Assembly: GCF_020295405.1 (NCBI RefSeq)
Contig: NZ_JADEYP010000002.1
Span: 1-64,000, forward strand
Direction of reading: 5' to 3'
From: Sphingobacterium bovistauri
GTDB lineage: Bacteria; Bacteroidota; Bacteroidia; Sphingobacteriales; Sphingobacteriaceae
DNA length: 64,000 nucleotides
In this document: positions 1-64,000 of the stretch, piece by piece
Layout of the letters: each line of letters begins with the position of its first letter
Position numbering within the stretch: position 1 is the first letter of the stretch
Notes under the pieces: generated by a model
What the model was told of the DNA's origin: nothing
Database searches by the model: none
Seen by the model: only the letters and a program-made list of their open reading frames with translations
Translations under genes and position numbers: made by a program

Positions 1-53
1 ATTGTACTTTCATATCGTTTTTTGGGTGCACCTCAATTTACAAAAAATTGAGG

Positions 54-96
54 ACAAAAAACATAAGCCCCGCCATTATTTTTTAATGACGGGGCT
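54..96 (-). terminator. Intrinsic terminator after ilvA
   Basis: An inverted repeat has arms at 66-78 and 84-96 (AGCCCCGCCATTA against TAATGACGGGGCT, one mismatch) around a short T loop. Read on the minus strand it is followed by TTATGTTTTTTG, a U-rich tail. It lies just beyond the ilvA stop codon and probably ends the whole ilv/leu transcript. Confidence 0.8.
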
Positions 97-133
97 CTTT
101 AATTAACAGACCTTTTTAGACAGCCTCTTTGTT

Positions 134-1387
134 TTAAACTAAATATTCGAACAATGTTTGATCTTTATTAATCTCAATAAAATCAAATTTATATTCTTTT
201 AATCGCTCGATGAATGGTATATAGTCATTTGGACTATTCAATTCTATTCCAATCAATGCAGGACCACGTTCGCGTTCTGTTTTCTTTATATATTCAAAAC
301 GGGTAATATCATCTTTAGGTCCCAATACTTCGGTTACTAAAAGGCGAAGTGCGCCTGGTCTTTGCGGGAAGCGTACAATAAAGTAATGTTTGAAACCTTC
401 ATAAAGCAATGACATTTCTTTGATCTCGCCCATACGATCGATGTCATTATTACCCCCTGATACGATACAAACGACTTTCTTGCCTTTGATTTCCTCTTTG
501 TGGAACTCTAATGCTGCAATTGCTAATGCACCAGCTGGCTCTGCTACGATAGCATCTTTGTTGTACAATTCTAATATCGTCGTACAGATTTTTCCTTCAG
601 GAATAGATTTAACTGAATCTAATAATTGTGAACTGATATCATACGTCAATTGACCAATTTTCTTTACAGCAGCACCATCTACGAATTTGTTGATCTGCTC
701 TAGTTCGATAGGGCCTCCATTTGCTAGCGCAGCTTGCATAGATGGAGCTCCTTCAGGCTCTACACCATATAGTTTGGTTGTTGGCGAATATTTGCGCATG
801 TGATAGCTCACACCGGAAGACAACCCTCCACCACCGATAGGCAAAAGAATAGCGTCAACGTCAGCAAGATCTTCCAAAATTTCAACAGCTACAGTTCCTT
901 GTCCTTCAATAATCTGTAAATCATCGAAAGGAGGGATGAAAGTCATGTTGTTTTGTGCGCAATAATCCAATGCAGCTTTTTGACAATCGTCAAATGTATC
1001 ACCTGTCAGAATGATTTCGATATTGCCATTACCCCACATTTCTGTTTGTGTAATCTTTTGACGTGGGGTAGGACCTGGCATAAAAATTACACCTTTGATG
1101 TCTAATCGTTTGCATGACAATGCAACCCCTTGGGCGTGATTGCCGGCACTTGCGCATACTACACCTGCAGCACGTTGTTCGTTCGTTAGTAAGGAAATTT
1201 TGTTAAATGCTCCTCGTAATTTATATGAGCGTACAACTTGTAGGTCTTCTCTTTTTAAATAAATATCAGCGCCATATTTTTCGGACAAATGCAGATTGTA
1301 TTGCAGAGGTGTCCGTGTTACTACAGTTTTGATTCTTTCTTTTGCTTCTAGACTATTTATAGTTAGAGCAGCTATATCTAAACTCAT
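134..1387 (-). CDS. ilvA: Threonine ammonia-lyase (threonine dehydratase), biosynthetic
   Basis: It deaminates L-threonine to 2-oxobutanoate with pyridoxal phosphate, the first step towards isoleucine. The 417-residue protein has a fold-type II PLP domain. The SYKLRGA motif near residue 55 holds the Schiff-base lysine, the SAGNHAQG loop binds the phosphate and a glycine-rich GGGGLSSG loop follows near residue 185. From about residue 330 there is one ACT-like regulatory region (HYFIVRFPQRPGALR), as in single-ACT IlvA, whereas E. coli IlvA has two. That suggests isoleucine feedback, which is family inference. It is the last gene of the ilv/leu operon, 49 bp after leuA, and is followed by a hairpin terminator. 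Confidence 0.95.
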   Translation of the reverse strand: MSLDIAALTINSLEAKERIKTVVTRTPLQYNLHLSEKYGADIYLKREDLQVVRSYKLRGAFNKISLLTNEQRAAGVVCASAGNHAQGVALSCKRLDIKGVIFMPGPTPRQKITQTEMWGNGNIEIILTGDTFDDCQKAALDYCAQNNMTFIPPFDDLQIIEGQGTVAVEILEDLADVDAILLPIGGGGLSSGVSYHMRKYSPTTKLYGVEPEGAPSMQAALANGGPIELEQINKFVDGAAVKKIGQLTYDISSQLLDSVKSIPEGKICTTILELYNKDAIVAEPAGALAIAALEFHKEEIKGKKVVCIVSGGNNDIDRMGEIKEMSLLYEGFKHYFIVRFPQRPGALRLLVTEVLGPKDDITRFEYIKKTERERGPALIGIELNSPNDYIPFIERLKEYKFDFIEINKDQTLFEYLV

Positions 1388-1436
1388 GGTAATTGTTTAT
1401 TTATGAGTTTAAAGGCTAGAATTCTAGCCTTTAAAT

Positions 1437-2591
1437 TTATTTTACTAACGTCAATAAATCTTCGTCAGTGATTTCTTTTTTAGCATCTGCTAAAACCAAG
1501 AAACGCTCGTATGTATTAGCTAATACCTCTTTATCTAAGTGATGACCAAGACGTTCTAAGTGATGTTTCAACGCATGACGACCTGAACGAGCAGTCAAGA
1601 TAATATCCGCTTCAGCTAGGCCAACGTCCTCAGGACGCATGATTTCGTAAGTCTCACGGTGTTTCAAGAAACCATCTTGGTGAATACCTGATGAGTGTGC
1701 AAATGCATTGCGACCTACGATCGCTTTATTAGGCTGAACGGGCATATTCATCATTTCGCTCACTTTGCGTGAAAGATAAGTGAACATTTTGCTATCGATA
1801 TTTGATGTTAAGCTACCAAATTCTTTATTGTGCACTTTCAAGATCATGGCTACTTCTTCCAAAGAAGTGTTACCAGCACGTTCGCCAATACCATTGATCG
1901 TACATTCAATTTGACGTGCACCATTCTGAACAGCAGCAATAGAGTTCGCTGTTGCTAGACCCAAATCATTGTGGCAGTGAGCAGAAATGATTGCTTGATC
2001 GATATTGCTTACATTCTCTTTTAAGTACTTGATAATATTGCCATATTGATGCGGTAAGCAGTAGCCATTTGTGTCAGGGATATTCACAACAGTAGCGCCT
2101 GCTGCAATAACACCTTCGATCATACGAGCTAAGTATTCTGGATTCGAACGACCTGCGTCTTCAGCATAAAATTCGACGTCTTCAACAAATTGTTTTGCAT
2201 ACTTTACGGCTGCGATACCGCGTTCCAAAATTGCATCGTGTGTACTGTTGAATTTGTATTGAATATGAACGTCAGAGGTTCCGATACCTGTGTGGATACG
2301 TGGTCTCTTTGCGTATTTTAAAGCTTCAGCAGCTACTTTGATGTCATTTTCATTAGCACGTGTTAACGCACAAATGATCACATCATTTACAGCTTTTGAT
2401 AATTCTACAACAGACTGAAAATCACCAGGGCTTGACACTGGGAAACCTGCTTCGATGATATCTACACCTAAGCGTTCAAGATCTTTTGCAATTTCGACTT
2501 TTTCAAGAGTTGTCAATTGACATCCCGGTACTTGCTCGCCATCACGTAACGTCGTGTCGAAAATGTATAAGTGATTCGGATCGTGTAACAT
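1437..2591 (-). CDS. leuA: 2-isopropylmalate synthase, short form
   Basis: It condenses acetyl-CoA with 2-oxoisovalerate, committing carbon to leucine. The DRE-TIM barrel signature is clear: [12 protein letters not shown] at residues 12-23 and the metal-binding [13 protein letters not shown] motif near residue 205. The protein is only 384 residues, against about 500 or more for allosteric isopropylmalate synthases. It ends shortly after the [11 protein letters not shown] segment, so the C-terminal leucine-binding LeuA dimer domain is missing. Short forms of this kind occur in Bacteroidota, and homocitrate or citramalate synthases share the barrel. Position beside leuB, leuC and leuD makes isopropylmalate synthase by far the best reading. 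Confidence 0.93.
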
Positions 2592-2628
2592 AATCTTTTC
2601 CTTTATATGATTATACCTTGGTTATTTC

Positions 2629-3702
2629 TTACTTTATAAATTCTAAAACTTTAGCACCCATTTCGTTTGTGCCCAAAATTTTGTCTGCTGGTGTATCTGC
2701 ATTTGCAATATCACCTGTTCTCCAGCCCGCTTTCAAAGTATCTGCTACCGCCGTAGTTACAGTTTTAGCTTCTTCTTGTAGACCAAATGCAATATCCAAC
2801 AACAATGCTGCCGATAGGATAGAAGCTAATGGATTCGCTTTATTCTGTCCAGCGATATCGTGTGCAGAACCGTGGATAGGCTCAAAGAAACCTGTGCTGT
2901 CACCGATAGAAGCTGAAGCCAACATACCCATTGAACCCGCAATTTGTGAAGCTTCATCTGTCAAGATATCACCAAACAAATTTGCAGTCAATACCACATC
3001 AAATTTTTTCGGATTTTTAACTAATTGCATTGCTGCATTGTCGATAAACATGTGTTCTGTCTCTACATCCGAATATTCTTTAGCTAATTCTTGAACTACT
3101 TCCCTCCAAAGGCGTGAAGTTTCTAAAACGTTAGCTTTATCTACTGAACATAATTTTTTGCCACGTGTACGAGCTGCTTCATATGCCTTACGTGCAATAC
3201 GCTCTACTTCATAACGGTGGTAATTCATTAAATCCGAAGCAAAAGTATTGTCTTCATTGCGTTTTTTCTCACCGAAGTACACATCACCTGTCAATTCACG
3301 GAAGAATAAAATATCTGTTCCACGTAACACTTCAGGTTTTAAGCTTGAAGCATCTAATAATTCATCAAATAATAGAATAGGACGTAAGTTGGCGTACAAA
3401 CCCAACTCTTTACGAATTTTCAATAAACCTTGCTCAGGACGAATTTTCGCTGAAGGATCGTTGTCGTATTTGGCATGACCAATCGCACCAAATAAAATCG
3501 CATCCGAAGCTTTTGCTTTTTCAAGAGTTTCATCTGGTAATGGATTACCTTTTGCTTCTATTGCTGTGTGCCCCATGATCGCTTCATCAAAAGCAAATTC
3601 ATGGTTATACTTTACAGCAATAGCCTCTAAGGCTTGCTTTCCCCATATTGTAACCTCTTGTCCAATTCCATCACCTGGAATGATTAGAATATTTTTCTTC
3701 AT
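2629..3702 (-). CDS. leuB: 3-isopropylmalate dehydrogenase
   Basis: It oxidises and decarboxylates 3-isopropylmalate to 2-oxoisocaproate using NAD+. At 357 residues it matches the family. The N-terminal IIPGDGIGQEV motif, the DNAAMQLV and NLFGDILTDEAS substrate and metal motifs, and the GFFEPIHGSAHDIAGQ adenine-binding region are all visible. It lies 37 bp before leuA and only 3 bp after the twin ABC ATPase gene, so it is surely part of the same transcript. Confidence 0.96.
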   Translation of the reverse strand: MKKNILIIPGDGIGQEVTIWGKQALEAIAVKYNHEFAFDEAIMGHTAIEAKGNPLPDETLEKAKASDAILFGAIGHAKYDNDPSAKIRPEQGLLKIRKELGLYANLRPILLFDELLDASSLKPEVLRGTDILFFRELTGDVYFGEKKRNEDNTFASDLMNYHRYEVERIARKAYEAARTRGKKLCSVDKANVLETSRLWREVVQELAKEYSDVETEHMFIDNAAMQLVKNPKKFDVVLTANLFGDILTDEASQIAGSMGMLASASIGDSTGFFEPIHGSAHDIAGQNKANPLASILSAALLLDIAFGLQEEAKTVTTAVADTLKAGWRTGDIANADTPADKILGTNEMGAKVLEFIK

Positions 3703-3705
3703 TTG

Positions 3706-5172
3706 TTATGCTACTGTTTCTAATATATTTTCTATGGCTTTTACTTCGCCCTTCTCTAATACAATTTTATGTTCGATGCATGATGGCAATTGCGACACAT
3801 AATGACCTACATAAATTAATGTCTTGCCATAATGCGCCAATTCGTCCACTACATCGTTAAAATATTTGGTTTGGTCATTATCCAAACCTTGGCAAGGTTC
3901 ATCCAACACCAATAATGGTGGATTTTTGATAATTGTTCTTGCCAGCAATGCTAGTCTTTGTTTGCCTAGCGGTAAAGTGTGTAGATTTTTATTTTTGACA
4001 TCCATCAAATCAAAAAACTCCAATAATTCTTCAATTTGTGTTTTCTCTTGGAATTTTACATCAATAAACCAACCAATACTGTCGTAAAAACCCGATGCAA
4101 TAGTATGCCAGACAGTAGCGTTTTGATCAAAATACCAATGAATCTCGGGGGAAATAATCCCGATTTTTTGTTTTATATCCCAAATGCTTTCACCCGAACC
4201 TCTCTTATTTCCAAATAGTGAAAGATTATGTCCATAGGCTTGAGGGTGGTCGCCGTTGATAAGACTCAGTAGGGTCGACTTACCAGAACCATTTGGTCCT
4301 TGTAACAACCATTTTTCGCCAACATTTATTTTCCAAGACACATCCTTCAATACGACCTTATCTCCGTAGCGAATGAAAATATTATTCAATTCGGCTACAG
4401 TATCAAAATTTGTCTCAGGAATTGCACGTAAGAATGCTGGTAGTTCCTTTTGCTGACGTTTTTTATCTTTTGCAAAGTCAGCTTGAGAATCCACAATTTC
4501 TATTTTGCCATCTACTAAATGTGCATAACGATTGATAGATTGTGGCAACAGGGTGTCGTTTGTAATCAAGATTAGCTGTACACCTTCTTGCACCAACTCA
4601 TCCAGCCAATTGTTCAACACCACTCTTGAATTTTTGTCCAAACCAGTATACGGTTCGTCAATAATTAATAGTTGCGGTTTCTCCCATAATCCACGAACCA
4701 ATTGCAATTTCTTGTGTTCTCCACTCGACAATTCAATCAGTTGAGATGATTGCACATCTTCAAATCCAAAATCCTGAACGCGTTGTTGAATATCCGAAAA
4801 ATCTAGGTTTTCCTTTTTTGCAAAATGTTCCAACTCAGCTTTCACTGTTAAGGTATCATGACCTTGATGATGGTTATAGCGTTGTTGGTAGTAAAAATTG
4901 CGATCGCCTTCCAGATTGGTAAATTGATACCAATTGGAGATGTATGTAACCTTAGCAGGAAGTGATTTTGAATCATCAAAAGTCACTTTAACTGTGTTAT
5001 CTGTAAAAATTAATCCCGCAATAGCTTTCGCTATAGTTGTTTTGCCAGAACCAGACGTGCCTCCAATAATATAATTTTCACCTTGTTGGATAGACCAATC
5101 AAGAGAATTTAATACCAAATTATTCGGGTATTGAATAGTTAAATTATCAATATGGACGACTGGTTCTGTCAT
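3706..5172 (-). CDS. Twin-domain ABC ATPase, ModF/PhrA-like, no membrane domain
   Basis: The 488-residue protein contains two ABC ATPase domains and no transmembrane segment. Domain 1 has Walker A GGTSGSGKTT near residue 38, signature LSSGEHKK near 148 and Walker B LLIIDEP near 170. Domain 2 has Walker A GPNGSGKSTLL near 293, a degenerate signature (LPLGKQRLALLAR) and Walker B LLVLDEPCQGLD. This layout matches soluble twin ATPases of the ModF/PhrA type. No transporter permease is nearby. The gene is wedged between leuD and leuB with gaps of 6 and 3 bp, so it is co-expressed with leucine synthesis. The reason is unknown; ABC-F-like or photorepair roles are alternatives I cannot distinguish. 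Confidence 0.8.
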   Translation of the reverse strand: MTEPVVHIDNLTIQYPNNLVLNSLDWSIQQGENYIIGGTSGSGKTTIAKAIAGLIFTDNTVKVTFDDSKSLPAKVTYISNWYQFTNLEGDRNFYYQQRYNHHQGHDTLTVKAELEHFAKKENLDFSDIQQRVQDFGFEDVQSSQLIELSSGEHKKLQLVRGLWEKPQLLIIDEPYTGLDKNSRVVLNNWLDELVQEGVQLILITNDTLLPQSINRYAHLVDGKIEIVDSQADFAKDKKRQQKELPAFLRAIPETNFDTVAELNNIFIRYGDKVVLKDVSWKINVGEKWLLQGPNGSGKSTLLSLINGDHPQAYGHNLSLFGNKRGSGESIWDIKQKIGIISPEIHWYFDQNATVWHTIASGFYDSIGWFIDVKFQEKTQIEELLEFFDLMDVKNKNLHTLPLGKQRLALLARTIIKNPPLLVLDEPCQGLDNDQTKYFNDVVDELAHYGKTLIYVGHYVSQLPSCIEHKIVLEKGEVKAIENILETVA

Positions 5173-5178
5173 TAATTT

Positions 5179-5781
5179 TTATCTATAAAACGAATACGGT
5201 CTTGTTTGCTCGAAACTTTTGATTTCATCGGTATGACTCAAAATAAAGTCGATGTCATCGTATCCATTGATCAAACATGATTTTTTGTATGGATTGATTT
5301 CAAATTGAAATGATTCACCTGTTGCAGCAATTGTCAATGTCTCAGCTTCCAAATCCACCACTAATTGTGCATTTGCATCGATGAAAACTTGAGCGAATAT
5401 TTTTTCTAAGAATTCTTCTGTTACTGTAATTGGCAATACGCCATTATTCAATGCATTTCCTTTGAAAATATCAGCAAAGAAAGAGCTTACCACAACTTTG
5501 AAACCGTAGTCGTCAATCGCCCAAGCAGCGTGCTCACGTGAGGATCCACAGCCGAAGTTTTTACCAGCAACCAATACTTGACCAGAATATTGAGGATTAT
5601 TCAATACGAAGTCAGCTTTTGGCTGATTGTTGTTGTCGAAGCGCCAGTCACGGAATAAGTTTTTACCAAAACCATCACGTGTCGTTGCTTTTAAGAAACG
5701 AGCAGGAATGATTTGGTCCGTATCGATATTTTCAATCGGTAGTGGAACTACGCTTGAAGTTAATTTTTCAAATTTTTTCAT
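5179..5781 (-). CDS. leuD: 3-isopropylmalate dehydratase small subunit
   Basis: This is the small (swivelling-domain) subunit of isopropylmalate isomerase, which pairs with LeuC to convert 2- to 3-isopropylmalate. The protein is 200 residues, standard for LeuD. Hallmarks are the N-terminal [14 protein letters not shown] motif and the [17 protein letters not shown] substrate loop near residue 73. In the operon the large subunit gene lies upstream, separated by a methyltransferase gene. Confidence 0.96.
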
Positions 5782-5839
5782 CTTTCAAAGTATAAAGTCA
5801 AAAGACTATTCGACTTATGAATTTAATTTATGTGTTGTA

Positions 5840-6661
5840 TTAATTTAAAATTGCTCTTACTTCTCTCAGCTTCATGGTCATACTTGTCGCATCATGTTCT
5901 GCCCAATTGTTGTAATCTGCGATAGCTTGCAAACGGTCTTCATCGGAGATATACCCTTCTTCAACCATTTGTTTAGAACTTGCTACTTTGGACCAAACTT
6001 TTAGCTTTTCAAGATGTGCAGGAAACATACGTTCGTAATGTTCATCGGCGTTGAAAATTTCAATTTCGCTAAAACCATGTTCTTCGAAGATATCAATCAA
6101 GTCAAAACCAATGCGATTGTTCATACCTGCATCTTTACGCCACATCAAAAACATGTTGTAAAAATTCTGCATGCTTGCTGGAATCTTTGGTGTCCAATTG
6201 ATGGCTTCGTGATTATAATCCAAAATAGATACTTGTCCATTAGGCTTCAACAATGATTTGATCTTCTCAATAGCTTTGTCTAAAGTAGAAATCCATTGAA
6301 ACGTACGCGCAGATACAATTAAGTCAAATTTTTCGTCTGATTCGAAATCTAATATATCCATATGGATAAGCTCAAGATTATCAACTTCTGAAAAAAGTGA
6401 TTTTCCTTCGTCAATAAATGACTCGGTATTATCTACTCCAATGACATAACCCGTCGGACCAACCAAGTGGGCGATATCTTTGGTAATCGAACCTGTACCA
6501 CAGCCAATATCCAAAACTCTCAAGCCAGGTTTTAAAGCTGATTTAAGTGTTCTGTAATCTTGTTCCAACGAACGTTGGTTGAAGATCGAAGAGGCATTTT
6601 GACCTGTTCTATCAATCACCTTGTTTTCGGTAACAGTTACTGCTTGACAAATTTGACACAT
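5840..6661 (-). CDS. Class I SAM-dependent methyltransferase, substrate unknown
   Basis: A 273-residue Rossmann methyltransferase. Motif I is VLDIGCGTGSI near residue 50, an acidic motif II position lies in VIGVDNTESF, and LIVSARTFQWISTLDKAIEKI resembles the post-motif region of UbiE/Methyltransf_11 enzymes. The N-terminus carries a CxxC pair (MCQICQ), which might bind metal but is not conserved in any family I can name. It sits between leuC (14 bp away) and leuD in the leucine operon. No link to branched-chain synthesis can be read from the sequence. It could be a co-regulated bystander. Confidence 0.8.
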   Translation of the reverse strand: MCQICQAVTVTENKVIDRTGQNASSIFNQRSLEQDYRTLKSALKPGLRVLDIGCGTGSITKDIAHLVGPTGYVIGVDNTESFIDEGKSLFSEVDNLELIHMDILDFESDEKFDLIVSARTFQWISTLDKAIEKIKSLLKPNGQVSILDYNHEAINWTPKIPASMQNFYNMFLMWRKDAGMNNRIGFDLIDIFEEHGFSEIEIFNADEHYERMFPAHLEKLKVWSKVASSKQMVEEGYISDEDRLQAIADYNNWAEHDATSMTMKLREVRAILN

Positions 6662-6675
6662 ATTCGAGCTTTATC

Positions 6676-8073
6676 TTAAATTAATTCTCTTACATCTGTA
6701 ACTTTACCCGTGATAGCTGCTGCTGCTGCTGTCAATGGGCTTACCAACATTGTGCGTGCATTAGGACCTTGACGGCCTTCGAAGTTTCTGTTTGAGGTCG
6801 ATACACAGTATTTTCCTGCTGGGATTTTATCCTCATTCATACCCAAACAAGCTGAACATCCTGGTTCACGCAATTGGAAACCTGCCGCTTCGAATACTTT
6901 GTCGATGCCCTCCGCTATTGCTTGCGCTTCTACTTGTTTAGAACCCGGTACAATCCACACTTCTACACCTTCTGCTTTTTGTTTACCAGAAACAAATGCC
7001 GCTACTTGACGTAAATCTTCGATACGTGAATTCGTACACGAACCAATGAAAACATAATCTACGGGTTTACCCAAAACTTTCTCGCCATCTGCAAAACCCA
7101 TATAGTCTAATGCCTTTTGGTAAGAAGGTTGCTCACTCTCAGGTTGCGCAGTTGTAGTTGGAATATTTTGTTGTACACCGATACCCATTCCTGGATTTGT
7201 ACCGTAGGTAATCATCGGTTGAATATCAGCCGCATCGAATGTTAATACTGCGTCAAACTCCGCATCTTCATCAGTGTACAATGTTTCCCAATACGCTAAT
7301 GCTTCATCCCATTTTTCACCTTTGGGTGCAAATTCTCTCCCTTTGATGTAATCGAAAGTTGTAGCATCAGGTGCGATAAGACCACCACGTGCACCCATTT
7401 CAATACTCATATTACATACAGTCATACGACCCTCCATGCTCAACGAGCGGATAGCCGAACCTGCGAATTCAACGAAATAACCTGTACCACCTGCTGCGGT
7501 AGTTTTTGAAATAACGTAAAGGATAATATCTTTTGCGCCAACACCTTTTTGCAATTCACCATTTACTTCGATTTTCATCGTTTTTGGTTTTGATTGCAAT
7601 AAACATTGTGTCGCGAAAACTTGTTCTACTTGAGAAGTACCGATACCGAAAGCAATAGCACCAAAGGCACCATGTGTAGAGGTGTGGCTATCACCACACA
7701 CCATAGTTTTTCCCGGCAAGGTAATGCCCAGCTCTGGGCCGATAACGTGTACAATGCCTTGATAAGGATGACCTAAACCATACAATTCGATGCCAAACTC
7801 TGACGTGTTTTTAGTCAACATATCCACTTGGTAGCGGGATAATTCTTCTTTAATCGGAAGGTGTTGATCTAAAGTAGGAACGTTGTGATCGGCTGTCGCA
7901 ACAGTTTGATTTGGACGGAATACAGGAAGACCTCTTTTGCGCAATCCATCGAATGCCTGAGGAGAAGTCACCTCATGAATCAAATGCGTATCGATATACA
8001 AGATATCTGGAAAACCCTCCGCACGCTTGACGACGTGAGCATCCCAAATTTTTTCTACTAATGTTTTTCCCAT
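6676..8073 (-). CDS. leuC: 3-isopropylmalate dehydratase large subunit
   Basis: This is the [4Fe-4S] aconitase-family subunit of isopropylmalate isomerase. The 465-residue length is normal. The iron-sulphur cysteines are visible in FIGSCTNSR (about residue 347) and in [13 protein letters not shown] (about residues 407-410). [15 protein letters not shown] is the family substrate motif. It is the first leu gene after ilvC, from which it is separated by a 91-bp gap containing a strong hairpin. Confidence 0.96.
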
Positions 8074-8102
8074 TTCTCTTATGTATAGTATAAGTAATTT
8101 CG

Positions 8103-8138
8103 AAAGGGATAAAGGCTTTCAATGCGCTTTATCCCTTT
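8103..8138. terminator. Strong hairpin between ilvC and leuC
   Basis: Perfect 12-bp arms, AAAGGGATAAAG at 8103-8114 and CTTTATCCCTTT at 8127-8138, enclose a 12-nt loop. A T run follows on the plus strand (8136-8141) but no U-tract follows in the direction of the operon (minus strand). It could be an mRNA-stabilising or processing hairpin, a partial terminator that sets leu relative to ilv expression, or a terminator for antisense transcripts. Confidence 0.5.
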
Positions 8139-8164
8139 TTTGTAATTATCAAAATTACGAAATA

Positions 8165-9646
8165 TTAAACTGTTTTAATCGTCTTCATTGCAGTCATCGC
8201 TTTACGTAATTTACGTCCTACGATTTCTACTTGATGATTGCGCAACACGTCATTGATTTGAACCAATTTAGTGTTATCCACTGAACCATCTTTACCTTCA
8301 TTGAAGTTTTTACCAACGATATCAGTATCTACTGTTTTCATGAAATCAGCTAACAATGGTTTACAAGCTTGATCGAATAAGTAACAACCGTACTCTGCTG
8401 TATCCGAAATAACACGGTTCATTTCGAATAATTTTTTACGTGCAATCGTATTTGCGATCAATGGAGTTTCGTGCAATGACTCGTAGTAAGCAGATTCTGG
8501 TTTAATACCCGCTTCAACCATCGTTTCGAAAGCTAATTCTACACCAGCTCTTACGAAAGCAACCATCAATAAATAGTTGTCAAAGTATTCTTGCTCGTTG
8601 ATTTTAACATCACCAGCAGGAGTTTTTTCGAATGCTGTTTCACCTGTTTCAGCTCTCCATTTCAATAAGTTCGCATCACCATTAGCCCAGTCTTCCATCA
8701 TAGTTTTAGAAAACTCACCTGACATAATATCGTCTTGGTGTTTTTGGAACAATGGACGCATGATGTCTTTCAATTCTTCTGACAATTCAAAAGCTTTCAC
8801 TTTAGCAGGGTTGCTCAAACGGTCAAGCATACCTGATACACCACCGTGCTTTAAAGCTTCAGTAATTACCTCTACACCATATTGAACCAATTTAGAAGCA
8901 TATCCAGCATCAATACCTTTTTCAACCATTTTGTCAAAAGAAAGGATTGAACCAGTTTGTAACAACCCACAAAGGATTGTTTGCTCACCCATCAAGTCAG
9001 ATTTAACCTCTGCTACGAAAGATGATTTCAATACACCTGCGTGGTGACCACCTGTACCTACACAATATGCTTTTGCCTCAGCCCATCCTTTATCTTGAGG
9101 GTCATTTTCTGGGTGAACAGCGATCAATGTAGGAACACCGAAACCTCTTAAGTACTCAGCACGTACTTCAGAACCTGGACATTTAGGCGCTACCATGATT
9201 ACAGTAATATCTTTACGGATTTGCATGCCTTCTTCTACGATGTTGAAACCGTGCGAATAAGATAATGTAGCTCCTTGTTTCATCAATGGCATTACCGCAT
9301 TGATAACTGAAGTATGTTGTTTATCTGGAGTCAAGTTGATAACTAAATCCGCTGTAGGGATTAATTCGTCGTATGTACCTACGGTGAAATTGTTATCAGT
9401 TGCATTTTTCCATGAATCTCTTTTTTGCTCAATAGCTTCTTTACGTAACGCGTAAGATACATCAAGACTACTATCTCTCAGGTTTAGTCCTTGATTTAAA
9501 CCCTGCGCACCAGCACCTACGATTACGATTTTTTTACCTTTTAAAGCATTTACGCCATCAGCAAATTCTGCTGAGTCCATAAATTCTGCTACACCTAATT
9601 GGTTTAATTGCTCTCTAAGAGGTAATGTGTTAAAATAATTTGCCAT
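8165..9646 (-). CDS. ilvC: Ketol-acid reductoisomerase, class II (long form)
   Basis: It isomerises and reduces acetolactate or acetohydroxybutyrate with NADPH, for valine/leucine and isoleucine respectively. The 493-residue length marks the long class II form with a duplicated helical domain, as in E. coli (about 490 residues), not the 330-residue class I form. The Rossmann glycine motif is [17 protein letters not shown] near residue 43. [15 protein letters not shown] supplies the basic cofactor-phosphate loop. Metal-ligand regions include [10 protein letters not shown] near residue 220. It sits between the DinB-like gene and leuC. Confidence 0.95.
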
Positions 9647-9679
9647 TGTTGTACTATTTTAAAATCTTTTCTAGTTTAT

Positions 9680-10147
9680 TTATTTGTTGATTATTCTTTT
9701 TTGCGCTGTTACATAGCCTAAATGCGTGTTGTCGTGACCTGCTGTAGTAATGATAATATCCTCAATACTATTCAATGTAGCACCATATGTGCTCGTTTCG
9801 AAAGGTGTGATATTACTTAATTTTCCAGCTTTATAATCCGCTTCAATCGCTTGGATAGAAGAAATCGCTAGCGCTTTTAATGCTTCTACTTCTTCTTGTG
9901 TAACAAAATATGTAGGTTTTGTTCCTTTGGCATAAGCTGCAGCAAATCTTACTTGACTTGCATCAGCCCAAATGCCTGATCTTACATAACATAAAATAGG
10001 AGTAGTCACTACAATATGACCAAAATTCCAAATGATGTTATTGTTGAATCCAGTAGGAATTTCATTTAACTGTTCTAATGAAAGACTTTCAATGTCTTTG
10101 ATGAAAGCTTTACGCGCGTCGATAATGAATTTAAATACCTGCTCCAT
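9680..10147 (-). CDS. DinB-superfamily four-helix protein
   Basis: A 155-residue protein of the DinB/DUF664 helical-bundle type. The pattern of a first histidine in WNFGHIVVT (about residue 43) and a second cluster HDNTHLGYV near residue 139 fits the metal-binding histidines of that superfamily. Members include DNA-damage-inducible proteins and thiol-dependent transferases; the actual reaction cannot be inferred. It is inserted between ilvN (4 bp away) and ilvC (33 bp) and must be co-transcribed with them. Confidence 0.7.
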   Translation of the reverse strand: MEQVFKFIIDARKAFIKDIESLSLEQLNEIPTGFNNNIIWNFGHIVVTTPILCYVRSGIWADASQVRFAAAYAKGTKPTYFVTQEEVEALKALAISSIQAIEADYKAGKLSNITPFETSTYGATLNSIEDIIITTAGHDNTHLGYVTAQKRIINK

Positions 10148-10151
10148 AAAA

Positions 10152-10742
10152 TTACATCGTAAATACAGTGTCTTGTTGATCTAAGAATTCGTTTTCTACG
10201 ATTTCTGGCGAAGGTTCTTCTTTCTCGAATTGCTTTAATTTCGAGTGGAACCCTGCACTTGCTTTGATAATAGCGATACGTGCACCACGTACGAACTCGA
10301 TTAAGCCGTATTTAGTTAATTCTTCCGTTAATCGGTCAATCTCCTCGCGGTGACCAGCTGTTTCGAATACGATATAATCTGGACGAATCACAACGACATT
10401 TGCACCGTATTCACGTAATAAACGCTCCACGTAAACTTTTTCGTTTACAACCTCTGTAGGTACTTTGTACAAGGCTTGTTCTTGCCAAATTAATTCATCA
10501 TTAGTATTGAAATAAGCTTTCAATACTTCGACTTGTTTCTCGATTTGACGACAAAGTTTACGGACCACATCTTCTGATTCGGTAATCAAAATGGTGAAAC
10601 GGTGAATGCCATCTACCTCAGAAGGAGAGGTGTTCAAGCTTTCGATGTTGATTTTACGTCTTGAAAAAATATTAGAAATACGACCTATCATACCGATGGC
10701 GTTTTCTGTATATAGCGTAATGGTAAATTCTTGCTTTTCCAT
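10152..10742 (-). CDS. ilvN: Acetolactate synthase regulatory (small) subunit
   Basis: This is the valine-sensing subunit of acetohydroxyacid synthase. Residues 1-80 form an ACT domain (FTITLYTENAIGMIGRISNIFSRRKINIESL), followed by the small-subunit C-terminal domain, which here extends to 196 residues. The gene starts 1 bp after the ilvB stop codon, typical of translational coupling. Known small subunits bind valine and stimulate the catalytic subunit; that regulation is inferred from the family. Confidence 0.93.
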   Translation of the reverse strand: MEKQEFTITLYTENAIGMIGRISNIFSRRKINIESLNTSPSEVDGIHRFTILITESEDVVRKLCRQIEKQVEVLKAYFNTNDELIWQEQALYKVPTEVVNEKVYVERLLREYGANVVVIRPDYIVFETAGHREEIDRLTEELTKYGLIEFVRGARIAIIKASAGFHSKLKQFEKEEPSPEIVENEFLDQQDTVFTM

Positions 10743-10743
10743 T

Positions 10744-12486
10744 TTATTTCAATCTAATTTCTGATACACTTGTACCTTGTGCTACCATCGGGAATACGTT
10801 GTTTTCTTTTCCAACCATAACTTCTAATAAATAGCCGCCGTCATGATCCAACATCGTTTTCACAGCGGATACCAAGTCTTTACGTTCTGAAATTTTATTT
10901 CCATCCAAATAATACGACTTCGCTAATGCGACGAAATCCGGACTTGTGATATTTACAAATGAGTAACGTCTGTCGTGGAACAATTGTTGCCACTGGCGTA
11001 CCATACCTAAAAATTCATTATTAAGAATCATGATTTTCACCTTAGCACCGAATTGCATAATAGTGCCCAATTCTTGTAAAGTCATTTGGAAACCACCATC
11101 ACCAATAATAGCGATTACGTCACGGTGAGGTGCACCATACCAAGCACCGATGGCTGCCGGTAATCCGAATCCCATTGTGCCAAGACCGCCAGAAGTTACA
11201 TTGGATTTAGATGAATTGAACTTCGCATAACGACAAGTGACCATTTGATGTTGACCTACATCTGTTACAATAACAGCATCGCCATTTGTCAACTCATTCA
11301 ATACACGAATAACTTCACCCATAGTCATTACATCACTCGTAGGATTTAATTCATCGTGAATTACTTCTTTAATTTCTTCTTGTTCTAAATCTCTAAATTG
11401 TTGTAACCAAGCTGAATGATCTACTTTCGTAAGTAATGCAGTTAACAAAGGCAAAGTTTCTTTACAGTCTCCCCATACAGGAACAGTCGCTTTTACATTT
11501 TTGTCAATTTCAGCAGGGTCAATATCTAGGTGAACAACTTTTGCTTGTTTTGCATATTTATCCAAACGACCAGTTACACGGTCATCAAAACGCATACCTA
11601 TTGCAATCAAAACATCACACTCGTTGGTCATCACGTTTGGGGCATAATTACCATGCATACCCAACATACCGACATGTTGTGAATGGTCAGTTTCTAAAGC
11701 GCTCAACCCCATTACTGTAGTCGCAGCAGGAAAACCACCTGTTTCGATGAATTCTTTGAATTCTTGTTCTGCTTTACCAAGGATTACACCTTGACCAAAA
11801 ATTACAAATGGTTTTTTTGCTGAGTTGATTAATGCTGCAGCTTCTTCTATATACTCTTTACGAACAATTGGTTTTGGGCGGTAACTACGAATATGAGAAC
11901 ATGGTTCATAGCCTTCATAATCGAATAACTGCATCTGCGCATTTTTCGTGATATCAATCAATACCGGACCTGGACGACCAGTACCTGCAATATAAAATGC
12001 TTTAGCTAAAACTGAAGGAATTTCTGTTGCATCAGTTACCTGATAATTCCATTTTGTCACAGGGCTAGTAATGTTAATTACATCCGTCTCTTGGAAAGCA
12101 TCCGTTCCCAATAATGATGCAAACACTTGTCCGGTTATGCAGACAATAGGATTGCTATCAATCATCGCGTCAGCTAGACCAGTTACCAAATTTGTTGCAC
12201 CAGGACCTGATGTTGCAAAAGCGACACCCACACGACCTGAAGTGCGAGCAAACCCCTGAGCTGCGTGAATTCCACCTTGCTCGTGACGGACCAGAATATG
12301 TTTTATTTTGTCATTATAATCATATAATGCATCATAAATGGGCATAATCGCACCGCCTGGGTAGCCGAATACCGTGTCAACTCCTTCATGAATCAAAGCT
12401 TCCAACACCGCTTGCGAACCCGATATCTGTGTATTGGCTGCAATGGTTTGGGGTTTCTTTGTTTCTGTTTTCTCCAGTGTACTCAT
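10744..12486 (-). CDS. ilvB: Acetolactate synthase catalytic subunit
   Basis: A thiamine-diphosphate enzyme that joins two pyruvates, or pyruvate and 2-oxobutanoate, to give acetolactate or acetohydroxybutyrate. The 580-residue protein has the catalytic-glutamate motif RHEQGGIHAAQGFAR near residue 65, a FAD/central domain, and the ThDP-Mg motif GDGGFQMTLQELGTIMQFGAK ending in the ILNNEFLGM segment. It is followed at 1 bp by ilvN. The upstream gap to ilvD is 145 bp and holds a small repeat and hairpin, so an extra promoter or processing site is possible there. Confidence 0.96.
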   Translation of the reverse strand: MSTLEKTETKKPQTIAANTQISGSQAVLEALIHEGVDTVFGYPGGAIMPIYDALYDYNDKIKHILVRHEQGGIHAAQGFARTSGRVGVAFATSGPGATNLVTGLADAMIDSNPIVCITGQVFASLLGTDAFQETDVINITSPVTKWNYQVTDATEIPSVLAKAFYIAGTGRPGPVLIDITKNAQMQLFDYEGYEPCSHIRSYRPKPIVRKEYIEEAAALINSAKKPFVIFGQGVILGKAEQEFKEFIETGGFPAATTVMGLSALETDHSQHVGMLGMHGNYAPNVMTNECDVLIAIGMRFDDRVTGRLDKYAKQAKVVHLDIDPAEIDKNVKATVPVWGDCKETLPLLTALLTKVDHSAWLQQFRDLEQEEIKEVIHDELNPTSDVMTMGEVIRVLNELTNGDAVIVTDVGQHQMVTCRYAKFNSSKSNVTSGGLGTMGFGLPAAIGAWYGAPHRDVIAIIGDGGFQMTLQELGTIMQFGAKVKIMILNNEFLGMVRQWQQLFHDRRYSFVNITSPDFVALAKSYYLDGNKISERKDLVSAVKTMLDHDGGYLLEVMVGKENNVFPMVAQGTSVSEIRLK

Positions 12487-12509
12487 TTTATTGTTAGTAT
12501 TAAGATATT

Positions 12510-12539
12510 AGTATTGAGTATTTAGACTTATTGGTCTAA
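12510..12539. repeat. AGTATTGAGTAT repeat unit plus small hairpin
   Basis: The gap between ilvB and ilvD contains AGTATTGAGTAT (12510-12521), the same 12-mer that is present twice in the atpD-atpC gap. It is followed directly by a TTAGAC/GTCTAA hairpin (12522-12527 and 12534-12539). This looks like a dispersed intergenic repeat and not a promoter. Confidence 0.4.
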
Positions 12540-12631
12540 TAATCCTAATTATTTTATCATGTTATCTAAATCAGTAAAGAATAAGTGGTGGTTTTAAATC
12601 TACCTACTAAATACGCTTTACTAAATATTTA

Positions 12632-14332
12632 TTATAAATCCGTTACACAACCTTGTGAAGCATCAGCAACCGTCTTAGCGTATTTGTACAATACACCTTT
12701 AGTAACTTTCAATGCGGGTTGTGTCCATTTTGCACGACGGTCAGCAATGATACTGTCTTCAACTTTTAATGTGATCGTATTATTAACAGCGTCAATTTCG
12801 ATGATGTCATCATCTTCTACCAAGCCAATTAATCCACCGTTGTATGCTTCAGGTGTGATGTGTCCTACTACAAAACCATGTGTACCACCAGAGAAGCGAC
12901 CATCGGTGATTAGAGCTATTGATTTGCCTAAGCCTGCACCAATAATCAATGAAGTTGGTTTCAACATTTCAGGCATGCCTGGTGCTCCAACTGGACCTTC
13001 ATTTTTAATTACGACTACATCACCTGGTTTGATTCTGCCGGTTTTGATACCAGATACCAAATCATGTTCTCCGTCAAAAACACGTGCTGGACCTACAAAA
13101 CGTTCCCCTTCTTTACCTGAAATCTTAGCTACAGAACCTTTTTCTGCTAAATTTCCATAAAGCACTTGTAAGTGACCGGTTGCTTTGATCGGCTCACTCA
13201 AAGGTTTGATAATAGGTTGATTGTAATCAATAACTGATTTTACATCAGCTAAGTTTTCAGCAACAGTTTTACCTGTTACAGTCATACAATCACCATGCAA
13301 TAAACCATTATCTAGTAAATAACGCAACACAGCAGGTGTGCCTCCATATTGTTGTAAATCTTGCATTAAGTATTTACCAGAAGGTTTAAAATCTGCCAAT
13401 ACTGGAGTTTCGTCAGACATGCGTTGGAAATCATCTTGAGTAATATCTACACCGATGGCTTTACCGATAGCGATAAAGTGTAATACGGCATTGGTACTTC
13501 CTCCCAAAATAATGATAGAACGTAAAGCATTTTCAAAAGCTTTGCGTGTCATAATATCTGAAGGCTTGATGTCTTTTTCTAATAAAATACGGATGTATTT
13601 ACCTGCGTCTAGACATTCTGCTTGTTTTTCTTCTGAAATAGCTGGATTTGAAGACGAATAAGGCAAGCTCATCCCTAACGCTTCGATAGCTGAGGCCATA
13701 GTGTTAGCTGTATACATACCGCCACATGCACCAGCGCCTGGACAAGTATGCTTAATGACACCTTGGAAATCTTCTTCCGACATGTTGCCACATATTTTTT
13801 GTCCTAATGCTTCGAAAGCAGAAACAATATTCAGTTCTTCGCCTTTATAATGACCTGGAGCAATAGTACCACCATATACCATAATAGCAGGACGGTCCAA
13901 ACGTGCCATAGCGATGATAGCACCCGGCATATTTTTGTCACAACCTGGGATAGCAATTAATCCGTCATAATATTGACCACCACAAATCGTTTCGATACTG
14001 TCAGCAATAACATCACGTGATACCAATGAATAACGCATCCCATCTGTACCATTACTCATACCATCACTCACACCAATAGTACCAAAAGTAAGTCCGACTA
14101 ATCCATTGTCCCATGTTCCTTTTTTGACGACTTGAGCTAAGTCATTCAAGTGCATGTTACATGTATTACCATCATAGCCCATACTAGCGATACCCACTTG
14201 CGCTTTGTCCATATCAGTATCGGTCAATCCGATACCATAAAGCATGGCTTTGGCAGCTGGTTGTGTCTCGTCTTGTGTGAAGATGCGACTGTACTTATTG
14301 ATTCCTTTTTCGTTATCAGATGATGACTTCAT
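12632..14332 (-). CDS. ilvD: Dihydroxyacid dehydratase
   Basis: It dehydrates 2,3-dihydroxy-3-methylbutanoate (or -pentanoate) to the oxoacid in valine, leucine and isoleucine synthesis. The 566-residue protein has the three iron-sulphur cysteine regions of the IlvD/Edd family: [12 protein letters not shown] near residue 57, [11 protein letters not shown] near 129 and [16 protein letters not shown] near 202. The [13 protein letters not shown] signature near residue 475 is also present. The start overlaps the end of ilvE by 17 bp, indicating a single transcript. Confidence 0.96.
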
Positions 14333-15206
14333 AATTCTCTTGCTCTAATACTAAGTTTTTATATTTTCGTTGGATCGTAGCACCAATGCTATGTTCCCAT
14401 TCTTCTTTATAAATAATATGATCAACTTGTTTTACCCCGATAATTTCAGCTGCAGTGCCACTTAAGAAGGCACTGTCTGCTGTGTATATATCCTGGATGG
14501 TTAGTTTCTTTTCGATGATATCGAATCCCAACTCTTTGCAAATTCCTATCACCGTTTGTCTAGTGATACCGGGAAAAATGTTATCAAGTGGCGGGGTATA
14601 TATCTTATAATCTTTTTCAATAAATAAATTCTCACTCGAGGCTTGCGCTACGAAGCCATTTTGATCCATCAGCAACGCTTCATCATAGCCATTGCGAATA
14701 GCATCTGTGGATGCCAGAATGGAGTTGATGTATTGACCAGAAATCTTTGCATCAATATGAAAAGATTTTGGGTTAGGACGTTCGTAACTTGAAATGTTTA
14801 CACGCAATAGATTTTGACCTAGGTACGGTCCCCATTCCCATGCAGCCAACATAATGTTTGCGTCTTCCGAAGATGTTAAGTGCATGTTTGATCCTGAGAA
14901 TACAAGAGGTCTTATATAAGCGCTACGTAGATTGTTAATTTCTAACAATTCGTAACACTTCTCTATTAATGTTCTATTGTTCCATACGTATGGAAGACCT
15001 ATAGATTCACAAGACTTGCGCAATCTTTCGAAATGTGCTTCGGCTTTGAAAATACGTGTGCCATTGTGTGTACTATACGCGCGTAATCCTTCAAAAGCAC
15101 CATAGCCATAATGCAACGACTGACCGAATAAATCTATACCAGCAGAATTCGCATTGACAAACTCGCTGTTTAGAAATATTTTCGTGTTCTGATTATAGTA
15201 TTGCAT
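14316..15206 (-). CDS. ilvE: Branched-chain amino acid aminotransferase
   Basis: A PLP fold-type IV transaminase that makes the final step to leucine, isoleucine and valine. With the start at 15206 ([17 protein letters not shown]) it has 296 residues, normal for the class. An upstream in-frame ATG at 15281 would add 25 residues without family support, so I rejected it. [14 protein letters not shown], the [10 protein letters not shown] region and the C-terminal [16 protein letters not shown] phosphate-binding motif are characteristic. It is the first gene of the ilv/leu operon. Confidence 0.92.
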
Positions 15207-15515
15207 ATGATATAAATTATTAAGGTGTACATTCCCTCCCCAAAGAATTGGTACACGTATTCGATTTAGATGCTTCGTCAAGTTAAGACGAAAAAAAATT
15301 CTTTACAATAGACAAACACTTTATTTTTAAAAAGTTTTTTATTTCGATTTTTAGTTTTTTACTTTAAAATATTCTATGAAATATAATTTTACCAAAATTT
15401 AATTTTTCAATAAGCAGACCGAAATTAAAATTGGTATATTTTATTGGTTTTGAATATTTCTGATTTATCGCTGAAATTCTTCTTAAAACACTGAATTGAC
15501 TGAGGAAAGTATAAA
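15207..15515. other. Upstream region of the ilv/leu operon
   Basis: About 300 bp of A+T-rich DNA before ilvE. It holds a perfect 6-bp inverted repeat (GTGTAC at 15225-15230, GTACAC at 15251-15256) close to the ilvE start. The 75 bp directly upstream are open in the ilvE frame. I found no perfect TAnnTTTG box on the minus strand; the nearest is one mismatch away (AAATTTTG at 15393-15400). No gene is evident. Confidence 0.5.
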
Positions 15516-15554
15516 AAAATAGCCCTTAAAACTTGAAGTCTTAAGGGCTATTTT
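15511..15554 (-). terminator. Intrinsic terminator after atpC
   Basis: Perfect 14-bp arms, AAAATAGCCCTTAA at 15516-15529 and TTAAGGGCTATTTT at 15541-15554, surround an 11-nt loop. On the minus strand the stem runs into a T-rich tail (TTTTTTTATAC). It sits 18 bp after the atpC stop and separates this unit from the ilv/leu operon. Confidence 0.9.
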
Positions 15555-15571
15555 ATCATTATCTTTTGTCG

Positions 15572-15820
15572 TTATCCTTGCACAATTCCTTCTGCCAAAA
15601 CGATGATATTGTTGTCCTTTACTTCGACTACACCACCTTTAATAATAATGACTTCTTCGCCATTACTATTTTTAATAATGACTTTGCCGTCTTCTAACGT
15701 AGAGACAATAGCAGCATGATCTTTCAAAATTTGAAAAGAACCAGCAGATCCAGGTACCGTAACTGCTGTTACCTCACCTTCGTAAGCTATTTTGTCTGGA
15801 GTTATTACTTGTAATTTCAT
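15572..15820 (-). CDS. atpC: ATP synthase epsilon subunit, short form
   Basis: This is the central-stalk epsilon subunit of F1Fo ATP synthase. Only 82 residues are encoded, covering the N-terminal beta-sandwich (LQVITPDKIAYEGEVTAVTVPG, then GSFQILKDHAAIVSTLEDG). The C-terminal two-helix domain that acts as an inhibitor in E. coli (about 139 residues in total) is absent. A short epsilon is usual in Bacteroidota. It follows atpD after an 85-bp gap occupied by a repeat element. Confidence 0.92.
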   Translation of the reverse strand: MKLQVITPDKIAYEGEVTAVTVPGSAGSFQILKDHAAIVSTLEDGKVIIKNSNGEEVIIIKGGVVEVKDNNIIVLAEGIVQG

Positions 15821-15830
15821 TTTGCTATAT

Positions 15831-15900
15831 AGTATTGAGTATGGAGTATTGAGTATGGAGTAGAGAAAATCTCATTACCCTATACTCAGTACGCAATACT
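15831..15900. repeat. Tandem and inverted AGTATTGAGTATGG element in the atpD-atpC gap
   Basis: Two exact tandem copies of AGTATTGAGTATGG (15831-15844, 15845-15858) are followed by an imperfect inverted copy. The reverse complement of 15879-15900 matches 15831-15852 at 17 of 22 positions. The whole gap can fold into a long stem-loop inside the atpDC transcript. The core 12-mer recurs before ilvB, at 12510-12521. Confidence 0.7.
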
Positions 15901-15905
15901 TATAA

Positions 15906-17432
<1,527 letters not shown>

Positions 17433-17476
17433 TCAATTTATCCACAGGCTGTTTAATCAGTCTGTATTTCGGAATG

Positions 17477-17507
17477 CAAAAATAATGTATATCTTATTAA
17501 AAGCAAA
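17477..17507 (-). promoter_or_regulatory. Bacteroidota promoter of atpD-atpC
   Basis: On the minus strand TTTG (17507-17504) is followed after exactly 19 bp by TATTTTTG (17484-17477). This matches the Bacteroidota -33/-7 consensus TTTG-N19-21-TAnnTTTG. Transcription would start about 60 bp upstream of the atpD start codon. Confidence 0.75.
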
Positions 17508-17669
17508 GGGATTGTTAAGAATAATTTTAAATTTCTAGATACTTTGTTAAAACTTGAAATTTGTTGACCATAATAAATAAAAAATTGACCTTATTTTAGA
17601 TCAATCAAGTTGTCTTTTTATAAGATCAATATTGAATTAAACTCCTGTTTTAGAGGTTTATATTATTAT

Positions 17670-17819
17670 TTACAAGTAACCTGATTTATGAAAGGACTTT
17701 ATTCGATTTATTTCTTCTTCGTCTTTAGTTAGTTTTTTATCAGCTAGAGTATCCAGCTTATTGTGAACTTTTATCAACAGTAAAATAGTTTTATAAAAAA
17801 CGGATGGCGTCACAAGGAT
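17670..17819 (-). pseudogene. Coding-like 49-codon fragment without ATG
   Basis: Between atpD and araR (17,409-17,913, otherwise empty) the minus strand is open for 49 codons up to a TAA at 17670-17672. The end reads ADKKLTKDEEEINRIKSF. The acidic/basic composition and a hydrophobic segment before it look coding, but there is no ATG and a stop directly upstream in frame. The preceding reading frame continues in another phase (ITQSLAINPCDAIRFL), as if a small gene had been broken by a frameshift. No family is recognised, and chance is possible in A+T-rich DNA. Confidence 0.25.
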
Positions 17820-17853
17820 TTATCGCCAAAGATTGGGTAATGAAACTTATGTT

Positions 17854-17890
17854 AAGCAGGTGGATTTCTTGGTTTATATTCCACCTGCTT
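17854..17890. terminator. Hairpin after araR
   Basis: Perfect 11-bp arms, AAGCAGGTGGA at 17854-17864 and TCCACCTGCTT at 17880-17890, enclose a 15-nt loop. It lies 24 bp past the araR stop codon. No clear U-tract follows on the minus strand, so it is a probable but imperfect terminator. Confidence 0.5.
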
Positions 17891-17913
17891 TGAAAATCTG
17901 TGTCCTAAATACT

Positions 17914-18609
17914 TTATTCTTCGTACCATCCAGGTAGAAAATTAAGAAATGAAATGATCTTTTCTTTATATACGGTTTTGTCTACTTTATAATAGTAAGC
18001 CCCTTTTTTTGAGTTTTCTTTATCTTTTTCGTTAAGTTTTATCAATAGTTTGGAGGCAAGTAGTTTTCTCGTAAAGTTCCTTTTGTCCAATTGGTTTTCA
18101 TAAACAGCTTCGTAGAGAAGAGTAATCTGTGGTATGGTAAATTTATCTGATAATAGCTCAAAAAGAATAGGGTATAGAGCTGCTTTCTTTTTTAATTTAT
18201 TGTGAGCTTCTACGACCATTTCATTATGATCAAAGATAAGTGGTGGACATTTGTCTAGTTTAAACCATTTTGCTTTATAGTCTGTACTTAATATTTCTGT
18301 ATTGATAAGGGCAAAATAACATAAACTGACTACGCGTTCTTGTGGCTCCCGATCTGGATTTCCAAAAACAGCAAATTGTTCCATATAGATGTCATCCAAT
18401 CCGGTCAAAGATTTTAATACGCGTTGGGCAGACTCACTTGGTGATTCCTTTTCTTCCACGAATCCGCCCATCAAACTCCATTTTCCTTTTTCGGGTTCGA
18501 AGTCACGTTGAATAAGTAGTATTTCTAGTTCCTCTTTGTTGAATCCGAAAATAATACAGTCAACGGCAAGAAGTATCTTTTTATTCTTTTTGTAGAAGTC
18601 TAAAGTCAT
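17914..18609 (-). CDS. araR: NUDIX-winged helix transcriptional regulator of arabinose use (AraR type)
   Basis: A 231-residue fusion. Residues 10-145 form a NUDIX fold with the degenerate box GGFVEEKESPSESAQRVLK. The usual REUxEE catalytic signature is lost, as in effector-sensing NUDIX regulators of the NrtR family. Residues 150-231 form a winged helix (PQITLLYEAVYENQLDKRNF, then RKLLASKLLIKL and GAYYYKVD). NrtR-family AraR proteins repress arabinose genes in Bacteroides and sense L-arabinose. Divergence from araB with a palindrome between them supports that role here. Its own -7 box abuts the palindrome, so autoregulation is likely. Confidence 0.85.
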   Translation of the reverse strand: MTLDFYKKNKKILLAVDCIIFGFNKEELEILLIQRDFEPEKGKWSLMGGFVEEKESPSESAQRVLKSLTGLDDIYMEQFAVFGNPDREPQERVVSLCYFALINTEILSTDYKAKWFKLDKCPPLIFDHNEMVVEAHNKLKKKAALYPILFELLSDKFTIPQITLLYEAVYENQLDKRNFTRKLLASKLLIKLNEKDKENSKKGAYYYKVDKTVYKEKIISFLNFLPGWYEE

Positions 18610-18658
18610 GAGCTTAAGATAAATATTTCTATAAAAATTAAAAAAAAATTTTAAACTT

Positions 18659-18666
18659 CAAAAATA
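18659..18666 (-). promoter_or_regulatory. Candidate -7 element of araR
   Basis: The minus strand reads TATTTTTG (18666-18659), a perfect TAnnTTTG box about 50 bp upstream of the araR start codon and directly touching the 17-bp palindrome. No good -33 TTTG is seen at the expected distance. Confidence 0.5.
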
Positions 18667-18683
18667 AGTGTTAATTTGACACT
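18667..18683. promoter_or_regulatory. Putative AraR operator between araR and araB
   Basis: AGTGTTAATTTGACACT is a 17-bp palindrome with a single mismatched pair (7 of 8 half-site positions match around the central T). It lies in the 135-bp divergent region, next to the araR -7 box, and contains a TTAATTTG that could serve as a one-mismatch -7 box for araB. Binding there would block both promoters. The site is seen; the assignment to AraR is inference. Confidence 0.65.
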
Positions 18684-18744
18684 AATTATTAAGACATCTG
18701 TCTATTTTAGAAAACAATTATAAACTGAAAAATCAACAATAGTA

Positions 18745-20394
18745 ATGAGTAGTCCTTGTGTAATAGGGGTGGATTTTGGTAGTGATTCCGTACGAGCAAT
18801 ATTAGTAAATGCTATTAATGGAGAAGTATTAGCATCTCGGGTAAGCTATTACCCACGCTGGAAAGAGGGGTTGTATTGCAATCCGTCTATTAATCAATTT
18901 AGGCAACATCCATTAGACTATTTGGAAACCTTGGAAGAGGTGATTAGGGGATGTATTGAAGATACATCTGCTGAGGTCGCTAGTCGAGTAGTGGGGATAT
19001 CTGTCGATACAACTGGCTCCACGCCAGTAGCTGTTAATCGCGAGGGGGTGCCGTTGGCACTTACGGCAGAATTTAAAGAAGATCCTAATGCTATGTTTGT
19101 CTTGTGGAAAGATCATACAGCGATTAGAGAAGCAAGCGAAATCAATCAACATGCAAAGAGATATAAAACCGACTATTTGAAATATGTCGGAGGAGTATAT
19201 TCTTCTGAATGGTTTTGGGCTAAAATGTTGCATGTTCTCCGTGAAGATGAAAAGATACAACGTGCAGCTTATACTTGGGTAGAGCATTGTGACTGGATAC
19301 CGTATGAATTAACAGGCGGAAGGGATGTCACACTATTGAAAAGAGGTGTATGTGCGGCAGGTCATAAAGGTCTATGGGCAGAAGAGTTTAATGGGTATCC
19401 ACCTAATGAATTTTTCACGGCATTAGATCCATTATTAAAGGATCAAGTACAACGCTTAGGCAATCAGACATATACATCGGACCAATTTGTAGGAAAGTTA
19501 TCCTATCAATGGGCTGAGAAGCTTGGACTTAGTACCGATGTCGTAATTGGGGTTGGTGCTTTTGATTGTCATATGGGAGCTGTAGGAGGTGAGATTGAGC
19601 CATACTATTTGAGTAAAATCGTAGGCACATCAACTTGTGATATATTGGTTGCTCCAGAAAAAATAGAAAATACTTTAAAAGGCATTTGTGGACAAGTGAA
19701 TGGTTCAGTAATCCCTAATATGGTTGGATTGGAAGCTGGGCAGTCTGCATTTGGTGATGCGTACGCTTGGTTCAAAAATATCCTTATGTGGCCCTTACAA
19801 AACATCTATGAAATAGAAGAGTCGAAACTTCAAGAAATAGAATCGACTCTTCTTTCCAAATTGAGTGAAAAGGCGAATGTAATTGTTCCAAATGTGAAGC
19901 ATCCAATTGCAATCGACTGGCTGAATGGTCGCCGTACGCCATTTGCTAATCAAAATTTAAAATCTTCATTGCTAGATCTTAATCTAGCGTCTGACACAGT
20001 GTTACTTTTCCGTGCAGTGGTGGAGTCTACATGTTTCGGAGCGCGTAAAATTGCAGAATGTTTTATTGAACAAGGTGTACCTGTAAAAGGGATTATTGCT
20101 ATGGGGGGGATTCCTAAAAAGTCTCCTTTTATTATGCAAATGATGGCTGATATTCTAAATATGCCTATCAAGGTACATAAGTCGGATCAAACTTGTGCTT
20201 TAGGGGCGGCTATGTTTGCTGCTGTGGCGGCAAAAGTATATCCAACTGTTGAAGATGCGATGAGAAATATGGGACATGGTTTTGAGAAAATTTACTCTCC
20301 AAACAAAGATGTAGTTGGTATTTATCAAGAAAGATACGATAGGTACTTATTAGCAGGTGATGTAATAGAAAATAATTTATACGATGTACAATAA
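18745..20394 (+). CDS. araB: Ribulokinase
   Basis: An FGGY-family kinase that phosphorylates L-ribulose to L-ribulose 5-phosphate. The 549-residue length fits AraB. The N-terminal phosphate motif is GVDFGSDSVRAILVN, GAFDCHMGAVGGE lies mid-protein and the C-terminal AMGGIPKKSPFIMQMMADIL is an FGGY signature. First gene of the arabinose operon; it overlaps araD by 11 bp. Confidence 0.95.
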   Translation: MSSPCVIGVDFGSDSVRAILVNAINGEVLASRVSYYPRWKEGLYCNPSINQFRQHPLDYLETLEEVIRGCIEDTSAEVASRVVGISVDTTGSTPVAVNREGVPLALTAEFKEDPNAMFVLWKDHTAIREASEINQHAKRYKTDYLKYVGGVYSSEWFWAKMLHVLREDEKIQRAAYTWVEHCDWIPYELTGGRDVTLLKRGVCAAGHKGLWAEEFNGYPPNEFFTALDPLLKDQVQRLGNQTYTSDQFVGKLSYQWAEKLGLSTDVVIGVGAFDCHMGAVGGEIEPYYLSKIVGTSTCDILVAPEKIENTLKGICGQVNGSVIPNMVGLEAGQSAFGDAYAWFKNILMWPLQNIYEIEESKLQEIESTLLSKLSEKANVIVPNVKHPIAIDWLNGRRTPFANQNLKSSLLDLNLASDTVLLFRAVVESTCFGARKIAECFIEQGVPVKGIIAMGGIPKKSPFIMQMMADILNMPIKVHKSDQTCALGAAMFAAVAAKVYPTVEDAMRNMGHGFEKIYSPNKDVVGIYQERYDRYLLAGDVIENNLYDVQ

Positions 20395-21076
20395 TATAAA
20401 AGAAGAAGCTTTTGAGGCGAATATGAACCTAACCAGGTTGGGGTTAGTGAAATTCACTTTTGGAAATGTCAGTGTATTTGATAGAGAGAAAGGTGTTTTT
20501 GCGATTAAGCCAAGTGGAGTGCCTTATGAAATTTTGAAAGCTGATGATATGGTCATTGTGGATTTAAATGCTCAAGTAGTAGAGGGTACTTTACGACCAT
20601 CTTCAGATACGAAGACACACGCCGTATTATATAAAGAATGGCCTGAATTGGGAGCTGTAGTTCACACGCATTCGGTTTACGGTACAGCCTGGGCTCAGGC
20701 GAATAGAAGTATTCCCATTTACGGTACTACACACGCAGACCATTTGACTAAGGATATTCCTTGTGCACCACCAATGGCAGACGAGATGATTGAGGGAAAT
20801 TATGAATATCAAACAGGATATCAAATCATCAATCACTTCGAAGAGTTGGGTTTGGATCATCAAGAGATACAAATGATTTTGGTAGGAAATCATGCTCCAT
20901 TCACTTGGGGCAAAGATGGCAAACAGGCGGTATACAATGCTGCGGTATTGGAATATGCCGCGGAATTGGCATACTATTCAGAGGTCATTAATCCAAAAAT
21001 AGAACGCTTAAAACCATCATTAATTAAGAAACATTATGAGCGTAAGCATGGTAAAGATGCTTATTACGGTCAATAG
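20384..21076 (+). CDS. araD: L-ribulose-5-phosphate 4-epimerase
   Basis: A class II aldolase-fold zinc enzyme that converts L-ribulose 5-phosphate to D-xylulose 5-phosphate for the pentose phosphate pathway. The 230-residue protein carries GNVSVFD and IKPSGVPYE phosphate-binding loops near residues 27-47, the [12 protein letters not shown] zinc histidines near residue 95 and the NHAPFTWG motif near residue 168. It overlaps the end of araB, indicating coupled translation, and is 29 bp before araA. Confidence 0.95.
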
Positions 21077-21105
21077 TTAAAACCTTTTATAACATTATTT
21101 ATTTT

Positions 21106-22605
21106 ATGATATCATTAGAAACTTTAGAGGTTTGGTTTATTACAGGTAGCCAAGATTTATACGGAGAAGAAACTTTACGTCAAGCAGCAGATCATTCAAA
21201 GGAAATAGCAGCATATTTTGATCAACACAATGGAATTCCCGTTCGTGTAGTTTTCAAGCCTATAGTTAGAAATACAGAAGAAATATACCAAACGATATTA
21301 GCAGCTAATAATACAGCAAATTGTATAGGTCTAATTACTTGGATGCATACATTTTCTCCTGCGAAGATGTGGATTCGTGGTTTGCAAATATTAAATAAAC
21401 CATTGTTACATCTTCATACACAGTATAATCGTGATATTCCATGGGATTCTATTGATATGGATTTCATGAATTTAAATCAAAGTGCACATGGGGATCGAGA
21501 GTTTGGTTTTATTGTTTCACGTATGCGTTTACCACGTAAAGTAGTGACAGGGCATTGGCAAGATCCTGAGGTTATAGCAAGCATTAATGTCTGGTGTCGT
21601 GCGGCGGCAGCTTGGCAGGATTGGCAAGGTGCAAAGTTTGTACGTTTTGGCGATAATATGCGTTATGTAGCAGTAACTGAAGGGGATAAAGTAGAGGCGG
21701 AAATTAAATTCGGTTTTTCAGTTAATACACACGGTATAGGCGATTTAGTAAAAGAAATAGATCAAATTTCAGATGCAGCGGTACAGGAATTATTGAAAGA
21801 GTATGAAGAGCAATATATTATGTCAGCTGATGTATTGGAAGGAGGTAAATATCGTTCCAATGTATATGACGCTGCAAAAATAGAGTTGGGATTACGTTCT
21901 TTCTTAGAAAAGGGCAACTATAAAGGGTTTACCGATACATTCGAAGATTTGTATGGTCTTTCACAGTTACCTGGATTAGCGGTGCAACGCTTAATGGCGG
22001 AAGGTTATGCTTTTGCAGGTGAGGGCGACTGGAAAACTCCAGCTATGGTGCGTGCTTGTAAAGTGATGGCAATGGGATATGAAGGCGCTAATGCATTTAT
22101 GGAGGATTATACCTATCATTTTGATCCCGCAAATGCAATGGTCTTGGGGTCGCATATGTTGGAGGTAGATGCTTCGTTAGCAGCCAGCAAACCAAAATTA
22201 GAAGTTCATCCATTGGGCATTGGTGGCAAGGCAGATCCTGCACGTTTGGTCTTTGATGCCAAAGGAGGCCCTGCATTCAATGCATCATTGGTCGATATGG
22301 GAGATCGTTTCCGTTTGGTAGTAAATACAGTTGAGGGAGTCGAGGTGACAAATGAACTACCAAAATTGCCAGTTGCACGTGTGTTGTGGAAGCCTGAGCC
22401 AGATATGAAAACGGGCTGTACTGCATGGATTTATGCAGGTGGAGCGCATCATACAGTTTATAGCCAAAATCTTACAAAAGAGTATATGGAAGATTTCGCA
22501 CGAATCGCTAAATTGGAATTAATTGTAATAGACAAATCAACGCAATTGGATCAGTTTGAAAAAGAATTGAGAAATAGCGAATTGTACTATAAGCTTCAAA
22601 ATTAA
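21106..22605 (+). CDS. araA: L-arabinose isomerase
   Basis: It interconverts L-arabinose and L-ribulose, the entry step of the pathway. The 499-residue sequence starts with [15 protein letters not shown], typical of AraA. It contains the manganese-site regions near the residue-330 glutamate ([10 protein letters not shown]) and the GSHMLEV histidine. Co-transcribed with araB, araD and the symporter gene 15 bp downstream. Confidence 0.97.
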
Positions 22606-22620
22606 CCTATTTATAAACCT

Positions 22621-24318
22621 ATGGAAAAGTTTGCAACGATTGACTACGTCATCTTTTTAATTTATTTCGTAATAGTCTCAGGTTATGGCTATTATGTGTA
22701 CGCCAAACAAAAGAAGGAAACCGCTAGTAGTAAAGATTATTTTTTGGCTGAAGGCTCTCTAACATGGTGGGCTATCGGGGCCAGTTTAATTGCTTCTAAT
22801 ATTTCTGCTGAACAATTTATTGGAATGAGTGGTAATGGTTTTACCGTTGGTATAGCTGTCGCAGCTTATGAGTGGATCGCAGCTATAGCCTTAATTATTG
22901 TAGCGGTGTGGTTTATTCCTGTGTATCTCAAGAATAAAATATTTACGATGCCTCAATTTTTGAAGCAACGCTATAACGAGACTACGAGTTTAATTATGGC
23001 CATATTCTGGTTGTTTTTGTATGTATTCGTGAATCTTACCTCTATTCTTTATTTGGGAGCATTAGCCATCAGTAATTTAGGTGGTGGAGAGTATTTTCAT
23101 ATCATTATGGTTGCCTTAGCAGTATTTTCTATTATTATCACTTTAGGTGGTATGAAGGTAATCGGATTCACAGATGTGATTCAAGTGGTCGTTTTAATAG
23201 TGGGTGGTCTAGCAACTACGTACGTTGCTCTTGTGCTTGTGTCTGAGCATTTTGGCATGGGTAAAGATTTTATAGCTGGTTTTAAACAGTTAATGATCGA
23301 TTCTCCTAAACACTTTAACTTAATAGTTGATAAACCAACGCCTGAGAGTACGCAAGAGGAAGTAAATAAATACCTGATGTTGCCTGGTATCGGGATGTAT
23401 TTAGCAGGTATTTGGATTGTGAATCTAAATTATTGGGGCTGTAATCAATACATCACACAGCGTGCTTTGGGAGCAGATTTGAAAACTGCGCGTACAGGTA
23501 TTTTGTTTGCTGGTTTCTTAAAATTATTGATGCCAATTATTGTAATGTTGCCAGGAATAGCAGCTTATGTATTGTACAAAAATGGCGCATTGCAAGAAGA
23601 GATGGCACCGGGAGGTAACTTTAATCCTGATAATGCTTATTCAGCTATCTTAGGATTTTTACCAAATGGAATGAAAGGATTATCATTGGCAGCATTGACT
23701 GCTGCAATTGTAGCTTCATTAGCTGGTAAGGCGAATAGTATTGCGACAATCTTCACAATGGATATTTACAATAAATATATCAATAAAGAAGCTTCTGAGA
23801 GAAAACTAATCAACGTAGGTAAAATCACCATCATCGTTTCGATTATCGTTTCTGTGTTTTTCACTTGGGATGATTTATTAGGAATAGGTGGTGCAGGTGG
23901 TTTCACCTTTATCCAAAAATATACTGGATTTATCTCACCAGGGGTATTCGCTATGTTCTTGTTGGGTATGTTTTGGAAAAGAACTACAGGTACGGCTGCA
24001 ATTGTTGGTCTGATTACTGGATTTGTGTTGTCTATCGTATTCAACAATTTCGCACCAGCATGGTTTGGCAACGAAACTTTCTTATATACAGCATACAAAA
24101 ATTCAGCAGGTGTATATGAAATTCCTTTCCAAATCTGTATGGGTTTAGCATTTATGTTCACCATGATTATAATGATATTGGTGAGTTTGTTTGGACCTAA
24201 AGAAAATCCTAAAGGGTTGGAATTGGATTCAAAAATGTTTAAAGTAGAACCTTCAGTAATGATTATGATTGTTTTGACAATCTTAATCGTGGGTGCTCTT
24301 TACGTGAAATTTTGGTAA
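22621..24318 (+). CDS. Sodium/solute symporter (SSS family), probable L-arabinose importer
   Basis: A 565-residue inner-membrane protein with about 14 hydrophobic segments, of the sodium:solute symporter family (SGLT-like). The SLIASNISAEQFIGMSGNGF region in the first helices is typical of sugar members, and the GLSLAALTAAIVASLAGKANS segment is the conserved sodium-binding region. No other sugar importer is present in the operon, so uptake of L-arabinose across the inner membrane is the likely role; substrate is inferred from context. Confidence 0.85.
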   Translation: MEKFATIDYVIFLIYFVIVSGYGYYVYAKQKKETASSKDYFLAEGSLTWWAIGASLIASNISAEQFIGMSGNGFTVGIAVAAYEWIAAIALIIVAVWFIPVYLKNKIFTMPQFLKQRYNETTSLIMAIFWLFLYVFVNLTSILYLGALAISNLGGGEYFHIIMVALAVFSIIITLGGMKVIGFTDVIQVVVLIVGGLATTYVALVLVSEHFGMGKDFIAGFKQLMIDSPKHFNLIVDKPTPESTQEEVNKYLMLPGIGMYLAGIWIVNLNYWGCNQYITQRALGADLKTARTGILFAGFLKLLMPIIVMLPGIAAYVLYKNGALQEEMAPGGNFNPDNAYSAILGFLPNGMKGLSLAALTAAIVASLAGKANSIATIFTMDIYNKYINKEASERKLINVGKITIIVSIIVSVFFTWDDLLGIGGAGGFTFIQKYTGFISPGVFAMFLLGMFWKRTTGTAAIVGLITGFVLSIVFNNFAPAWFGNETFLYTAYKNSAGVYEIPFQICMGLAFMFTMIIMILVSLFGPKENPKGLELDSKMFKVEPSVMIMIVLTILIVGALYVKFW

Positions 24319-24341
24319 ATAAAACTTCAAATACCAGCATT

Positions 24342-25484
24342 ATGAAAGTAAAATATTTAGGTTTCCTGTGTGCAGGAATATTGCTTGCGAGTTCGTGTCA
24401 GAACTCGCAAAACAATCAATCATCTACTGAAGTGGCAGTTCAAGATACTGCTGGCTTTTATAGCAAATTAGATGAGAAGGACGTTTTATTGTACGTGATC
24501 GAAAATGAGAAATTGAAAGTCAGTGTGACCAATTTCGGAGCGAGGTTAGTGTCATTGGTTGTTAAGGATAAAAACTCTAATCCTGTTGATATACTATTGG
24601 GCTACGATTCAGCTCAAGAGTTTATCGATAATACAAAGAATTTTTATGGTGCTGTAGTTGGTCGTTTTGGCAATCGTATCGGCAATGCTTCATTTACGTT
24701 GAATGGCTCTAGCTATCAGCTAGAGAAAAACGATGGTGAAAATTCACTTCATGGAGGAACTAACGGAGTTTACAATAAAGTATGGTCTGTTAATTCTATT
24801 ACTAAAGACGCGATAACATTAGAGTATGTATCGCCTGATGGTGAAGCAGGCTACCCTGGGAATGTGACAATGCAGGTGACTTATAAATTAAACAACCAAG
24901 GTGGTTTAGAGATTGATTACCATGGAGAGACGGATAAAGAAACAATCTTGAATCTTACAAGTCACGGATATTTCAATCTAAATGGAGAGGGGGATTCGAC
25001 TATTTTGGATCATGAACTACGGGTAGATGCTAATAAAATTACAGAAGTTGACAGTAAATTGATTCCTACTGGGAAAAGTTTAGATGTCGTTGGAACTCCA
25101 TTTGATTTTACTAAAGCAAAAACTATAGGTTCGGATATTGATAAAACATCAGAACAATTGAAATATGGTAAAGGATATGACCATAATTTTGAACTAAATA
25201 AGAAGGATGGCTTTGCTGAAGTCGCAAGTCTTTACGCTCCAAAAACAGGTATTGAGATGAAAATATTAACTACAGAGCCAGGACTTCAGTTTTACAGCGG
25301 AAATTTCATGACAGATACTGATCCTAAAGGCAAAGCTGGAAAATCTTATCCTTTCCGTGCGGCTTTATGTTTAGAGACGCAACATTTTCCTGATGCTCCA
25401 AATCATGAGAATTTTCCATCTACGGTATTAAAGGGAGGTGAAAAATATACATCAAAGACTGAATATAGATTTTCGACAAGATAA
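24342..25484 (+). CDS. Aldose 1-epimerase (mutarotase), lipoprotein
   Basis: It interconverts alpha and beta anomers of free aldoses. The start at 24342 gives 380 residues with a lipoprotein signal (FLCAGILLASSC, modified Cys near residue 18). A longer frame starting at 24312 overlaps the symporter gene and lacks a proper signal. The galactose-mutarotase fold is clear: VVGRFGNRIGNASF near residue 110, SLHGGTNGVYNKVW near 140, LTSHGYFNLNGEG near 210 and the catalytic-glutamate region FRAALCLETQHFPD near 345. No acidic run follows the lipid cysteine, so periplasmic location is more likely than surface display. It would speed supply of the arabinose anomer taken up by the symporter. Confidence 0.88.
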   Translation: MKVKYLGFLCAGILLASSCQNSQNNQSSTEVAVQDTAGFYSKLDEKDVLLYVIENEKLKVSVTNFGARLVSLVVKDKNSNPVDILLGYDSAQEFIDNTKNFYGAVVGRFGNRIGNASFTLNGSSYQLEKNDGENSLHGGTNGVYNKVWSVNSITKDAITLEYVSPDGEAGYPGNVTMQVTYKLNNQGGLEIDYHGETDKETILNLTSHGYFNLNGEGDSTILDHELRVDANKITEVDSKLIPTGKSLDVVGTPFDFTKAKTIGSDIDKTSEQLKYGKGYDHNFELNKKDGFAEVASLYAPKTGIEMKILTTEPGLQFYSGNFMTDTDPKGKAGKSYPFRAALCLETQHFPDAPNHENFPSTVLKGGEKYTSKTEYRFSTR

Positions 25485-25513
25485 TATAGATCGTATAATA
25501 AATGTAAGATGTG

Positions 25514-27457
25514 ATGAAGAAATTTTCTATTAGCTATTTCCTTCTGTTAGTGATATTTTCTATTCCTTTTTTTGTTTTGGGAGAAAATAAACCTACGCAT
25601 ATTTTTAGTCCATCTAAAAATATTGAGGTATCTGTATGGACCAACGGACAGGGTGAAATACAATATCAAGTCAAACACCGTGGTGCAATTGTATTGGAGA
25701 CTTCTCAATTGGGATTGATTACTGAGCAACAAAATTTTGCTTCTAATCTTACTTACACAAGTGCAACAGCTAATAGATTAATTTCTGAGCAGTATGAGGC
25801 TATACAAGGGAAAAGGAAATACAATTCATATCAAGCGAATGAGCGTATATTATCTTGGAAAAATGCCCAAAATAAATCTGTTCAAATACGATTTCAAGTT
25901 TCTGATGATGGATTTGCTTTTCAATACTTACTGCCAAAATATTCCACATCTTCTGATCTTATTACAGCAGAAAAAACAAGTTATAATTTTTTAAATACTG
26001 CCAAAGGATGGCTACAACCGATGGCTATTGCAAAAACTGGGTGGGAACAAACAAATCCTTCCTATGAAGAACATTATCAAAAGGAAATTCCTGTAGGAAC
26101 GCAAGAAAGTACCAAAACAGGATGGATTTATCCTGCTCTTTTTGAATCTAAAGGGAATTGGGTGTTAATTACAGAGGCCGGATTAGCACGTAACCATTGT
26201 GCGACGAGACTGCACTTTGAGTCACCTAATGGGGAATACCGCATCGCAATGCCTGATCAACGTGAAGTAATTAACGATAAAAATCTTTTTACAAAGATTG
26301 ACAGCGACTTCGAATCGGCATGGCGTGTTGTGGCTGTAGGGAATCTTAAAACTATTGTGGAATCCGATTTAGCAAATGCAGTAGTAAAAAAGCCAATTTT
26401 GCCATTTTCATCATTTGTCAAACCAGGTAAATCTTCTTGGAGTTGGATCAATAGTAAAGATGATTTCATCGTTTACGATGAGCAAAAGAAATATATTGAT
26501 TTTGCCGCTGATATGAATTGGCAATACTGTCTTATTGATGTCAATTGGGATACAAAAATTGGCTATGAAAAGATTGCTGAATTAAGCAAATATGCACAAA
26601 GCAAAAATGTAGGTTTATTGTTATGGTACAATTCGGCAGGAGATTGGAATACTGTAGGATATACACCAAAGAATAAACTGTTGACAAAAGAATCTCGTCG
26701 TGAAGAATTTAAAAAACTTCAAGATTTGGGGATTAAGGGATTAAAGATTGATTTTTTTGGTGGTGATGGACAGTCAGTGATCGATTATTATATCGACATC
26801 TTAGAAGATGCGGCTGAATATAAGTTACTATTGAATTTTCATGGTGCCACCCTACCCCGCGGTTGGGCAACTATATATCCGCATTTGATGACCGTAGAAG
26901 CTGTTCGTGGATTTGAAATGGTTACTTTTATGCAAGAAGATGCTGACAGAGAAGCTGAGATTTCTAGTATATTGCCTTTCACACGTAATGTCTACGATCC
27001 AATGGATTTTACACCGATGAATCTATCCACGTTAAAGACCAAAGTACAACGTAAAACAACCAAATCGTTTGAATTGGCGACAAGTATATTATTTCTTTCG
27101 GGCATACAACATTATGCTGAATCACCAGATGGTATGGAAAAGGTTCCAGAGGATATCAAGAATATGCTCCGAAAGCTTCCTAATCAATGGGATGACAGCA
27201 AGTTTATGAGTGGTTATCCAGGGAAGGATGTCGTTATCGCTAGAAAAGGAAATGATGCATGGTATGTGGCAGGTATAAATGGGGAAAATAAGGCGAAAAC
27301 GCTAAACCTGGATTTGTCCCAATTTAAGGGAAATATAAAATTGAAAGTCACTGATAATGGATCAACAGATTCATTTCATATAGATAAAGGAATATCAACT
27401 AAACAATTGACAATCCCGATGAAACCCAACGGCGGATTCGTGCTTGTCATACAATAG
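25514..27457 (+). CDS. GH97 glycoside hydrolase, retaining type (beta-L-arabinopyranosidase or alpha-galactosidase-like)
   Basis: A secreted or periplasmic 647-residue enzyme with a signal peptide ([20 protein letters not shown]). ATG at 25514 is preferred over the GTG at 25511. It has the GH97 layout: N-terminal beta-sandwich to about 270, TIM barrel 275-560 and C-terminal beta domain. The barrel has [11 protein letters not shown] with Asp413 at the nucleophile position and VEAVRGFE with Glu462 as acid/base candidate. An Asp nucleophile marks retaining GH97 members; inverting SusB-type alpha-glucosidases lack it. Retaining members include alpha-galactosidases and beta-L-arabinopyranosidases, and the latter fit the arabinose context best. 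Substrate not proven. Confidence 0.85.
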
Positions 27458-27476
27458 CCTATTTAAAACTACTATT

Positions 27477-29042
27477 ATGAGAAAAAAAATTTTTGGCGAA
27501 GTACTCAAATCGGGTGCTGTGCTTAGCATGCTATTTCTGATGCAGACAGGGCAAGCACAAGTCGCACAAAACAGCGTTAAACTTCAAGCTTCTGAAAAGA
27601 AAATTACCATTAACAAACATATTTACGGGCATTTTGCCGAACATCTAGGTCGCTGTATATATGGTGGTTTCTATGTCGGTGAAGATAATAGGACTATTCC
27701 ACATACCGCTGGAGTACGTAATGATATCGTTGCTGCACTTAAAAAGTTAAAAATTCCTAACCTAAGATGGCCGGGAGGGTGTTTTGCGGATACCTACCAT
27801 TGGAAGGATGGTATTGGACCTAAGGACCAAAGACCTACTATCGTCAATACGTGGTGGGGCGGGGTGACAGAGAATAACAGCTTCGGTACACATGATTTCT
27901 TAAATATGTGTGAACTATTAGAGACTGAACCTTACTTGGCAGGTAATGTAGGCAGCGGACAGGTGCAAGAACTCGCTGATTGGGTGCAATATGTTAATCA
28001 TGCGGGTACAAGCCCTATGGCTGATTTGCGTCGTAAAAATGGGCGTGAAAATCCTTGGAAAGTGAAATATTGGGGAGTAGGAAATGAGGCATGGGGTTGT
28101 GGTGGTAATATGACACCAGAATATTACTCAGACGTATACCGCAAATATGCCACTTTTATGTCAGATTGGACAAACTCAGGCGGTTTAAGCAGAATAGCTT
28201 CGGGGGCAAATGGAGGTGATTACAACTGGACAGAAGTTTTGATGAAAAACATTCCACATGGTCTAGTTGATGGATTGGCGCTGCATCACTATTCAAATGT
28301 GCAGTGGAACAAAAAAGGTCCTGCAACAGGATTTACAGACGAGCAATATTTCAAAACTATGAAATCTGCTTGGCATATGGAAGAACTGGTAACGAAGCAC
28401 TCAGCTATCATGGACAAATACGATGCGCGCAAGCGTATTGCGCTAGTGGTAGATGAATGGGGGGGATGGTACGAAGTAGAACCGGGTACAAATCCAGGCT
28501 TCTTGTACCAGCAAAACACCATGCGTGATGCTATGATTGCTGGGGTAACGTTGAATGTATTTAATAATCATGCAGAACGTGTACGAATGGCGAATTTAGC
28601 GCAAACTGTCAATGTTTTGCAAGCTGTAATATTGACCGAAGGTGACAAGATGATTTTGACACCTACGTACCATGTTATGGAAATGTATAAAGTTCACCAA
28701 GATGCGACCTTGATTCCATTGACATTACAAAGCAAAGATTACGTATTTGGCAATGAGAAAATTCCAGCTATTCACGCTTCGGCTTCAGCTAAAGAAGGTG
28801 TCACGCATATCTCTTTAGTAAACATTGATTCAAAAGTAAAACATGAAATCGTAGTGGATTTGGACAAATCATATAAGGATATCAGTGGAAGAATTTTAAC
28901 ATCTAAAACTTTAACTGATCACAATACTTTTGAGGCTCCTGATAAAATTAAACCAGTAGCATTTAATGGTGCAAAAGTGAAAAACAATCAATTAACAGTA
29001 GAAATAGCACCTTATTCTGTTGTTGTACTACAGTTAAAATAG
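27477..29042 (+). CDS. GH51 alpha-L-arabinofuranosidase (1)
   Basis: It removes alpha-linked L-arabinofuranose from arabinan, arabinoxylan or arabinogalactan oligosaccharides. The start at 27477 gives 521 residues with a signal peptide ([11 protein letters not shown]); an earlier TTG start is not supported. Catalytic acid/base is Glu204 in [10 protein letters not shown] and the nucleophile Glu327 in [27 protein letters not shown] and [14 protein letters not shown] are family motifs. A C-terminal beta-sandwich follows (about 400-521). The compact form lacks an extra binding module. Next gene starts within 50 bp. Confidence 0.94.
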
Positions 29043-29087
29043 TTGAAGGCCACAGCAGTTGGTTTATTTAAATTTAAAAGAAGACTC

Positions 29088-31064
29088 ATGAAATTAAAAC
29101 AATATATCGTTCTTGCTGCACTAGCAATGCAGAGCATTCAATTCAGTCATGCCCAGCAAAAATCCTTAGTTGTAGATGTAAATACTTCCACTGCTAAGGT
29201 AGATCCTAATATGTGGGGTGTGTTTTTTGAGGACATTAATATGGGGGCTGATGGTGGAATTTATGCTGAATTAATAAAAAATAGATCCTTTGAATTTTTC
29301 CGACCAATGATGGGCTGGAAAAATTTGGGTGCTGTTCGTGAGGGTAATTATCTTATTCTGAATCGTCAATTGAATAGTGAGGCAAACCCTCGTTATTTAC
29401 GTGTACTAAAAGAATCTACAGATAAACAACCCATAGGATTGCGGAATGAAGGGTTCCGTGGGATGGGCGTTAAACAAGGAAATACGTATGAATTCTCACT
29501 TTGGTATCGTCAAAAAAGCCCAGGGATTACCGTTCGAGTTGAACTTGTCGATAGCCAAGGGGCTGTAATTGGAAAGTCTGAATTAAAACCATCGCAAAAT
29601 AATAATCAGTGGCAATATCAAGAAGTAAGTTTTACATCAAGTAAGACAGATCATAAGGCAACTTTGCAAGTCTGGTTTGATGGAGATGGATCTATTGATT
29701 TGGATATGATTTCATTGTTCCCTACAGATACTTGGAAGGGACGAAAAAAAGGGTTGCGTGCAGATATGGTACAGACATTGGCTGATTTAAAGCCTGGTTT
29801 TATCCGTTTTCCGGGAGGATGTATCGTTGAAGGGTTTGATCTATCACAACGCTTCCAATGGAAGAAAACGGTAGGACCAATAGAGAGCAGACAACTTATT
29901 GTGAATCGTTGGAATACAGAGTTTGCCCACCGATTGACGCCAGATTATTTCCAAACATCTGGTCTAGGCTTTTATGAATATTTCTTGTTGGCCGAAGATT
30001 TGGGTGCGGAGCCGCTTCCAATACTAAATTGTGGCATGGCCTGTCAATTTAATACAGGGGAAGTCGTGCCTTTGGATCAATTGGATGAGTATGTACAAGA
30101 TGCTTTGGATTTAATTGAATTTGCGAATGGTTCTGTAAATAGTACTTGGGGCAAGTTACGTGCAGATATGGGACATCCTGCCCCATTCAATTTGAAAATG
30201 TTGGGCGTAGGTAATGAAAACTGGGGTCCACAATACGTAGAACGTTTGAAAGTATTTCAAGATGCTCTGAAAAAATATCATCCTGAGATTAAAATAATTG
30301 CAAGTTCGGGGACCGATCCAGAGGGTGCGCGTTTTGATTATTTGGATAAGGAATTACGAGCGATGAATATTGATATCATTGATGAGCATTTCTATAGAAA
30401 TCCAGAGTGGTTTTTGTCTAATGCAAAACGCTATGACAAGTATGATAGAACTGGCCCTAAAATATTTGCAGGAGAATATGCATCGCATAGCAAAAACAAT
30501 AAAAAGCCTGAATATCGTAACAATTGGGAAGCAGCACTTTCTGAAGCAGCATTTTTGACAGGGGTTGAGCGTAATGCTGATGTTGTCCAATTAGCTTCTT
30601 ATGCACCATTATTTGCACATATCGATGGTTGGCAATGGACTCCTGATTTAATTTGGGTAGATAATTTGAATGTTTTTGTAACGCCAAGTTACCATGTTCA
30701 AAAAATGTATAGCACCAATAAGGGAACAGACGTCGTACCGTTATTGCGTGATGGAAAAATGTTGGCTGGGGAGGACAATTTATATGGCTCAGCTGTAGTG
30801 GACAAAAATACTAAAGAATTGGTATTGAAAATAATCAATACAGGTGAAAGCCAAGAGATATTGAATATCGATCTAAAAGGAATCAAGAAATCAAGTGGCG
30901 AAGCTGAAGTAAGTGTATTGCAACATGATGATCCTTTAGCTCATAATGAAGTAGGACAAGCACCCTCGGTATCACCAATAAATTCCAAGGTAAATTATAA
31001 AGGAAAGAAGCTTCCTTATACGCTAAAGGCGAAGTCAGTTAATCTAATAAAAATTAAATTGTAA
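29088..31064 (+). CDS. GH51 alpha-L-arabinofuranosidase (2), with N-terminal binding domain
   Basis: A 658-residue secreted enzyme (signal MKLKQYIVLAALAMQSIQF, cleavage near AHAQ). ATG at 29088 was chosen over an upstream TTG. Residues about 75-220 look like a CBM4/9-type beta-sandwich (YEFSLWYRQKSPGITVRVEL), followed by the GH51 barrel. The acid/base is Glu377 in VGNENWGPQY and the nucleophile Glu463 in FAGEYASHS. FIRFPGGCIVEG is the substrate loop. It differs strongly from the preceding GH51, so the two probably act on different linkages or chain lengths. Confidence 0.92.
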   Translation: MKLKQYIVLAALAMQSIQFSHAQQKSLVVDVNTSTAKVDPNMWGVFFEDINMGADGGIYAELIKNRSFEFFRPMMGWKNLGAVREGNYLILNRQLNSEANPRYLRVLKESTDKQPIGLRNEGFRGMGVKQGNTYEFSLWYRQKSPGITVRVELVDSQGAVIGKSELKPSQNNNQWQYQEVSFTSSKTDHKATLQVWFDGDGSIDLDMISLFPTDTWKGRKKGLRADMVQTLADLKPGFIRFPGGCIVEGFDLSQRFQWKKTVGPIESRQLIVNRWNTEFAHRLTPDYFQTSGLGFYEYFLLAEDLGAEPLPILNCGMACQFNTGEVVPLDQLDEYVQDALDLIEFANGSVNSTWGKLRADMGHPAPFNLKMLGVGNENWGPQYVERLKVFQDALKKYHPEIKIIASSGTDPEGARFDYLDKELRAMNIDIIDEHFYRNPEWFLSNAKRYDKYDRTGPKIFAGEYASHSKNNKKPEYRNNWEAALSEAAFLTGVERNADVVQLASYAPLFAHIDGWQWTPDLIWVDNLNVFVTPSYHVQKMYSTNKGTDVVPLLRDGKMLAGEDNLYGSAVVDKNTKELVLKIINTGESQEILNIDLKGIKKSSGEAEVSVLQHDDPLAHNEVGQAPSVSPINSKVNYKGKKLPYTLKAKSVNLIKIKL

Positions 31065-31066
31065 TA

Positions 31067-33424
31067 ATGATGAGAAAGTCTGTATGCAGAAATATAGTAT
31101 TCGCTCTTGCGCTGACTGTTGCTTCCTCTACAGCAGGAATTGCACAAGAAAATAAAGAGTCAATTTCACTTTTTAAATTGTCCGATGTGCAACTGAAAGA
31201 TGAAATATTTCTGCATGCACAAAATCTCAATAAGAATTATCTATTAACGCTTGATCCAGATAGATTATTAGCTCCGTATCTACGCGAGGCAGGTCTTAAA
31301 CCCCGAAAAATAAATTATACCAATTGGGAAAATACGGGATTGGATGGGCATATAGGTGGACATTATATTTCAGCATTAGCCTTATTGTATGCTGCGAGTG
31401 GAGATCAAAAGGTTTATGCTCGTTTAGACTATGCGTTGAAAGAACTTCAAAAATGTCAAGATAACTTAGGTACAGGATATATTGGGGGGGTACCTGGTAG
31501 TAAACAATTATGGGAAGATGTCAAACAGGGTAAAATTAGAGCTGGTGGATTTGATTTAAATAGCCGTTGGGTACCGCTATACAATATCCATAAAATCTAT
31601 GCAGGACTACGCGACGCTTATTATTTAGTAGGCCGAGATGATGCCAAACAGATGTTGATAAAACTAATGGATTGGACATTAGATTTGGTTAGTAATTTAA
31701 GTGATGCACAAATCCAAGATATGTTGCGTAGTGAACATGGAGGTCTAAATGAAATATTTGCGGATGCAGCAGTAATAGCTAATAACGATCAATATCTCAA
31801 ATTGGCAGAGAGATTTACACATCTGCAGATATTAAATCCTCTAATACAACAGAAAGACGAGTTGACAGGTAAACACGCTAACACCCAAATCCCTAAAATC
31901 ATTGGAGCTAAGCGTATTGCGGATCTCCAAGGTCGCAAAGATTGGGATAATGGTGCTCGATATTTTTGGGATAATGTGGTGACAAAGAGAACAGTCGCGA
32001 TTGGAGGAAATAGTGCGAGTGAGCATTTTCATCCTTCAGATAATTTTTCAAATATGATGTCCAACATCGAAGGACCTGAGACTTGCAACACATACAATAT
32101 GATGAAACTCAGTACGCAGTTTTTTCAGTCAGATGGCGATAGTAAATATGTAGATTATTATGAGCGTGCCATGTACAATCATATCTTATCATCACAACAT
32201 CCAGTACATGGTGGATTGGTGTATTTTACACAAATGCGTCCTTCACATTACCGTGTCTATTCTCAACCCCAAACGAGCTTTTGGTGTTGCGTAGGATCGG
32301 GAATTGAAAACCATTCAAAATACGGCGAATTTATCTATGCACATCGCAACAATGAATTGTTTGTTAATCTTTTTGTCGCTTCTGAGTTAAACTGGAAAGA
32401 AAAGGGAATTCAACTCATCCAACAAACTACGTTTCCACAAGAAGGACAAACCACATTTATTTTAAAAACGAAAAAGAGTATTGCTTTGGCTGTTAAAGTT
32501 CGTTATCCAAGTTGGCTTCCTGAAAATGGAATCACAATTAAAGTCAATGGCAAGAATTTCATTGCTACTGTGGACAAACATGGGTATATATCGATAGATC
32601 GCCAATGGAAAAATGGTGACATTGTCAACCTTAATTTTCAAATGGAAGTGAATGTAGAACAATTGCCTGATCAATCCGAATTTTATGCATTCCGTTATGG
32701 TCCAATAGTCTTAGCCGCAAAAACTAATGATACTAATATGACTGGTTTGATCGCGGACGATAGTCGCGGTGGACATATTGCCAAAGGAGACCAAATATCC
32801 ATGACGGAAATACCTCATTTAGTCACTTCTACACCTAATGAGCAAGTTGAAATGGTGTCAGCAAAAGATTTGCGATTTAAGTTAAAAAGTCTACAAGTCA
32901 AAAATCAAGCTACACAAATGGAATTGATGCCATTTTACCAATTGCATGATAGCCGATACATAATTTATTGGCCTCGTGTTGAATCTTCGAATCAACTTAC
33001 AGAACAATTGGTAAAATATGAGAAAGATAATCGTCAACGCAGATTAAACACAATTACTGTGGATCAAATTCAAAGTGGTCAACAACAATCTGAATCTGAT
33101 CATGGGATACAGTATCATGAATCAAATATCGGGTCTGATAATGGTGTACAGTGGCGTAATGCTACAGGTTGGTTTTCTTACATCATGAACAATAAAAATA
33201 CAAGAGCAAAATACCTTTGGATCTCAGACTTGGAAGGTACATCAAAAGATTTTGATGTACTGGTTAACGATGCCCTCATAAAGCCTGAAATTATCAATAC
33301 AGCAGGCAAATATTATAAACTGCAGGATGGAACGGAGAAAAATATAATAATTCTTAAGGCGAAGCAAAATCAAACCACTCCAAAAATCAAAGAAATACGA
33401 TTATTGACAGAAATAATAGAATAA
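31067..33424 (+). CDS. GH127/GH146-type beta-L-arabinofuranosidase
   Basis: A 785-residue secreted protein (signal to about residue 27) of the former DUF1680 family, now GH127/GH146. These are zinc and cysteine-dependent enzymes that release beta-linked L-arabinofuranose. The Zn/catalytic set is complete: Glu338 and Cys340 in GPETCNTYNM, and Cys407-Cys408 in SFWCCVGSG. The (alpha/alpha)6 barrel begins near residue 60 (GLDGHIGGHYISALALLYA). Bifidobacterial HypBA1 of this class acts on beta-arabinobiose of hydroxyproline-rich glycoproteins; Bacteroides GH146 acts on pectic beta-arabinofuranose. Which substrate applies here is not settled by sequence. It starts 2 bp after the GH51 gene. Confidence 0.9.
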   Translation: MMRKSVCRNIVFALALTVASSTAGIAQENKESISLFKLSDVQLKDEIFLHAQNLNKNYLLTLDPDRLLAPYLREAGLKPRKINYTNWENTGLDGHIGGHYISALALLYAASGDQKVYARLDYALKELQKCQDNLGTGYIGGVPGSKQLWEDVKQGKIRAGGFDLNSRWVPLYNIHKIYAGLRDAYYLVGRDDAKQMLIKLMDWTLDLVSNLSDAQIQDMLRSEHGGLNEIFADAAVIANNDQYLKLAERFTHLQILNPLIQQKDELTGKHANTQIPKIIGAKRIADLQGRKDWDNGARYFWDNVVTKRTVAIGGNSASEHFHPSDNFSNMMSNIEGPETCNTYNMMKLSTQFFQSDGDSKYVDYYERAMYNHILSSQHPVHGGLVYFTQMRPSHYRVYSQPQTSFWCCVGSGIENHSKYGEFIYAHRNNELFVNLFVASELNWKEKGIQLIQQTTFPQEGQTTFILKTKKSIALAVKVRYPSWLPENGITIKVNGKNFIATVDKHGYISIDRQWKNGDIVNLNFQMEVNVEQLPDQSEFYAFRYGPIVLAAKTNDTNMTGLIADDSRGGHIAKGDQISMTEIPHLVTSTPNEQVEMVSAKDLRFKLKSLQVKNQATQMELMPFYQLHDSRYIIYWPRVESSNQLTEQLVKYEKDNRQRRLNTITVDQIQSGQQQSESDHGIQYHESNIGSDNGVQWRNATGWFSYIMNNKNTRAKYLWISDLEGTSKDFDVLVNDALIKPEIINTAGKYYKLQDGTEKNIIILKAKQNQTTPKIKEIRLLTEIIE

Positions 33425-33447
33425 AAACATTACGATACAAATTAACA

Positions 33448-35373
33448 ATGAACCTAAAAAAAATATTTATACCATTTCTAATGTTGTTGAGTCAGTCCTT
33501 GGTGGCTCAGCAACAAAACGATACACCTAAATTTGAGGGGTATTTGTTTGCTTATTTTGAAGGAAAGAGCGACCCTATGAAGCGTGAGTATTTACGCTTT
33601 GCGACGAGTTTAGATGGCATTAAATGGAAAGCGATGAATAACAATTTTCCATTAATATCTTCTGATACCATTGCGAGTACAGGAGGTATCCGTGACCCAC
33701 ATTTATTGAGGGGACAGGACAAAGGTTTTTATATGGTAGCAACCGATATGAAGACGTTCAAAAATGGATGGGACAATAACCCTGGCCTTGTTATGATGTA
33801 TTCTGATAATTTGGCAGATTGGAAACACAAAGTCATTAATCTAGAAAAGTCATATCCTAAAAAGTTTAAAAATGTAAAATGGGTGTGGGCACCGCAAACA
33901 TTTTATGACAGCAAAAAAGGTAAGTATTTAGTTTACTTCACTGTTCGCTATCATCATAATGAGAAGCTAGATTTCTATGCCGCTTACGCGAATAAAGATT
34001 TTACGGGTTTTGAATCAGAGCCAAAGCTTCTTTTTAGTCCAAAATTTGGTGGTATTGATGGCGATATTATTTTTGATAAAGGGATTTATCATTTCTTTTA
34101 TAAAGGAAACACCAAGGATGCTAATGGCAAAGAATTCAAAAATGGCATAAAAGTAGCAACGTCGAATTCACTATGGGGACCATGGAAAGAAAATGACGGT
34201 TATTTGGATGCTTATGCAAATACCCCCACCAAAGTCGAAGGTTCTAGTATCTTCAAACTTAATAATTCGGATGAATATTTGTTAATGTACGATGTATATT
34301 CTGATGGTCGATACGAGTTCCAACGCAGCAAAGATTTAGCAAATTTCACGGAGAAACCAGAGTCATTTACTAAGAATTTTGACCCTAGACATGGAAGTAT
34401 AATCTCTATTACAAAAGAAGAAGCTAGAAATTTGGATCGCAAATGGGGAGGAGTAGTTCCTGAACTTGTTCAACCAAAAGAAAAAGAAGATCGATACGTT
34501 TTTCAGCATAAAGGAAATCCAATCATCCAACATCATTATACAGCCGATCCAGCAGCGTTGGTAAAGGGTGATACGCTTTGGTTGTATACAGGGCACGATT
34601 TCGAAGGAGGACAGCGTGGCTATGTCATGCGCGATTGGTTAGTATATTCCACAACGGATATGAAGACTTGGACAGAATATCCAGTGCCTCTACACGTATC
34701 AGAGTTTAAGTGGGCTACGAGTAAGGCAGCTTTTGCAGGTCATGTTACGGAGCGAAATGGTAAATATTATTTTTATGTAAGTACCAATCATACTGGAATA
34801 GGCGTTGCGGTCGCTGATCGACCTGAGGGACCTTTCAAGGATGCTTTAGGAAAACCTTTATTGACCAATAAAGACTGTTTTGCATCTACGCATTCTTGGG
34901 CTTGTATTGATCCAGCGGTTTATATCGATGATGATGGTACAGCATGGATTTTTTGGGGGAATCGAGAATGTTATTATGCCAAGTTAAAAGATAATATGAT
35001 TGAAATTGATGGGGAAATTAAACAAATCAATTTTGACGGATTTTCATTCACAGAAGCTCCCTGGATTCATAAATACAAAGGAAAATATTACTTAACTTAT
35101 GCTACAGGATTTCCAGAGAAAATTGAATATGCAATGTCTGACAATATCCAGGGTCCATGGGAATACAAAGGTATATTGAATGAAATCGCAGGCAATAGTA
35201 ACACAAACCATCAGTCAATTCTTGAATTCAAAGGGAAATGGTATTTCATATACCATAATGGGGGAATCAACACAGATGGAGGAAGTTACAGTCGTTCTGT
35301 ATGCATTGATAAAATGGAATATAATGATGACGGTACCATTAAACGAATTGTCATGACTTCCGAAGGAATATAA
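33448..35373 (+). CDS. Double GH43 protein (1)
   Basis: A 641-residue secreted protein (signal to about residue 21) made of two five-bladed GH43 propellers. Module 1 (about 28-335) has the base Asp in GGIRDPHLLRG, the second Asp in GGIDGDIIFDKG and the acid Glu in KVEGSSIFKLN. Module 2 (about 355-641) has HHYTADPAALVKGD, ACIDPAVYIDDDG and FTEAPWIHKYKGKYY. Both catalytic triads appear intact. Module 1 resembles the GH43_34-like group; module 2 resembles arabinofuranosidase/xylosidase or galactosidase-type GH43. Likely activities are alpha-L-arabinofuranosidase or exo-beta-galactosidase. Confidence 0.85.
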   Translation: MNLKKIFIPFLMLLSQSLVAQQQNDTPKFEGYLFAYFEGKSDPMKREYLRFATSLDGIKWKAMNNNFPLISSDTIASTGGIRDPHLLRGQDKGFYMVATDMKTFKNGWDNNPGLVMMYSDNLADWKHKVINLEKSYPKKFKNVKWVWAPQTFYDSKKGKYLVYFTVRYHHNEKLDFYAAYANKDFTGFESEPKLLFSPKFGGIDGDIIFDKGIYHFFYKGNTKDANGKEFKNGIKVATSNSLWGPWKENDGYLDAYANTPTKVEGSSIFKLNNSDEYLLMYDVYSDGRYEFQRSKDLANFTEKPESFTKNFDPRHGSIISITKEEARNLDRKWGGVVPELVQPKEKEDRYVFQHKGNPIIQHHYTADPAALVKGDTLWLYTGHDFEGGQRGYVMRDWLVYSTTDMKTWTEYPVPLHVSEFKWATSKAAFAGHVTERNGKYYFYVSTNHTGIGVAVADRPEGPFKDALGKPLLTNKDCFASTHSWACIDPAVYIDDDGTAWIFWGNRECYYAKLKDNMIEIDGEIKQINFDGFSFTEAPWIHKYKGKYYLTYATGFPEKIEYAMSDNIQGPWEYKGILNEIAGNSNTNHQSILEFKGKWYFIYHNGGINTDGGSYSRSVCIDKMEYNDDGTIKRIVMTSEGI

Positions 35374-35401
35374 TAACTCTATCAAGCTAGAAACTAATAT
35401 T

Positions 35402-37336
35402 ATGATACAAATACTCAATAAAACAACATCCATTAAGAGAAAAATAGCAGCTTTTCTTTGTATACATTTACTAGTACTCACTGTAGGTGCACAGCCATAT
35501 AAATCAGGCCCTGCTGATAAAGATTATGTAGGCTATTTGTTTTCTTATTTCCGTGGTAATGCAGTAGAGAATGAAGTAGTTTGTTATGCTGTCAGTACAG
35601 ATGGTTACAATTATAAAACTTTAAATAAAAATGAACCTATACTTAATTCATCAAAGATCAGTCTGACTGGTGGTGTTCGTGATCCGCATGTATTGCGTGG
35701 GCATGACGAAAAAAGTTTTTATATGGTATTGACAGATATGACTTCATCAAAAGGCTGGGATTCGAACAGAGCAATGGTATTGTTAAAGTCAAACGATCTT
35801 ATCAATTGGACACATTCTAACATACATATTCAGAAGCGTTTTAAGGGACACGAAGATTTGAAGCGAGTATGGGCTCCTCAAACTATCTATGATGAATCTG
35901 CAGGAAAATACATGGTTTATTGGTCAATGAAACATGGTGATGGACCAGATATCATCTATTATTCGTATGCGAATGCTGATTTCACTGATTTAGAAACAGA
36001 GCCAAAGCCATTATTTATTCCTAAGAACCAAAAATCTTGTATCGATGGAGATATCGTTAATAAAAATGGGTTATTCTATCTCTTTTACAAGACTGAAGGT
36101 CATGGAAATGGTTTACGCTTGGCATTGACAGATTCATTGACTTCGGGCAAATGGATCGAGCAACCAGGCTATAAACAACAAACACGTGATGCGGTGGAAG
36201 GGTCAAGTCTTTTTAAATTAAATCATTCAGACAAGTACATCTTGATGTATGATGTATATCACAAAGGCCGTTATGATTTTACAGAAAGTACAGATTTAGA
36301 TCGATTTAAATTAATCGACGAAAAAATTTCAATGGATTTTCATCCCAGACATGGTTCTATTATCCCAATTACTCGCTCTGAATTAGTTGCATTAACCAAT
36401 AAGTGGGGTAAACCAGAAGGTATAGAAATTCCTAAGGCGAAAAATCCTGTTTTGGAGGGTTATTATGCCGATCCAGATATTATCTATTCACAAAAACATA
36501 AAAAATACTTTTTGTATCCGACAAGCGATGGCTTTGATGGTTGGGGTGGATATTACTTCAAGACATTTTCATCGGAAAATCTGAAAGATTGGAAAGATGA
36601 AGGTGTTATTTTGGATTTGAAAAAGGATGTATCATGGGCCAATCGCCATGCTTGGGCACCGACAATAACAGAGAAAAAAATAGGTAAAAACTACAAGTAT
36701 TTCTACTACTTCACGGCAGCACAAAAGATTGGTGTTGCGGTGTCTGATGAGCCTACTGGGCCTTTCAAAGATTCAGGCAAAGCATTGATTGATTTCAAAC
36801 CTGAAGGTATAAACCGTGGTCAAGAGATAGATCCAGCTGTTTTTAATGATCCAAAGTCAGGAAAAAGTTATTTGTACTGGGGGAATGGATATTTGGCGGT
36901 AGCAGAACTGGAGAAAAACATGATTGACATTAAGAAAAGTACAATGAAAATCATTACGCCAAATGGAACCTTCCGTGAAGGTGTCTTTGTTATTGTTCGT
37001 AATGGTAAGTATTATTTCTTCTGGTCTGAAGATGATACACGTAGTCCAAATTATAGTGTGCGCTATGGGTATTCTGATTCACCAACAGGCAAAATCATCA
37101 TTCCAGAAAACAATAAAATTTTACAAAAGGATCCAGCCCGTGGCATATATGGTACAGGACATAATTCTGTAATTCAAGTACCTGGCAAGGACGAATGGTA
37201 TATTGTTTATCATCGTTTTAGTATCCCTAATGGTATCGCGATGGGCGATGCAGCTGGTTATCACCGTGAAGTATGTATTGATCCGTTGAAATTTGATGAG
37301 AAAGGTAATGTATTGCCTGTTATTCCTAGTTTGTAA
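35402..37336 (+). CDS. Double GH43 protein (2), paralogue of the preceding gene
   Basis: A 644-residue secreted protein with the same two-module plan. Module 1 (about 40-345) has GGVRDPHVLRG, SCIDGDIVNKNG and AVEGSSLFKLN. Module 2 (about 355-644) has GYYADPDIIYSQ, GQEIDPAVFNDPKSG and FREGVFVIVRNGKYYFFWSE. All six acidic residues are present. The first modules of this and the previous protein are clear paralogues; the second modules are more divergent, which suggests duplication followed by change of specificity. The stop codon overlaps the next start by one base (TAATG). Confidence 0.85.
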   Translation: MIQILNKTTSIKRKIAAFLCIHLLVLTVGAQPYKSGPADKDYVGYLFSYFRGNAVENEVVCYAVSTDGYNYKTLNKNEPILNSSKISLTGGVRDPHVLRGHDEKSFYMVLTDMTSSKGWDSNRAMVLLKSNDLINWTHSNIHIQKRFKGHEDLKRVWAPQTIYDESAGKYMVYWSMKHGDGPDIIYYSYANADFTDLETEPKPLFIPKNQKSCIDGDIVNKNGLFYLFYKTEGHGNGLRLALTDSLTSGKWIEQPGYKQQTRDAVEGSSLFKLNHSDKYILMYDVYHKGRYDFTESTDLDRFKLIDEKISMDFHPRHGSIIPITRSELVALTNKWGKPEGIEIPKAKNPVLEGYYADPDIIYSQKHKKYFLYPTSDGFDGWGGYYFKTFSSENLKDWKDEGVILDLKKDVSWANRHAWAPTITEKKIGKNYKYFYYFTAAQKIGVAVSDEPTGPFKDSGKALIDFKPEGINRGQEIDPAVFNDPKSGKSYLYWGNGYLAVAELEKNMIDIKKSTMKIITPNGTFREGVFVIVRNGKYYFFWSEDDTRSPNYSVRYGYSDSPTGKIIIPENNKILQKDPARGIYGTGHNSVIQVPGKDEWYIVYHRFSIPNGIAMGDAAGYHREVCIDPLKFDEKGNVLPVIPSL

Positions 37337-39825
37337 TGAAATTTTCAATTAAAATACTGCTAAGTAGCTTATTGGTCATCTTTGCATATGTTGACGTATG
37401 GGCAAATGCTGGGTTTGGTGTACAAACTAAATTGAATAATGGTTGGTTTTTCAAACTTAGCGACATCAAGAACGGAGAAGGAATAAGGCAATTTGACCGT
37501 TCTTTCCAACGCATAGATTTACCACACGACTGGTCAGTCAAACAAGCATTGAATCCTTCACTAGCGAGTGCTACGGGGTATTTGCCTGGCGGTATTGCTT
37601 GGTATTATAAAGTGATTAATGTCCCAAAAGAAGATGCTAACAAAAAGATGGCTATCTATTTTGAAGGTGTTTATAATCGTAGTGATATGTACGTCAACGG
37701 GCAGTCTCTAGGACATCGACCAAATGGATATGTTTCATTTATGTATGATTTGACTAAGCATTTAAAATTTGGTGAAGACAATGTAATAGCTGTACGAGTG
37801 GATCACAGCCAAGATGCAGATTCAAGATGGTATACAGGATCTGGAATTTATCGTGATGTATGGTTAGTGAAGTCGGAGCCCATCCATATTGACTTGTGGG
37901 GGGTATATTGCTATCCCGAGATCAGTAAAGATGCAGGAACATTGCAAATAGAATTGAATTTGGTAAATGATCATAGTCAATCCAAGAAAGTCAAAGTCGA
38001 ATACGAACTTATAGACCCCAATGGTAAAGTTGTAACTAAAAAAGCAGCTCAACATACATTAGCTGAAAATCAAAAAAATCAGTTTAAATCAAGCCTGAAA
38101 GTTCTTAAGCCACAGCTTTGGTCTTTGGAGTCTCCAATTCTTTATCAATTAGTAACTAAAGTTTACGATAGAGATCAATTAATTGATAGTTCTACGGTCA
38201 ATACAGGGTTTCGTAAATTCACTTTTGATCCGAATCGAGGCTTTGCTTTGAATGACAAATGGATGAAAATGAAAGGTATCTGTTTTCATCATGATGCAGG
38301 TGTCCTTGGGGCAGAGGTCTACAAAGAGGTGTGGGAGCGTAGGCTATTAAATCTAAAAAAAATCGGTGTCAATGCGGTTCGAACTAGTCATAATCCACAA
38401 GCATCTATCGTATATGAGTTATGTGATAAATTAGGTTTATTGGTAATTAACGAAGCATACGACGAATGGGAATTTCCAAAGAGAAAATGGTTAGAGGGTT
38501 GGAATGTGGGTACACCAGGATTTCAAGGTACTTATGATTATTTTGAAAAGTGGGGTGAAGAAGATTTAGCAAGTATGGTTAAGAGGGATCGCAATCATTT
38601 ATCCATTTTTGCATGGAGCATAGGTAACGAGGTAGACTATCCAAACGATCCCTATTCACATTCGATTTTAGATGGTGATAAAAACAAAGGGTTTACGCAA
38701 GCTATCTACGGTGGTTATAAAAAGGATGCACCAGATGCCATGCGCCTTGGGGATATTGCAAAGAAGTTGGTGGCTGTTGTGAAAAAATATGATTTAAGTA
38801 GACCCGTAACAGCAGGGTTAGCTGGTGTAGCCATGTCAAATGAGACTGATTATCCAAAAGTATTGGATATTGCCGGGTATAATTATACCGAAAGTAAGTA
38901 CCATGAAGACCATAAAAAATACCCTAATCGTGTGATCTATGGTAGTGAAAATCGTCATGATTTAGAAGCGTGGAAGGCGGTAACTGATAATGAATTTATT
39001 TTTGGACAATTTCTATGGACAGGAATTGATTACTTGGGGGAGTCGGGGCGATGGCCATCACGTGGATTTTATGTAGGATTATTAGATCTTGGAGGGTATA
39101 TCAAGCCAAGAGGGTATTTTAGGCAATCACTATGGAATGAAAAACCTATGCTGTATATCGGAAGTTATCCTTTGCATGATGCAAATTGGGAGGATAATAC
39201 ATCCGTTTTGCAAATATCAGAGCGGAGACGGAACGAAGCTCCTTCTACAGATGCTTGGCCGATATGGAACTATATAAATGGGCAAATCATTCGTGTGGTA
39301 TGTTATACCAATGCACCACAAGCCTATCTTGAATTGAACGGCAAGATAGTAGGAGAGAAAAAGTCTGATAAGGGCAATCATGGTGTTCTATTTTGGGATA
39401 TTCCATACACTGATGGTACATTGGTAGCTGTTGGTTTGGATCAAAGTGGTAAGGAGGTGTCTAGGAATCTCATAAAAACTTCAAAAAGAGCGAAAGCAAT
39501 TACTGTAATGCAAGGCAGTGAAATTACCATTTCAAAAGATGGAGAGATTGGACAGTTGGAAATTCAGCTCGTAGATGAAGATGGTGTTCCTGTACTTCTT
39601 TCTGATGAAGAGATTACGTTTGAATCTTCTCGAAATATTCGTCTGTTAGGTATGGAAGCAGGTAATAATTCTGACATGACGAGCTATACAGATAATAGAC
39701 ATCGAGTATTCAGGGGAAGAATGATTATCTATTTCAAAGCTAACCAAACGGATGAAAAAACGGGTAAGATTGTTTTGTCATCTAATTGGTTGAATAAAAA
39801 AGAAATCAATGTGGCTTTTAATTAA
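37336..39825 (+). CDS. GH2 beta-galactosidase-like glycoside hydrolase
   Basis: An 829-residue secreted enzyme (signal to about residue 23). Layout is typical GH2: jelly-roll sugar-binding domain (FEGVYNRSDMYVNGQSLG, GSGIYRDVWLV), immunoglobulin-like domain, TIM barrel (SHNPQASIVYELCDKLGLL) and C-terminal beta domains. The acid/base Glu is in FAWSIGNEVDYP; the nucleophile is probably Glu in IYGSENRHD. GQFLWTGIDYLGESGRWPSRG is characteristic of beta-galactosidase-like members. Removal of beta-galactose from arabinogalactan fits the neighbours, but beta-glucuronidase or beta-arabinosidase activity cannot be excluded. Last gene of the arabinose operon. Confidence 0.85.
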   Translation: MKFSIKILLSSLLVIFAYVDVWANAGFGVQTKLNNGWFFKLSDIKNGEGIRQFDRSFQRIDLPHDWSVKQALNPSLASATGYLPGGIAWYYKVINVPKEDANKKMAIYFEGVYNRSDMYVNGQSLGHRPNGYVSFMYDLTKHLKFGEDNVIAVRVDHSQDADSRWYTGSGIYRDVWLVKSEPIHIDLWGVYCYPEISKDAGTLQIELNLVNDHSQSKKVKVEYELIDPNGKVVTKKAAQHTLAENQKNQFKSSLKVLKPQLWSLESPILYQLVTKVYDRDQLIDSSTVNTGFRKFTFDPNRGFALNDKWMKMKGICFHHDAGVLGAEVYKEVWERRLLNLKKIGVNAVRTSHNPQASIVYELCDKLGLLVINEAYDEWEFPKRKWLEGWNVGTPGFQGTYDYFEKWGEEDLASMVKRDRNHLSIFAWSIGNEVDYPNDPYSHSILDGDKNKGFTQAIYGGYKKDAPDAMRLGDIAKKLVAVVKKYDLSRPVTAGLAGVAMSNETDYPKVLDIAGYNYTESKYHEDHKKYPNRVIYGSENRHDLEAWKAVTDNEFIFGQFLWTGIDYLGESGRWPSRGFYVGLLDLGGYIKPRGYFRQSLWNEKPMLYIGSYPLHDANWEDNTSVLQISERRRNEAPSTDAWPIWNYINGQIIRVVCYTNAPQAYLELNGKIVGEKKSDKGNHGVLFWDIPYTDGTLVAVGLDQSGKEVSRNLIKTSKRAKAITVMQGSEITISKDGEIGQLEIQLVDEDGVPVLLSDEEITFESSRNIRLLGMEAGNNSDMTSYTDNRHRVFRGRMIIYFKANQTDEKTGKIVLSSNWLNKKEINVAFN

Positions 39826-39860
39826 GTCTATAGGTTTATAATTATAGTTATCAAAATTTG

Positions 39861-39900
39861 GGAATGGTTATAATATATTTTATAGCCATTTCTCATTTTT
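39861..39900 (+). terminator. Terminator after the arabinose operon
   Basis: GGAATGGTTATAA (39861-39873) pairs with TTATAGCCATTTC (39880-39892), allowing two G-U pairs, and is followed by TCATTTTT. It lies 35 bp past the GH2 stop codon and marks the probable end of the araB-to-GH2 transcript. Confidence 0.65.
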
Positions 39901-39999
39901 AATACCATCTTTTCTAAAACAGTTAATATTCAATTGTTTTTAGCTAAAATCAACCCTAAAAGCACTTCACTGATTTCATAATTTTAATATTCATACTTA

Positions 40000-42900
40000 A
40001 TGAATCAATTAAACGGACAATATATGTGGATAGTAAATAATGTATGTAGAGTTGTGACTTCGATATTAGTCATATGCTCAAGTATATCGTTAAAAGCTCA
40101 AAATGGTGATCAAATATTAGATGGTATTGGTGAGACGGGAATGGTTTCACGATATATCTTTAATGGAGATTTAAAAGATTGGTCTAGAAATAATTTACAT
40201 GGCAGTTACCAACAAGGTCTGCCAAAATTTGTGTCAGATACTAAGTTTAATAAAGTATTATCTTTTGACAATAAACATTCAGAATATCTATCAATACCCA
40301 AGGATGCATTATTAAATATAGAGTCTTTGAGTATTTCAACTTGGTTGTATTCAAAATCAAATACTACAACTCAAACTTATTTTGAATTTGCGAAAAATAA
40401 TAAATCTATACTAAAAGCTTCGCAGGATAAACAAAAGATTTTTATAGCTTTTGCAGGCACCACTATTCATGCGACTTCTCTTCCACTTAATAAATGGGCA
40501 CATTTGGTCGTGGTCTTGGATGCTCCTTCTAAGACAATAAGTTTGTATGTAGATAATAAACTTCTCGCTGAGGAAAAGAATATTCCCATTGATTTTTCGA
40601 AATTATTCGGTACACAATCTGTTGGTAGCAGTGAAATAGTAATTGGTAATTCTATACTAAAAAATCAAGAAAGTCTAAATGCACTGTTGCATGATTTCAG
40701 AATTTACCGTGTGCCTTTAACAAAAGGCCAAATTACTGGAGTATATAATACTATAGTAAAGGGAGTACGTCAGGATCAGGAGCGAATGGGGAAAGTGCAA
40801 GACAACCTTCCGGAGTTTCCTATTAGTCAAGCACAATTGTACAATACATATTTGAAGAGCGTTGCAGATTGCGAGGTAGAGACTCAACTAGGAGAGTTGC
40901 CAAGATTACCGAGCTATTTACAAGGGGAATATATGGACAACATGATTGGGCCTAAAGTTAGAGTGATTTGGCCTGCACCAATTGATAATGCTGAAGTATT
41001 GCAAGCAGGAAAATATACTATTACAGGTAAAATACCCGGTTCCAATATTCTTCCTAAAGCTGTTGTGACAGTAAAGGCAAATAGTAAATCTAACCCCCCT
41101 ACTATTAAATTAGCATCATTTTCGTTGGATCAAATTTCATTGACATGGGATTCAAATAATAAGCAGACAAAGTTTATAGAAAATAGAGATAAGTTTTTGG
41201 GTACACTAGTTAATACAGACCCTAATTCTTTCTTGTATATGTTTCGGAATGCTTTTGGTCAACAACAACCTGAAGGAGCTAAACCACTAGGGGTTTGGGA
41301 TAGTCAAGATACCAAATTACGTGGTCATGCTACAGGTCATTATTTGACTGCATTGGCACAAGCTTATGCAGGCACTTATAATGATAGTAAGATGCATGAT
41401 AAGTTTGCTCAAAAGATGCTATACATGGTTGATGTTTTATATGAATTGTCGCAACTTTCAGGAAAACCAAATAATAATAGTGAATTTGAAGCAAACCCAT
41501 TATCTGTTTCTGCGGCCAAGGGAAAAGATGGATTTGATTCAGACCTAAGTATAGAAGGTATTCGTACAGATTATTGGAACTGGGGAAAAGGCTTTATTAG
41601 TGCATATCCTCCAGATCAATTTATAATGTTGGAAAAAGGTGCTAAATATGGAGGTCAGAAAAATCAGGTATGGGCTCCATATTATACTCTCCATAAAATA
41701 TTGGCAGGACTTTTAGATATTTATTCTGTAAGTGGTAATAAAAAGGCTCTTGATTTAGCTGTAGGAATGACAGATTGGGTGCATGTACGTTTGAATGCCT
41801 TACCAAAAGAAACACTAATTAGTATGTGGAATACATATATAGCAGGTGAATTTGGAGGAATGAATGAAACATTAGCGCAACTTTCTGCAATAACAAAAGA
41901 TACTAAATATTTAAAAACAGCTCAACTTTTTGATAACATAGATTTGTTTTTTGGCAATGCAGAACATACGCATGGATTGGCAAAGAATGTTGACTCTTTT
42001 CGTGGATTACACTCTAATCAACATATTCCACAAATTGTCGGCAGTATTGAAATGTATCGTGTGTCCAATTTAGACGATTATTATAAAATCGCTGACAACT
42101 TTTGGTATAAAGCAGTAAATGATTATATGTATAGTATTGGAGGTGTTGCTGGAGCAAGAAATCCAGCCAATGCAGAGTGTTTTGCAAAAGAACCATCAAC
42201 AATATATGAAAATGGATTTTCTGCTGGAGGACAAAATGAAACGTGTGCAACTTATAATATGTTGAAATTGACATCAAATCTTTTTATGTTCGAGCAAAAG
42301 GCTGAATATATGGATTATTTTGAACGCGCTTTGTATAACCATATTTTAGCTTCAGTAGATGAGCATACTCCTGCTAATACTTATCATGTTCCATTAAGAC
42401 CTGGTTCAGTAAAGCAATTTGGAAATCCAAATATGACTGGATTCACTTGTTGTAATGGTACTGCAATTGAGAGCAACACCAAATTGCAGAATGCAATTTA
42501 TCACCGCAGTATAGACAATAAATCTTTGTATGTTAATCTTTATGTTCCATCAATATTGAATTGGAAGGAACGTAATGTTATAATCGAGCAAACAACTAAT
42601 TTTCCTAAGGAGGATCACACACGTTTAACGATAAAAGGTAAAGGCAATTTTAAAGTTAACGTACGTGTACCACACTGGGCAAAAAAGGGATTTAAGATAA
42701 AGATAAATGGTAAGCAGGAAACTGTAAATGCTCAACCGGGCACATATTTGTCATTACAAAGAAATTGGAAAAATGGAGATATCATAGATTTGCAAATGCC
42801 ATTTGACTTTCATTTAGATCCTGTGATGGATCAGCAAAATATTGCCAGTCTATTTTATGGACCAATATTGTTAGCTGCTCAAGAACCTGAGGCTAGAGTA

Positions 42901-43056
42901 GATTGGAGAAAGGTAGCTTTAGATGCCAAAGACTTAAGTAAATCTATACAAGGAGATCCGAAAACTTTAGAATTCCAAATCGATGGCGTACTTTTCAAGC
43001 CTTTTTATGATACTTATGGTAGGCATTCAGTCTATTTAGATGTTACTTTGAAATAA
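40000..43056 (+). CDS. LamG plus GH127-like beta-L-arabinofuranosidase
   Basis: A 1018-residue secreted protein. ATG at 40000 or 40024 is possible; the latter begins the hydrophobic signal (WIVNNVCRVVTSILVI). Residues about 45-250 form a LamG/concanavalin-like domain (SISTWLYSKS, KWAHLVVVLDAPSK, LHDFRIYRVPLT). A linker with a bacterial Ig-like stretch follows, then a GH127-type barrel from about residue 370 (LRGHATGHYLTALAQAYAG). The active-site set is kept: Glu747 and Cys749 in NETCATYNM and Cys817-Cys818 in FTCCNGTAIE. It is a separate transcription unit between the arabinose operon and the hydroxyproline genes, a logical place for an enzyme acting on hydroxyproline arabinosides. That substrate is inference. 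Confidence 0.85.
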   Translation: MNQLNGQYMWIVNNVCRVVTSILVICSSISLKAQNGDQILDGIGETGMVSRYIFNGDLKDWSRNNLHGSYQQGLPKFVSDTKFNKVLSFDNKHSEYLSIPKDALLNIESLSISTWLYSKSNTTTQTYFEFAKNNKSILKASQDKQKIFIAFAGTTIHATSLPLNKWAHLVVVLDAPSKTISLYVDNKLLAEEKNIPIDFSKLFGTQSVGSSEIVIGNSILKNQESLNALLHDFRIYRVPLTKGQITGVYNTIVKGVRQDQERMGKVQDNLPEFPISQAQLYNTYLKSVADCEVETQLGELPRLPSYLQGEYMDNMIGPKVRVIWPAPIDNAEVLQAGKYTITGKIPGSNILPKAVVTVKANSKSNPPTIKLASFSLDQISLTWDSNNKQTKFIENRDKFLGTLVNTDPNSFLYMFRNAFGQQQPEGAKPLGVWDSQDTKLRGHATGHYLTALAQAYAGTYNDSKMHDKFAQKMLYMVDVLYELSQLSGKPNNNSEFEANPLSVSAAKGKDGFDSDLSIEGIRTDYWNWGKGFISAYPPDQFIMLEKGAKYGGQKNQVWAPYYTLHKILAGLLDIYSVSGNKKALDLAVGMTDWVHVRLNALPKETLISMWNTYIAGEFGGMNETLAQLSAITKDTKYLKTAQLFDNIDLFFGNAEHTHGLAKNVDSFRGLHSNQHIPQIVGSIEMYRVSNLDDYYKIADNFWYKAVNDYMYSIGGVAGARNPANAECFAKEPSTIYENGFSAGGQNETCATYNMLKLTSNLFMFEQKAEYMDYFERALYNHILASVDEHTPANTYHVPLRPGSVKQFGNPNMTGFTCCNGTAIESNTKLQNAIYHRSIDNKSLYVNLYVPSILNWKERNVIIEQTTNFPKEDHTRLTIKGKGNFKVNVRVPHWAKKGFKIKINGKQETVNAQPGTYLSLQRNWKNGDIIDLQMPFDFHLDPVMDQQNIASLFYGPILLAAQEPEARVDWRKVALDAKDLSKSIQGDPKTLEFQIDGVLFKPFYDTYGRHSVYLDVTLK

Positions 43057-43145
43057 TTTATATAAATAATGAAGTTGTATAAAAAAGTAATATTAGTCTA
43101 ATGACTGCAAATTTTATTTTAAAAATTCATTTGTTTAAACCTAAA

Positions 43146-43175
43146 GGAGCCAAATTCTCTATAAAATTTGGCTCC
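43146..43175. terminator. Bidirectional hairpin between convergent genes
   Basis: Perfect 11-bp arms GGAGCCAAATT (43146-43156) and AATTTGGCTCC (43165-43175) with an 8-nt loop. It lies between the end of the GH127-like gene and the end of the M24 peptidase gene, which converge here, so it can serve both strands. U-tracts are weak on both sides. Confidence 0.65.
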
Positions 43176-43260
43176 TTGATGTTAATAAGATCCTTGATTA
43201 CTAAATTAAATTCTGATTCCTTAATTAAAACTAATAGAGATACAAGCTCTTAATATCTAA

Positions 43261-44658
43261 TTATAATATCTGTGATGATCTCAATTCTTCAATTTCATCA
43301 ATCGATTTTATTAGTTCTGGTCCTAAAGTTCGATAACCATCAGCGGTAATAACGTAATTGTCTTCAATACGTATGCCTCCAAAATTTTTGTAATCAAGTA
43401 GTTTGTCGTAATTAATAAACTCAGACAACTTTCTTTCTGCTGCCCACAGATCAATTAAAGTGGGAATGAAATATATTCCTGGCTCCACTGTAAGAACATT
43501 ACCTACTTCAAGTTTTTTTGCTAACCGCAAAGATTTCCACCCAAATGTTTGGGTGTCTTTTGGCTCAATTGATGTATAACCAACATATTGCTCACCCAAA
43601 TCTTCCATGTCGTGTACATCCAAGCCCATCATATGTCCAGTACCACATTGAAAGAATAAGGTAAATGCATCAGCTTGTACTGCATCTTCTATATTAGCTT
43701 TGACTATACCGATGTCTTTTAAACCTTCCATTAAGGTCGTTACTGCACGTAAGTGTACATCACGAAATTTTATTTGTGGAGACAGTACTCCGCTAGCAGT
43801 ATTAATAGCTTGATGTACGATGTTGTAAATGTCGCGCTGAATGGGTGTGAATTTTTCAGAAACAGGAAAAGTTCGTGTTAAATCAGCAGCATAACCTAGT
43901 TCTGTTTCACATCCAGAATCGTTCAGAATCATATCACCTAGCGATATCCTATGATGACTATGTAAATTGTGTAATATTTCACCATGCTTGGTGACTATAG
44001 GAGGATAAGCAAATTTACAACCTTGGTTTTCTGCAAAATGACGCATCTGATTGATAATCTCATATTCCCTAATTCCAGGCTTGGTAATGGTCATAGCCAT
44101 TTTATGAATCTCTACAGTGGTAGTCAATGCTTTTTCAATCTCTTGAACTTCCTGATGCTCCTTTACAGAACGTTGTTGTACAACGGCTTGTATAAAAGAA
44201 GCTGAAGGTTGTAATGCATAGATGTGTTGTTGAGTTAAATCTGCTATTAAAATATGATTATATGCTTGGTAAGGTGGCAAATAATGAATAGTTCGATTTT
44301 GTTGGATTACTTTTTGGAAGTAAGGTTTTAATTCCTTGTATGGCAGTGTTTTGTAAACTCCTGATTTATTAGCTTTTTCTTTTAATGTTTCTATTTTTCC
44401 GGTCCATATAATATCATCTATACTTGCCTCATCACCAAATATTATAGTTTCATTACTATCTAAATCAATTACCGCAGAAATTCCAGCTGCATTTATCCCA
44501 AAGTAATATAAAAATGTACTATCCTGTCTAAATGGATAGGTATTATGTTCAAAATTTATAGGATTCTCTTTATTTGTTAAAAATAAGAGAATCCCATTAC
44601 TGTTGATATTGTGTGATAATTGTTGTCTGCGATTGGTATATGTATCAGTAGAAAACAT
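43261..44658 (-). CDS. M24 Xaa-Pro aminopeptidase/prolidase
   Basis: A cytoplasmic 465-residue dinuclear metallopeptidase (no signal peptide) that hydrolyses bonds before proline or hydroxyproline. The N-terminal creatinase-like domain (1-170) precedes the pita-bread catalytic domain. Metal ligands are visible as Asp in LNDSGCE, Asp in GYAADLTRTFP, His in GTGHMMGLDVHD, Glu in TVEPGIYF and Glu in RIEDNYVIT. It resembles PepP/PepQ. It is 3 bp downstream of the DUF5695-like gene and adjacent to the hydroxyproline operon, which suggests it cleaves imported Xaa-Hyp or Xaa-Pro peptides. Confidence 0.9.
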   Translation of the reverse strand: MFSTDTYTNRRQQLSHNINSNGILLFLTNKENPINFEHNTYPFRQDSTFLYYFGINAAGISAVIDLDSNETIIFGDEASIDDIIWTGKIETLKEKANKSGVYKTLPYKELKPYFQKVIQQNRTIHYLPPYQAYNHILIADLTQQHIYALQPSASFIQAVVQQRSVKEHQEVQEIEKALTTTVEIHKMAMTITKPGIREYEIINQMRHFAENQGCKFAYPPIVTKHGEILHNLHSHHRISLGDMILNDSGCETELGYAADLTRTFPVSEKFTPIQRDIYNIVHQAINTASGVLSPQIKFRDVHLRAVTTLMEGLKDIGIVKANIEDAVQADAFTLFFQCGTGHMMGLDVHDMEDLGEQYVGYTSIEPKDTQTFGWKSLRLAKKLEVGNVLTVEPGIYFIPTLIDLWAAERKLSEFINYDKLLDYKNFGGIRIEDNYVITADGYRTLGPELIKSIDEIEELRSSQIL

Positions 44659-44661
44659 TGT

Positions 44662-47382
44662 TTATATCTTTTTTAAAATTAATGAAGTTGTACCTTTTGG
44701 TAGTGTATATTTACCATTTGAGTTTTTCTCAAAACCATGAAGTTTATATCCACTTTCTTCATTCAAAGATAAAATAATGTGTTCTATTTCTATATTGTTA
44801 ACCTTACTGTTGAAAGTCAGGATGACATCTTTAGTTTTTAAGTCATAGCGTAAATTGTTTATTTCACCTATGTCCGTTGTTAGCCATAAATTCTCTTCTG
44901 CTAAAAAGATCCTCGCTTTAGACGCAGTAGTTATTTCTACATCTATATTATTTGAGTTCTGTGAAAGATTTCCAGAAAATGCGATCCACTTAAATTCAGG
45001 ATGTTTAACAATATAAGTTCCAGAGTTTACAGCATAGCCATAAAATCCACTACCGTAATCACCCGATATACCGTCATTAGCTAAAGTAGATGGATAGGAG
45101 TGAAACGCTGCAGGACCAAAGCCATCTTCCGTAACATTGGCTAAAGCTCCCATCATACCAGCATGTCCTACACGCAGTAAGTAGAAATCACTAGGATTGT
45201 TACGATATTCATTGAGAACTGGAATGGAATTTAATGCAGATCCATAATGGTGTAATTGTCGTTCGATACGAGATAATTTTCCCCCATATACAAAATCCCA
45301 ATAGCGACGTGCGCTACCATTGTAGCCCCAATGTGGTAACGTAGGCATATATGCTAAGATTGCATTTAATGTAACTGAAGCTTTATCATCAAAACCAAAA
45401 TACTTAGACCACATATATACTTCTTCTTGACCCGTAGAATCCCATGGCATCTCACTGCCAAAAGGATAATTTAAAGTACGCCAATGTTCAGCACGTTTAC
45501 GCATTTTAGCTTCTAATAGATTTGCTTCAGTCAATAATCCTTCCCGTTTTAAATCTTCTAAAATAAATAAAAACACGCTTCCTTCCATTTGACCAAACTG
45601 CGCATAATAGGGAGCTTTCTCTACCATTGCCATTGTTGTGTGGTATGCGCGTTTTAGGTACGTAGACCAATCTTCTTCAGGAACAAGATTAGTGTAATTT
45701 TTACTCAACTTATAAAGCACCCAATGCGCAGCAGCAACATGTGGATAATTATATGAACGACCGATATTATTTGCTTCCTTTTTAGGCCAAGCAGACCATG
45801 TCTTGTAATTTATATCTTTACTATATGTACCAACTGGCATTGAATCTGGCTCATAATAGAAGAGACTTTTAACAACTCCATACTTATTTTTTCCTTCTTT
45901 ATGTTGAATTCGACCATATAAGGTTTCATTAGCAAATCTTTTGAGTTTATTCACCTCATTAACATCCGGAAGTAATAGTTGTTTCATGATAGCCGCTAGC
46001 CAACTAGCTGCTCCTGCTTCATCACTAAGACCAGCATACCAAGCTCGTTTTTCTTGAGTAATATGTGTTTTGGTTTCATAATCGTAAGATATAACAGATG
46101 GTGATCTTCCAAATAAATCACTTGGGTTTTCATACCACTGCTTTGTTGTTAAAAAGTTCCCTAAATCATTTACAACATCTTTTTCGGCTTTTATTATTTT
46201 ATAGTGAACTGTTTGTAAGCTTCCGTCCTGGTAGTTTATTTCTAAACGAGCCTTTCCCCATTTATTTCCTATTATTTGATAAGTTACCCATTTATTAGGT
46301 GTATCCTTTTCTTTAGTAATTGATAAAGCTTGGTTAGGATAAACTTGAATGGATTTTATTTTTTTTGAGGATTTAATAAATAACTTAGCCGTATTATCAA
46401 GTGGTAATACATATCCTGGAGCTCCCACAACCACAGGTTTTTGTTGGCGAATTAGTTCATTTTCAATTTCTTTTATGCTTGGAGCTAGTACAAGACGTAC
46501 AGCAAAAGATTTTTTTTCTCCTGGTTTTAAAAATGATGAAGTAGGCGTATTCCATTGTTCTACACCCTTCCAATCAGTTTCTGCTAGAGCTTTACTATGA
46601 ATTAGCCATTCGTGAAATCCTTCGAAAGTAATACTTCTTGGAGTTGGATCTGAATTTAAAGGGTTATAGGCTTCAAATCCTGCATTTTCATAAGGCAATA
46701 CCAATAGGCTTGGGCCATTACCATGTAACCTGTTGACTTGTAAATAACCCGCATCTTTTCCAATATATGGATCAAAAAATACATTATCCATATGTGCGGT
46801 GTCTAAATTTTTCCAGTCTAGATTATTGTTAAAAATCATAGGAATTCCTAATCCACCTATTTCATACTTTTGATTTGATGTATTAATTATTTCAAATTTT
46901 AATACTAAATCTCCATTTATATTTTGCCAATATCGATTTACTTGAACAGGAATTTCTCCTAAGGAAGCTGAAATATCTGAAGCAGCTAGCGTTTGTTTAT
47001 TCTCAGTATGTATGGGTTTAACATCAATTCTTTTGGTAGATGATGAAAAACTTTTCCAAACAGTAGTTCCTTCTGCTTTTATAGTAATGTTGATGTCACC
47101 AAAATGATAAAATTTATTCCTATCCCTTTTGTTTAGGAGTTCGTCAGGAGTATAATCAAAATTGTTCTCTGATTTCAATTTCAAACTTGATGCAGTCTGT
47201 GAAGAATTCAATATTGAAATATTAAAGTTTTTTAGATTAAAATCTTGTGATCCTTTATTAATTCCTAAAGTAGCTGGTTGTTTCTTAATTTCTTCCCAAA
47301 AAGGATTTTGACTAAAACTTTTGCTGGGTAGTCCCAATGCAAATAAGCAAATAACAAGACATGAAATGGATATACTTTTCAT
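44662..47382 (-). CDS. DUF5695-like secreted protein, possible glycoside hydrolase
   Basis: A 906-residue secreted protein (signal MKSISISCLVICLFALGLP). The N-terminal half looks like a beta-sandwich domain (GSQDFNLKNFNISILNSSQT near residue 43, FYHFGDINITIKAEGT near 92), a feature I associate with DUF5695. From about 440 a helical-repeat region rich in Trp, Tyr and acidic residues follows (AWYAGLSDEAGAASWLAAI, FGQMEGSVFLFILEDL, GQEEVYMWSKYFGF), and a C-terminal beta region. That layout resembles (alpha/alpha)6-barrel glycosidases and lyases, but I cannot name a reaction or catalytic residues. Co-transcribed with the M24 peptidase and divergent from the AraC regulator. Confidence 0.6.
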   Translation of the reverse strand: MKSISISCLVICLFALGLPSKSFSQNPFWEEIKKQPATLGINKGSQDFNLKNFNISILNSSQTASSLKLKSENNFDYTPDELLNKRDRNKFYHFGDINITIKAEGTTVWKSFSSSTKRIDVKPIHTENKQTLAASDISASLGEIPVQVNRYWQNINGDLVLKFEIINTSNQKYEIGGLGIPMIFNNNLDWKNLDTAHMDNVFFDPYIGKDAGYLQVNRLHGNGPSLLVLPYENAGFEAYNPLNSDPTPRSITFEGFHEWLIHSKALAETDWKGVEQWNTPTSSFLKPGEKKSFAVRLVLAPSIKEIENELIRQQKPVVVGAPGYVLPLDNTAKLFIKSSKKIKSIQVYPNQALSITKEKDTPNKWVTYQIIGNKWGKARLEINYQDGSLQTVHYKIIKAEKDVVNDLGNFLTTKQWYENPSDLFGRSPSVISYDYETKTHITQEKRAWYAGLSDEAGAASWLAAIMKQLLLPDVNEVNKLKRFANETLYGRIQHKEGKNKYGVVKSLFYYEPDSMPVGTYSKDINYKTWSAWPKKEANNIGRSYNYPHVAAAHWVLYKLSKNYTNLVPEEDWSTYLKRAYHTTMAMVEKAPYYAQFGQMEGSVFLFILEDLKREGLLTEANLLEAKMRKRAEHWRTLNYPFGSEMPWDSTGQEEVYMWSKYFGFDDKASVTLNAILAYMPTLPHWGYNGSARRYWDFVYGGKLSRIERQLHHYGSALNSIPVLNEYRNNPSDFYLLRVGHAGMMGALANVTEDGFGPAAFHSYPSTLANDGISGDYGSGFYGYAVNSGTYIVKHPEFKWIAFSGNLSQNSNNIDVEITTASKARIFLAEENLWLTTDIGEINNLRYDLKTKDVILTFNSKVNNIEIEHIILSLNEESGYKLHGFEKNSNGKYTLPKGTTSLILKKI

Positions 47383-47442
47383 AAATTTTAGTTTAGAAAT
47401 GACTTAATTATATAATTGAATTTGTAGAACTCAAGATGAGTG

Positions 47443-47476
47443 CAAATTTATGGTTACGTTATACACGAGACACAAA
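47443..47476 (-). promoter_or_regulatory. Promoter of the DUF5695-M24 operon
   Basis: On the minus strand TTTG (47476-47473) is followed after 22 bp by TAAATTTG (47450-47443), a perfect TAnnTTTG -7 box. The spacing is one base longer than the usual 19-21. The start codon lies about 60 bp downstream. Confidence 0.6.
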
Positions 47477-47570
47477 GATGTCAGAATAATCGATTTTTTA
47501 GTTACTGAATATTATCCCATTCTACTTTATTTTTATCCTGTTGCATTTTTTTATTGTTTTTATCTATCAA

Positions 47571-47611
47571 GTTTAGTTAAATTTAGAGTAAAGTCTAACC
47601 AAATTCTAAAC
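47571..47611. promoter_or_regulatory. Inverted repeat ahead of the AraC-family gene
   Basis: GTTTAG (47571-47576) and CTAAAC (47606-47611) form the ends of a partial inverted repeat that stops 1 bp before the start codon. TTTAG is repeated inside it. It might be a binding site for autoregulation; evidence is weak. Confidence 0.3.
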
Positions 47612-47612
47612 T

Positions 47613-48476
47613 ATGAAAGCGCTACATTATAACTTGAACATTCCTAATGATCGAACCATAGTTGTTCAAGACGAAGTCCTAGATTCATTTTATCCACATT
47701 TTCATAAGCATCCAGAATATCAGCTGGTTTGGATTGCTGAAGGTGATGGTAAACTTATTGTTGATAATAATTTACATGACTTTGAGCGAGGTGAGGTTTT
47801 TTTAATAGGAGCTAATCAACCGCATGTTTTTAAAGGTGATAAGCTACCATTGCATGTACGGACAGTTTCGGTGTTTTTTAATCTTAAAGGTACTTTAGAA
47901 TACATATTTGGTCTTCCTGAATTAAAAACTTTGAAAACTTTTTTAACAAATTTTAGTAATGGTTTTCGTGTTCCTAAGGAGTATATAAAAGATGTATCTT
48001 CTCGAATAGTAATATTAAAAAATTCAGATGGTGCTGATAGACTAATTAATTTTATATATCTGCTCAAATTACTGAATGTGATTTCAAAAGATGTATCACC
48101 TTTGTCTGGTGCAATAATCAAGGAGATTAATGATGTAGCATCCATTCGTATCATCGGATTGTGTAATTATATTAAACAACATTTTCGTGAAGATTTGCAT
48201 TTAAATACTATAGCAGAAAAGGCAAATCTTACTCCACAAGCTTTTTGTAGGTATTTTAAAAAATGTACAGGTAAAACCTTTGTCTGTTATCTCAATGAAT
48301 TACGTGTTAGCGAGGCTTGTCGATTGTTAATAAATGAGCGTTATGATTGTATTTCAATGATTGCATATAATAGTGGATTTAACAGTATTACTAATTTTAA
48401 TAGGGTGTTTAGGGCAAGTACGGGGTTATCACCAAAAGAGTTTGTACATCGTTATGAAACATCTATAAATCAATAA
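47613..48476 (+). CDS. AraC-family transcriptional regulator
   Basis: A 287-residue regulator. Residues 1-100 form a cupin-type sensing domain (HFHKHPEYQLVWIAEGDGKL, FERGEVFLIGANQPH), and residues about 185-284 form the double helix-turn-helix (LNTIAEKANLTPQAFCRYFKK, then ISMIAYNSGFNSITNFNRVF with the STGLSPKEF ending). It lies between the divergent DUF5695-M24 pair and the hydroxyproline operon, so it probably controls both, with hydroxyproline or a derivative as likely effector. That is inferred from position. AraC-family activators next to hydroxyproline genes are known in proteobacteria. Confidence 0.88.
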   Translation: MKALHYNLNIPNDRTIVVQDEVLDSFYPHFHKHPEYQLVWIAEGDGKLIVDNNLHDFERGEVFLIGANQPHVFKGDKLPLHVRTVSVFFNLKGTLEYIFGLPELKTLKTFLTNFSNGFRVPKEYIKDVSSRIVILKNSDGADRLINFIYLLKLLNVISKDVSPLSGAIIKEINDVASIRIIGLCNYIKQHFREDLHLNTIAEKANLTPQAFCRYFKKCTGKTFVCYLNELRVSEACRLLINERYDCISMIAYNSGFNSITNFNRVFRASTGLSPKEFVHRYETSINQ

Positions 48477-48548
48477 ACAAATATGTAAGAAGTTAATTAT
48501 TGGTTATTATATGTCAATTGGTGGTTAGGGTTTGCTTATTTGATTAAA

Positions 48549-48556
48549 TACTTTTG
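48549..48556 (+). promoter_or_regulatory. Candidate -7 element of the hydroxyproline operon
   Basis: TACTTTTG is a perfect TAnnTTTG box 29 bp before the start of the deaminase gene. A TTTG at 48531-48534 is only 14 bp away, shorter than the optimal spacing, which would fit a promoter that needs an activator. Confidence 0.45.
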
Positions 48557-48585
48557 AAAGTAGGTCTTTAATATAAATTATAAAT

Positions 48586-49509
48586 ATGGCAAACTTAAAT
48601 TGGGAAGGTATTTATCCTGCAGTTTTAACCCCATTCGATAAACATGATGATATTGACTTCTCCATGTTTGAAAAAAATACTGAAGCTCAAATTGATGCGG
48701 GGGTACATGGTATTATTTTAGCTGGATCTTTAGGAGAAGCAAGTGCATTGACTTCGAATGAGAAATTTTTATTGCTAGAAAAAGCGATTGAAATTGTTAG
48801 GGGGAGAGTCCCTATTATCCTTAATCTTACAGAAAATACAACGAAAGATGCTGTCGAATTTGCGCAACGTGCGGAGAAAATTGGTGCCAATGGCCTGATG
48901 GTTTTACCTCCAATGCGTTATAAAGCTGATGATCGAGAAGTAGTCGCTTATTTCAAAGCAATTGCACAAAGTACTTCCTTGCCTATTTTGGTATATAACA
49001 ATCCTGTAGACTATGCGACTTATATTTCATTAGATATGTTGGAAGAATTATTACAAGAGCCAACAATTCAAGCCGTGAAGGAGTCTACGCGTGATTTGGC
49101 AAACGTGACTAGATTGAAGAACAGATTTGGAGATCGGTTAAAGGTTTTAGGGGGGGTAGATACAATCTGTTTAGAATCATTAATGGTAGGAGCAGATGGA
49201 TTGGTGGCTGGGCTTGTTGACGCATTTCCAAATGAAACAATGGCATTGTATAATTTGGTTAAGGCAGGAGAATATAGCAAAGCTGTAGAATTATACCGTT
49301 GGTTTATGCCATTGCTAGAATTGGATATTCATCCAAAATTAATTCAATATATAAAATTAGCAGCTACTTACGAAGGAATTTGCACGCCTTATACACGTGC
49401 TCCTCGATTACCTTTAATTGGTGAAGAGAAAGTAAGAATTGAAAAAATTATTGGAGATGCTATTGCAGTCAGACCTCATTTAACGGCATTAAATTATGCT
49501 ACAAACTAA
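48586..49509 (+). CDS. 1-pyrroline-4-hydroxy-2-carboxylate deaminase (DapA superfamily)
   Basis: It deaminates and dehydrates 1-pyrroline-4-hydroxy-2-carboxylate to 2-oxoglutarate semialdehyde in hydroxyproline breakdown. A 307-residue TIM barrel of the dihydrodipicolinate synthase/N-acetylneuraminate lyase superfamily. The Schiff-base Lys165 is in AVKESTRD, the Tyr137 in LVYNNPVDY, and the substrate loop is GSLGEASALT near residue 47. The superfamily alone would allow other lyases, but the next genes encode the dehydrogenase, epimerase and oxidase of the same pathway. It overlaps the next gene by 14 bp. Confidence 0.88.
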   Translation: MANLNWEGIYPAVLTPFDKHDDIDFSMFEKNTEAQIDAGVHGIILAGSLGEASALTSNEKFLLLEKAIEIVRGRVPIILNLTENTTKDAVEFAQRAEKIGANGLMVLPPMRYKADDREVVAYFKAIAQSTSLPILVYNNPVDYATYISLDMLEELLQEPTIQAVKESTRDLANVTRLKNRFGDRLKVLGGVDTICLESLMVGADGLVAGLVDAFPNETMALYNLVKAGEYSKAVELYRWFMPLLELDIHPKLIQYIKLAATYEGICTPYTRAPRLPLIGEEKVRIEKIIGDAIAVRPHLTALNYATN

Positions 49510-50947
49510 TAAAATGGAACTGGATATTTTAATCGCTAATGCTGAGGATGGATATAAACATCTTCAGCAAATGTCTAGAAAAGATCGAGCTGAATTAATG
49601 TATTCAATAGCCTCAAGTATTGAAGCATTGGGTGATGAACTGATACAAACGGCTCATGAGGAAACGAATTTGCCATTGGCCAGGTTAAATGGGGAAAAGG
49701 CACGTACAATTCATCAATGGAGACTTTATGCTGATGTTACGGCATCTGGTGTTTTGTTAGATGCTCGAATTGATTATGGAGAAGGGAAAAATGATATTAG
49801 AAAATATAATGTTGGATTGGGACCAGTTGTTGTATTTGGAGCATCAAACTTTCCGTTTGCATTCTCTACTGCCGGTGGAGATACGGCAAGTGCTATAGGT
49901 GCTGGATGTTCAGTTATTTACAAAGAACATTCTGCACATCCACGTACATCACGTATTATGGCGAAAGCAATATATGATGGATTAAAAGCATTCGGTGCGC
50001 CAAATGAAATTTTTGGATATGCATCAGGTAATTCACATGATGTCGGTCAATCTTTAGTCGCTAATCCAAAAATCAAAGCTGTAGCATTTACTGGATCTTT
50101 TCAAGGAGGGATGGCTTTATTTAAAATTGGTGCAAATAGACCTGAACCTATTCCAGTATTTGCAGAAATGGGAAGTTTGAATCCTGTTATTGCTATGCCT
50201 GAATTTTTGCAATCCAATACGACAAATTTCGCTAAAGAATATATAGCATCACTAACTATGGGTTGTGGACAATTTTGTACAAACCCCGGAATATTGTTCT
50301 TATTAAAGAATGAAGTTTCAGAGAACTTAAAACAATTGATAAAGCAAGAGTTTGGGTCAGTAGAAGTGGGGCACATGTTACATGAAGGAATACGTAAATC
50401 TTATGATAAATCACTTGATCTATTAAATTCAACGGTCGTAGCGAATGTTGTAGGATCGACTGCTGAGAGTAGAGATTTACCTATCGCAGTAGTTTATTCT
50501 GTTAATGCAACTGATTTTCTGAAGTTTAAACATTTGCAAGAAGAGGTTTTTGGGCCCTGTGGTGTTATAGTAGAATGTGATTCAATATCCCAAATGGAAG
50601 ATATAATTTCAAATTTGGCAGGTCAATTAACAATTACTTTTGCGGCAACAAAACAGGATATTCAACAAAATTTAACTTTAGTTGATTTAGTAAAAAATAA
50701 ATGTGGCAGGTTACTATTTAATGGAATGCCCACAGGAGTAGAAGTTGTTTATGCTATGCAGCATGGAGGGGTATTCCCTTCTAGTACAGATAGTCGATTC
50801 ACCTCTGTTGGTCCAGATGCAATGAAACGGTTTCTAAGACCTATAAGTTTTCAAAATTGGCCTGACACATTATTACCATTAGAACTTCAAAATTCAAATC
50901 CTTCAAGAATCGAAAGAATCGAAAATAACAAGCGCATTTTACCTTAA
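49496..50947 (+). CDS. 2-oxoglutarate (alpha-ketoglutaric) semialdehyde dehydrogenase
   Basis: It oxidises 2-oxoglutarate semialdehyde to 2-oxoglutarate, delivering hydroxyproline carbon to the TCA cycle. An aldehyde dehydrogenase of 483 residues with VVVFGASNFPFAFSTAGGD for cofactor binding near residue 112, Glu224 in FAEMGSLNPV and catalytic Cys261 in GCGQFCTNPG. The GQFCTNPG motif and the length fit semialdehyde dehydrogenases from hydroxyproline and glucarate pathways. ATG at 49496 overlaps the deaminase gene; an ATG at 49514 is the alternative start. It is 3 bp before the epimerase gene. Confidence 0.9.
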   Translation: MLQTNKMELDILIANAEDGYKHLQQMSRKDRAELMYSIASSIEALGDELIQTAHEETNLPLARLNGEKARTIHQWRLYADVTASGVLLDARIDYGEGKNDIRKYNVGLGPVVVFGASNFPFAFSTAGGDTASAIGAGCSVIYKEHSAHPRTSRIMAKAIYDGLKAFGAPNEIFGYASGNSHDVGQSLVANPKIKAVAFTGSFQGGMALFKIGANRPEPIPVFAEMGSLNPVIAMPEFLQSNTTNFAKEYIASLTMGCGQFCTNPGILFLLKNEVSENLKQLIKQEFGSVEVGHMLHEGIRKSYDKSLDLLNSTVVANVVGSTAESRDLPIAVVYSVNATDFLKFKHLQEEVFGPCGVIVECDSISQMEDIISNLAGQLTITFAATKQDIQQNLTLVDLVKNKCGRLLFNGMPTGVEVVYAMQHGGVFPSSTDSRFTSVGPDAMKRFLRPISFQNWPDTLLPLELQNSNPSRIERIENNKRILP

Positions 50948-50950
50948 ATT

Positions 50951-51949
50951 ATGAGAAAAACTTTTTTTTGTATCGATTCACATACCTGTGGTTGCCCTGT
51001 TCGTTTAGTTGCAGGAGGAGGACCATTCTTAAATGGGAATAGTATGATGGAGCGAAGGCTCCATTTTATGCAAGAATATGACTGGATACGTTTGGGTTTG
51101 ATGTTTGAACCACGAGGTCACGACATGATGAGTGGGAGTATCTTATACCCACCAATTGATGCAAAAAATGATGTAGGAGTGTTATATATCGAAACAAGTG
51201 GCTGTCTTCCAATGTGTGGTCATGGTACAATCGGTACAGTAACTATAGCTATTGAGGAAGGTTTGATAAAACCAAAGGTTCCAGGAAAATTACGTTTAGA
51301 AACACCTGCTGGACTTGTTTTGGTAGATTATAAACAGGAAGGTGAAAAAGTTACGTCTGTAAAGCTCACTAATGTAAAATCTTTTCTTTATAAAGAAGCA
51401 TTACAAGTAAAATGTCCTGATTTGGGAGATATTTATGTGGATGTCGCTTATGGTGGTAATTTTTATGGAATCATTGATCCACAGCAAAATTTCGCTGATA
51501 TTTCGAATTTTACAGCTGCTCAACTGATTCATTACGGAAAAATCATTCGAGGGATGTTAAATGAAAAATATGAATTTATCCATCCAGAAGATATTAATAT
51601 AAAAGGATTAACCCATATTCAGTGGACGGGTAAACCCATGAAAAGTAATTCTTCAGGTCGTAATGCAGTACTTGTAGGTGAGAATGCTTTAGATAGATCT
51701 CCTTGTGGGACAGGTACTTCGGCGCGAATGGCGCAATGGTTTGCTAAAGGTAAATTGAAGCAAGGTGATGCATTTATTCATGAAAGTTATATAGGCTCCC
51801 AATTTACGGGGAAAGTTGAAGCTGTTACTGACATAAATGGACAACCAGCTATCATTCCATCAATTGAAGGCTGGGCACGAATTACAGGATATAATACCAT
51901 TTTTATTGACGATCAGGATCCTTACAAAGACGGTTTTCAAGTTATTTAG
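50951..51949 (+). CDS. lhpA: 4-hydroxyproline 2-epimerase
   Basis: A cofactor-free proline-racemase-family enzyme that turns trans-4-hydroxy-L-proline into cis-4-hydroxy-D-proline. The 332-residue protein has both catalytic cysteines: Cys89 in LPMCGHGTIGT and Cys252 in DRSPCGTGTSAR. A Cys/Cys pair indicates epimerase or racemase; a threonine in the second position would suggest a dehydratase. IDSHTCGCPVRLV at the N-terminus is typical. This gene, with the flanking oxidase and dehydrogenase genes, fixes the pathway as hydroxyproline catabolism. Confidence 0.93.
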   Translation: MRKTFFCIDSHTCGCPVRLVAGGGPFLNGNSMMERRLHFMQEYDWIRLGLMFEPRGHDMMSGSILYPPIDAKNDVGVLYIETSGCLPMCGHGTIGTVTIAIEEGLIKPKVPGKLRLETPAGLVLVDYKQEGEKVTSVKLTNVKSFLYKEALQVKCPDLGDIYVDVAYGGNFYGIIDPQQNFADISNFTAAQLIHYGKIIRGMLNEKYEFIHPEDINIKGLTHIQWTGKPMKSNSSGRNAVLVGENALDRSPCGTGTSARMAQWFAKGKLKQGDAFIHESYIGSQFTGKVEAVTDINGQPAIIPSIEGWARITGYNTIFIDDQDPYKDGFQVI

Positions 51950-51973
51950 TCGCAAAATAATGTTTTATACAAG

Positions 51974-53227
51974 ATGAAAAAAGGTACAGTAGTCATTATT
52001 GGGGCCGGAATAGCAGGTTTATCCACCGCATATTATTTAGTAAATCAAGGGTGGAATGTGCAGATCATTGAACAAAATACATTAGATAACAATTGTTCGT
52101 ACGGAAATGCAGGAATGATTGTACCTAGTCATTTTACACCAATGGCTTCCCCGGGAATGATTTCTCAAGGAATTCGTTGGATGTTTGACAAGAAAAGTCC
52201 GTTCTATGTTCGACCATCTCTGAATTTTAATTTGATGGATTGGGGATTTAAGTTTATGAGATATGCAAATAAAAACCATGTATCAGCTCATGTGGAGCCA
52301 TTAAGGGATCTAAATGTATATAGTAGTCAACTTTATGATAGCTTATCCCAAGATTCAGCATTTAATTTTGAGTTGGAACAAAATGGTATAATGATGCTTT
52401 ACAAAACCAAATCGGTAGAGTATGAAGAAAAAGAATTAGCTAAACGTGCTCAAGAATTAGGATTGGATGTAGAAATTAAAACTGCCGAAGAAATGCAGGC
52501 TCTCGAGTCAGGTGTAAAGATTGATATATTAGGGGGAATACTATATAAATGTGATGGCAAGCTCAATCCGATGAAACTCATGAAACAGCTTGTCAGCTAT
52601 TTAAAAAGTAGAGGTGTTATTTTTCACGAGCAAACAAAGGTTAAAGGATATAATATTTTAGGTAATAAAATAAAAGAAATAGTAACAGATAAGGGTAATT
52701 ATGCAGGCGATGAATTTGTCCTTTGTCCAGGGTCATATTTGATGGAGTTGACCAATAAGCTTCATTTGAAATTACCTTTAATGCCAGGTAAAGGATATTC
52801 ATTTATGTATACACCCCCAACACATGTGAAATTGGAGCATGCAGCACTTTTATTAGAAGCAAAAGTAGCTGTTACACCTATGGATGGCAAAATACGATTT
52901 GGAGGAACTATGGAATTGGGTTCTCCCAACAATAAAATATATAAAAACCGTGTTGAAGGGATTGTAAACTCAATACCTAAATACTTGAAAAATTTGAGTG
53001 TTGACTATCCAAAACAAGATATCTGGTATGGATATAGACCTTGTCCACCAGATGGTTTACCTTATTTAGGAAGAACAAGCAAATACGATAATGTCACAAT
53101 TGCTGCTGGAGGAGGTATGATGGGATTAAGTTTAGGTCCGGCAATGGGTAAATCTATAAGTGATATTTTGTCAAATAGAAAAATTGAAACAAATATTTCG
53201 GTTTTTAGTCCCGATAGGTTTGGCTAA
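51974..53227 (+). CDS. FAD-dependent D-hydroxyproline oxidase/dehydrogenase (DadA family)
   Basis: It oxidises cis-4-hydroxy-D-proline to 1-pyrroline-4-hydroxy-2-carboxylate. A 417-residue DAO-superfamily flavoprotein with the FAD dinucleotide motif VVIIGAGIAGLSTAYYLV at residues 6-23, CSYGNAGMIVPSHFTPMA near residue 40 (typical of DadA) and the C-terminal second FAD contact IAAGGGMMGLSLGPAMG near 375. It is a single polypeptide, unlike the multi-subunit LhpBEF enzyme of pseudomonads. The electron acceptor is unknown. It lies 24 bp after the epimerase gene. Confidence 0.87.
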   Translation: MKKGTVVIIGAGIAGLSTAYYLVNQGWNVQIIEQNTLDNNCSYGNAGMIVPSHFTPMASPGMISQGIRWMFDKKSPFYVRPSLNFNLMDWGFKFMRYANKNHVSAHVEPLRDLNVYSSQLYDSLSQDSAFNFELEQNGIMMLYKTKSVEYEEKELAKRAQELGLDVEIKTAEEMQALESGVKIDILGGILYKCDGKLNPMKLMKQLVSYLKSRGVIFHEQTKVKGYNILGNKIKEIVTDKGNYAGDEFVLCPGSYLMELTNKLHLKLPLMPGKGYSFMYTPPTHVKLEHAALLLEAKVAVTPMDGKIRFGGTMELGSPNNKIYKNRVEGIVNSIPKYLKNLSVDYPKQDIWYGYRPCPPDGLPYLGRTSKYDNVTIAAGGGMMGLSLGPAMGKSISDILSNRKIETNISVFSPDRFG

Positions 53228-53253
53228 AACAATTATAACCAAAAACCTACATT

Positions 53254-55005
53254 ATGAAAACTACCAAAATAACCACTTTTATTCTTATCCTATTTTTTAC
53301 TAATAATGTTGTAATGGCACAAGACTTATATCAACATACTACACCAATTGAGCCTTTTGTAATACAATATGGTCACGATCAACAGGCGATCAATTATTTT
53401 TATGGCCCAATGCCAAAGGGCTGGGGGCAGCAGTCTGCAATGGAGACTCCAGAGCAGATTGAACGCTTAATAACATTGGATAAGGAATACATTCAAAAGC
53501 TCAAAGACTTTCCATACAAAAAATTAAATACCAATGGTCAAGTTGATTTTATTTTACTTAATCGTAAAGTGAAATTTAATATGGAATCATTGATTGAGCA
53601 ATTAAAAACATATGAACGTATAAAATTATTTATTCCATTTGATCAAATAATTTATGATTTCGAAAAATTGCGAAGACGTGGAACAACAATAAAAGGGGAA
53701 GAAGTTGCGAATAATTTGCAAAAAGCTATTCAGTTAATAAAAAAGGAGACTGAGAAACTTCAACGTGTTAATTCCATCCCATATACCGATGTGAATTTTT
53801 TGAAAGAAGTTTTAGAATCGTTAAAGTTACGCCTTTCCAGTTCTTTTGATTTCTATAATGAATATGAACCTATGTTTAGTTGGTGGGTTCCTGCTCCATA
53901 TAAACAATTATCTGAGGATTTGACATCTTACAGCAAACTCATCTCGGAAAAAAGTGATTGGAAAGTTTTTAATGATGGTAGTAATATAGGAGGAACACCA
54001 ATTGGGAAAAATTCATTCAATAAGCAGTTGAAAGATGAAATGATTGCTTATAATACCGAGGAATTACTTCGAATTGCAGACCAAGAATTTGCATGGTGTG
54101 AAGCAGAATTGTTGAAAGCTTCACAAGAAATGGGGTTCGGAAAAGATTGGAAAGCAGCACAAGAGAAAGTGAAAAACACATATGTTCCTGAAGGAAGACA
54201 ACCTGAGCTTATACTTAAATTATATAACGACGCACAAACCTTTATTCAAAAACATGATTTGATGGATATTCCGCCATTAGCAGATGAAACCTGGGGAATG
54301 ATAATGATGAGCGCAGAACGTCAATTAGTCAATCCATTTTTCACTGGCGGTCGTGAAATCAGTATATCCTACCCTACAAATACTATGACACAGGAACAAA
54401 AGTTAATGAGTATGCGTGGTAATAATCCTTACTTTTCAAGAGGTACCGTTCAACATGAGCTAATTCCAGGTCATCACTTACAGTATTTCATGAATAGAAG
54501 ACATAAACCTTATCGGGAAAAAGCTTTTAATACCCCATTTTGGACTGAAGGATGGACATTGTATTGGGAACTGATGATGTATGGAAAAGGTTTTGCAAAA
54601 ACTCCTGAAGAACGTATAGGGATGCTTTTTTGGCGAATGCACCGTTGTGCTCGTATAACTTTCAGCATAAAATTTCACTTGGGTGAATGGACACCACAAC
54701 AATGTATAGATTATTTGGTAGATAGAGTAGGATTTGAACCAGCAAATGCACATGGTGAAGTTAAAAGGTCTTTTGAAGGTTCATATAGCCCATTATATCA
54801 ACTGGCTTATCTAGTTGGTGGATTGCAGTTGATGGATATTAAGAAAGAAATGGTGGATTCCGGTAAAATGAATTATAAGCAATTTCATGATCGAGTAATC
54901 AAAGAAAATTATATGCCAATGGAAATGTTAAGGGCAATATTGACAGACCAAAAATTAGATGCAGACCACCAGACCTCTTGGAAATTTTACCAATTCAAAA
55001 ATTAA
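53254..55005 (+). CDS. DUF885-family zinc metallopeptidase
   Basis: A secreted or periplasmic 583-residue protein (signal to about residue 22, ending VVMAQ). It belongs to the DUF885 group of predicted zinc peptidases. The HExxGHH-like motif is visible as HELIPGHH at residues 401-408, and the downstream acidic motif TEGWTLYWE near residue 432 supplies a probable third ligand. The order (metal motif, then EGW) is shared with M32-like or M3-like gluzincins. It is co-transcribed with the hydroxyproline enzymes, so a role in trimming hydroxyproline-containing peptides is likely; specificity is unknown. Confidence 0.8.
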   Translation: MKTTKITTFILILFFTNNVVMAQDLYQHTTPIEPFVIQYGHDQQAINYFYGPMPKGWGQQSAMETPEQIERLITLDKEYIQKLKDFPYKKLNTNGQVDFILLNRKVKFNMESLIEQLKTYERIKLFIPFDQIIYDFEKLRRRGTTIKGEEVANNLQKAIQLIKKETEKLQRVNSIPYTDVNFLKEVLESLKLRLSSSFDFYNEYEPMFSWWVPAPYKQLSEDLTSYSKLISEKSDWKVFNDGSNIGGTPIGKNSFNKQLKDEMIAYNTEELLRIADQEFAWCEAELLKASQEMGFGKDWKAAQEKVKNTYVPEGRQPELILKLYNDAQTFIQKHDLMDIPPLADETWGMIMMSAERQLVNPFFTGGREISISYPTNTMTQEQKLMSMRGNNPYFSRGTVQHELIPGHHLQYFMNRRHKPYREKAFNTPFWTEGWTLYWELMMYGKGFAKTPEERIGMLFWRMHRCARITFSIKFHLGEWTPQQCIDYLVDRVGFEPANAHGEVKRSFEGSYSPLYQLAYLVGGLQLMDIKKEMVDSGKMNYKQFHDRVIKENYMPMEMLRAILTDQKLDADHQTSWKFYQFKN

Positions 55006-55010
55006 ATACG

Positions 55011-56423
55011 ATGACCACCGAAAAACCTAATTTTAAAAAATCATTAAGTTTATTAGATGCCACAATGCTTGTTGTAGGAAGTATGATAGGCTCAGGTATT
55101 TTTATCGTAACAGCAGATATAGTTCGTAATACAGGATCTGTGGGGTGGATGATGATTGTATGGGTACTTAGTGGGATCATGACTTTAATTGCTGCAATTA
55201 CTTATGGTGAACTAAGTGCAATGTTTCCGAAAGCAGGTGGTCAGTATGTTTATTTAAGAGAAGCTTATAATCCTTTAGTCAGTTTCGTTTTTGGATGGAC
55301 ATTTTTTGCAGTTATTCAAACGGCAACCATAGCTGCAGTAGGGGTGGCCTTTGCTAAGTTTACAGCTTATTTATTTCCAATATTGGATGAGGATGTAATA
55401 TTGTTAACGATTGGAGGTCTTAAAATATCTTCAGCACAAATGTTATCAATAGCAGTTATTTTATTGTTGACATTTATTAATACTTGTGGTGTCAATGCAG
55501 GGAAGTGGGTGCAGACAAGTGTTACCCTTGTCAAACTATTGAGTTTGTCTTTGTTAGTATTATTTGGATTTCTAGCATTTAAGCACGAAATATGGAACCA
55601 GAATTGGTTTTCACAAAACACATGGACATTACGTAAGCTTAATGTCGATGGTTCATTTGAAAATTACACCTCTTTTGCGGCTTTTGGAGCTCTGTCAGCA
55701 GCAATGGTGGGTGCGTTATTCAGCAGTGATTCATGGCACTCTTCTTCTGCTGTTGCTGGTGAAATTAAAAACCCAAAGCGTAATATCGGATTAAGTTTAG
55801 CTTTAGGAACCATAATAGTAACCATTATATATTTACTTACCAATTTGATGTACAGTTCGGTGCTGGATTTAAATGCGATGGTCAATGCACCTAAAGATCG
55901 TGTTGCGATGAGTGTCGCACAAGAGATATTTGGTCCTGTAGGTATTACTATTCTTGCAGTTATGATTATGATAAGTACATTCGGATGCAACAACGGTCTT
56001 ATTATGGCAGGAGCACGTGTGTATTATTCAATGGCTGAAGATGGTTTGTTTTTTAAGAAAGCAAAAGGCCTAAATAAGTATTCTGTACCTAGCTATGCAT
56101 TGTGGATTCAAGGATTTGTTTCGGCGCTTTGGTGTTTGAGTGGTAAGTATGGTGATTTATTGGATATGATAACCTGTGTAGTTGTTGTGTTTTATGTCTT
56201 AGCGATTTATGGTGTTATTCGTTTAAGAAGGTTAAAACCTGATTTGGAACGGCCTTATAAAGCATTTGGCTATCCGGTACTTCCTGTTTTGTATATATTC
56301 ATGGGTATAGCTTTTATTGTTTCATTAGTCCTATTTAAACCGACATATTCTATATTGGGAGCTATTATTACCTTATTAGGCATTCCTATTTATTACATTA
56401 TAAAATCTAAAAAAAATGATTAG
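55011..56423 (+). CDS. APC-superfamily amino acid permease
   Basis: A 470-residue inner-membrane protein with about 12 hydrophobic helices. ATG at 55011 is used; an upstream TTG frame overlaps the DUF885 gene. The first helix contains the unwound GSMIGSGIF motif that contacts the substrate's amino and carboxyl groups in APC transporters. YGELSAMFPKAGGQYVYLREAY is typical of the LAT/YhdG-like group. In this operon the expected substrate is hydroxyproline, proline or a small peptide product. It overlaps the next gene by 8 bp. Confidence 0.88.
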   Translation: MTTEKPNFKKSLSLLDATMLVVGSMIGSGIFIVTADIVRNTGSVGWMMIVWVLSGIMTLIAAITYGELSAMFPKAGGQYVYLREAYNPLVSFVFGWTFFAVIQTATIAAVGVAFAKFTAYLFPILDEDVILLTIGGLKISSAQMLSIAVILLLTFINTCGVNAGKWVQTSVTLVKLLSLSLLVLFGFLAFKHEIWNQNWFSQNTWTLRKLNVDGSFENYTSFAAFGALSAAMVGALFSSDSWHSSSAVAGEIKNPKRNIGLSLALGTIIVTIIYLLTNLMYSSVLDLNAMVNAPKDRVAMSVAQEIFGPVGITILAVMIMISTFGCNNGLIMAGARVYYSMAEDGLFFKKAKGLNKYSVPSYALWIQGFVSALWCLSGKYGDLLDMITCVVVVFYVLAIYGVIRLRRLKPDLERPYKAFGYPVLPVLYIFMGIAFIVSLVLFKPTYSILGAIITLLGIPIYYIIKSKKND

Positions 56424-58653
56424 GAAAATATTATCTGTAGTTGTTTTTATAACAAATCTAAGTGTTGTTTTAGCGCAAGGAACAATAGAAGATTATCAGC
56501 GTTCAAAAAAAATTCGTTCCTCACTTGGAGAAGGTGTCTATAATATTCCAACCAATATTAAATGGAACATTAAGGGTGATGCTTTTTTATATGAACAACG
56601 TAATCCAAAGGGAAAGGAGTTTGTTTTTGTGGATGTTGCTTCACGAAAAAAAGAACATCTATTTGACGCTAAAGTTTTCTCAGAGTTGTTGGAAAGGGAA
56701 TCTTCGCAGAAAGTTGATATAAATATGGTTAGTGGATATACCATGAAATTGTTGGGGAAAGATACAGTGGAGTTTGTCTATAAAAATGTGATTTGGCATT
56801 GGAATAGAAATCTATCAAGTTTAAAAAAAGTACGTGAAGTGGAAGAAAATTCCAGATCTTCTGGTTATTGGGGACAGCGTCAAGATGAAACTAAAGGTAG
56901 AATAGTTGTTTCACCAGATAAATTGAAATCCGCTTATATAAAGAATAATAACATATATTATGTATCATATGCTGATCCCAAATCTGAAAAGCAATTGACT
57001 TTTGATGGGAGTCCTGGAGAATATTATTCAGCACAAATACAATGGTCCCCTGACAGTAAAAAAATAGTTTCAACAAGGGTTACAAAACAAGAAATACGTA
57101 TTTTAACATTGTTGGAGTCTTCTCCAATTGATCAATTGCAGCCAAAATTGCAAACCCGTCATTATGCAAAACCCGGTGATGCATTACCACAATATTTTCC
57201 CGTAATATGTAATTTGGAAACCAATAAAGTATTTGCAATTGATAAATCGTTAGTAGATAATCAATTTTCTATAGGCTATTTACAATGGCGTGAAGATAGC
57301 AAAAGTGTGACTTTTGAATTCAATAAAAGAGGACATCAGCAGTATTCAATTGTAAAATTAGATGCTGAAAATGGACAAAGTAAGTATATCATTAATGAAG
57401 TTAGTGATACTTTTATTGATTATAGCGGTAAGAAATACAGATACGATGTAAACGAAGGTAAAGAAATCATCTGGTCATCAGAGAGAGATGGTTGGAATCA
57501 TTTGTATCACATTAATGGAGAGACTGGTCAAGTTATAAATCAAATAACTAAGGGAGATTGGGTGGTGCGTAAAGTTATATATGTCGATCAAAAGCAGCGC
57601 TATATTTTATTCGAAGGAAGCGGAAAAAATAGAAATCAAGACCCCTATTTAATTCATTATTACAAAGTCGATTTTGATGGTAATAATTTGAAAGAGTTAA
57701 CAAAAGAGAATGCTAATCATAGCGCATTTTTCAATACTGATTTTTCTTATTTTGTGGATCAATATTCTTTAATCAATAAAGCTCCTATTACAGTTTTAAG
57801 AGACCAAGCAGGTAAAGTGGTGATGGAACTGGAATCTGCAAATGAAACTAAATTGTATGATTTGGGATGGAAAGCACCCGAGATTTTTACATCCAAAAGC
57901 AGAGATGATAAACACGATATTTGGGGAATAATTGTGCGACCCACGAATTTTGATTCGTCAAAAATGTATCCGATTATAGAATATATTTATGCTGGACCAC
58001 ATAGTTCTTTTGTTCCAAAAACTTTTAATACCAATCCTAGTGGGATGCAAGAGCTTGCTGAATTGGGCTTTATAGTTGTTCAAATTGATGGGATGGGAAC
58101 ATCAAATCGTTCAAAAGAATTTCATAATATGTGTTGGAAAAACTTAAAAGATGCAGGTTTCCCTGATCGTATAAAATGGATAAAAGCAGCAGCTGAAAAA
58201 TATAATTATATAGATATTGATCGTGTAGGCATTTATGGTACATCAGCAGGAGGTCAGAGTTCAACTGGTGGGGTATTATTTCATCCCGAATTTTATAAAG
58301 TAGCAGTATCCTCCTGTGGTTGTCACGATAATCGTATGGATAAAATCTGGTGGAATGAACAGTGGATGGGCTGGCCAATTGGTGTTGAATATGGGGAATG
58401 TTCAAATGTAGAAAATGCATATAGATTAAAAGGTAAATTACTATTAATTGTTGGTGAGTTGGATGATAATGTCGATCCTGCATCTACTTATCAACTAAGT
58501 AATGCATTAATAAAAGCAAATAAAAATCATGAATTAATCTTAGTTCCAGGAATGGGGCATTCCTCAGGTGGTGACTATGGCGAAAAAAAACGCAGGGATT
58601 TTTTTGTGAAACATCTCATTGGTGCAAATCCACCAGATTGGGATCTGTACTAA
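56416..58653 (+). CDS. S9 prolyl dipeptidyl-peptidase IV-like peptidase
   Basis: A secreted 745-residue serine peptidase (signal to about residue 20). The N-terminal beta-propeller (about 40-480; blades such as IQWSPDSKKIVSTRV and YLQWREDSKSVTFEF) gates an alpha/beta-hydrolase domain. The nucleophile is Ser610 in YGTSAGGQS, the acid lies in GELDDNVDP near residue 683-684, and the His is in PGMGHSSGG near residue 716. DPP-IV enzymes release Xaa-Pro dipeptides from N-termini. In a hydroxyproline operon the expected substrates are Pro/Hyp-rich peptides. Last gene before a strong terminator. Confidence 0.88.
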   Translation: MIRKILSVVVFITNLSVVLAQGTIEDYQRSKKIRSSLGEGVYNIPTNIKWNIKGDAFLYEQRNPKGKEFVFVDVASRKKEHLFDAKVFSELLERESSQKVDINMVSGYTMKLLGKDTVEFVYKNVIWHWNRNLSSLKKVREVEENSRSSGYWGQRQDETKGRIVVSPDKLKSAYIKNNNIYYVSYADPKSEKQLTFDGSPGEYYSAQIQWSPDSKKIVSTRVTKQEIRILTLLESSPIDQLQPKLQTRHYAKPGDALPQYFPVICNLETNKVFAIDKSLVDNQFSIGYLQWREDSKSVTFEFNKRGHQQYSIVKLDAENGQSKYIINEVSDTFIDYSGKKYRYDVNEGKEIIWSSERDGWNHLYHINGETGQVINQITKGDWVVRKVIYVDQKQRYILFEGSGKNRNQDPYLIHYYKVDFDGNNLKELTKENANHSAFFNTDFSYFVDQYSLINKAPITVLRDQAGKVVMELESANETKLYDLGWKAPEIFTSKSRDDKHDIWGIIVRPTNFDSSKMYPIIEYIYAGPHSSFVPKTFNTNPSGMQELAELGFIVVQIDGMGTSNRSKEFHNMCWKNLKDAGFPDRIKWIKAAAEKYNYIDIDRVGIYGTSAGGQSSTGGVLFHPEFYKVAVSSCGCHDNRMDKIWWNEQWMGWPIGVEYGECSNVENAYRLKGKLLLIVGELDDNVDPASTYQLSNALIKANKNHELILVPGMGHSSGGDYGEKKRRDFFVKHLIGANPPDWDLY

Positions 58654-58671
58654 CATCATTAATTAATATTT

Positions 58672-58709
58672 AAGCATTCATTTATTGAATGCTTTTTTTG
58701 TTTTTTTTA
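58672..58709 (+). terminator. Strong intrinsic terminator of the hydroxyproline operon
   Basis: AAGCATTCA (58672-58680) pairs perfectly with TGAATGCTT (58686-58694) around a 5-nt loop, followed by a long T run interrupted by one G (58695-58708). It lies 19 bp past the S9 peptidase stop. Confidence 0.93.
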
Positions 58710-58726
58710 AAGGGGATAAAAAGAGG

Positions 58727-58750
58727 GTGCTATGAGCTAAAATCTGATAA
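58727..58750 (+). repeat. 24-bp element shared with the susC upstream region (copy 1)
   Basis: GTGCTATGAGCTAAAATCTG and the next four bases match 62255-62278 at 19 of 24 positions (18 of the first 21). It lies between the terminator and the start of the GH43-CBM32 gene, about 50 bp before the start codon. It may be a shared regulatory site. Confidence 0.4.
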
Positions 58751-58799
58751 TTGTGGTAATGTTTTTAAAAGTAATTTCAAATGCCATTTATCAACGATT

Positions 58800-61700
58800 A
58801 TGAAAAAACACCTTTTCTCTGCTTTCTTTTTATTGTTAACTAATGTATTTACATTAAGTAGCCAAGAGCATATTAAACCAAAAAATCTTAATCCTATTCT
58901 TCCTGGATATTTTGCTGATCCTACTATAAAAAAAATAAAGGATACTTATTATATCTATGCTACGACAGATGGAAATGGAGGTGGACTTGGTCCGTCACAG
59001 GTCTGGACATCTAAGGATTTCATGAATTGGACAATTCAACCGATGAATTGGCCTAATACACATTGGTATTGGGCTCCTGATATGACCCAAGGATACGATG
59101 GTAGATATTATTTGTATTACAGCCAACCCGTAGAAATATTTGGTGCAGTATCCGAAAGTCCAATAGGGCCATGGCATTCATTAGGTAAAGACGGAAGTTC
59201 TATTATACCTAATTATTTGATTCCAGGTGTAATTACTTTGGATGCACAAACATTTAAAGATGATGATGGGAAAATATATATGTACTGGGGAACGTGGGGG
59301 ATTTATCCTGATCATGGATGTGCTGTAGGATTGTTAAATGAGGATATGAAATCCTTTGAGAAAGTAAAATTAATACCTAATACAGATGTAAAAGATTTTT
59401 TTGAGGCACCATATGTATTTAAACGGAATAATATATATTATTTTATGTATTCGTCAGGTCATTGTGAAGATCATACATATCGAGTACAGTATGCAACAAG
59501 TAAAGTCGGACCTATGGGACCTTTTCATTATGAATCAAATAATCCTATTTTGGAAACTAATGCTGATGGAACTATACATGGACCAGGACATCATAGTTTG
59601 ATTGAGGAAAATGGACGACATTTTATAGTATACCATAGGCATAACAACCCACATTCTGGAGGAGGGTTTCATAGGCAAATAGCTGTTGATGAATTGTTTT
59701 TTGATGCAGAAGGTAAAATAAAAAGGATTATAGGTACTCATCAGGGAGTTGAAGCCCTAGTTAAAAAGTCCGTAATGCATGAAAATATTGCTTTTGGTAA
59801 AAAGGTTACAGCCTCATCATTTTACAGTGATGATTTTAAACCTTCATTTTTAGTCGATGATAATAATGGTACTTTATGGCGTTCCAAAGATATTAATTCT
59901 ACGGCTTGGCTTACAGTAGATCTGGATGAAGTGCAAAATATTAGTACGGTTGCTTTGCAATTTGAATATCCAACATATGCTTATCAATTTACAATTGAGA
60001 CCTCAATAGATGGTCAAAATTGGGAGTTATATGTTGATCAATCTAAAAATAACCGTTGGGCTAGTCCAATATTAAATCATAGAAACACAAACGCTAGATA
60101 TGTTAGAGTTAATGTTATTAACACCCAACATCCGGGGCTACCAAAGGGCCTTTGGAATATTAAAATTTATCAAAAAAGGATTAATCAAGAAACATTATGG
60201 TCTAGTCCTCAGATTATGCCGGAAGTGTCAAATGTAGTTGGAGAATTGGTGAAAATTGATGCAAGTGAGTACTCTGAAGGTGATAAAATAGACCAAATTA
60301 GTAATAAAGGTTTGTTAGATGGAAACTTTCGAAGCCTACAAAAATTATCCGTAAAGGTTTATCAAGGGAAAAAGGCATTCTATTTTGACGGTAAAACTAA
60401 TTTTAAATCAACATTTAAGGTCCCAACAAATATTTCCGGAAATAATCCATATACTGTTTCTATGTGGATTAATAATCCTGAAATCTCTAGGTATGAGGAT
60501 GTTGTTTCTTATTCTTCTGGGGTACAAGATCTTACAAGATCTGTGTTCGGGATAGGCAGCGATGCGACTCGAGGAGCTATTACACATGGAGCATGGCCAG
60601 ATTTGGGATTTAAAGAGGTTCCAAAGGCAAATCAATGGAATCATGTGGTTTTTACTTTTGATGGGTATTTAGAGAAAATATATGTTAACGGAGTTTTACA
60701 AAAAGAACAAAATAGAATGTTATTTGTAAAGGCTAATGAAAATTTTATTTTAGGATCTTCAGATCTATTCATTAATCATTTCTCAGGCTATTTAGCAGAT
60801 TTGAAGGTTTTTAATTTAGCTCTTGACGTCAAATTTATTGAACAAGAAATTCAAAAATTTTATAATGTTCAATCTTATTTTTCTCTTCGAACAGAAGGTA
60901 TACCACTAGGTGAAGTTTCATTTATTCGAAATCAAGGATCTATTGGTTCACATTTTACCAAAATATTAAACAAAAAATTAGAAACTGTAGGAAATAGAAC
61001 TGCAATAGGTAGCACGATAATTCAAGATTCCATACTCAATGAGGTATTGAGTTCAGATGAGTATTGTATAGCTTTAGATCTTTATGAGAATAATAATTGG
61101 GATCATTACATACTAAACTATCATAATGATAATTTTGTATTATTCAAAAATGGTAAAAGGCAAAAAAAACCTACTTTAAAAGGATTGAAAATCAATAAAG
61201 ATAATACACTACAATTAAATGCTTCCTTCCATTTCTTAGATGCTTACCCAAATACAGTTTCTATCAATTCAGTAGCTGATTATTATCATCGCTGGAGAAA
61301 TACATTTAGTTTAGAATTATCTAGTTTTATACCTAAAGTAATTTCTCAACCTAAACTTATAAATGATCAAAATGTATTTATTCATGTAGAATCCAAATTG
61401 AATAATGTAAAATATGTGTTTGTATCAGAGAATAAATCTTCTGGATGGGTCGATGAGCCTTATTACCTATTTACAGAAGCAGAATCATCAAATAATATAA
61501 TAGTTCAACTTAAAGACGAGTTTGGAAATGTAAGTTTGCCTTATACCTTTGAGGTATCTAAAACTCCCCTAAAATTATTAGATGGTTCTACCATTAAAAG
61601 TGGTTATACTTTTAATGGTAATACTATTCCATTCTGGGATGGTATAAAACTTCCCTACAATTTGGATTCAACAAAAACGAATGTAAGTTTTGATAATGAT

Positions 61701-62198
61701 AAATGGATTTTGAAATCTACCCATACCCGTTGGGCTTCAGATGCTCTATTTCCACCTTTTATGTATAAAGAAATAATCGGTGATTTTACCTTTCAAATTA
61801 AAATTGATGATGTACCTGGTTTAAATACAAAAACGAGAACTTCAAGTGAAGCTGGAATAATGATAAGAAATAAGGATGAAATAAATTCTTATATAAATAA
61901 TACAGTATTAACAGGGTGGAACCTAGGAAATCTATGGAGGAGTACAGGAAATAGGAAACATCAAGAAGGTAATAATGGTTCTGGATTAAACTTCCATCCA
62001 TATCTTCAAGTTCAAAGGTTTGGTAATTTATTCTTCTTAAGGTCATCCATCGATGGAATCAATTGGATTAATTTACCCAATATGCCCTGCAAAAGAGATG
62101 ATTTAGACGGAAAATTATTACAAATAGGAATTTATCAAATAGCAACAAACAATCAAGAAGGCTACGGCTACTTTTCAAATATCAATTTGTGGCATTAA
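58800..62198 (+). CDS. Modular GH43 - CBM32 - LamG secreted enzyme
   Basis: With the start at 58800 (MKKHLFSAFFLLLTNVF signal) it has 1132 residues; an open extension further upstream has no signal peptide. Module order: GH43 propeller (about 28-330) with Asp in PGYFADPTIKKI, Asp in TLDAQTFKDDDG and Glu in FFEAPYVFKRN; F5/8-type C domain, CBM32 (about 335-465; FLVDDNNGTLWRSK, then WLTVDLDEVQNISTVALQF); LamG-like domain (about 515-690; VSMWINNPEIS, WNHVVFTFDGYLEKIYVNG); and a C-terminal concanavalin-like region (about 990-1132; FTFQIKIDDVPGL, SSEAGIMIRNKDE). Likely an alpha-L-arabinofuranosidase or beta-galactosidase acting on insoluble plant polymer. It precedes susC, so it may belong to that utilisation locus. 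Confidence 0.85.
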   Translation: MKKHLFSAFFLLLTNVFTLSSQEHIKPKNLNPILPGYFADPTIKKIKDTYYIYATTDGNGGGLGPSQVWTSKDFMNWTIQPMNWPNTHWYWAPDMTQGYDGRYYLYYSQPVEIFGAVSESPIGPWHSLGKDGSSIIPNYLIPGVITLDAQTFKDDDGKIYMYWGTWGIYPDHGCAVGLLNEDMKSFEKVKLIPNTDVKDFFEAPYVFKRNNIYYFMYSSGHCEDHTYRVQYATSKVGPMGPFHYESNNPILETNADGTIHGPGHHSLIEENGRHFIVYHRHNNPHSGGGFHRQIAVDELFFDAEGKIKRIIGTHQGVEALVKKSVMHENIAFGKKVTASSFYSDDFKPSFLVDDNNGTLWRSKDINSTAWLTVDLDEVQNISTVALQFEYPTYAYQFTIETSIDGQNWELYVDQSKNNRWASPILNHRNTNARYVRVNVINTQHPGLPKGLWNIKIYQKRINQETLWSSPQIMPEVSNVVGELVKIDASEYSEGDKIDQISNKGLLDGNFRSLQKLSVKVYQGKKAFYFDGKTNFKSTFKVPTNISGNNPYTVSMWINNPEISRYEDVVSYSSGVQDLTRSVFGIGSDATRGAITHGAWPDLGFKEVPKANQWNHVVFTFDGYLEKIYVNGVLQKEQNRMLFVKANENFILGSSDLFINHFSGYLADLKVFNLALDVKFIEQEIQKFYNVQSYFSLRTEGIPLGEVSFIRNQGSIGSHFTKILNKKLETVGNRTAIGSTIIQDSILNEVLSSDEYCIALDLYENNNWDHYILNYHNDNFVLFKNGKRQKKPTLKGLKINKDNTLQLNASFHFLDAYPNTVSINSVADYYHRWRNTFSLELSSFIPKVISQPKLINDQNVFIHVESKLNNVKYVFVSENKSSGWVDEPYYLFTEAESSNNIIVQLKDEFGNVSLPYTFEVSKTPLKLLDGSTIKSGYTFNGNTIPFWDGIKLPYNLDSTKTNVSFDNDKWILKSTHTRWASDALFPPFMYKEIIGDFTFQIKIDDVPGLNTKTRTSSEAGIMIRNKDEINSYINNTVLTGWNLGNLWRSTGNRKHQEGNNGSGLNFHPYLQVQRFGNLFFLRSSIDGINWINLPNMPCKRDDLDGKLLQIGIYQIATNNQEGYGYFSNINLWH

Positions 62199-62220
62199 TG
62201 AAGTAGGATTAAAATGTGAT

Positions 62221-62252
62221 TAATTTTAACTCAATAAATTGAGTTAAAATTA
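62221..62252. terminator. Perfect 15-bp palindrome after the GH43 gene
   Basis: TAATTTTAACTCAAT (62221-62235) and its exact reverse complement (62238-62252) are separated by two bases. It may end GH43 transcription, although no U-tract follows, or it may be a dimeric regulator site ahead of susC. Confidence 0.5.
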
Positions 62253-62254
62253 AA

Positions 62255-62278
62255 GTGCTATAAGTGAAAATCTGAATA
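62255..62278 (+). repeat. 24-bp element (copy 2) ahead of susC
   Basis: GTGCTATAAGTGAAAATCTG and the next four bases match 58727-58750 at 19 of 24 positions. It begins two bases after the 32-bp palindrome and about 240 bp before the susC start. Confidence 0.4.
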
Positions 62279-62514
62279 AATGTAGAAGACTAAAAATTTT
62301 AAATTTGATTAAACGTCAGGTTGACATTTTTAATATTTATACCAATTAAATATACTTAAAACGAGCTTTTCGATTTTTAATATTTGTTTAACATAATTAT
62401 AAAATTATCAAAAGTAGAGTAATACATACAGATTGTATTTAACTCATTTTTTCTAAATATTATTTTATCCAAAGGGCTTAAGAGTCAAAATATTATCTAA
62501 TTAATTATAAACCA

Positions 62515-64000
62515 ATGAAGAATTTGTATCTATTTAGGATGAAGAGATATTTTCTTTTGTTCCTATTGTTTTTGGGGTCAGTACACGTCTTCGCACAACA
62601 AACTGTAACAGGTATAGTTCGTGATCGACAAGGGCAACCCTTAGGAGAAGTAAGTGTAAGAGAATTGGGAGGTTCAATAAGTACTAAAACAAAAGAAAAT
62701 GGTAGTTATGAGATTAAAGTTTCCACCGCTGGCAAAACAATTGTTTACACGAGTGTTGGTTATCAAACCAAACAAGTAAAAGTAAGTAGTACGAATGTTT
62801 TGAATGTTATTTTGGATGATGCAACTACAAGCCTAGAGGAAACAGTAGTAGTCGGTTATCAAAATATTCAACGAAAAAAAATGACTGGCGCTGTTTCAAC
62901 AGTAAAGGGTGCCGAATTTGAAAACACCCCCTATGCGACATTTGATGCTATGCTTCAGGGACGCGTTGCTGGTTTAACAGTTATGAGCACTTCAGGAGAA
63001 CCTGGTACTAACAATATTGTTAATATTCGTGGCTCCAGTAATTTGGGATTAGCTGATAATCAACTGCAAGCACCACTTTATGTGATTGATGGCATCATTT
63101 ACGATGTAAGTGATATAAAAGCTGCATATGGAGATGCAAGCCCCTTACAAGCAATAAATCCAAATGATATAGAATCAGTTGATATCCTGAAAGATGCTTC
63201 TGCATCATCAATTTATGGAGCACGTGCGGCTAATGGTGTAATCATTGTAAAGACTAAGAGACCAGCAGCTGGTGTGCCTGAAATTAGAGTTGCTAGTTAT
63301 GCTGGTATTTCAAGTAGACCTGCGATGAAACCTATTACTGTAGGCGCCGCAGAGCGGAGAATGAAAATGGGTTTACTATATGCGGGTGGGCAATACGATT
63401 GGTTTAATGATAATCAAATTCATCCAATGCTAACAGATAGTCTTAATCCAGCATATAATCATGCCACTGATTGGCAAGGACTATTTTTACAGAGCGCCCC
63501 TATTACCAACGTAAATTTTAGTATCGGAGCCTCAATGGATAAATTTCTCTATCGTATATCTGTACAACATTATTATGAAGAAGGTGTTATGATGGGATTT
63601 GAAAATAAAAATCTCACACCAAGATTATTGCTTCAAGTTAATCCAATGGAAAATTTGCAATTTGAGACAAATATTTTCTCCGGGTTTACCAAAGCAAAAC
63701 ATGGTTCTGGTGATGACAGTAAATATCCATTTAGTACTTGGGGATTTCCTTCTTCATTTTGGGAAATTAATGATCTAGAGAAACAAGTATATACAGGAAG
63801 ATATGATGGTCTTTTAGATGATGATAGAAGCATTAGCTTAAATGGGAATTTCGCTGGAACAATTAAGAAATTTTTGATCCCAGAACTTTCTTTACGATCA
63901 CAGTTTTCTTTTAATGTACATAATAATACTAGAGATTTATTTAGACCAAAGTTATTAACTGGATCTCAAAATGAGGCTTTTAATTGGGTAAATCAAAGTC
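62515..64000 (+). CDS. SusC/RagA-type TonB-dependent outer membrane transporter, 5' part
   Basis: The first 495 codons of a SusC-like gene run off the right edge. ATG at 62515 or 62539 begins a signal peptide (MKRYFLLFLLFLGSVHVFAQ). Residues about 30-105 form a carboxypeptidase D regulatory-like domain (VTGIVRDRQGQPLGEVSVRE, VGYQTKQVKVS). The TonB-box region is SLEETVVVGYQNIQRKKMTG, followed by the plug (MLQGRVAGLTVMSTSGEPG, VNIRGSSNLG, YVIDGIIYDVSD, IESVDILKDASASSIYGARA). There is no STN domain, so it is not the anti-sigma-linked type. It would import large oligosaccharides or glycopeptides with a SusD partner expected just beyond the window. Confidence 0.95.
   Translation, partial: MKNLYLFRMKRYFLLFLLFLGSVHVFAQQTVTGIVRDRQGQPLGEVSVRELGGSISTKTKENGSYEIKVSTAGKTIVYTSVGYQTKQVKVSSTNVLNVILDDATTSLEETVVVGYQNIQRKKMTGAVSTVKGAEFENTPYATFDAMLQGRVAGLTVMSTSGEPGTNNIVNIRGSSNLGLADNQLQAPLYVIDGIIYDVSDIKAAYGDASPLQAINPNDIESVDILKDASASSIYGARAANGVIIVKTKRPAAGVPEIRVASYAGISSRPAMKPITVGAAERRMKMGLLYAGGQYDWFNDNQIHPMLTDSLNPAYNHATDWQGLFLQSAPITNVNFSIGASMDKFLYRISVQHYYEEGVMMGFENKNLTPRLLLQVNPMENLQFETNIFSGFTKAKHGSGDDSKYPFSTWGFPSSFWEINDLEKQVYTGRYDGLLDDDRSISLNGNFAGTIKKFLIPELSLRSQFSFNVHNNTRDLFRPKLLTGSQNEAFNWVNQS

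Follow-up and report, generated by a model that had tools for sequence, protein, structure and literature searches.

The 906-amino acid protein encoded at positions 44662–47382 of the window (the whole stretch of DNA analyzed here, i.e., positions 1 to 64,000 of contig NZ_JADEYP010000002.1 of Sphingobacterium bovistauri) belongs to the family DUF5695 (PF18951) and is, judging from sequence and predicted structure, a distant homologue of the polysaccharide lyases of family PL27. The reading that we favor, with a probability of roughly 0.65, is that DUF5695 proteins are exported carbohydrate-active enzymes of the PL27 superfamily, which would trim the glycans of plant or algal hydroxyproline (Hyp)-rich glycoproteins of the arabinogalactan-protein (AGP) or extensin type; we infer catalysis, export and the Hyp-rich substrate from homology, conserved residues and gene context. 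The link of DUF5695 with PL27 or with Hyp catabolism is new, as no earlier report of it was found in the literature searched, where no function is given for DUF5695 or PF18951 and the family receives a single passing mention, in a table of fungal velvet proteins.

The reading frame runs uninterrupted from an ATG start on the minus strand, and the plus strand across the same positions contains many stops:

44662–47382, minus strand: DUF5695 (PF18951) protein, 906 aa (Pfam, 1266 bits; AF2 model; PL27 homology)

PF18951 covers residues 57–896 of the product (profile positions 2–849 of 857; 1266 bits, cut-off 25.2 bits), hence this is a full-length member and the family name given by the original prediction is correct. 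With the window protein as query, no NCBIfam model matches, and the sequence alone retrieves nothing above noise from the PDB. The N-terminus is hydrophobic and signal-peptide-like, as it is in 77 of 81 family members; the protein is probably exported, with the periplasm as its likely location. The AF2 model, computed from an alignment of 60 DUF5695 proteins (pLDDT 87.8, pTM 0.90), has a beta domain (residues 45–397), an (alpha/alpha)6 barrel of twelve long helices (400–786) and a C-terminal beta domain (789–905); confidence is low in the loop 687–709, which bears the conserved R693, W695 and D696. Both the N-terminus and the model agree with the secreted beta-sandwich plus helical-barrel layout that had been expected. 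Two other family members were noted: a protein of 1355 aa from a genome of another class (L138:3772-7836) carries an N-terminal extension of ~480 residues without a Pfam match, and a very distant second family protein (L040:13379-16093; 22% identical) lies close to the main copy in its genome. The latter retains R542, Y544, Y546, E644, D648, E653, W695, D696 and Y713 and lacks D454, E455, K702 and H712; its folding gave a poor model (pLDDT 51.5), which was set aside.

PL27 enzymes, which combine a beta-sandwich with an (alpha/alpha)6 barrel, use beta-elimination to release rhamnose from Rha-alpha1,4-GlcA caps in gum arabic (PMC8377490). A profile of the 60 DUF5695 proteins searched against the PDB with hmmsearch has a sole match, the PL27 enzyme BACCELL_00875 (5NO8; E 3.8e-11). 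In a Foldseek search of the PDB with the AF2 model, 5NOK/5NO8 rank first (E 1e-29, TM 0.84 on the target, rmsd 4.2), and the matches that follow (GH94) lie far behind and align poorly. Comparison of the two family profiles with hhalign gives a probability of 99.8 (E 7.5e-28, 653 columns), and in BLAST the window protein alone matches one PL27 homologue with 21% identity over 591 aa (E 4e-15). Because profile, profile-profile, BLAST and fold searches agree, distant homology of DUF5695 to PL27 is established. The original prediction had proposed a comparison with (alpha/alpha)6 glycosidases; the closest solved relative is a polysaccharide lyase instead. A phosphorylase or hydrolase fold of the GH94/GH65 type was rejected, since its E-value of 1e-8 goes with a TM below 0.3 and an rmsd of about 22. 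GH127 and GH146 enzymes are marked by a PF07944 catalytic domain with a Zn-bound Cys nucleophile, and this identity was rejected as well, as the window protein has no PF07944 match and its mature form has no Cys (C9 and C13 lie in the signal-like region).

The predicted model shows the beta-sandwich plus (alpha/alpha)6 fold of 5NO8 that is expected of PL27, but the window protein is 19–22% identical to 11 PL27 homologues, which is far below the 54–75% identity to 5NO8 (catalytic part) among the PL27 homologues collected, and hence we treat DUF5695 as a variant family related to PL27 rather than as a member of PL27. A query spanning the catalytic domain retrieved these homologues, first at the level of the class and then within a single family of it; a search with the N-terminal piece alone returned no matches. 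The gathering cut-off of PF18951 is passed by five PL27 proteins and most others fall just below it (38–47 vs 20–25 bits), so that the boundary of the Pfam family runs through PL27. Like BACCELL_00875 (5NO8/5NOK), DUF5695 proteins have a beta-sandwich followed by an (alpha/alpha)6 barrel with 18 identical polar residues; unlike PL27, they carry the extra C-terminal beta domain, are about 200 residues longer, and are encoded in loci that contain Hyp catabolism, GH146 and peptidase genes.

The 18 polar barrel residues common to both families are Q415, R426, Y433, D434, D454, E455, R542, Y544, N545, Y546, E644, Y656, N688, R693, W695, D696, H712, and Y713. Among the 54 polar barrel columns invariant in DUF5695, 20 are identical in PL27 and 34 differ, whereas slid alignments of the two families give 0–4 matches; an independent alignment that includes three Sphingomonas members repeats nearly all of the shared polar residues. 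The signature blocks read, for DUF5695 and PL27 respectively, SDEG and DEGA, GRSYNYPH and NRGYNY, YPFGSE and YPxHE, ARRYWD..YGGK and AIRHWD..FGK, and HHYGS and PHYWS. The residues changed in PL27 include H548, E600, D648, E653, R692, E707, R708, and H711. Of the 62 invariant polar residues of DUF5695, 25 fall just before or at the start of every second helix, a region that makes up 23% of the barrel, whereas the odd helices have nine in 20%; a single pocket that opens at one end of an (alpha/alpha)6 barrel would be expected to show such a pattern. We infer that these residues line a pocket that is partly remodeled relative to PL27. As 34 of the 54 invariant columns differ, specificity has probably changed, and even the chemistry may have. 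A structure without a plausible active site had been named as the outcome that would speak against the original prediction; since a conserved pocket is indicated, this is not what was found.

The genomic context of the gene in S. bovistauri comprises the following features:

40000–43056, plus strand: GH146-like beta-L-arabinofuranosidase (LamG, Big_4 and GH127/146 catalytic domain; Pfam PF07944)
43261–44658, minus strand: M24 peptidase, Xaa-Pro aminopeptidase/dipeptidase-like (Pfam AMP_N and Peptidase_M24)
47383–47612, no strand: divergent intergenic region of 230 bp between the DUF5695 and AraC regulator genes (ORF coordinates)
47613–48476, plus strand: AraC-family regulator with cupin sensor domain (Pfam HTH_18, AraC_binding)
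48586–49509, plus strand: DHDPS-family lyase, probable pyrroline-hydroxycarboxylate deaminase of Hyp catabolism (Pfam DHDPS; role from context)
49496–50947, plus strand: aldehyde dehydrogenase, probable 2-oxoglutarate semialdehyde dehydrogenase (Pfam Aldedh)
50951–51949, plus strand: 4-hydroxyproline epimerase (NCBIfam NF010578, 573 bits, cut-off 376)
51974–53227, plus strand: FAD D-amino-acid (D-hydroxyproline) dehydrogenase-like protein (Pfam DAO; NCBIfam D-amino acid dehydrogenase under its cut-off)
53254–55005, plus strand: DUF885 protein, metallopeptidase-like by its HELIPGHH motif (Pfam DUF885)
54978–56423, plus strand: amino-acid permease of the APC family (Pfam AA_permease_2)
56416–58653, plus strand: S9 prolyl oligopeptidase/DPP IV-like peptidase (Pfam DPPIV_N and Peptidase_S9)
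58689–62198, plus strand: GH43 protein with F5/8-type C and laminin-G domains (Pfam)

The M24 gene, whose product has aminopeptidase P and prolidase as its nearest solved relatives, lies downstream of the DUF5695 gene on the same strand, 3 bp from the DUF5695 stop to the M24 ORF start; the tight pairing with a peptidase that had been noted is therefore real, and both genes are probably on one transcript. The second half of that observation, the divergence from a hydroxyproline regulator, stands insofar as an AraC-type gene is divergent across the 230 bp (an arrangement that this gene also has in L002–L007); a response of this regulator to Hyp is suggested by context only. The aldehyde dehydrogenase has the alpha-ketoglutaric semialdehyde dehydrogenase model as its best NCBIfam match, under the cut-off of that model. 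On the far side of DUF5695 lie the GH146-like gene (best solved relative 5OPJ, E 6.5e-69) and genes for GH2, GH43, GH127, GH51 and GH97 proteins, together with an L-arabinose catabolic cluster that includes an AraR-type regulator; the GH97 of this cluster (window 25511–27457) is closest to PDB 5XFM and differs from the alpha-galactosidase-like GH97 that accompanies PL27 genes. A promoter scan was at chance level and a terminator scan little above chance.

Nearly all of the 80 DUF5695 loci surveyed are from Bacteroidota, and a GH146-like homologue is close to DUF5695 in 56 of them. An S9 peptidase occurs in 42 of the 80, GH43 with F5/8 and LamG domains in 34, DUF885 in 32, the FAD dehydrogenase in 26, the Hyp epimerase in 22, the amino-acid permease in 19, DUF6055 in 17, and the AraR-type regulator and DHDPS in 15 each. 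The M24 peptidase follows DUF5695 in eight of the 80 loci, all in Sphingobacterium and Pedobacter, and was therefore rejected as the key partner; the Xaa-Pro pairing is a feature of Sphingobacteriaceae only, and the general partners are GH146/GH127, S9 and DUF885. In Allomuricauda and Flagellimonas the order is DHDPS, ALDH, HypEpi, DAO, S9, GH146, (DUF885), DUF5695 and GH43, on a single strand with gaps below 250 bp, although no one locus has the full set, and in many Flavobacteriaceae a DUF885 homologue is directly upstream of DUF5695. DUF5695 is thus placed in an operon-like run with Hyp-degrading genes, which bears out the predicted link to Hyp-rich material. Across Sphingobacterium, Flavobacterium, Allomuricauda and Sphingomonas plasmids, it is found with GH146/GH127, S9, DUF885 and Hyp catabolism genes, which frequently share an operon with it.

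The Hyp epimerase is present in 10 of 14 sampled genomes with DUF5695 and in nine of 32 without it, the latter not being matched to the former. In eight of the 10 genomes that have both, the two genes are at most 18 kb apart, for which the naive chance probability is ~1e-15, the genomes not being phylogenetically independent. The epimerase is absent from four DUF5695 genomes of another class, in one of which DUF5695 is directly followed by DUF885 and S9. Four Sphingomonas/Novosphingobium plasmids (L139–L142), of which three come from plant or rhizosphere sources, carry DUF5695 genes that are 44–45% identical and lie beside GH127-family and DUF885 genes, with an S9 relative in most and an Ldh-family oxidoreductase in the annotated ones; this oxidoreductase could act in hydroxyproline metabolism as a pyrroline-carboxylate reductase. 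As the same gene set recurs in another phylum, chance or phylogenetic inertia is an unlikely cause. In three related genomes the neighbors of PL27 include GH43, GH97 and DUF6055 proteins, relatives of which are near DUF5695 in 36, 13 and 26 loci, respectively, so that both families appear in degradation loci of the arabinogalactan type. The GH43 at 58689–62198 has homologues of 59–66% identity near PL27 genes in Bacteroidaceae-like genomes, and DUF6055, another family without known function, adjoins both PL27 and DUF5695 genes (L127:15116-16432; L060:16939-18255).

In the proposed role, the (alpha/alpha)6 pocket of DUF5695 would accept a non-reducing glycan end and take off the terminal unit, which would expose arabinosides to GH43 and GH146/GH127. 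The bared proline-rich peptide would then be cleaved by the S9, DUF885 and, in S. bovistauri, M24 peptidases, and the freed Hyp would enter the epimerase/dehydrogenase pathway. The gene context agrees with the role in glycopeptide breakdown put forward by the original prediction; the bond and the chemistry remain proposals. Because of the ancestry shared with PL27, we lean slightly toward beta-elimination at a uronic-acid-bearing end, which falls just short of an even chance, whereas hydrolysis, with Hyp-arabinosides as the target that the gene context would favor, is only slightly less likely and a non-catalytic role is unlikely.

A specific form of hydrolysis, possible but rather unlikely, is that DUF5695 is a glycoside hydrolase which uses a PL27-like scaffold to cleave Hyp-linked arabino-oligosaccharides from extensin. 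The corresponding step, Ara3-Hyp to Ara-Hyp, is performed in Bifidobacterium and Xanthomonas by the GH121 beta-L-arabinobiosidase; in Xanthomonas, GH121 forms a set with GH146 and GH43 next to a prolyl oligopeptidase gene, and Bacteroides reportedly lacks GH121/HypAA homologues (PMC6085000, PMC10850190). The DUF5695 loci resemble the systems of Bifidobacterium longum and Xanthomonas euvesicatoria in combining GH146/GH127 with GH43 and, as far as Xanthomonas is concerned, in having a prolyl peptidase gene close by. They differ in that DUF5695 stands in the place of GH121, also an (alpha/alpha)6 enzyme and marked by three conserved acids in HypBA2, and that Hyp catabolic genes are part of the operon-like run or locus. 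Rather than uronate enzymes, GH146/GH127, peptidases and Hyp catabolism accompany DUF5695 most constantly; E600 and E653 are extra invariant acids without a PL27 counterpart, D648 is a Glu in PL27, and the GH36 and alpha-galactosidase-like GH97 of some loci could remove the Ser-alpha-Gal of extensin. However, the nearest relative in fold and sequence is a lyase, the shared Arg, Lys, His, Tyr and Asn are of the lyase kind, no GH121 structure is among the 50 fold matches listed for the model, and GH127/146 exo-enzymes alone can shorten Ara3-Hyp (HypBA1; PMC6085000). That DUF5695 founds a new family, in which the PL27 scaffold switched from uronate lyase to Hyp-arabinoside hydrolase as the Bacteroidota/Sphingomonas counterpart of GH121, is a bolder version and a little less likely still.

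It is more doubtful that DUF5695 is a true L-rhamnose-alpha-1,4-D-glucuronate lyase that carries out the PL27 reaction on AGP caps. Homology and the residues common to both families speak for it, as does a RhaI-like rhamnose isomerase homologue (under the NCBIfam cut-off) in 13 of 14 DUF5695 genomes, in S. bovistauri on the DUF5695 contig about 27 kb away; the isomerase RhaA (PF06134), one isomerase type only, is above its cut-off in none of 46 genomes. As RhaI homologues are common, rhamnose use does not discriminate. Against this reading stand the 19–22% identity with many invariants changed, and the lack of uronate-processing genes in the 80 loci. Any uronate lyase, including one that acts by the elimination preferred above, should require GH88/GH105, homologues of which are found within 10 kb of DUF5695 in none of the 80 loci; a strong match is missing from the whole genome in three of 14 DUF5695 genomes, and GH88/GH105 counts among genomes give no clean discrimination. 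Moreover, a protein of BNR_4 (PF15892), the Pfam family of FoRham1/PL42, could perform the Rha-GlcA reaction. In a region past the window end (G000 contig C22:69833-75851, L133:5833-11851), its gene immediately precedes genes of rhamnose catabolism (aldolase/dehydrogenase, RhaI-like isomerase and kinase) and follows a SusC/SusD pair beginning at window 62515. Taken together with the Hyp and arabinose genes, this gives the region an AGP-directed look; BNR_4 relatives are near DUF5695 in none of the other 80 loci. The PL42/GH145 (BNR_4) enzymes acting on Rha-GlcA may share the AGP substrate class with DUF5695, but are seven-bladed propellers of unrelated fold.

An arabinan or RG-I side-chain enzyme, with the Hyp link reflecting a mixed plant-cell-wall locus, is improbable: the window does have the L-arabinose cluster with GH51, GH43, GH2 and GH97, and one Sphingomonas locus runs on into rhamnogalacturonan genes, but Hyp, S9 and DUF885 genes recur near DUF5695 in lineages far apart, also where the locus has no pectin genes. 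A non-catalytic glycan- or glycoprotein-binding protein, compatible with the fact that no activity of any DUF5695 member was found in the literature searched, is the least probable of all, given the strictly conserved, pocket-like residue set common to a proven enzyme family.

Under the favored reading of a glycan-trimming enzyme, a domain of unknown function is given a predicted fold and a structural relative and is placed in a defined pathway, so that a small number of available glycans suffices to test for its substrate. The recurrent operon outlined here, consisting of Hyp catabolism, GH146/GH127, S9/DUF885 peptidases and DUF5695, often with GH43, probably allows Bacteroidota and Sphingomonas to consume extensins or AGPs including the peptide part, the use of which is poorly described so far. 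If true, a hydrolase on the PL27 scaffold would be a core step of a conserved system for the utilization of Hyp-rich glycoproteins, and a switch between lyase and hydrolase chemistry on one scaffold would parallel GH145/PL42.
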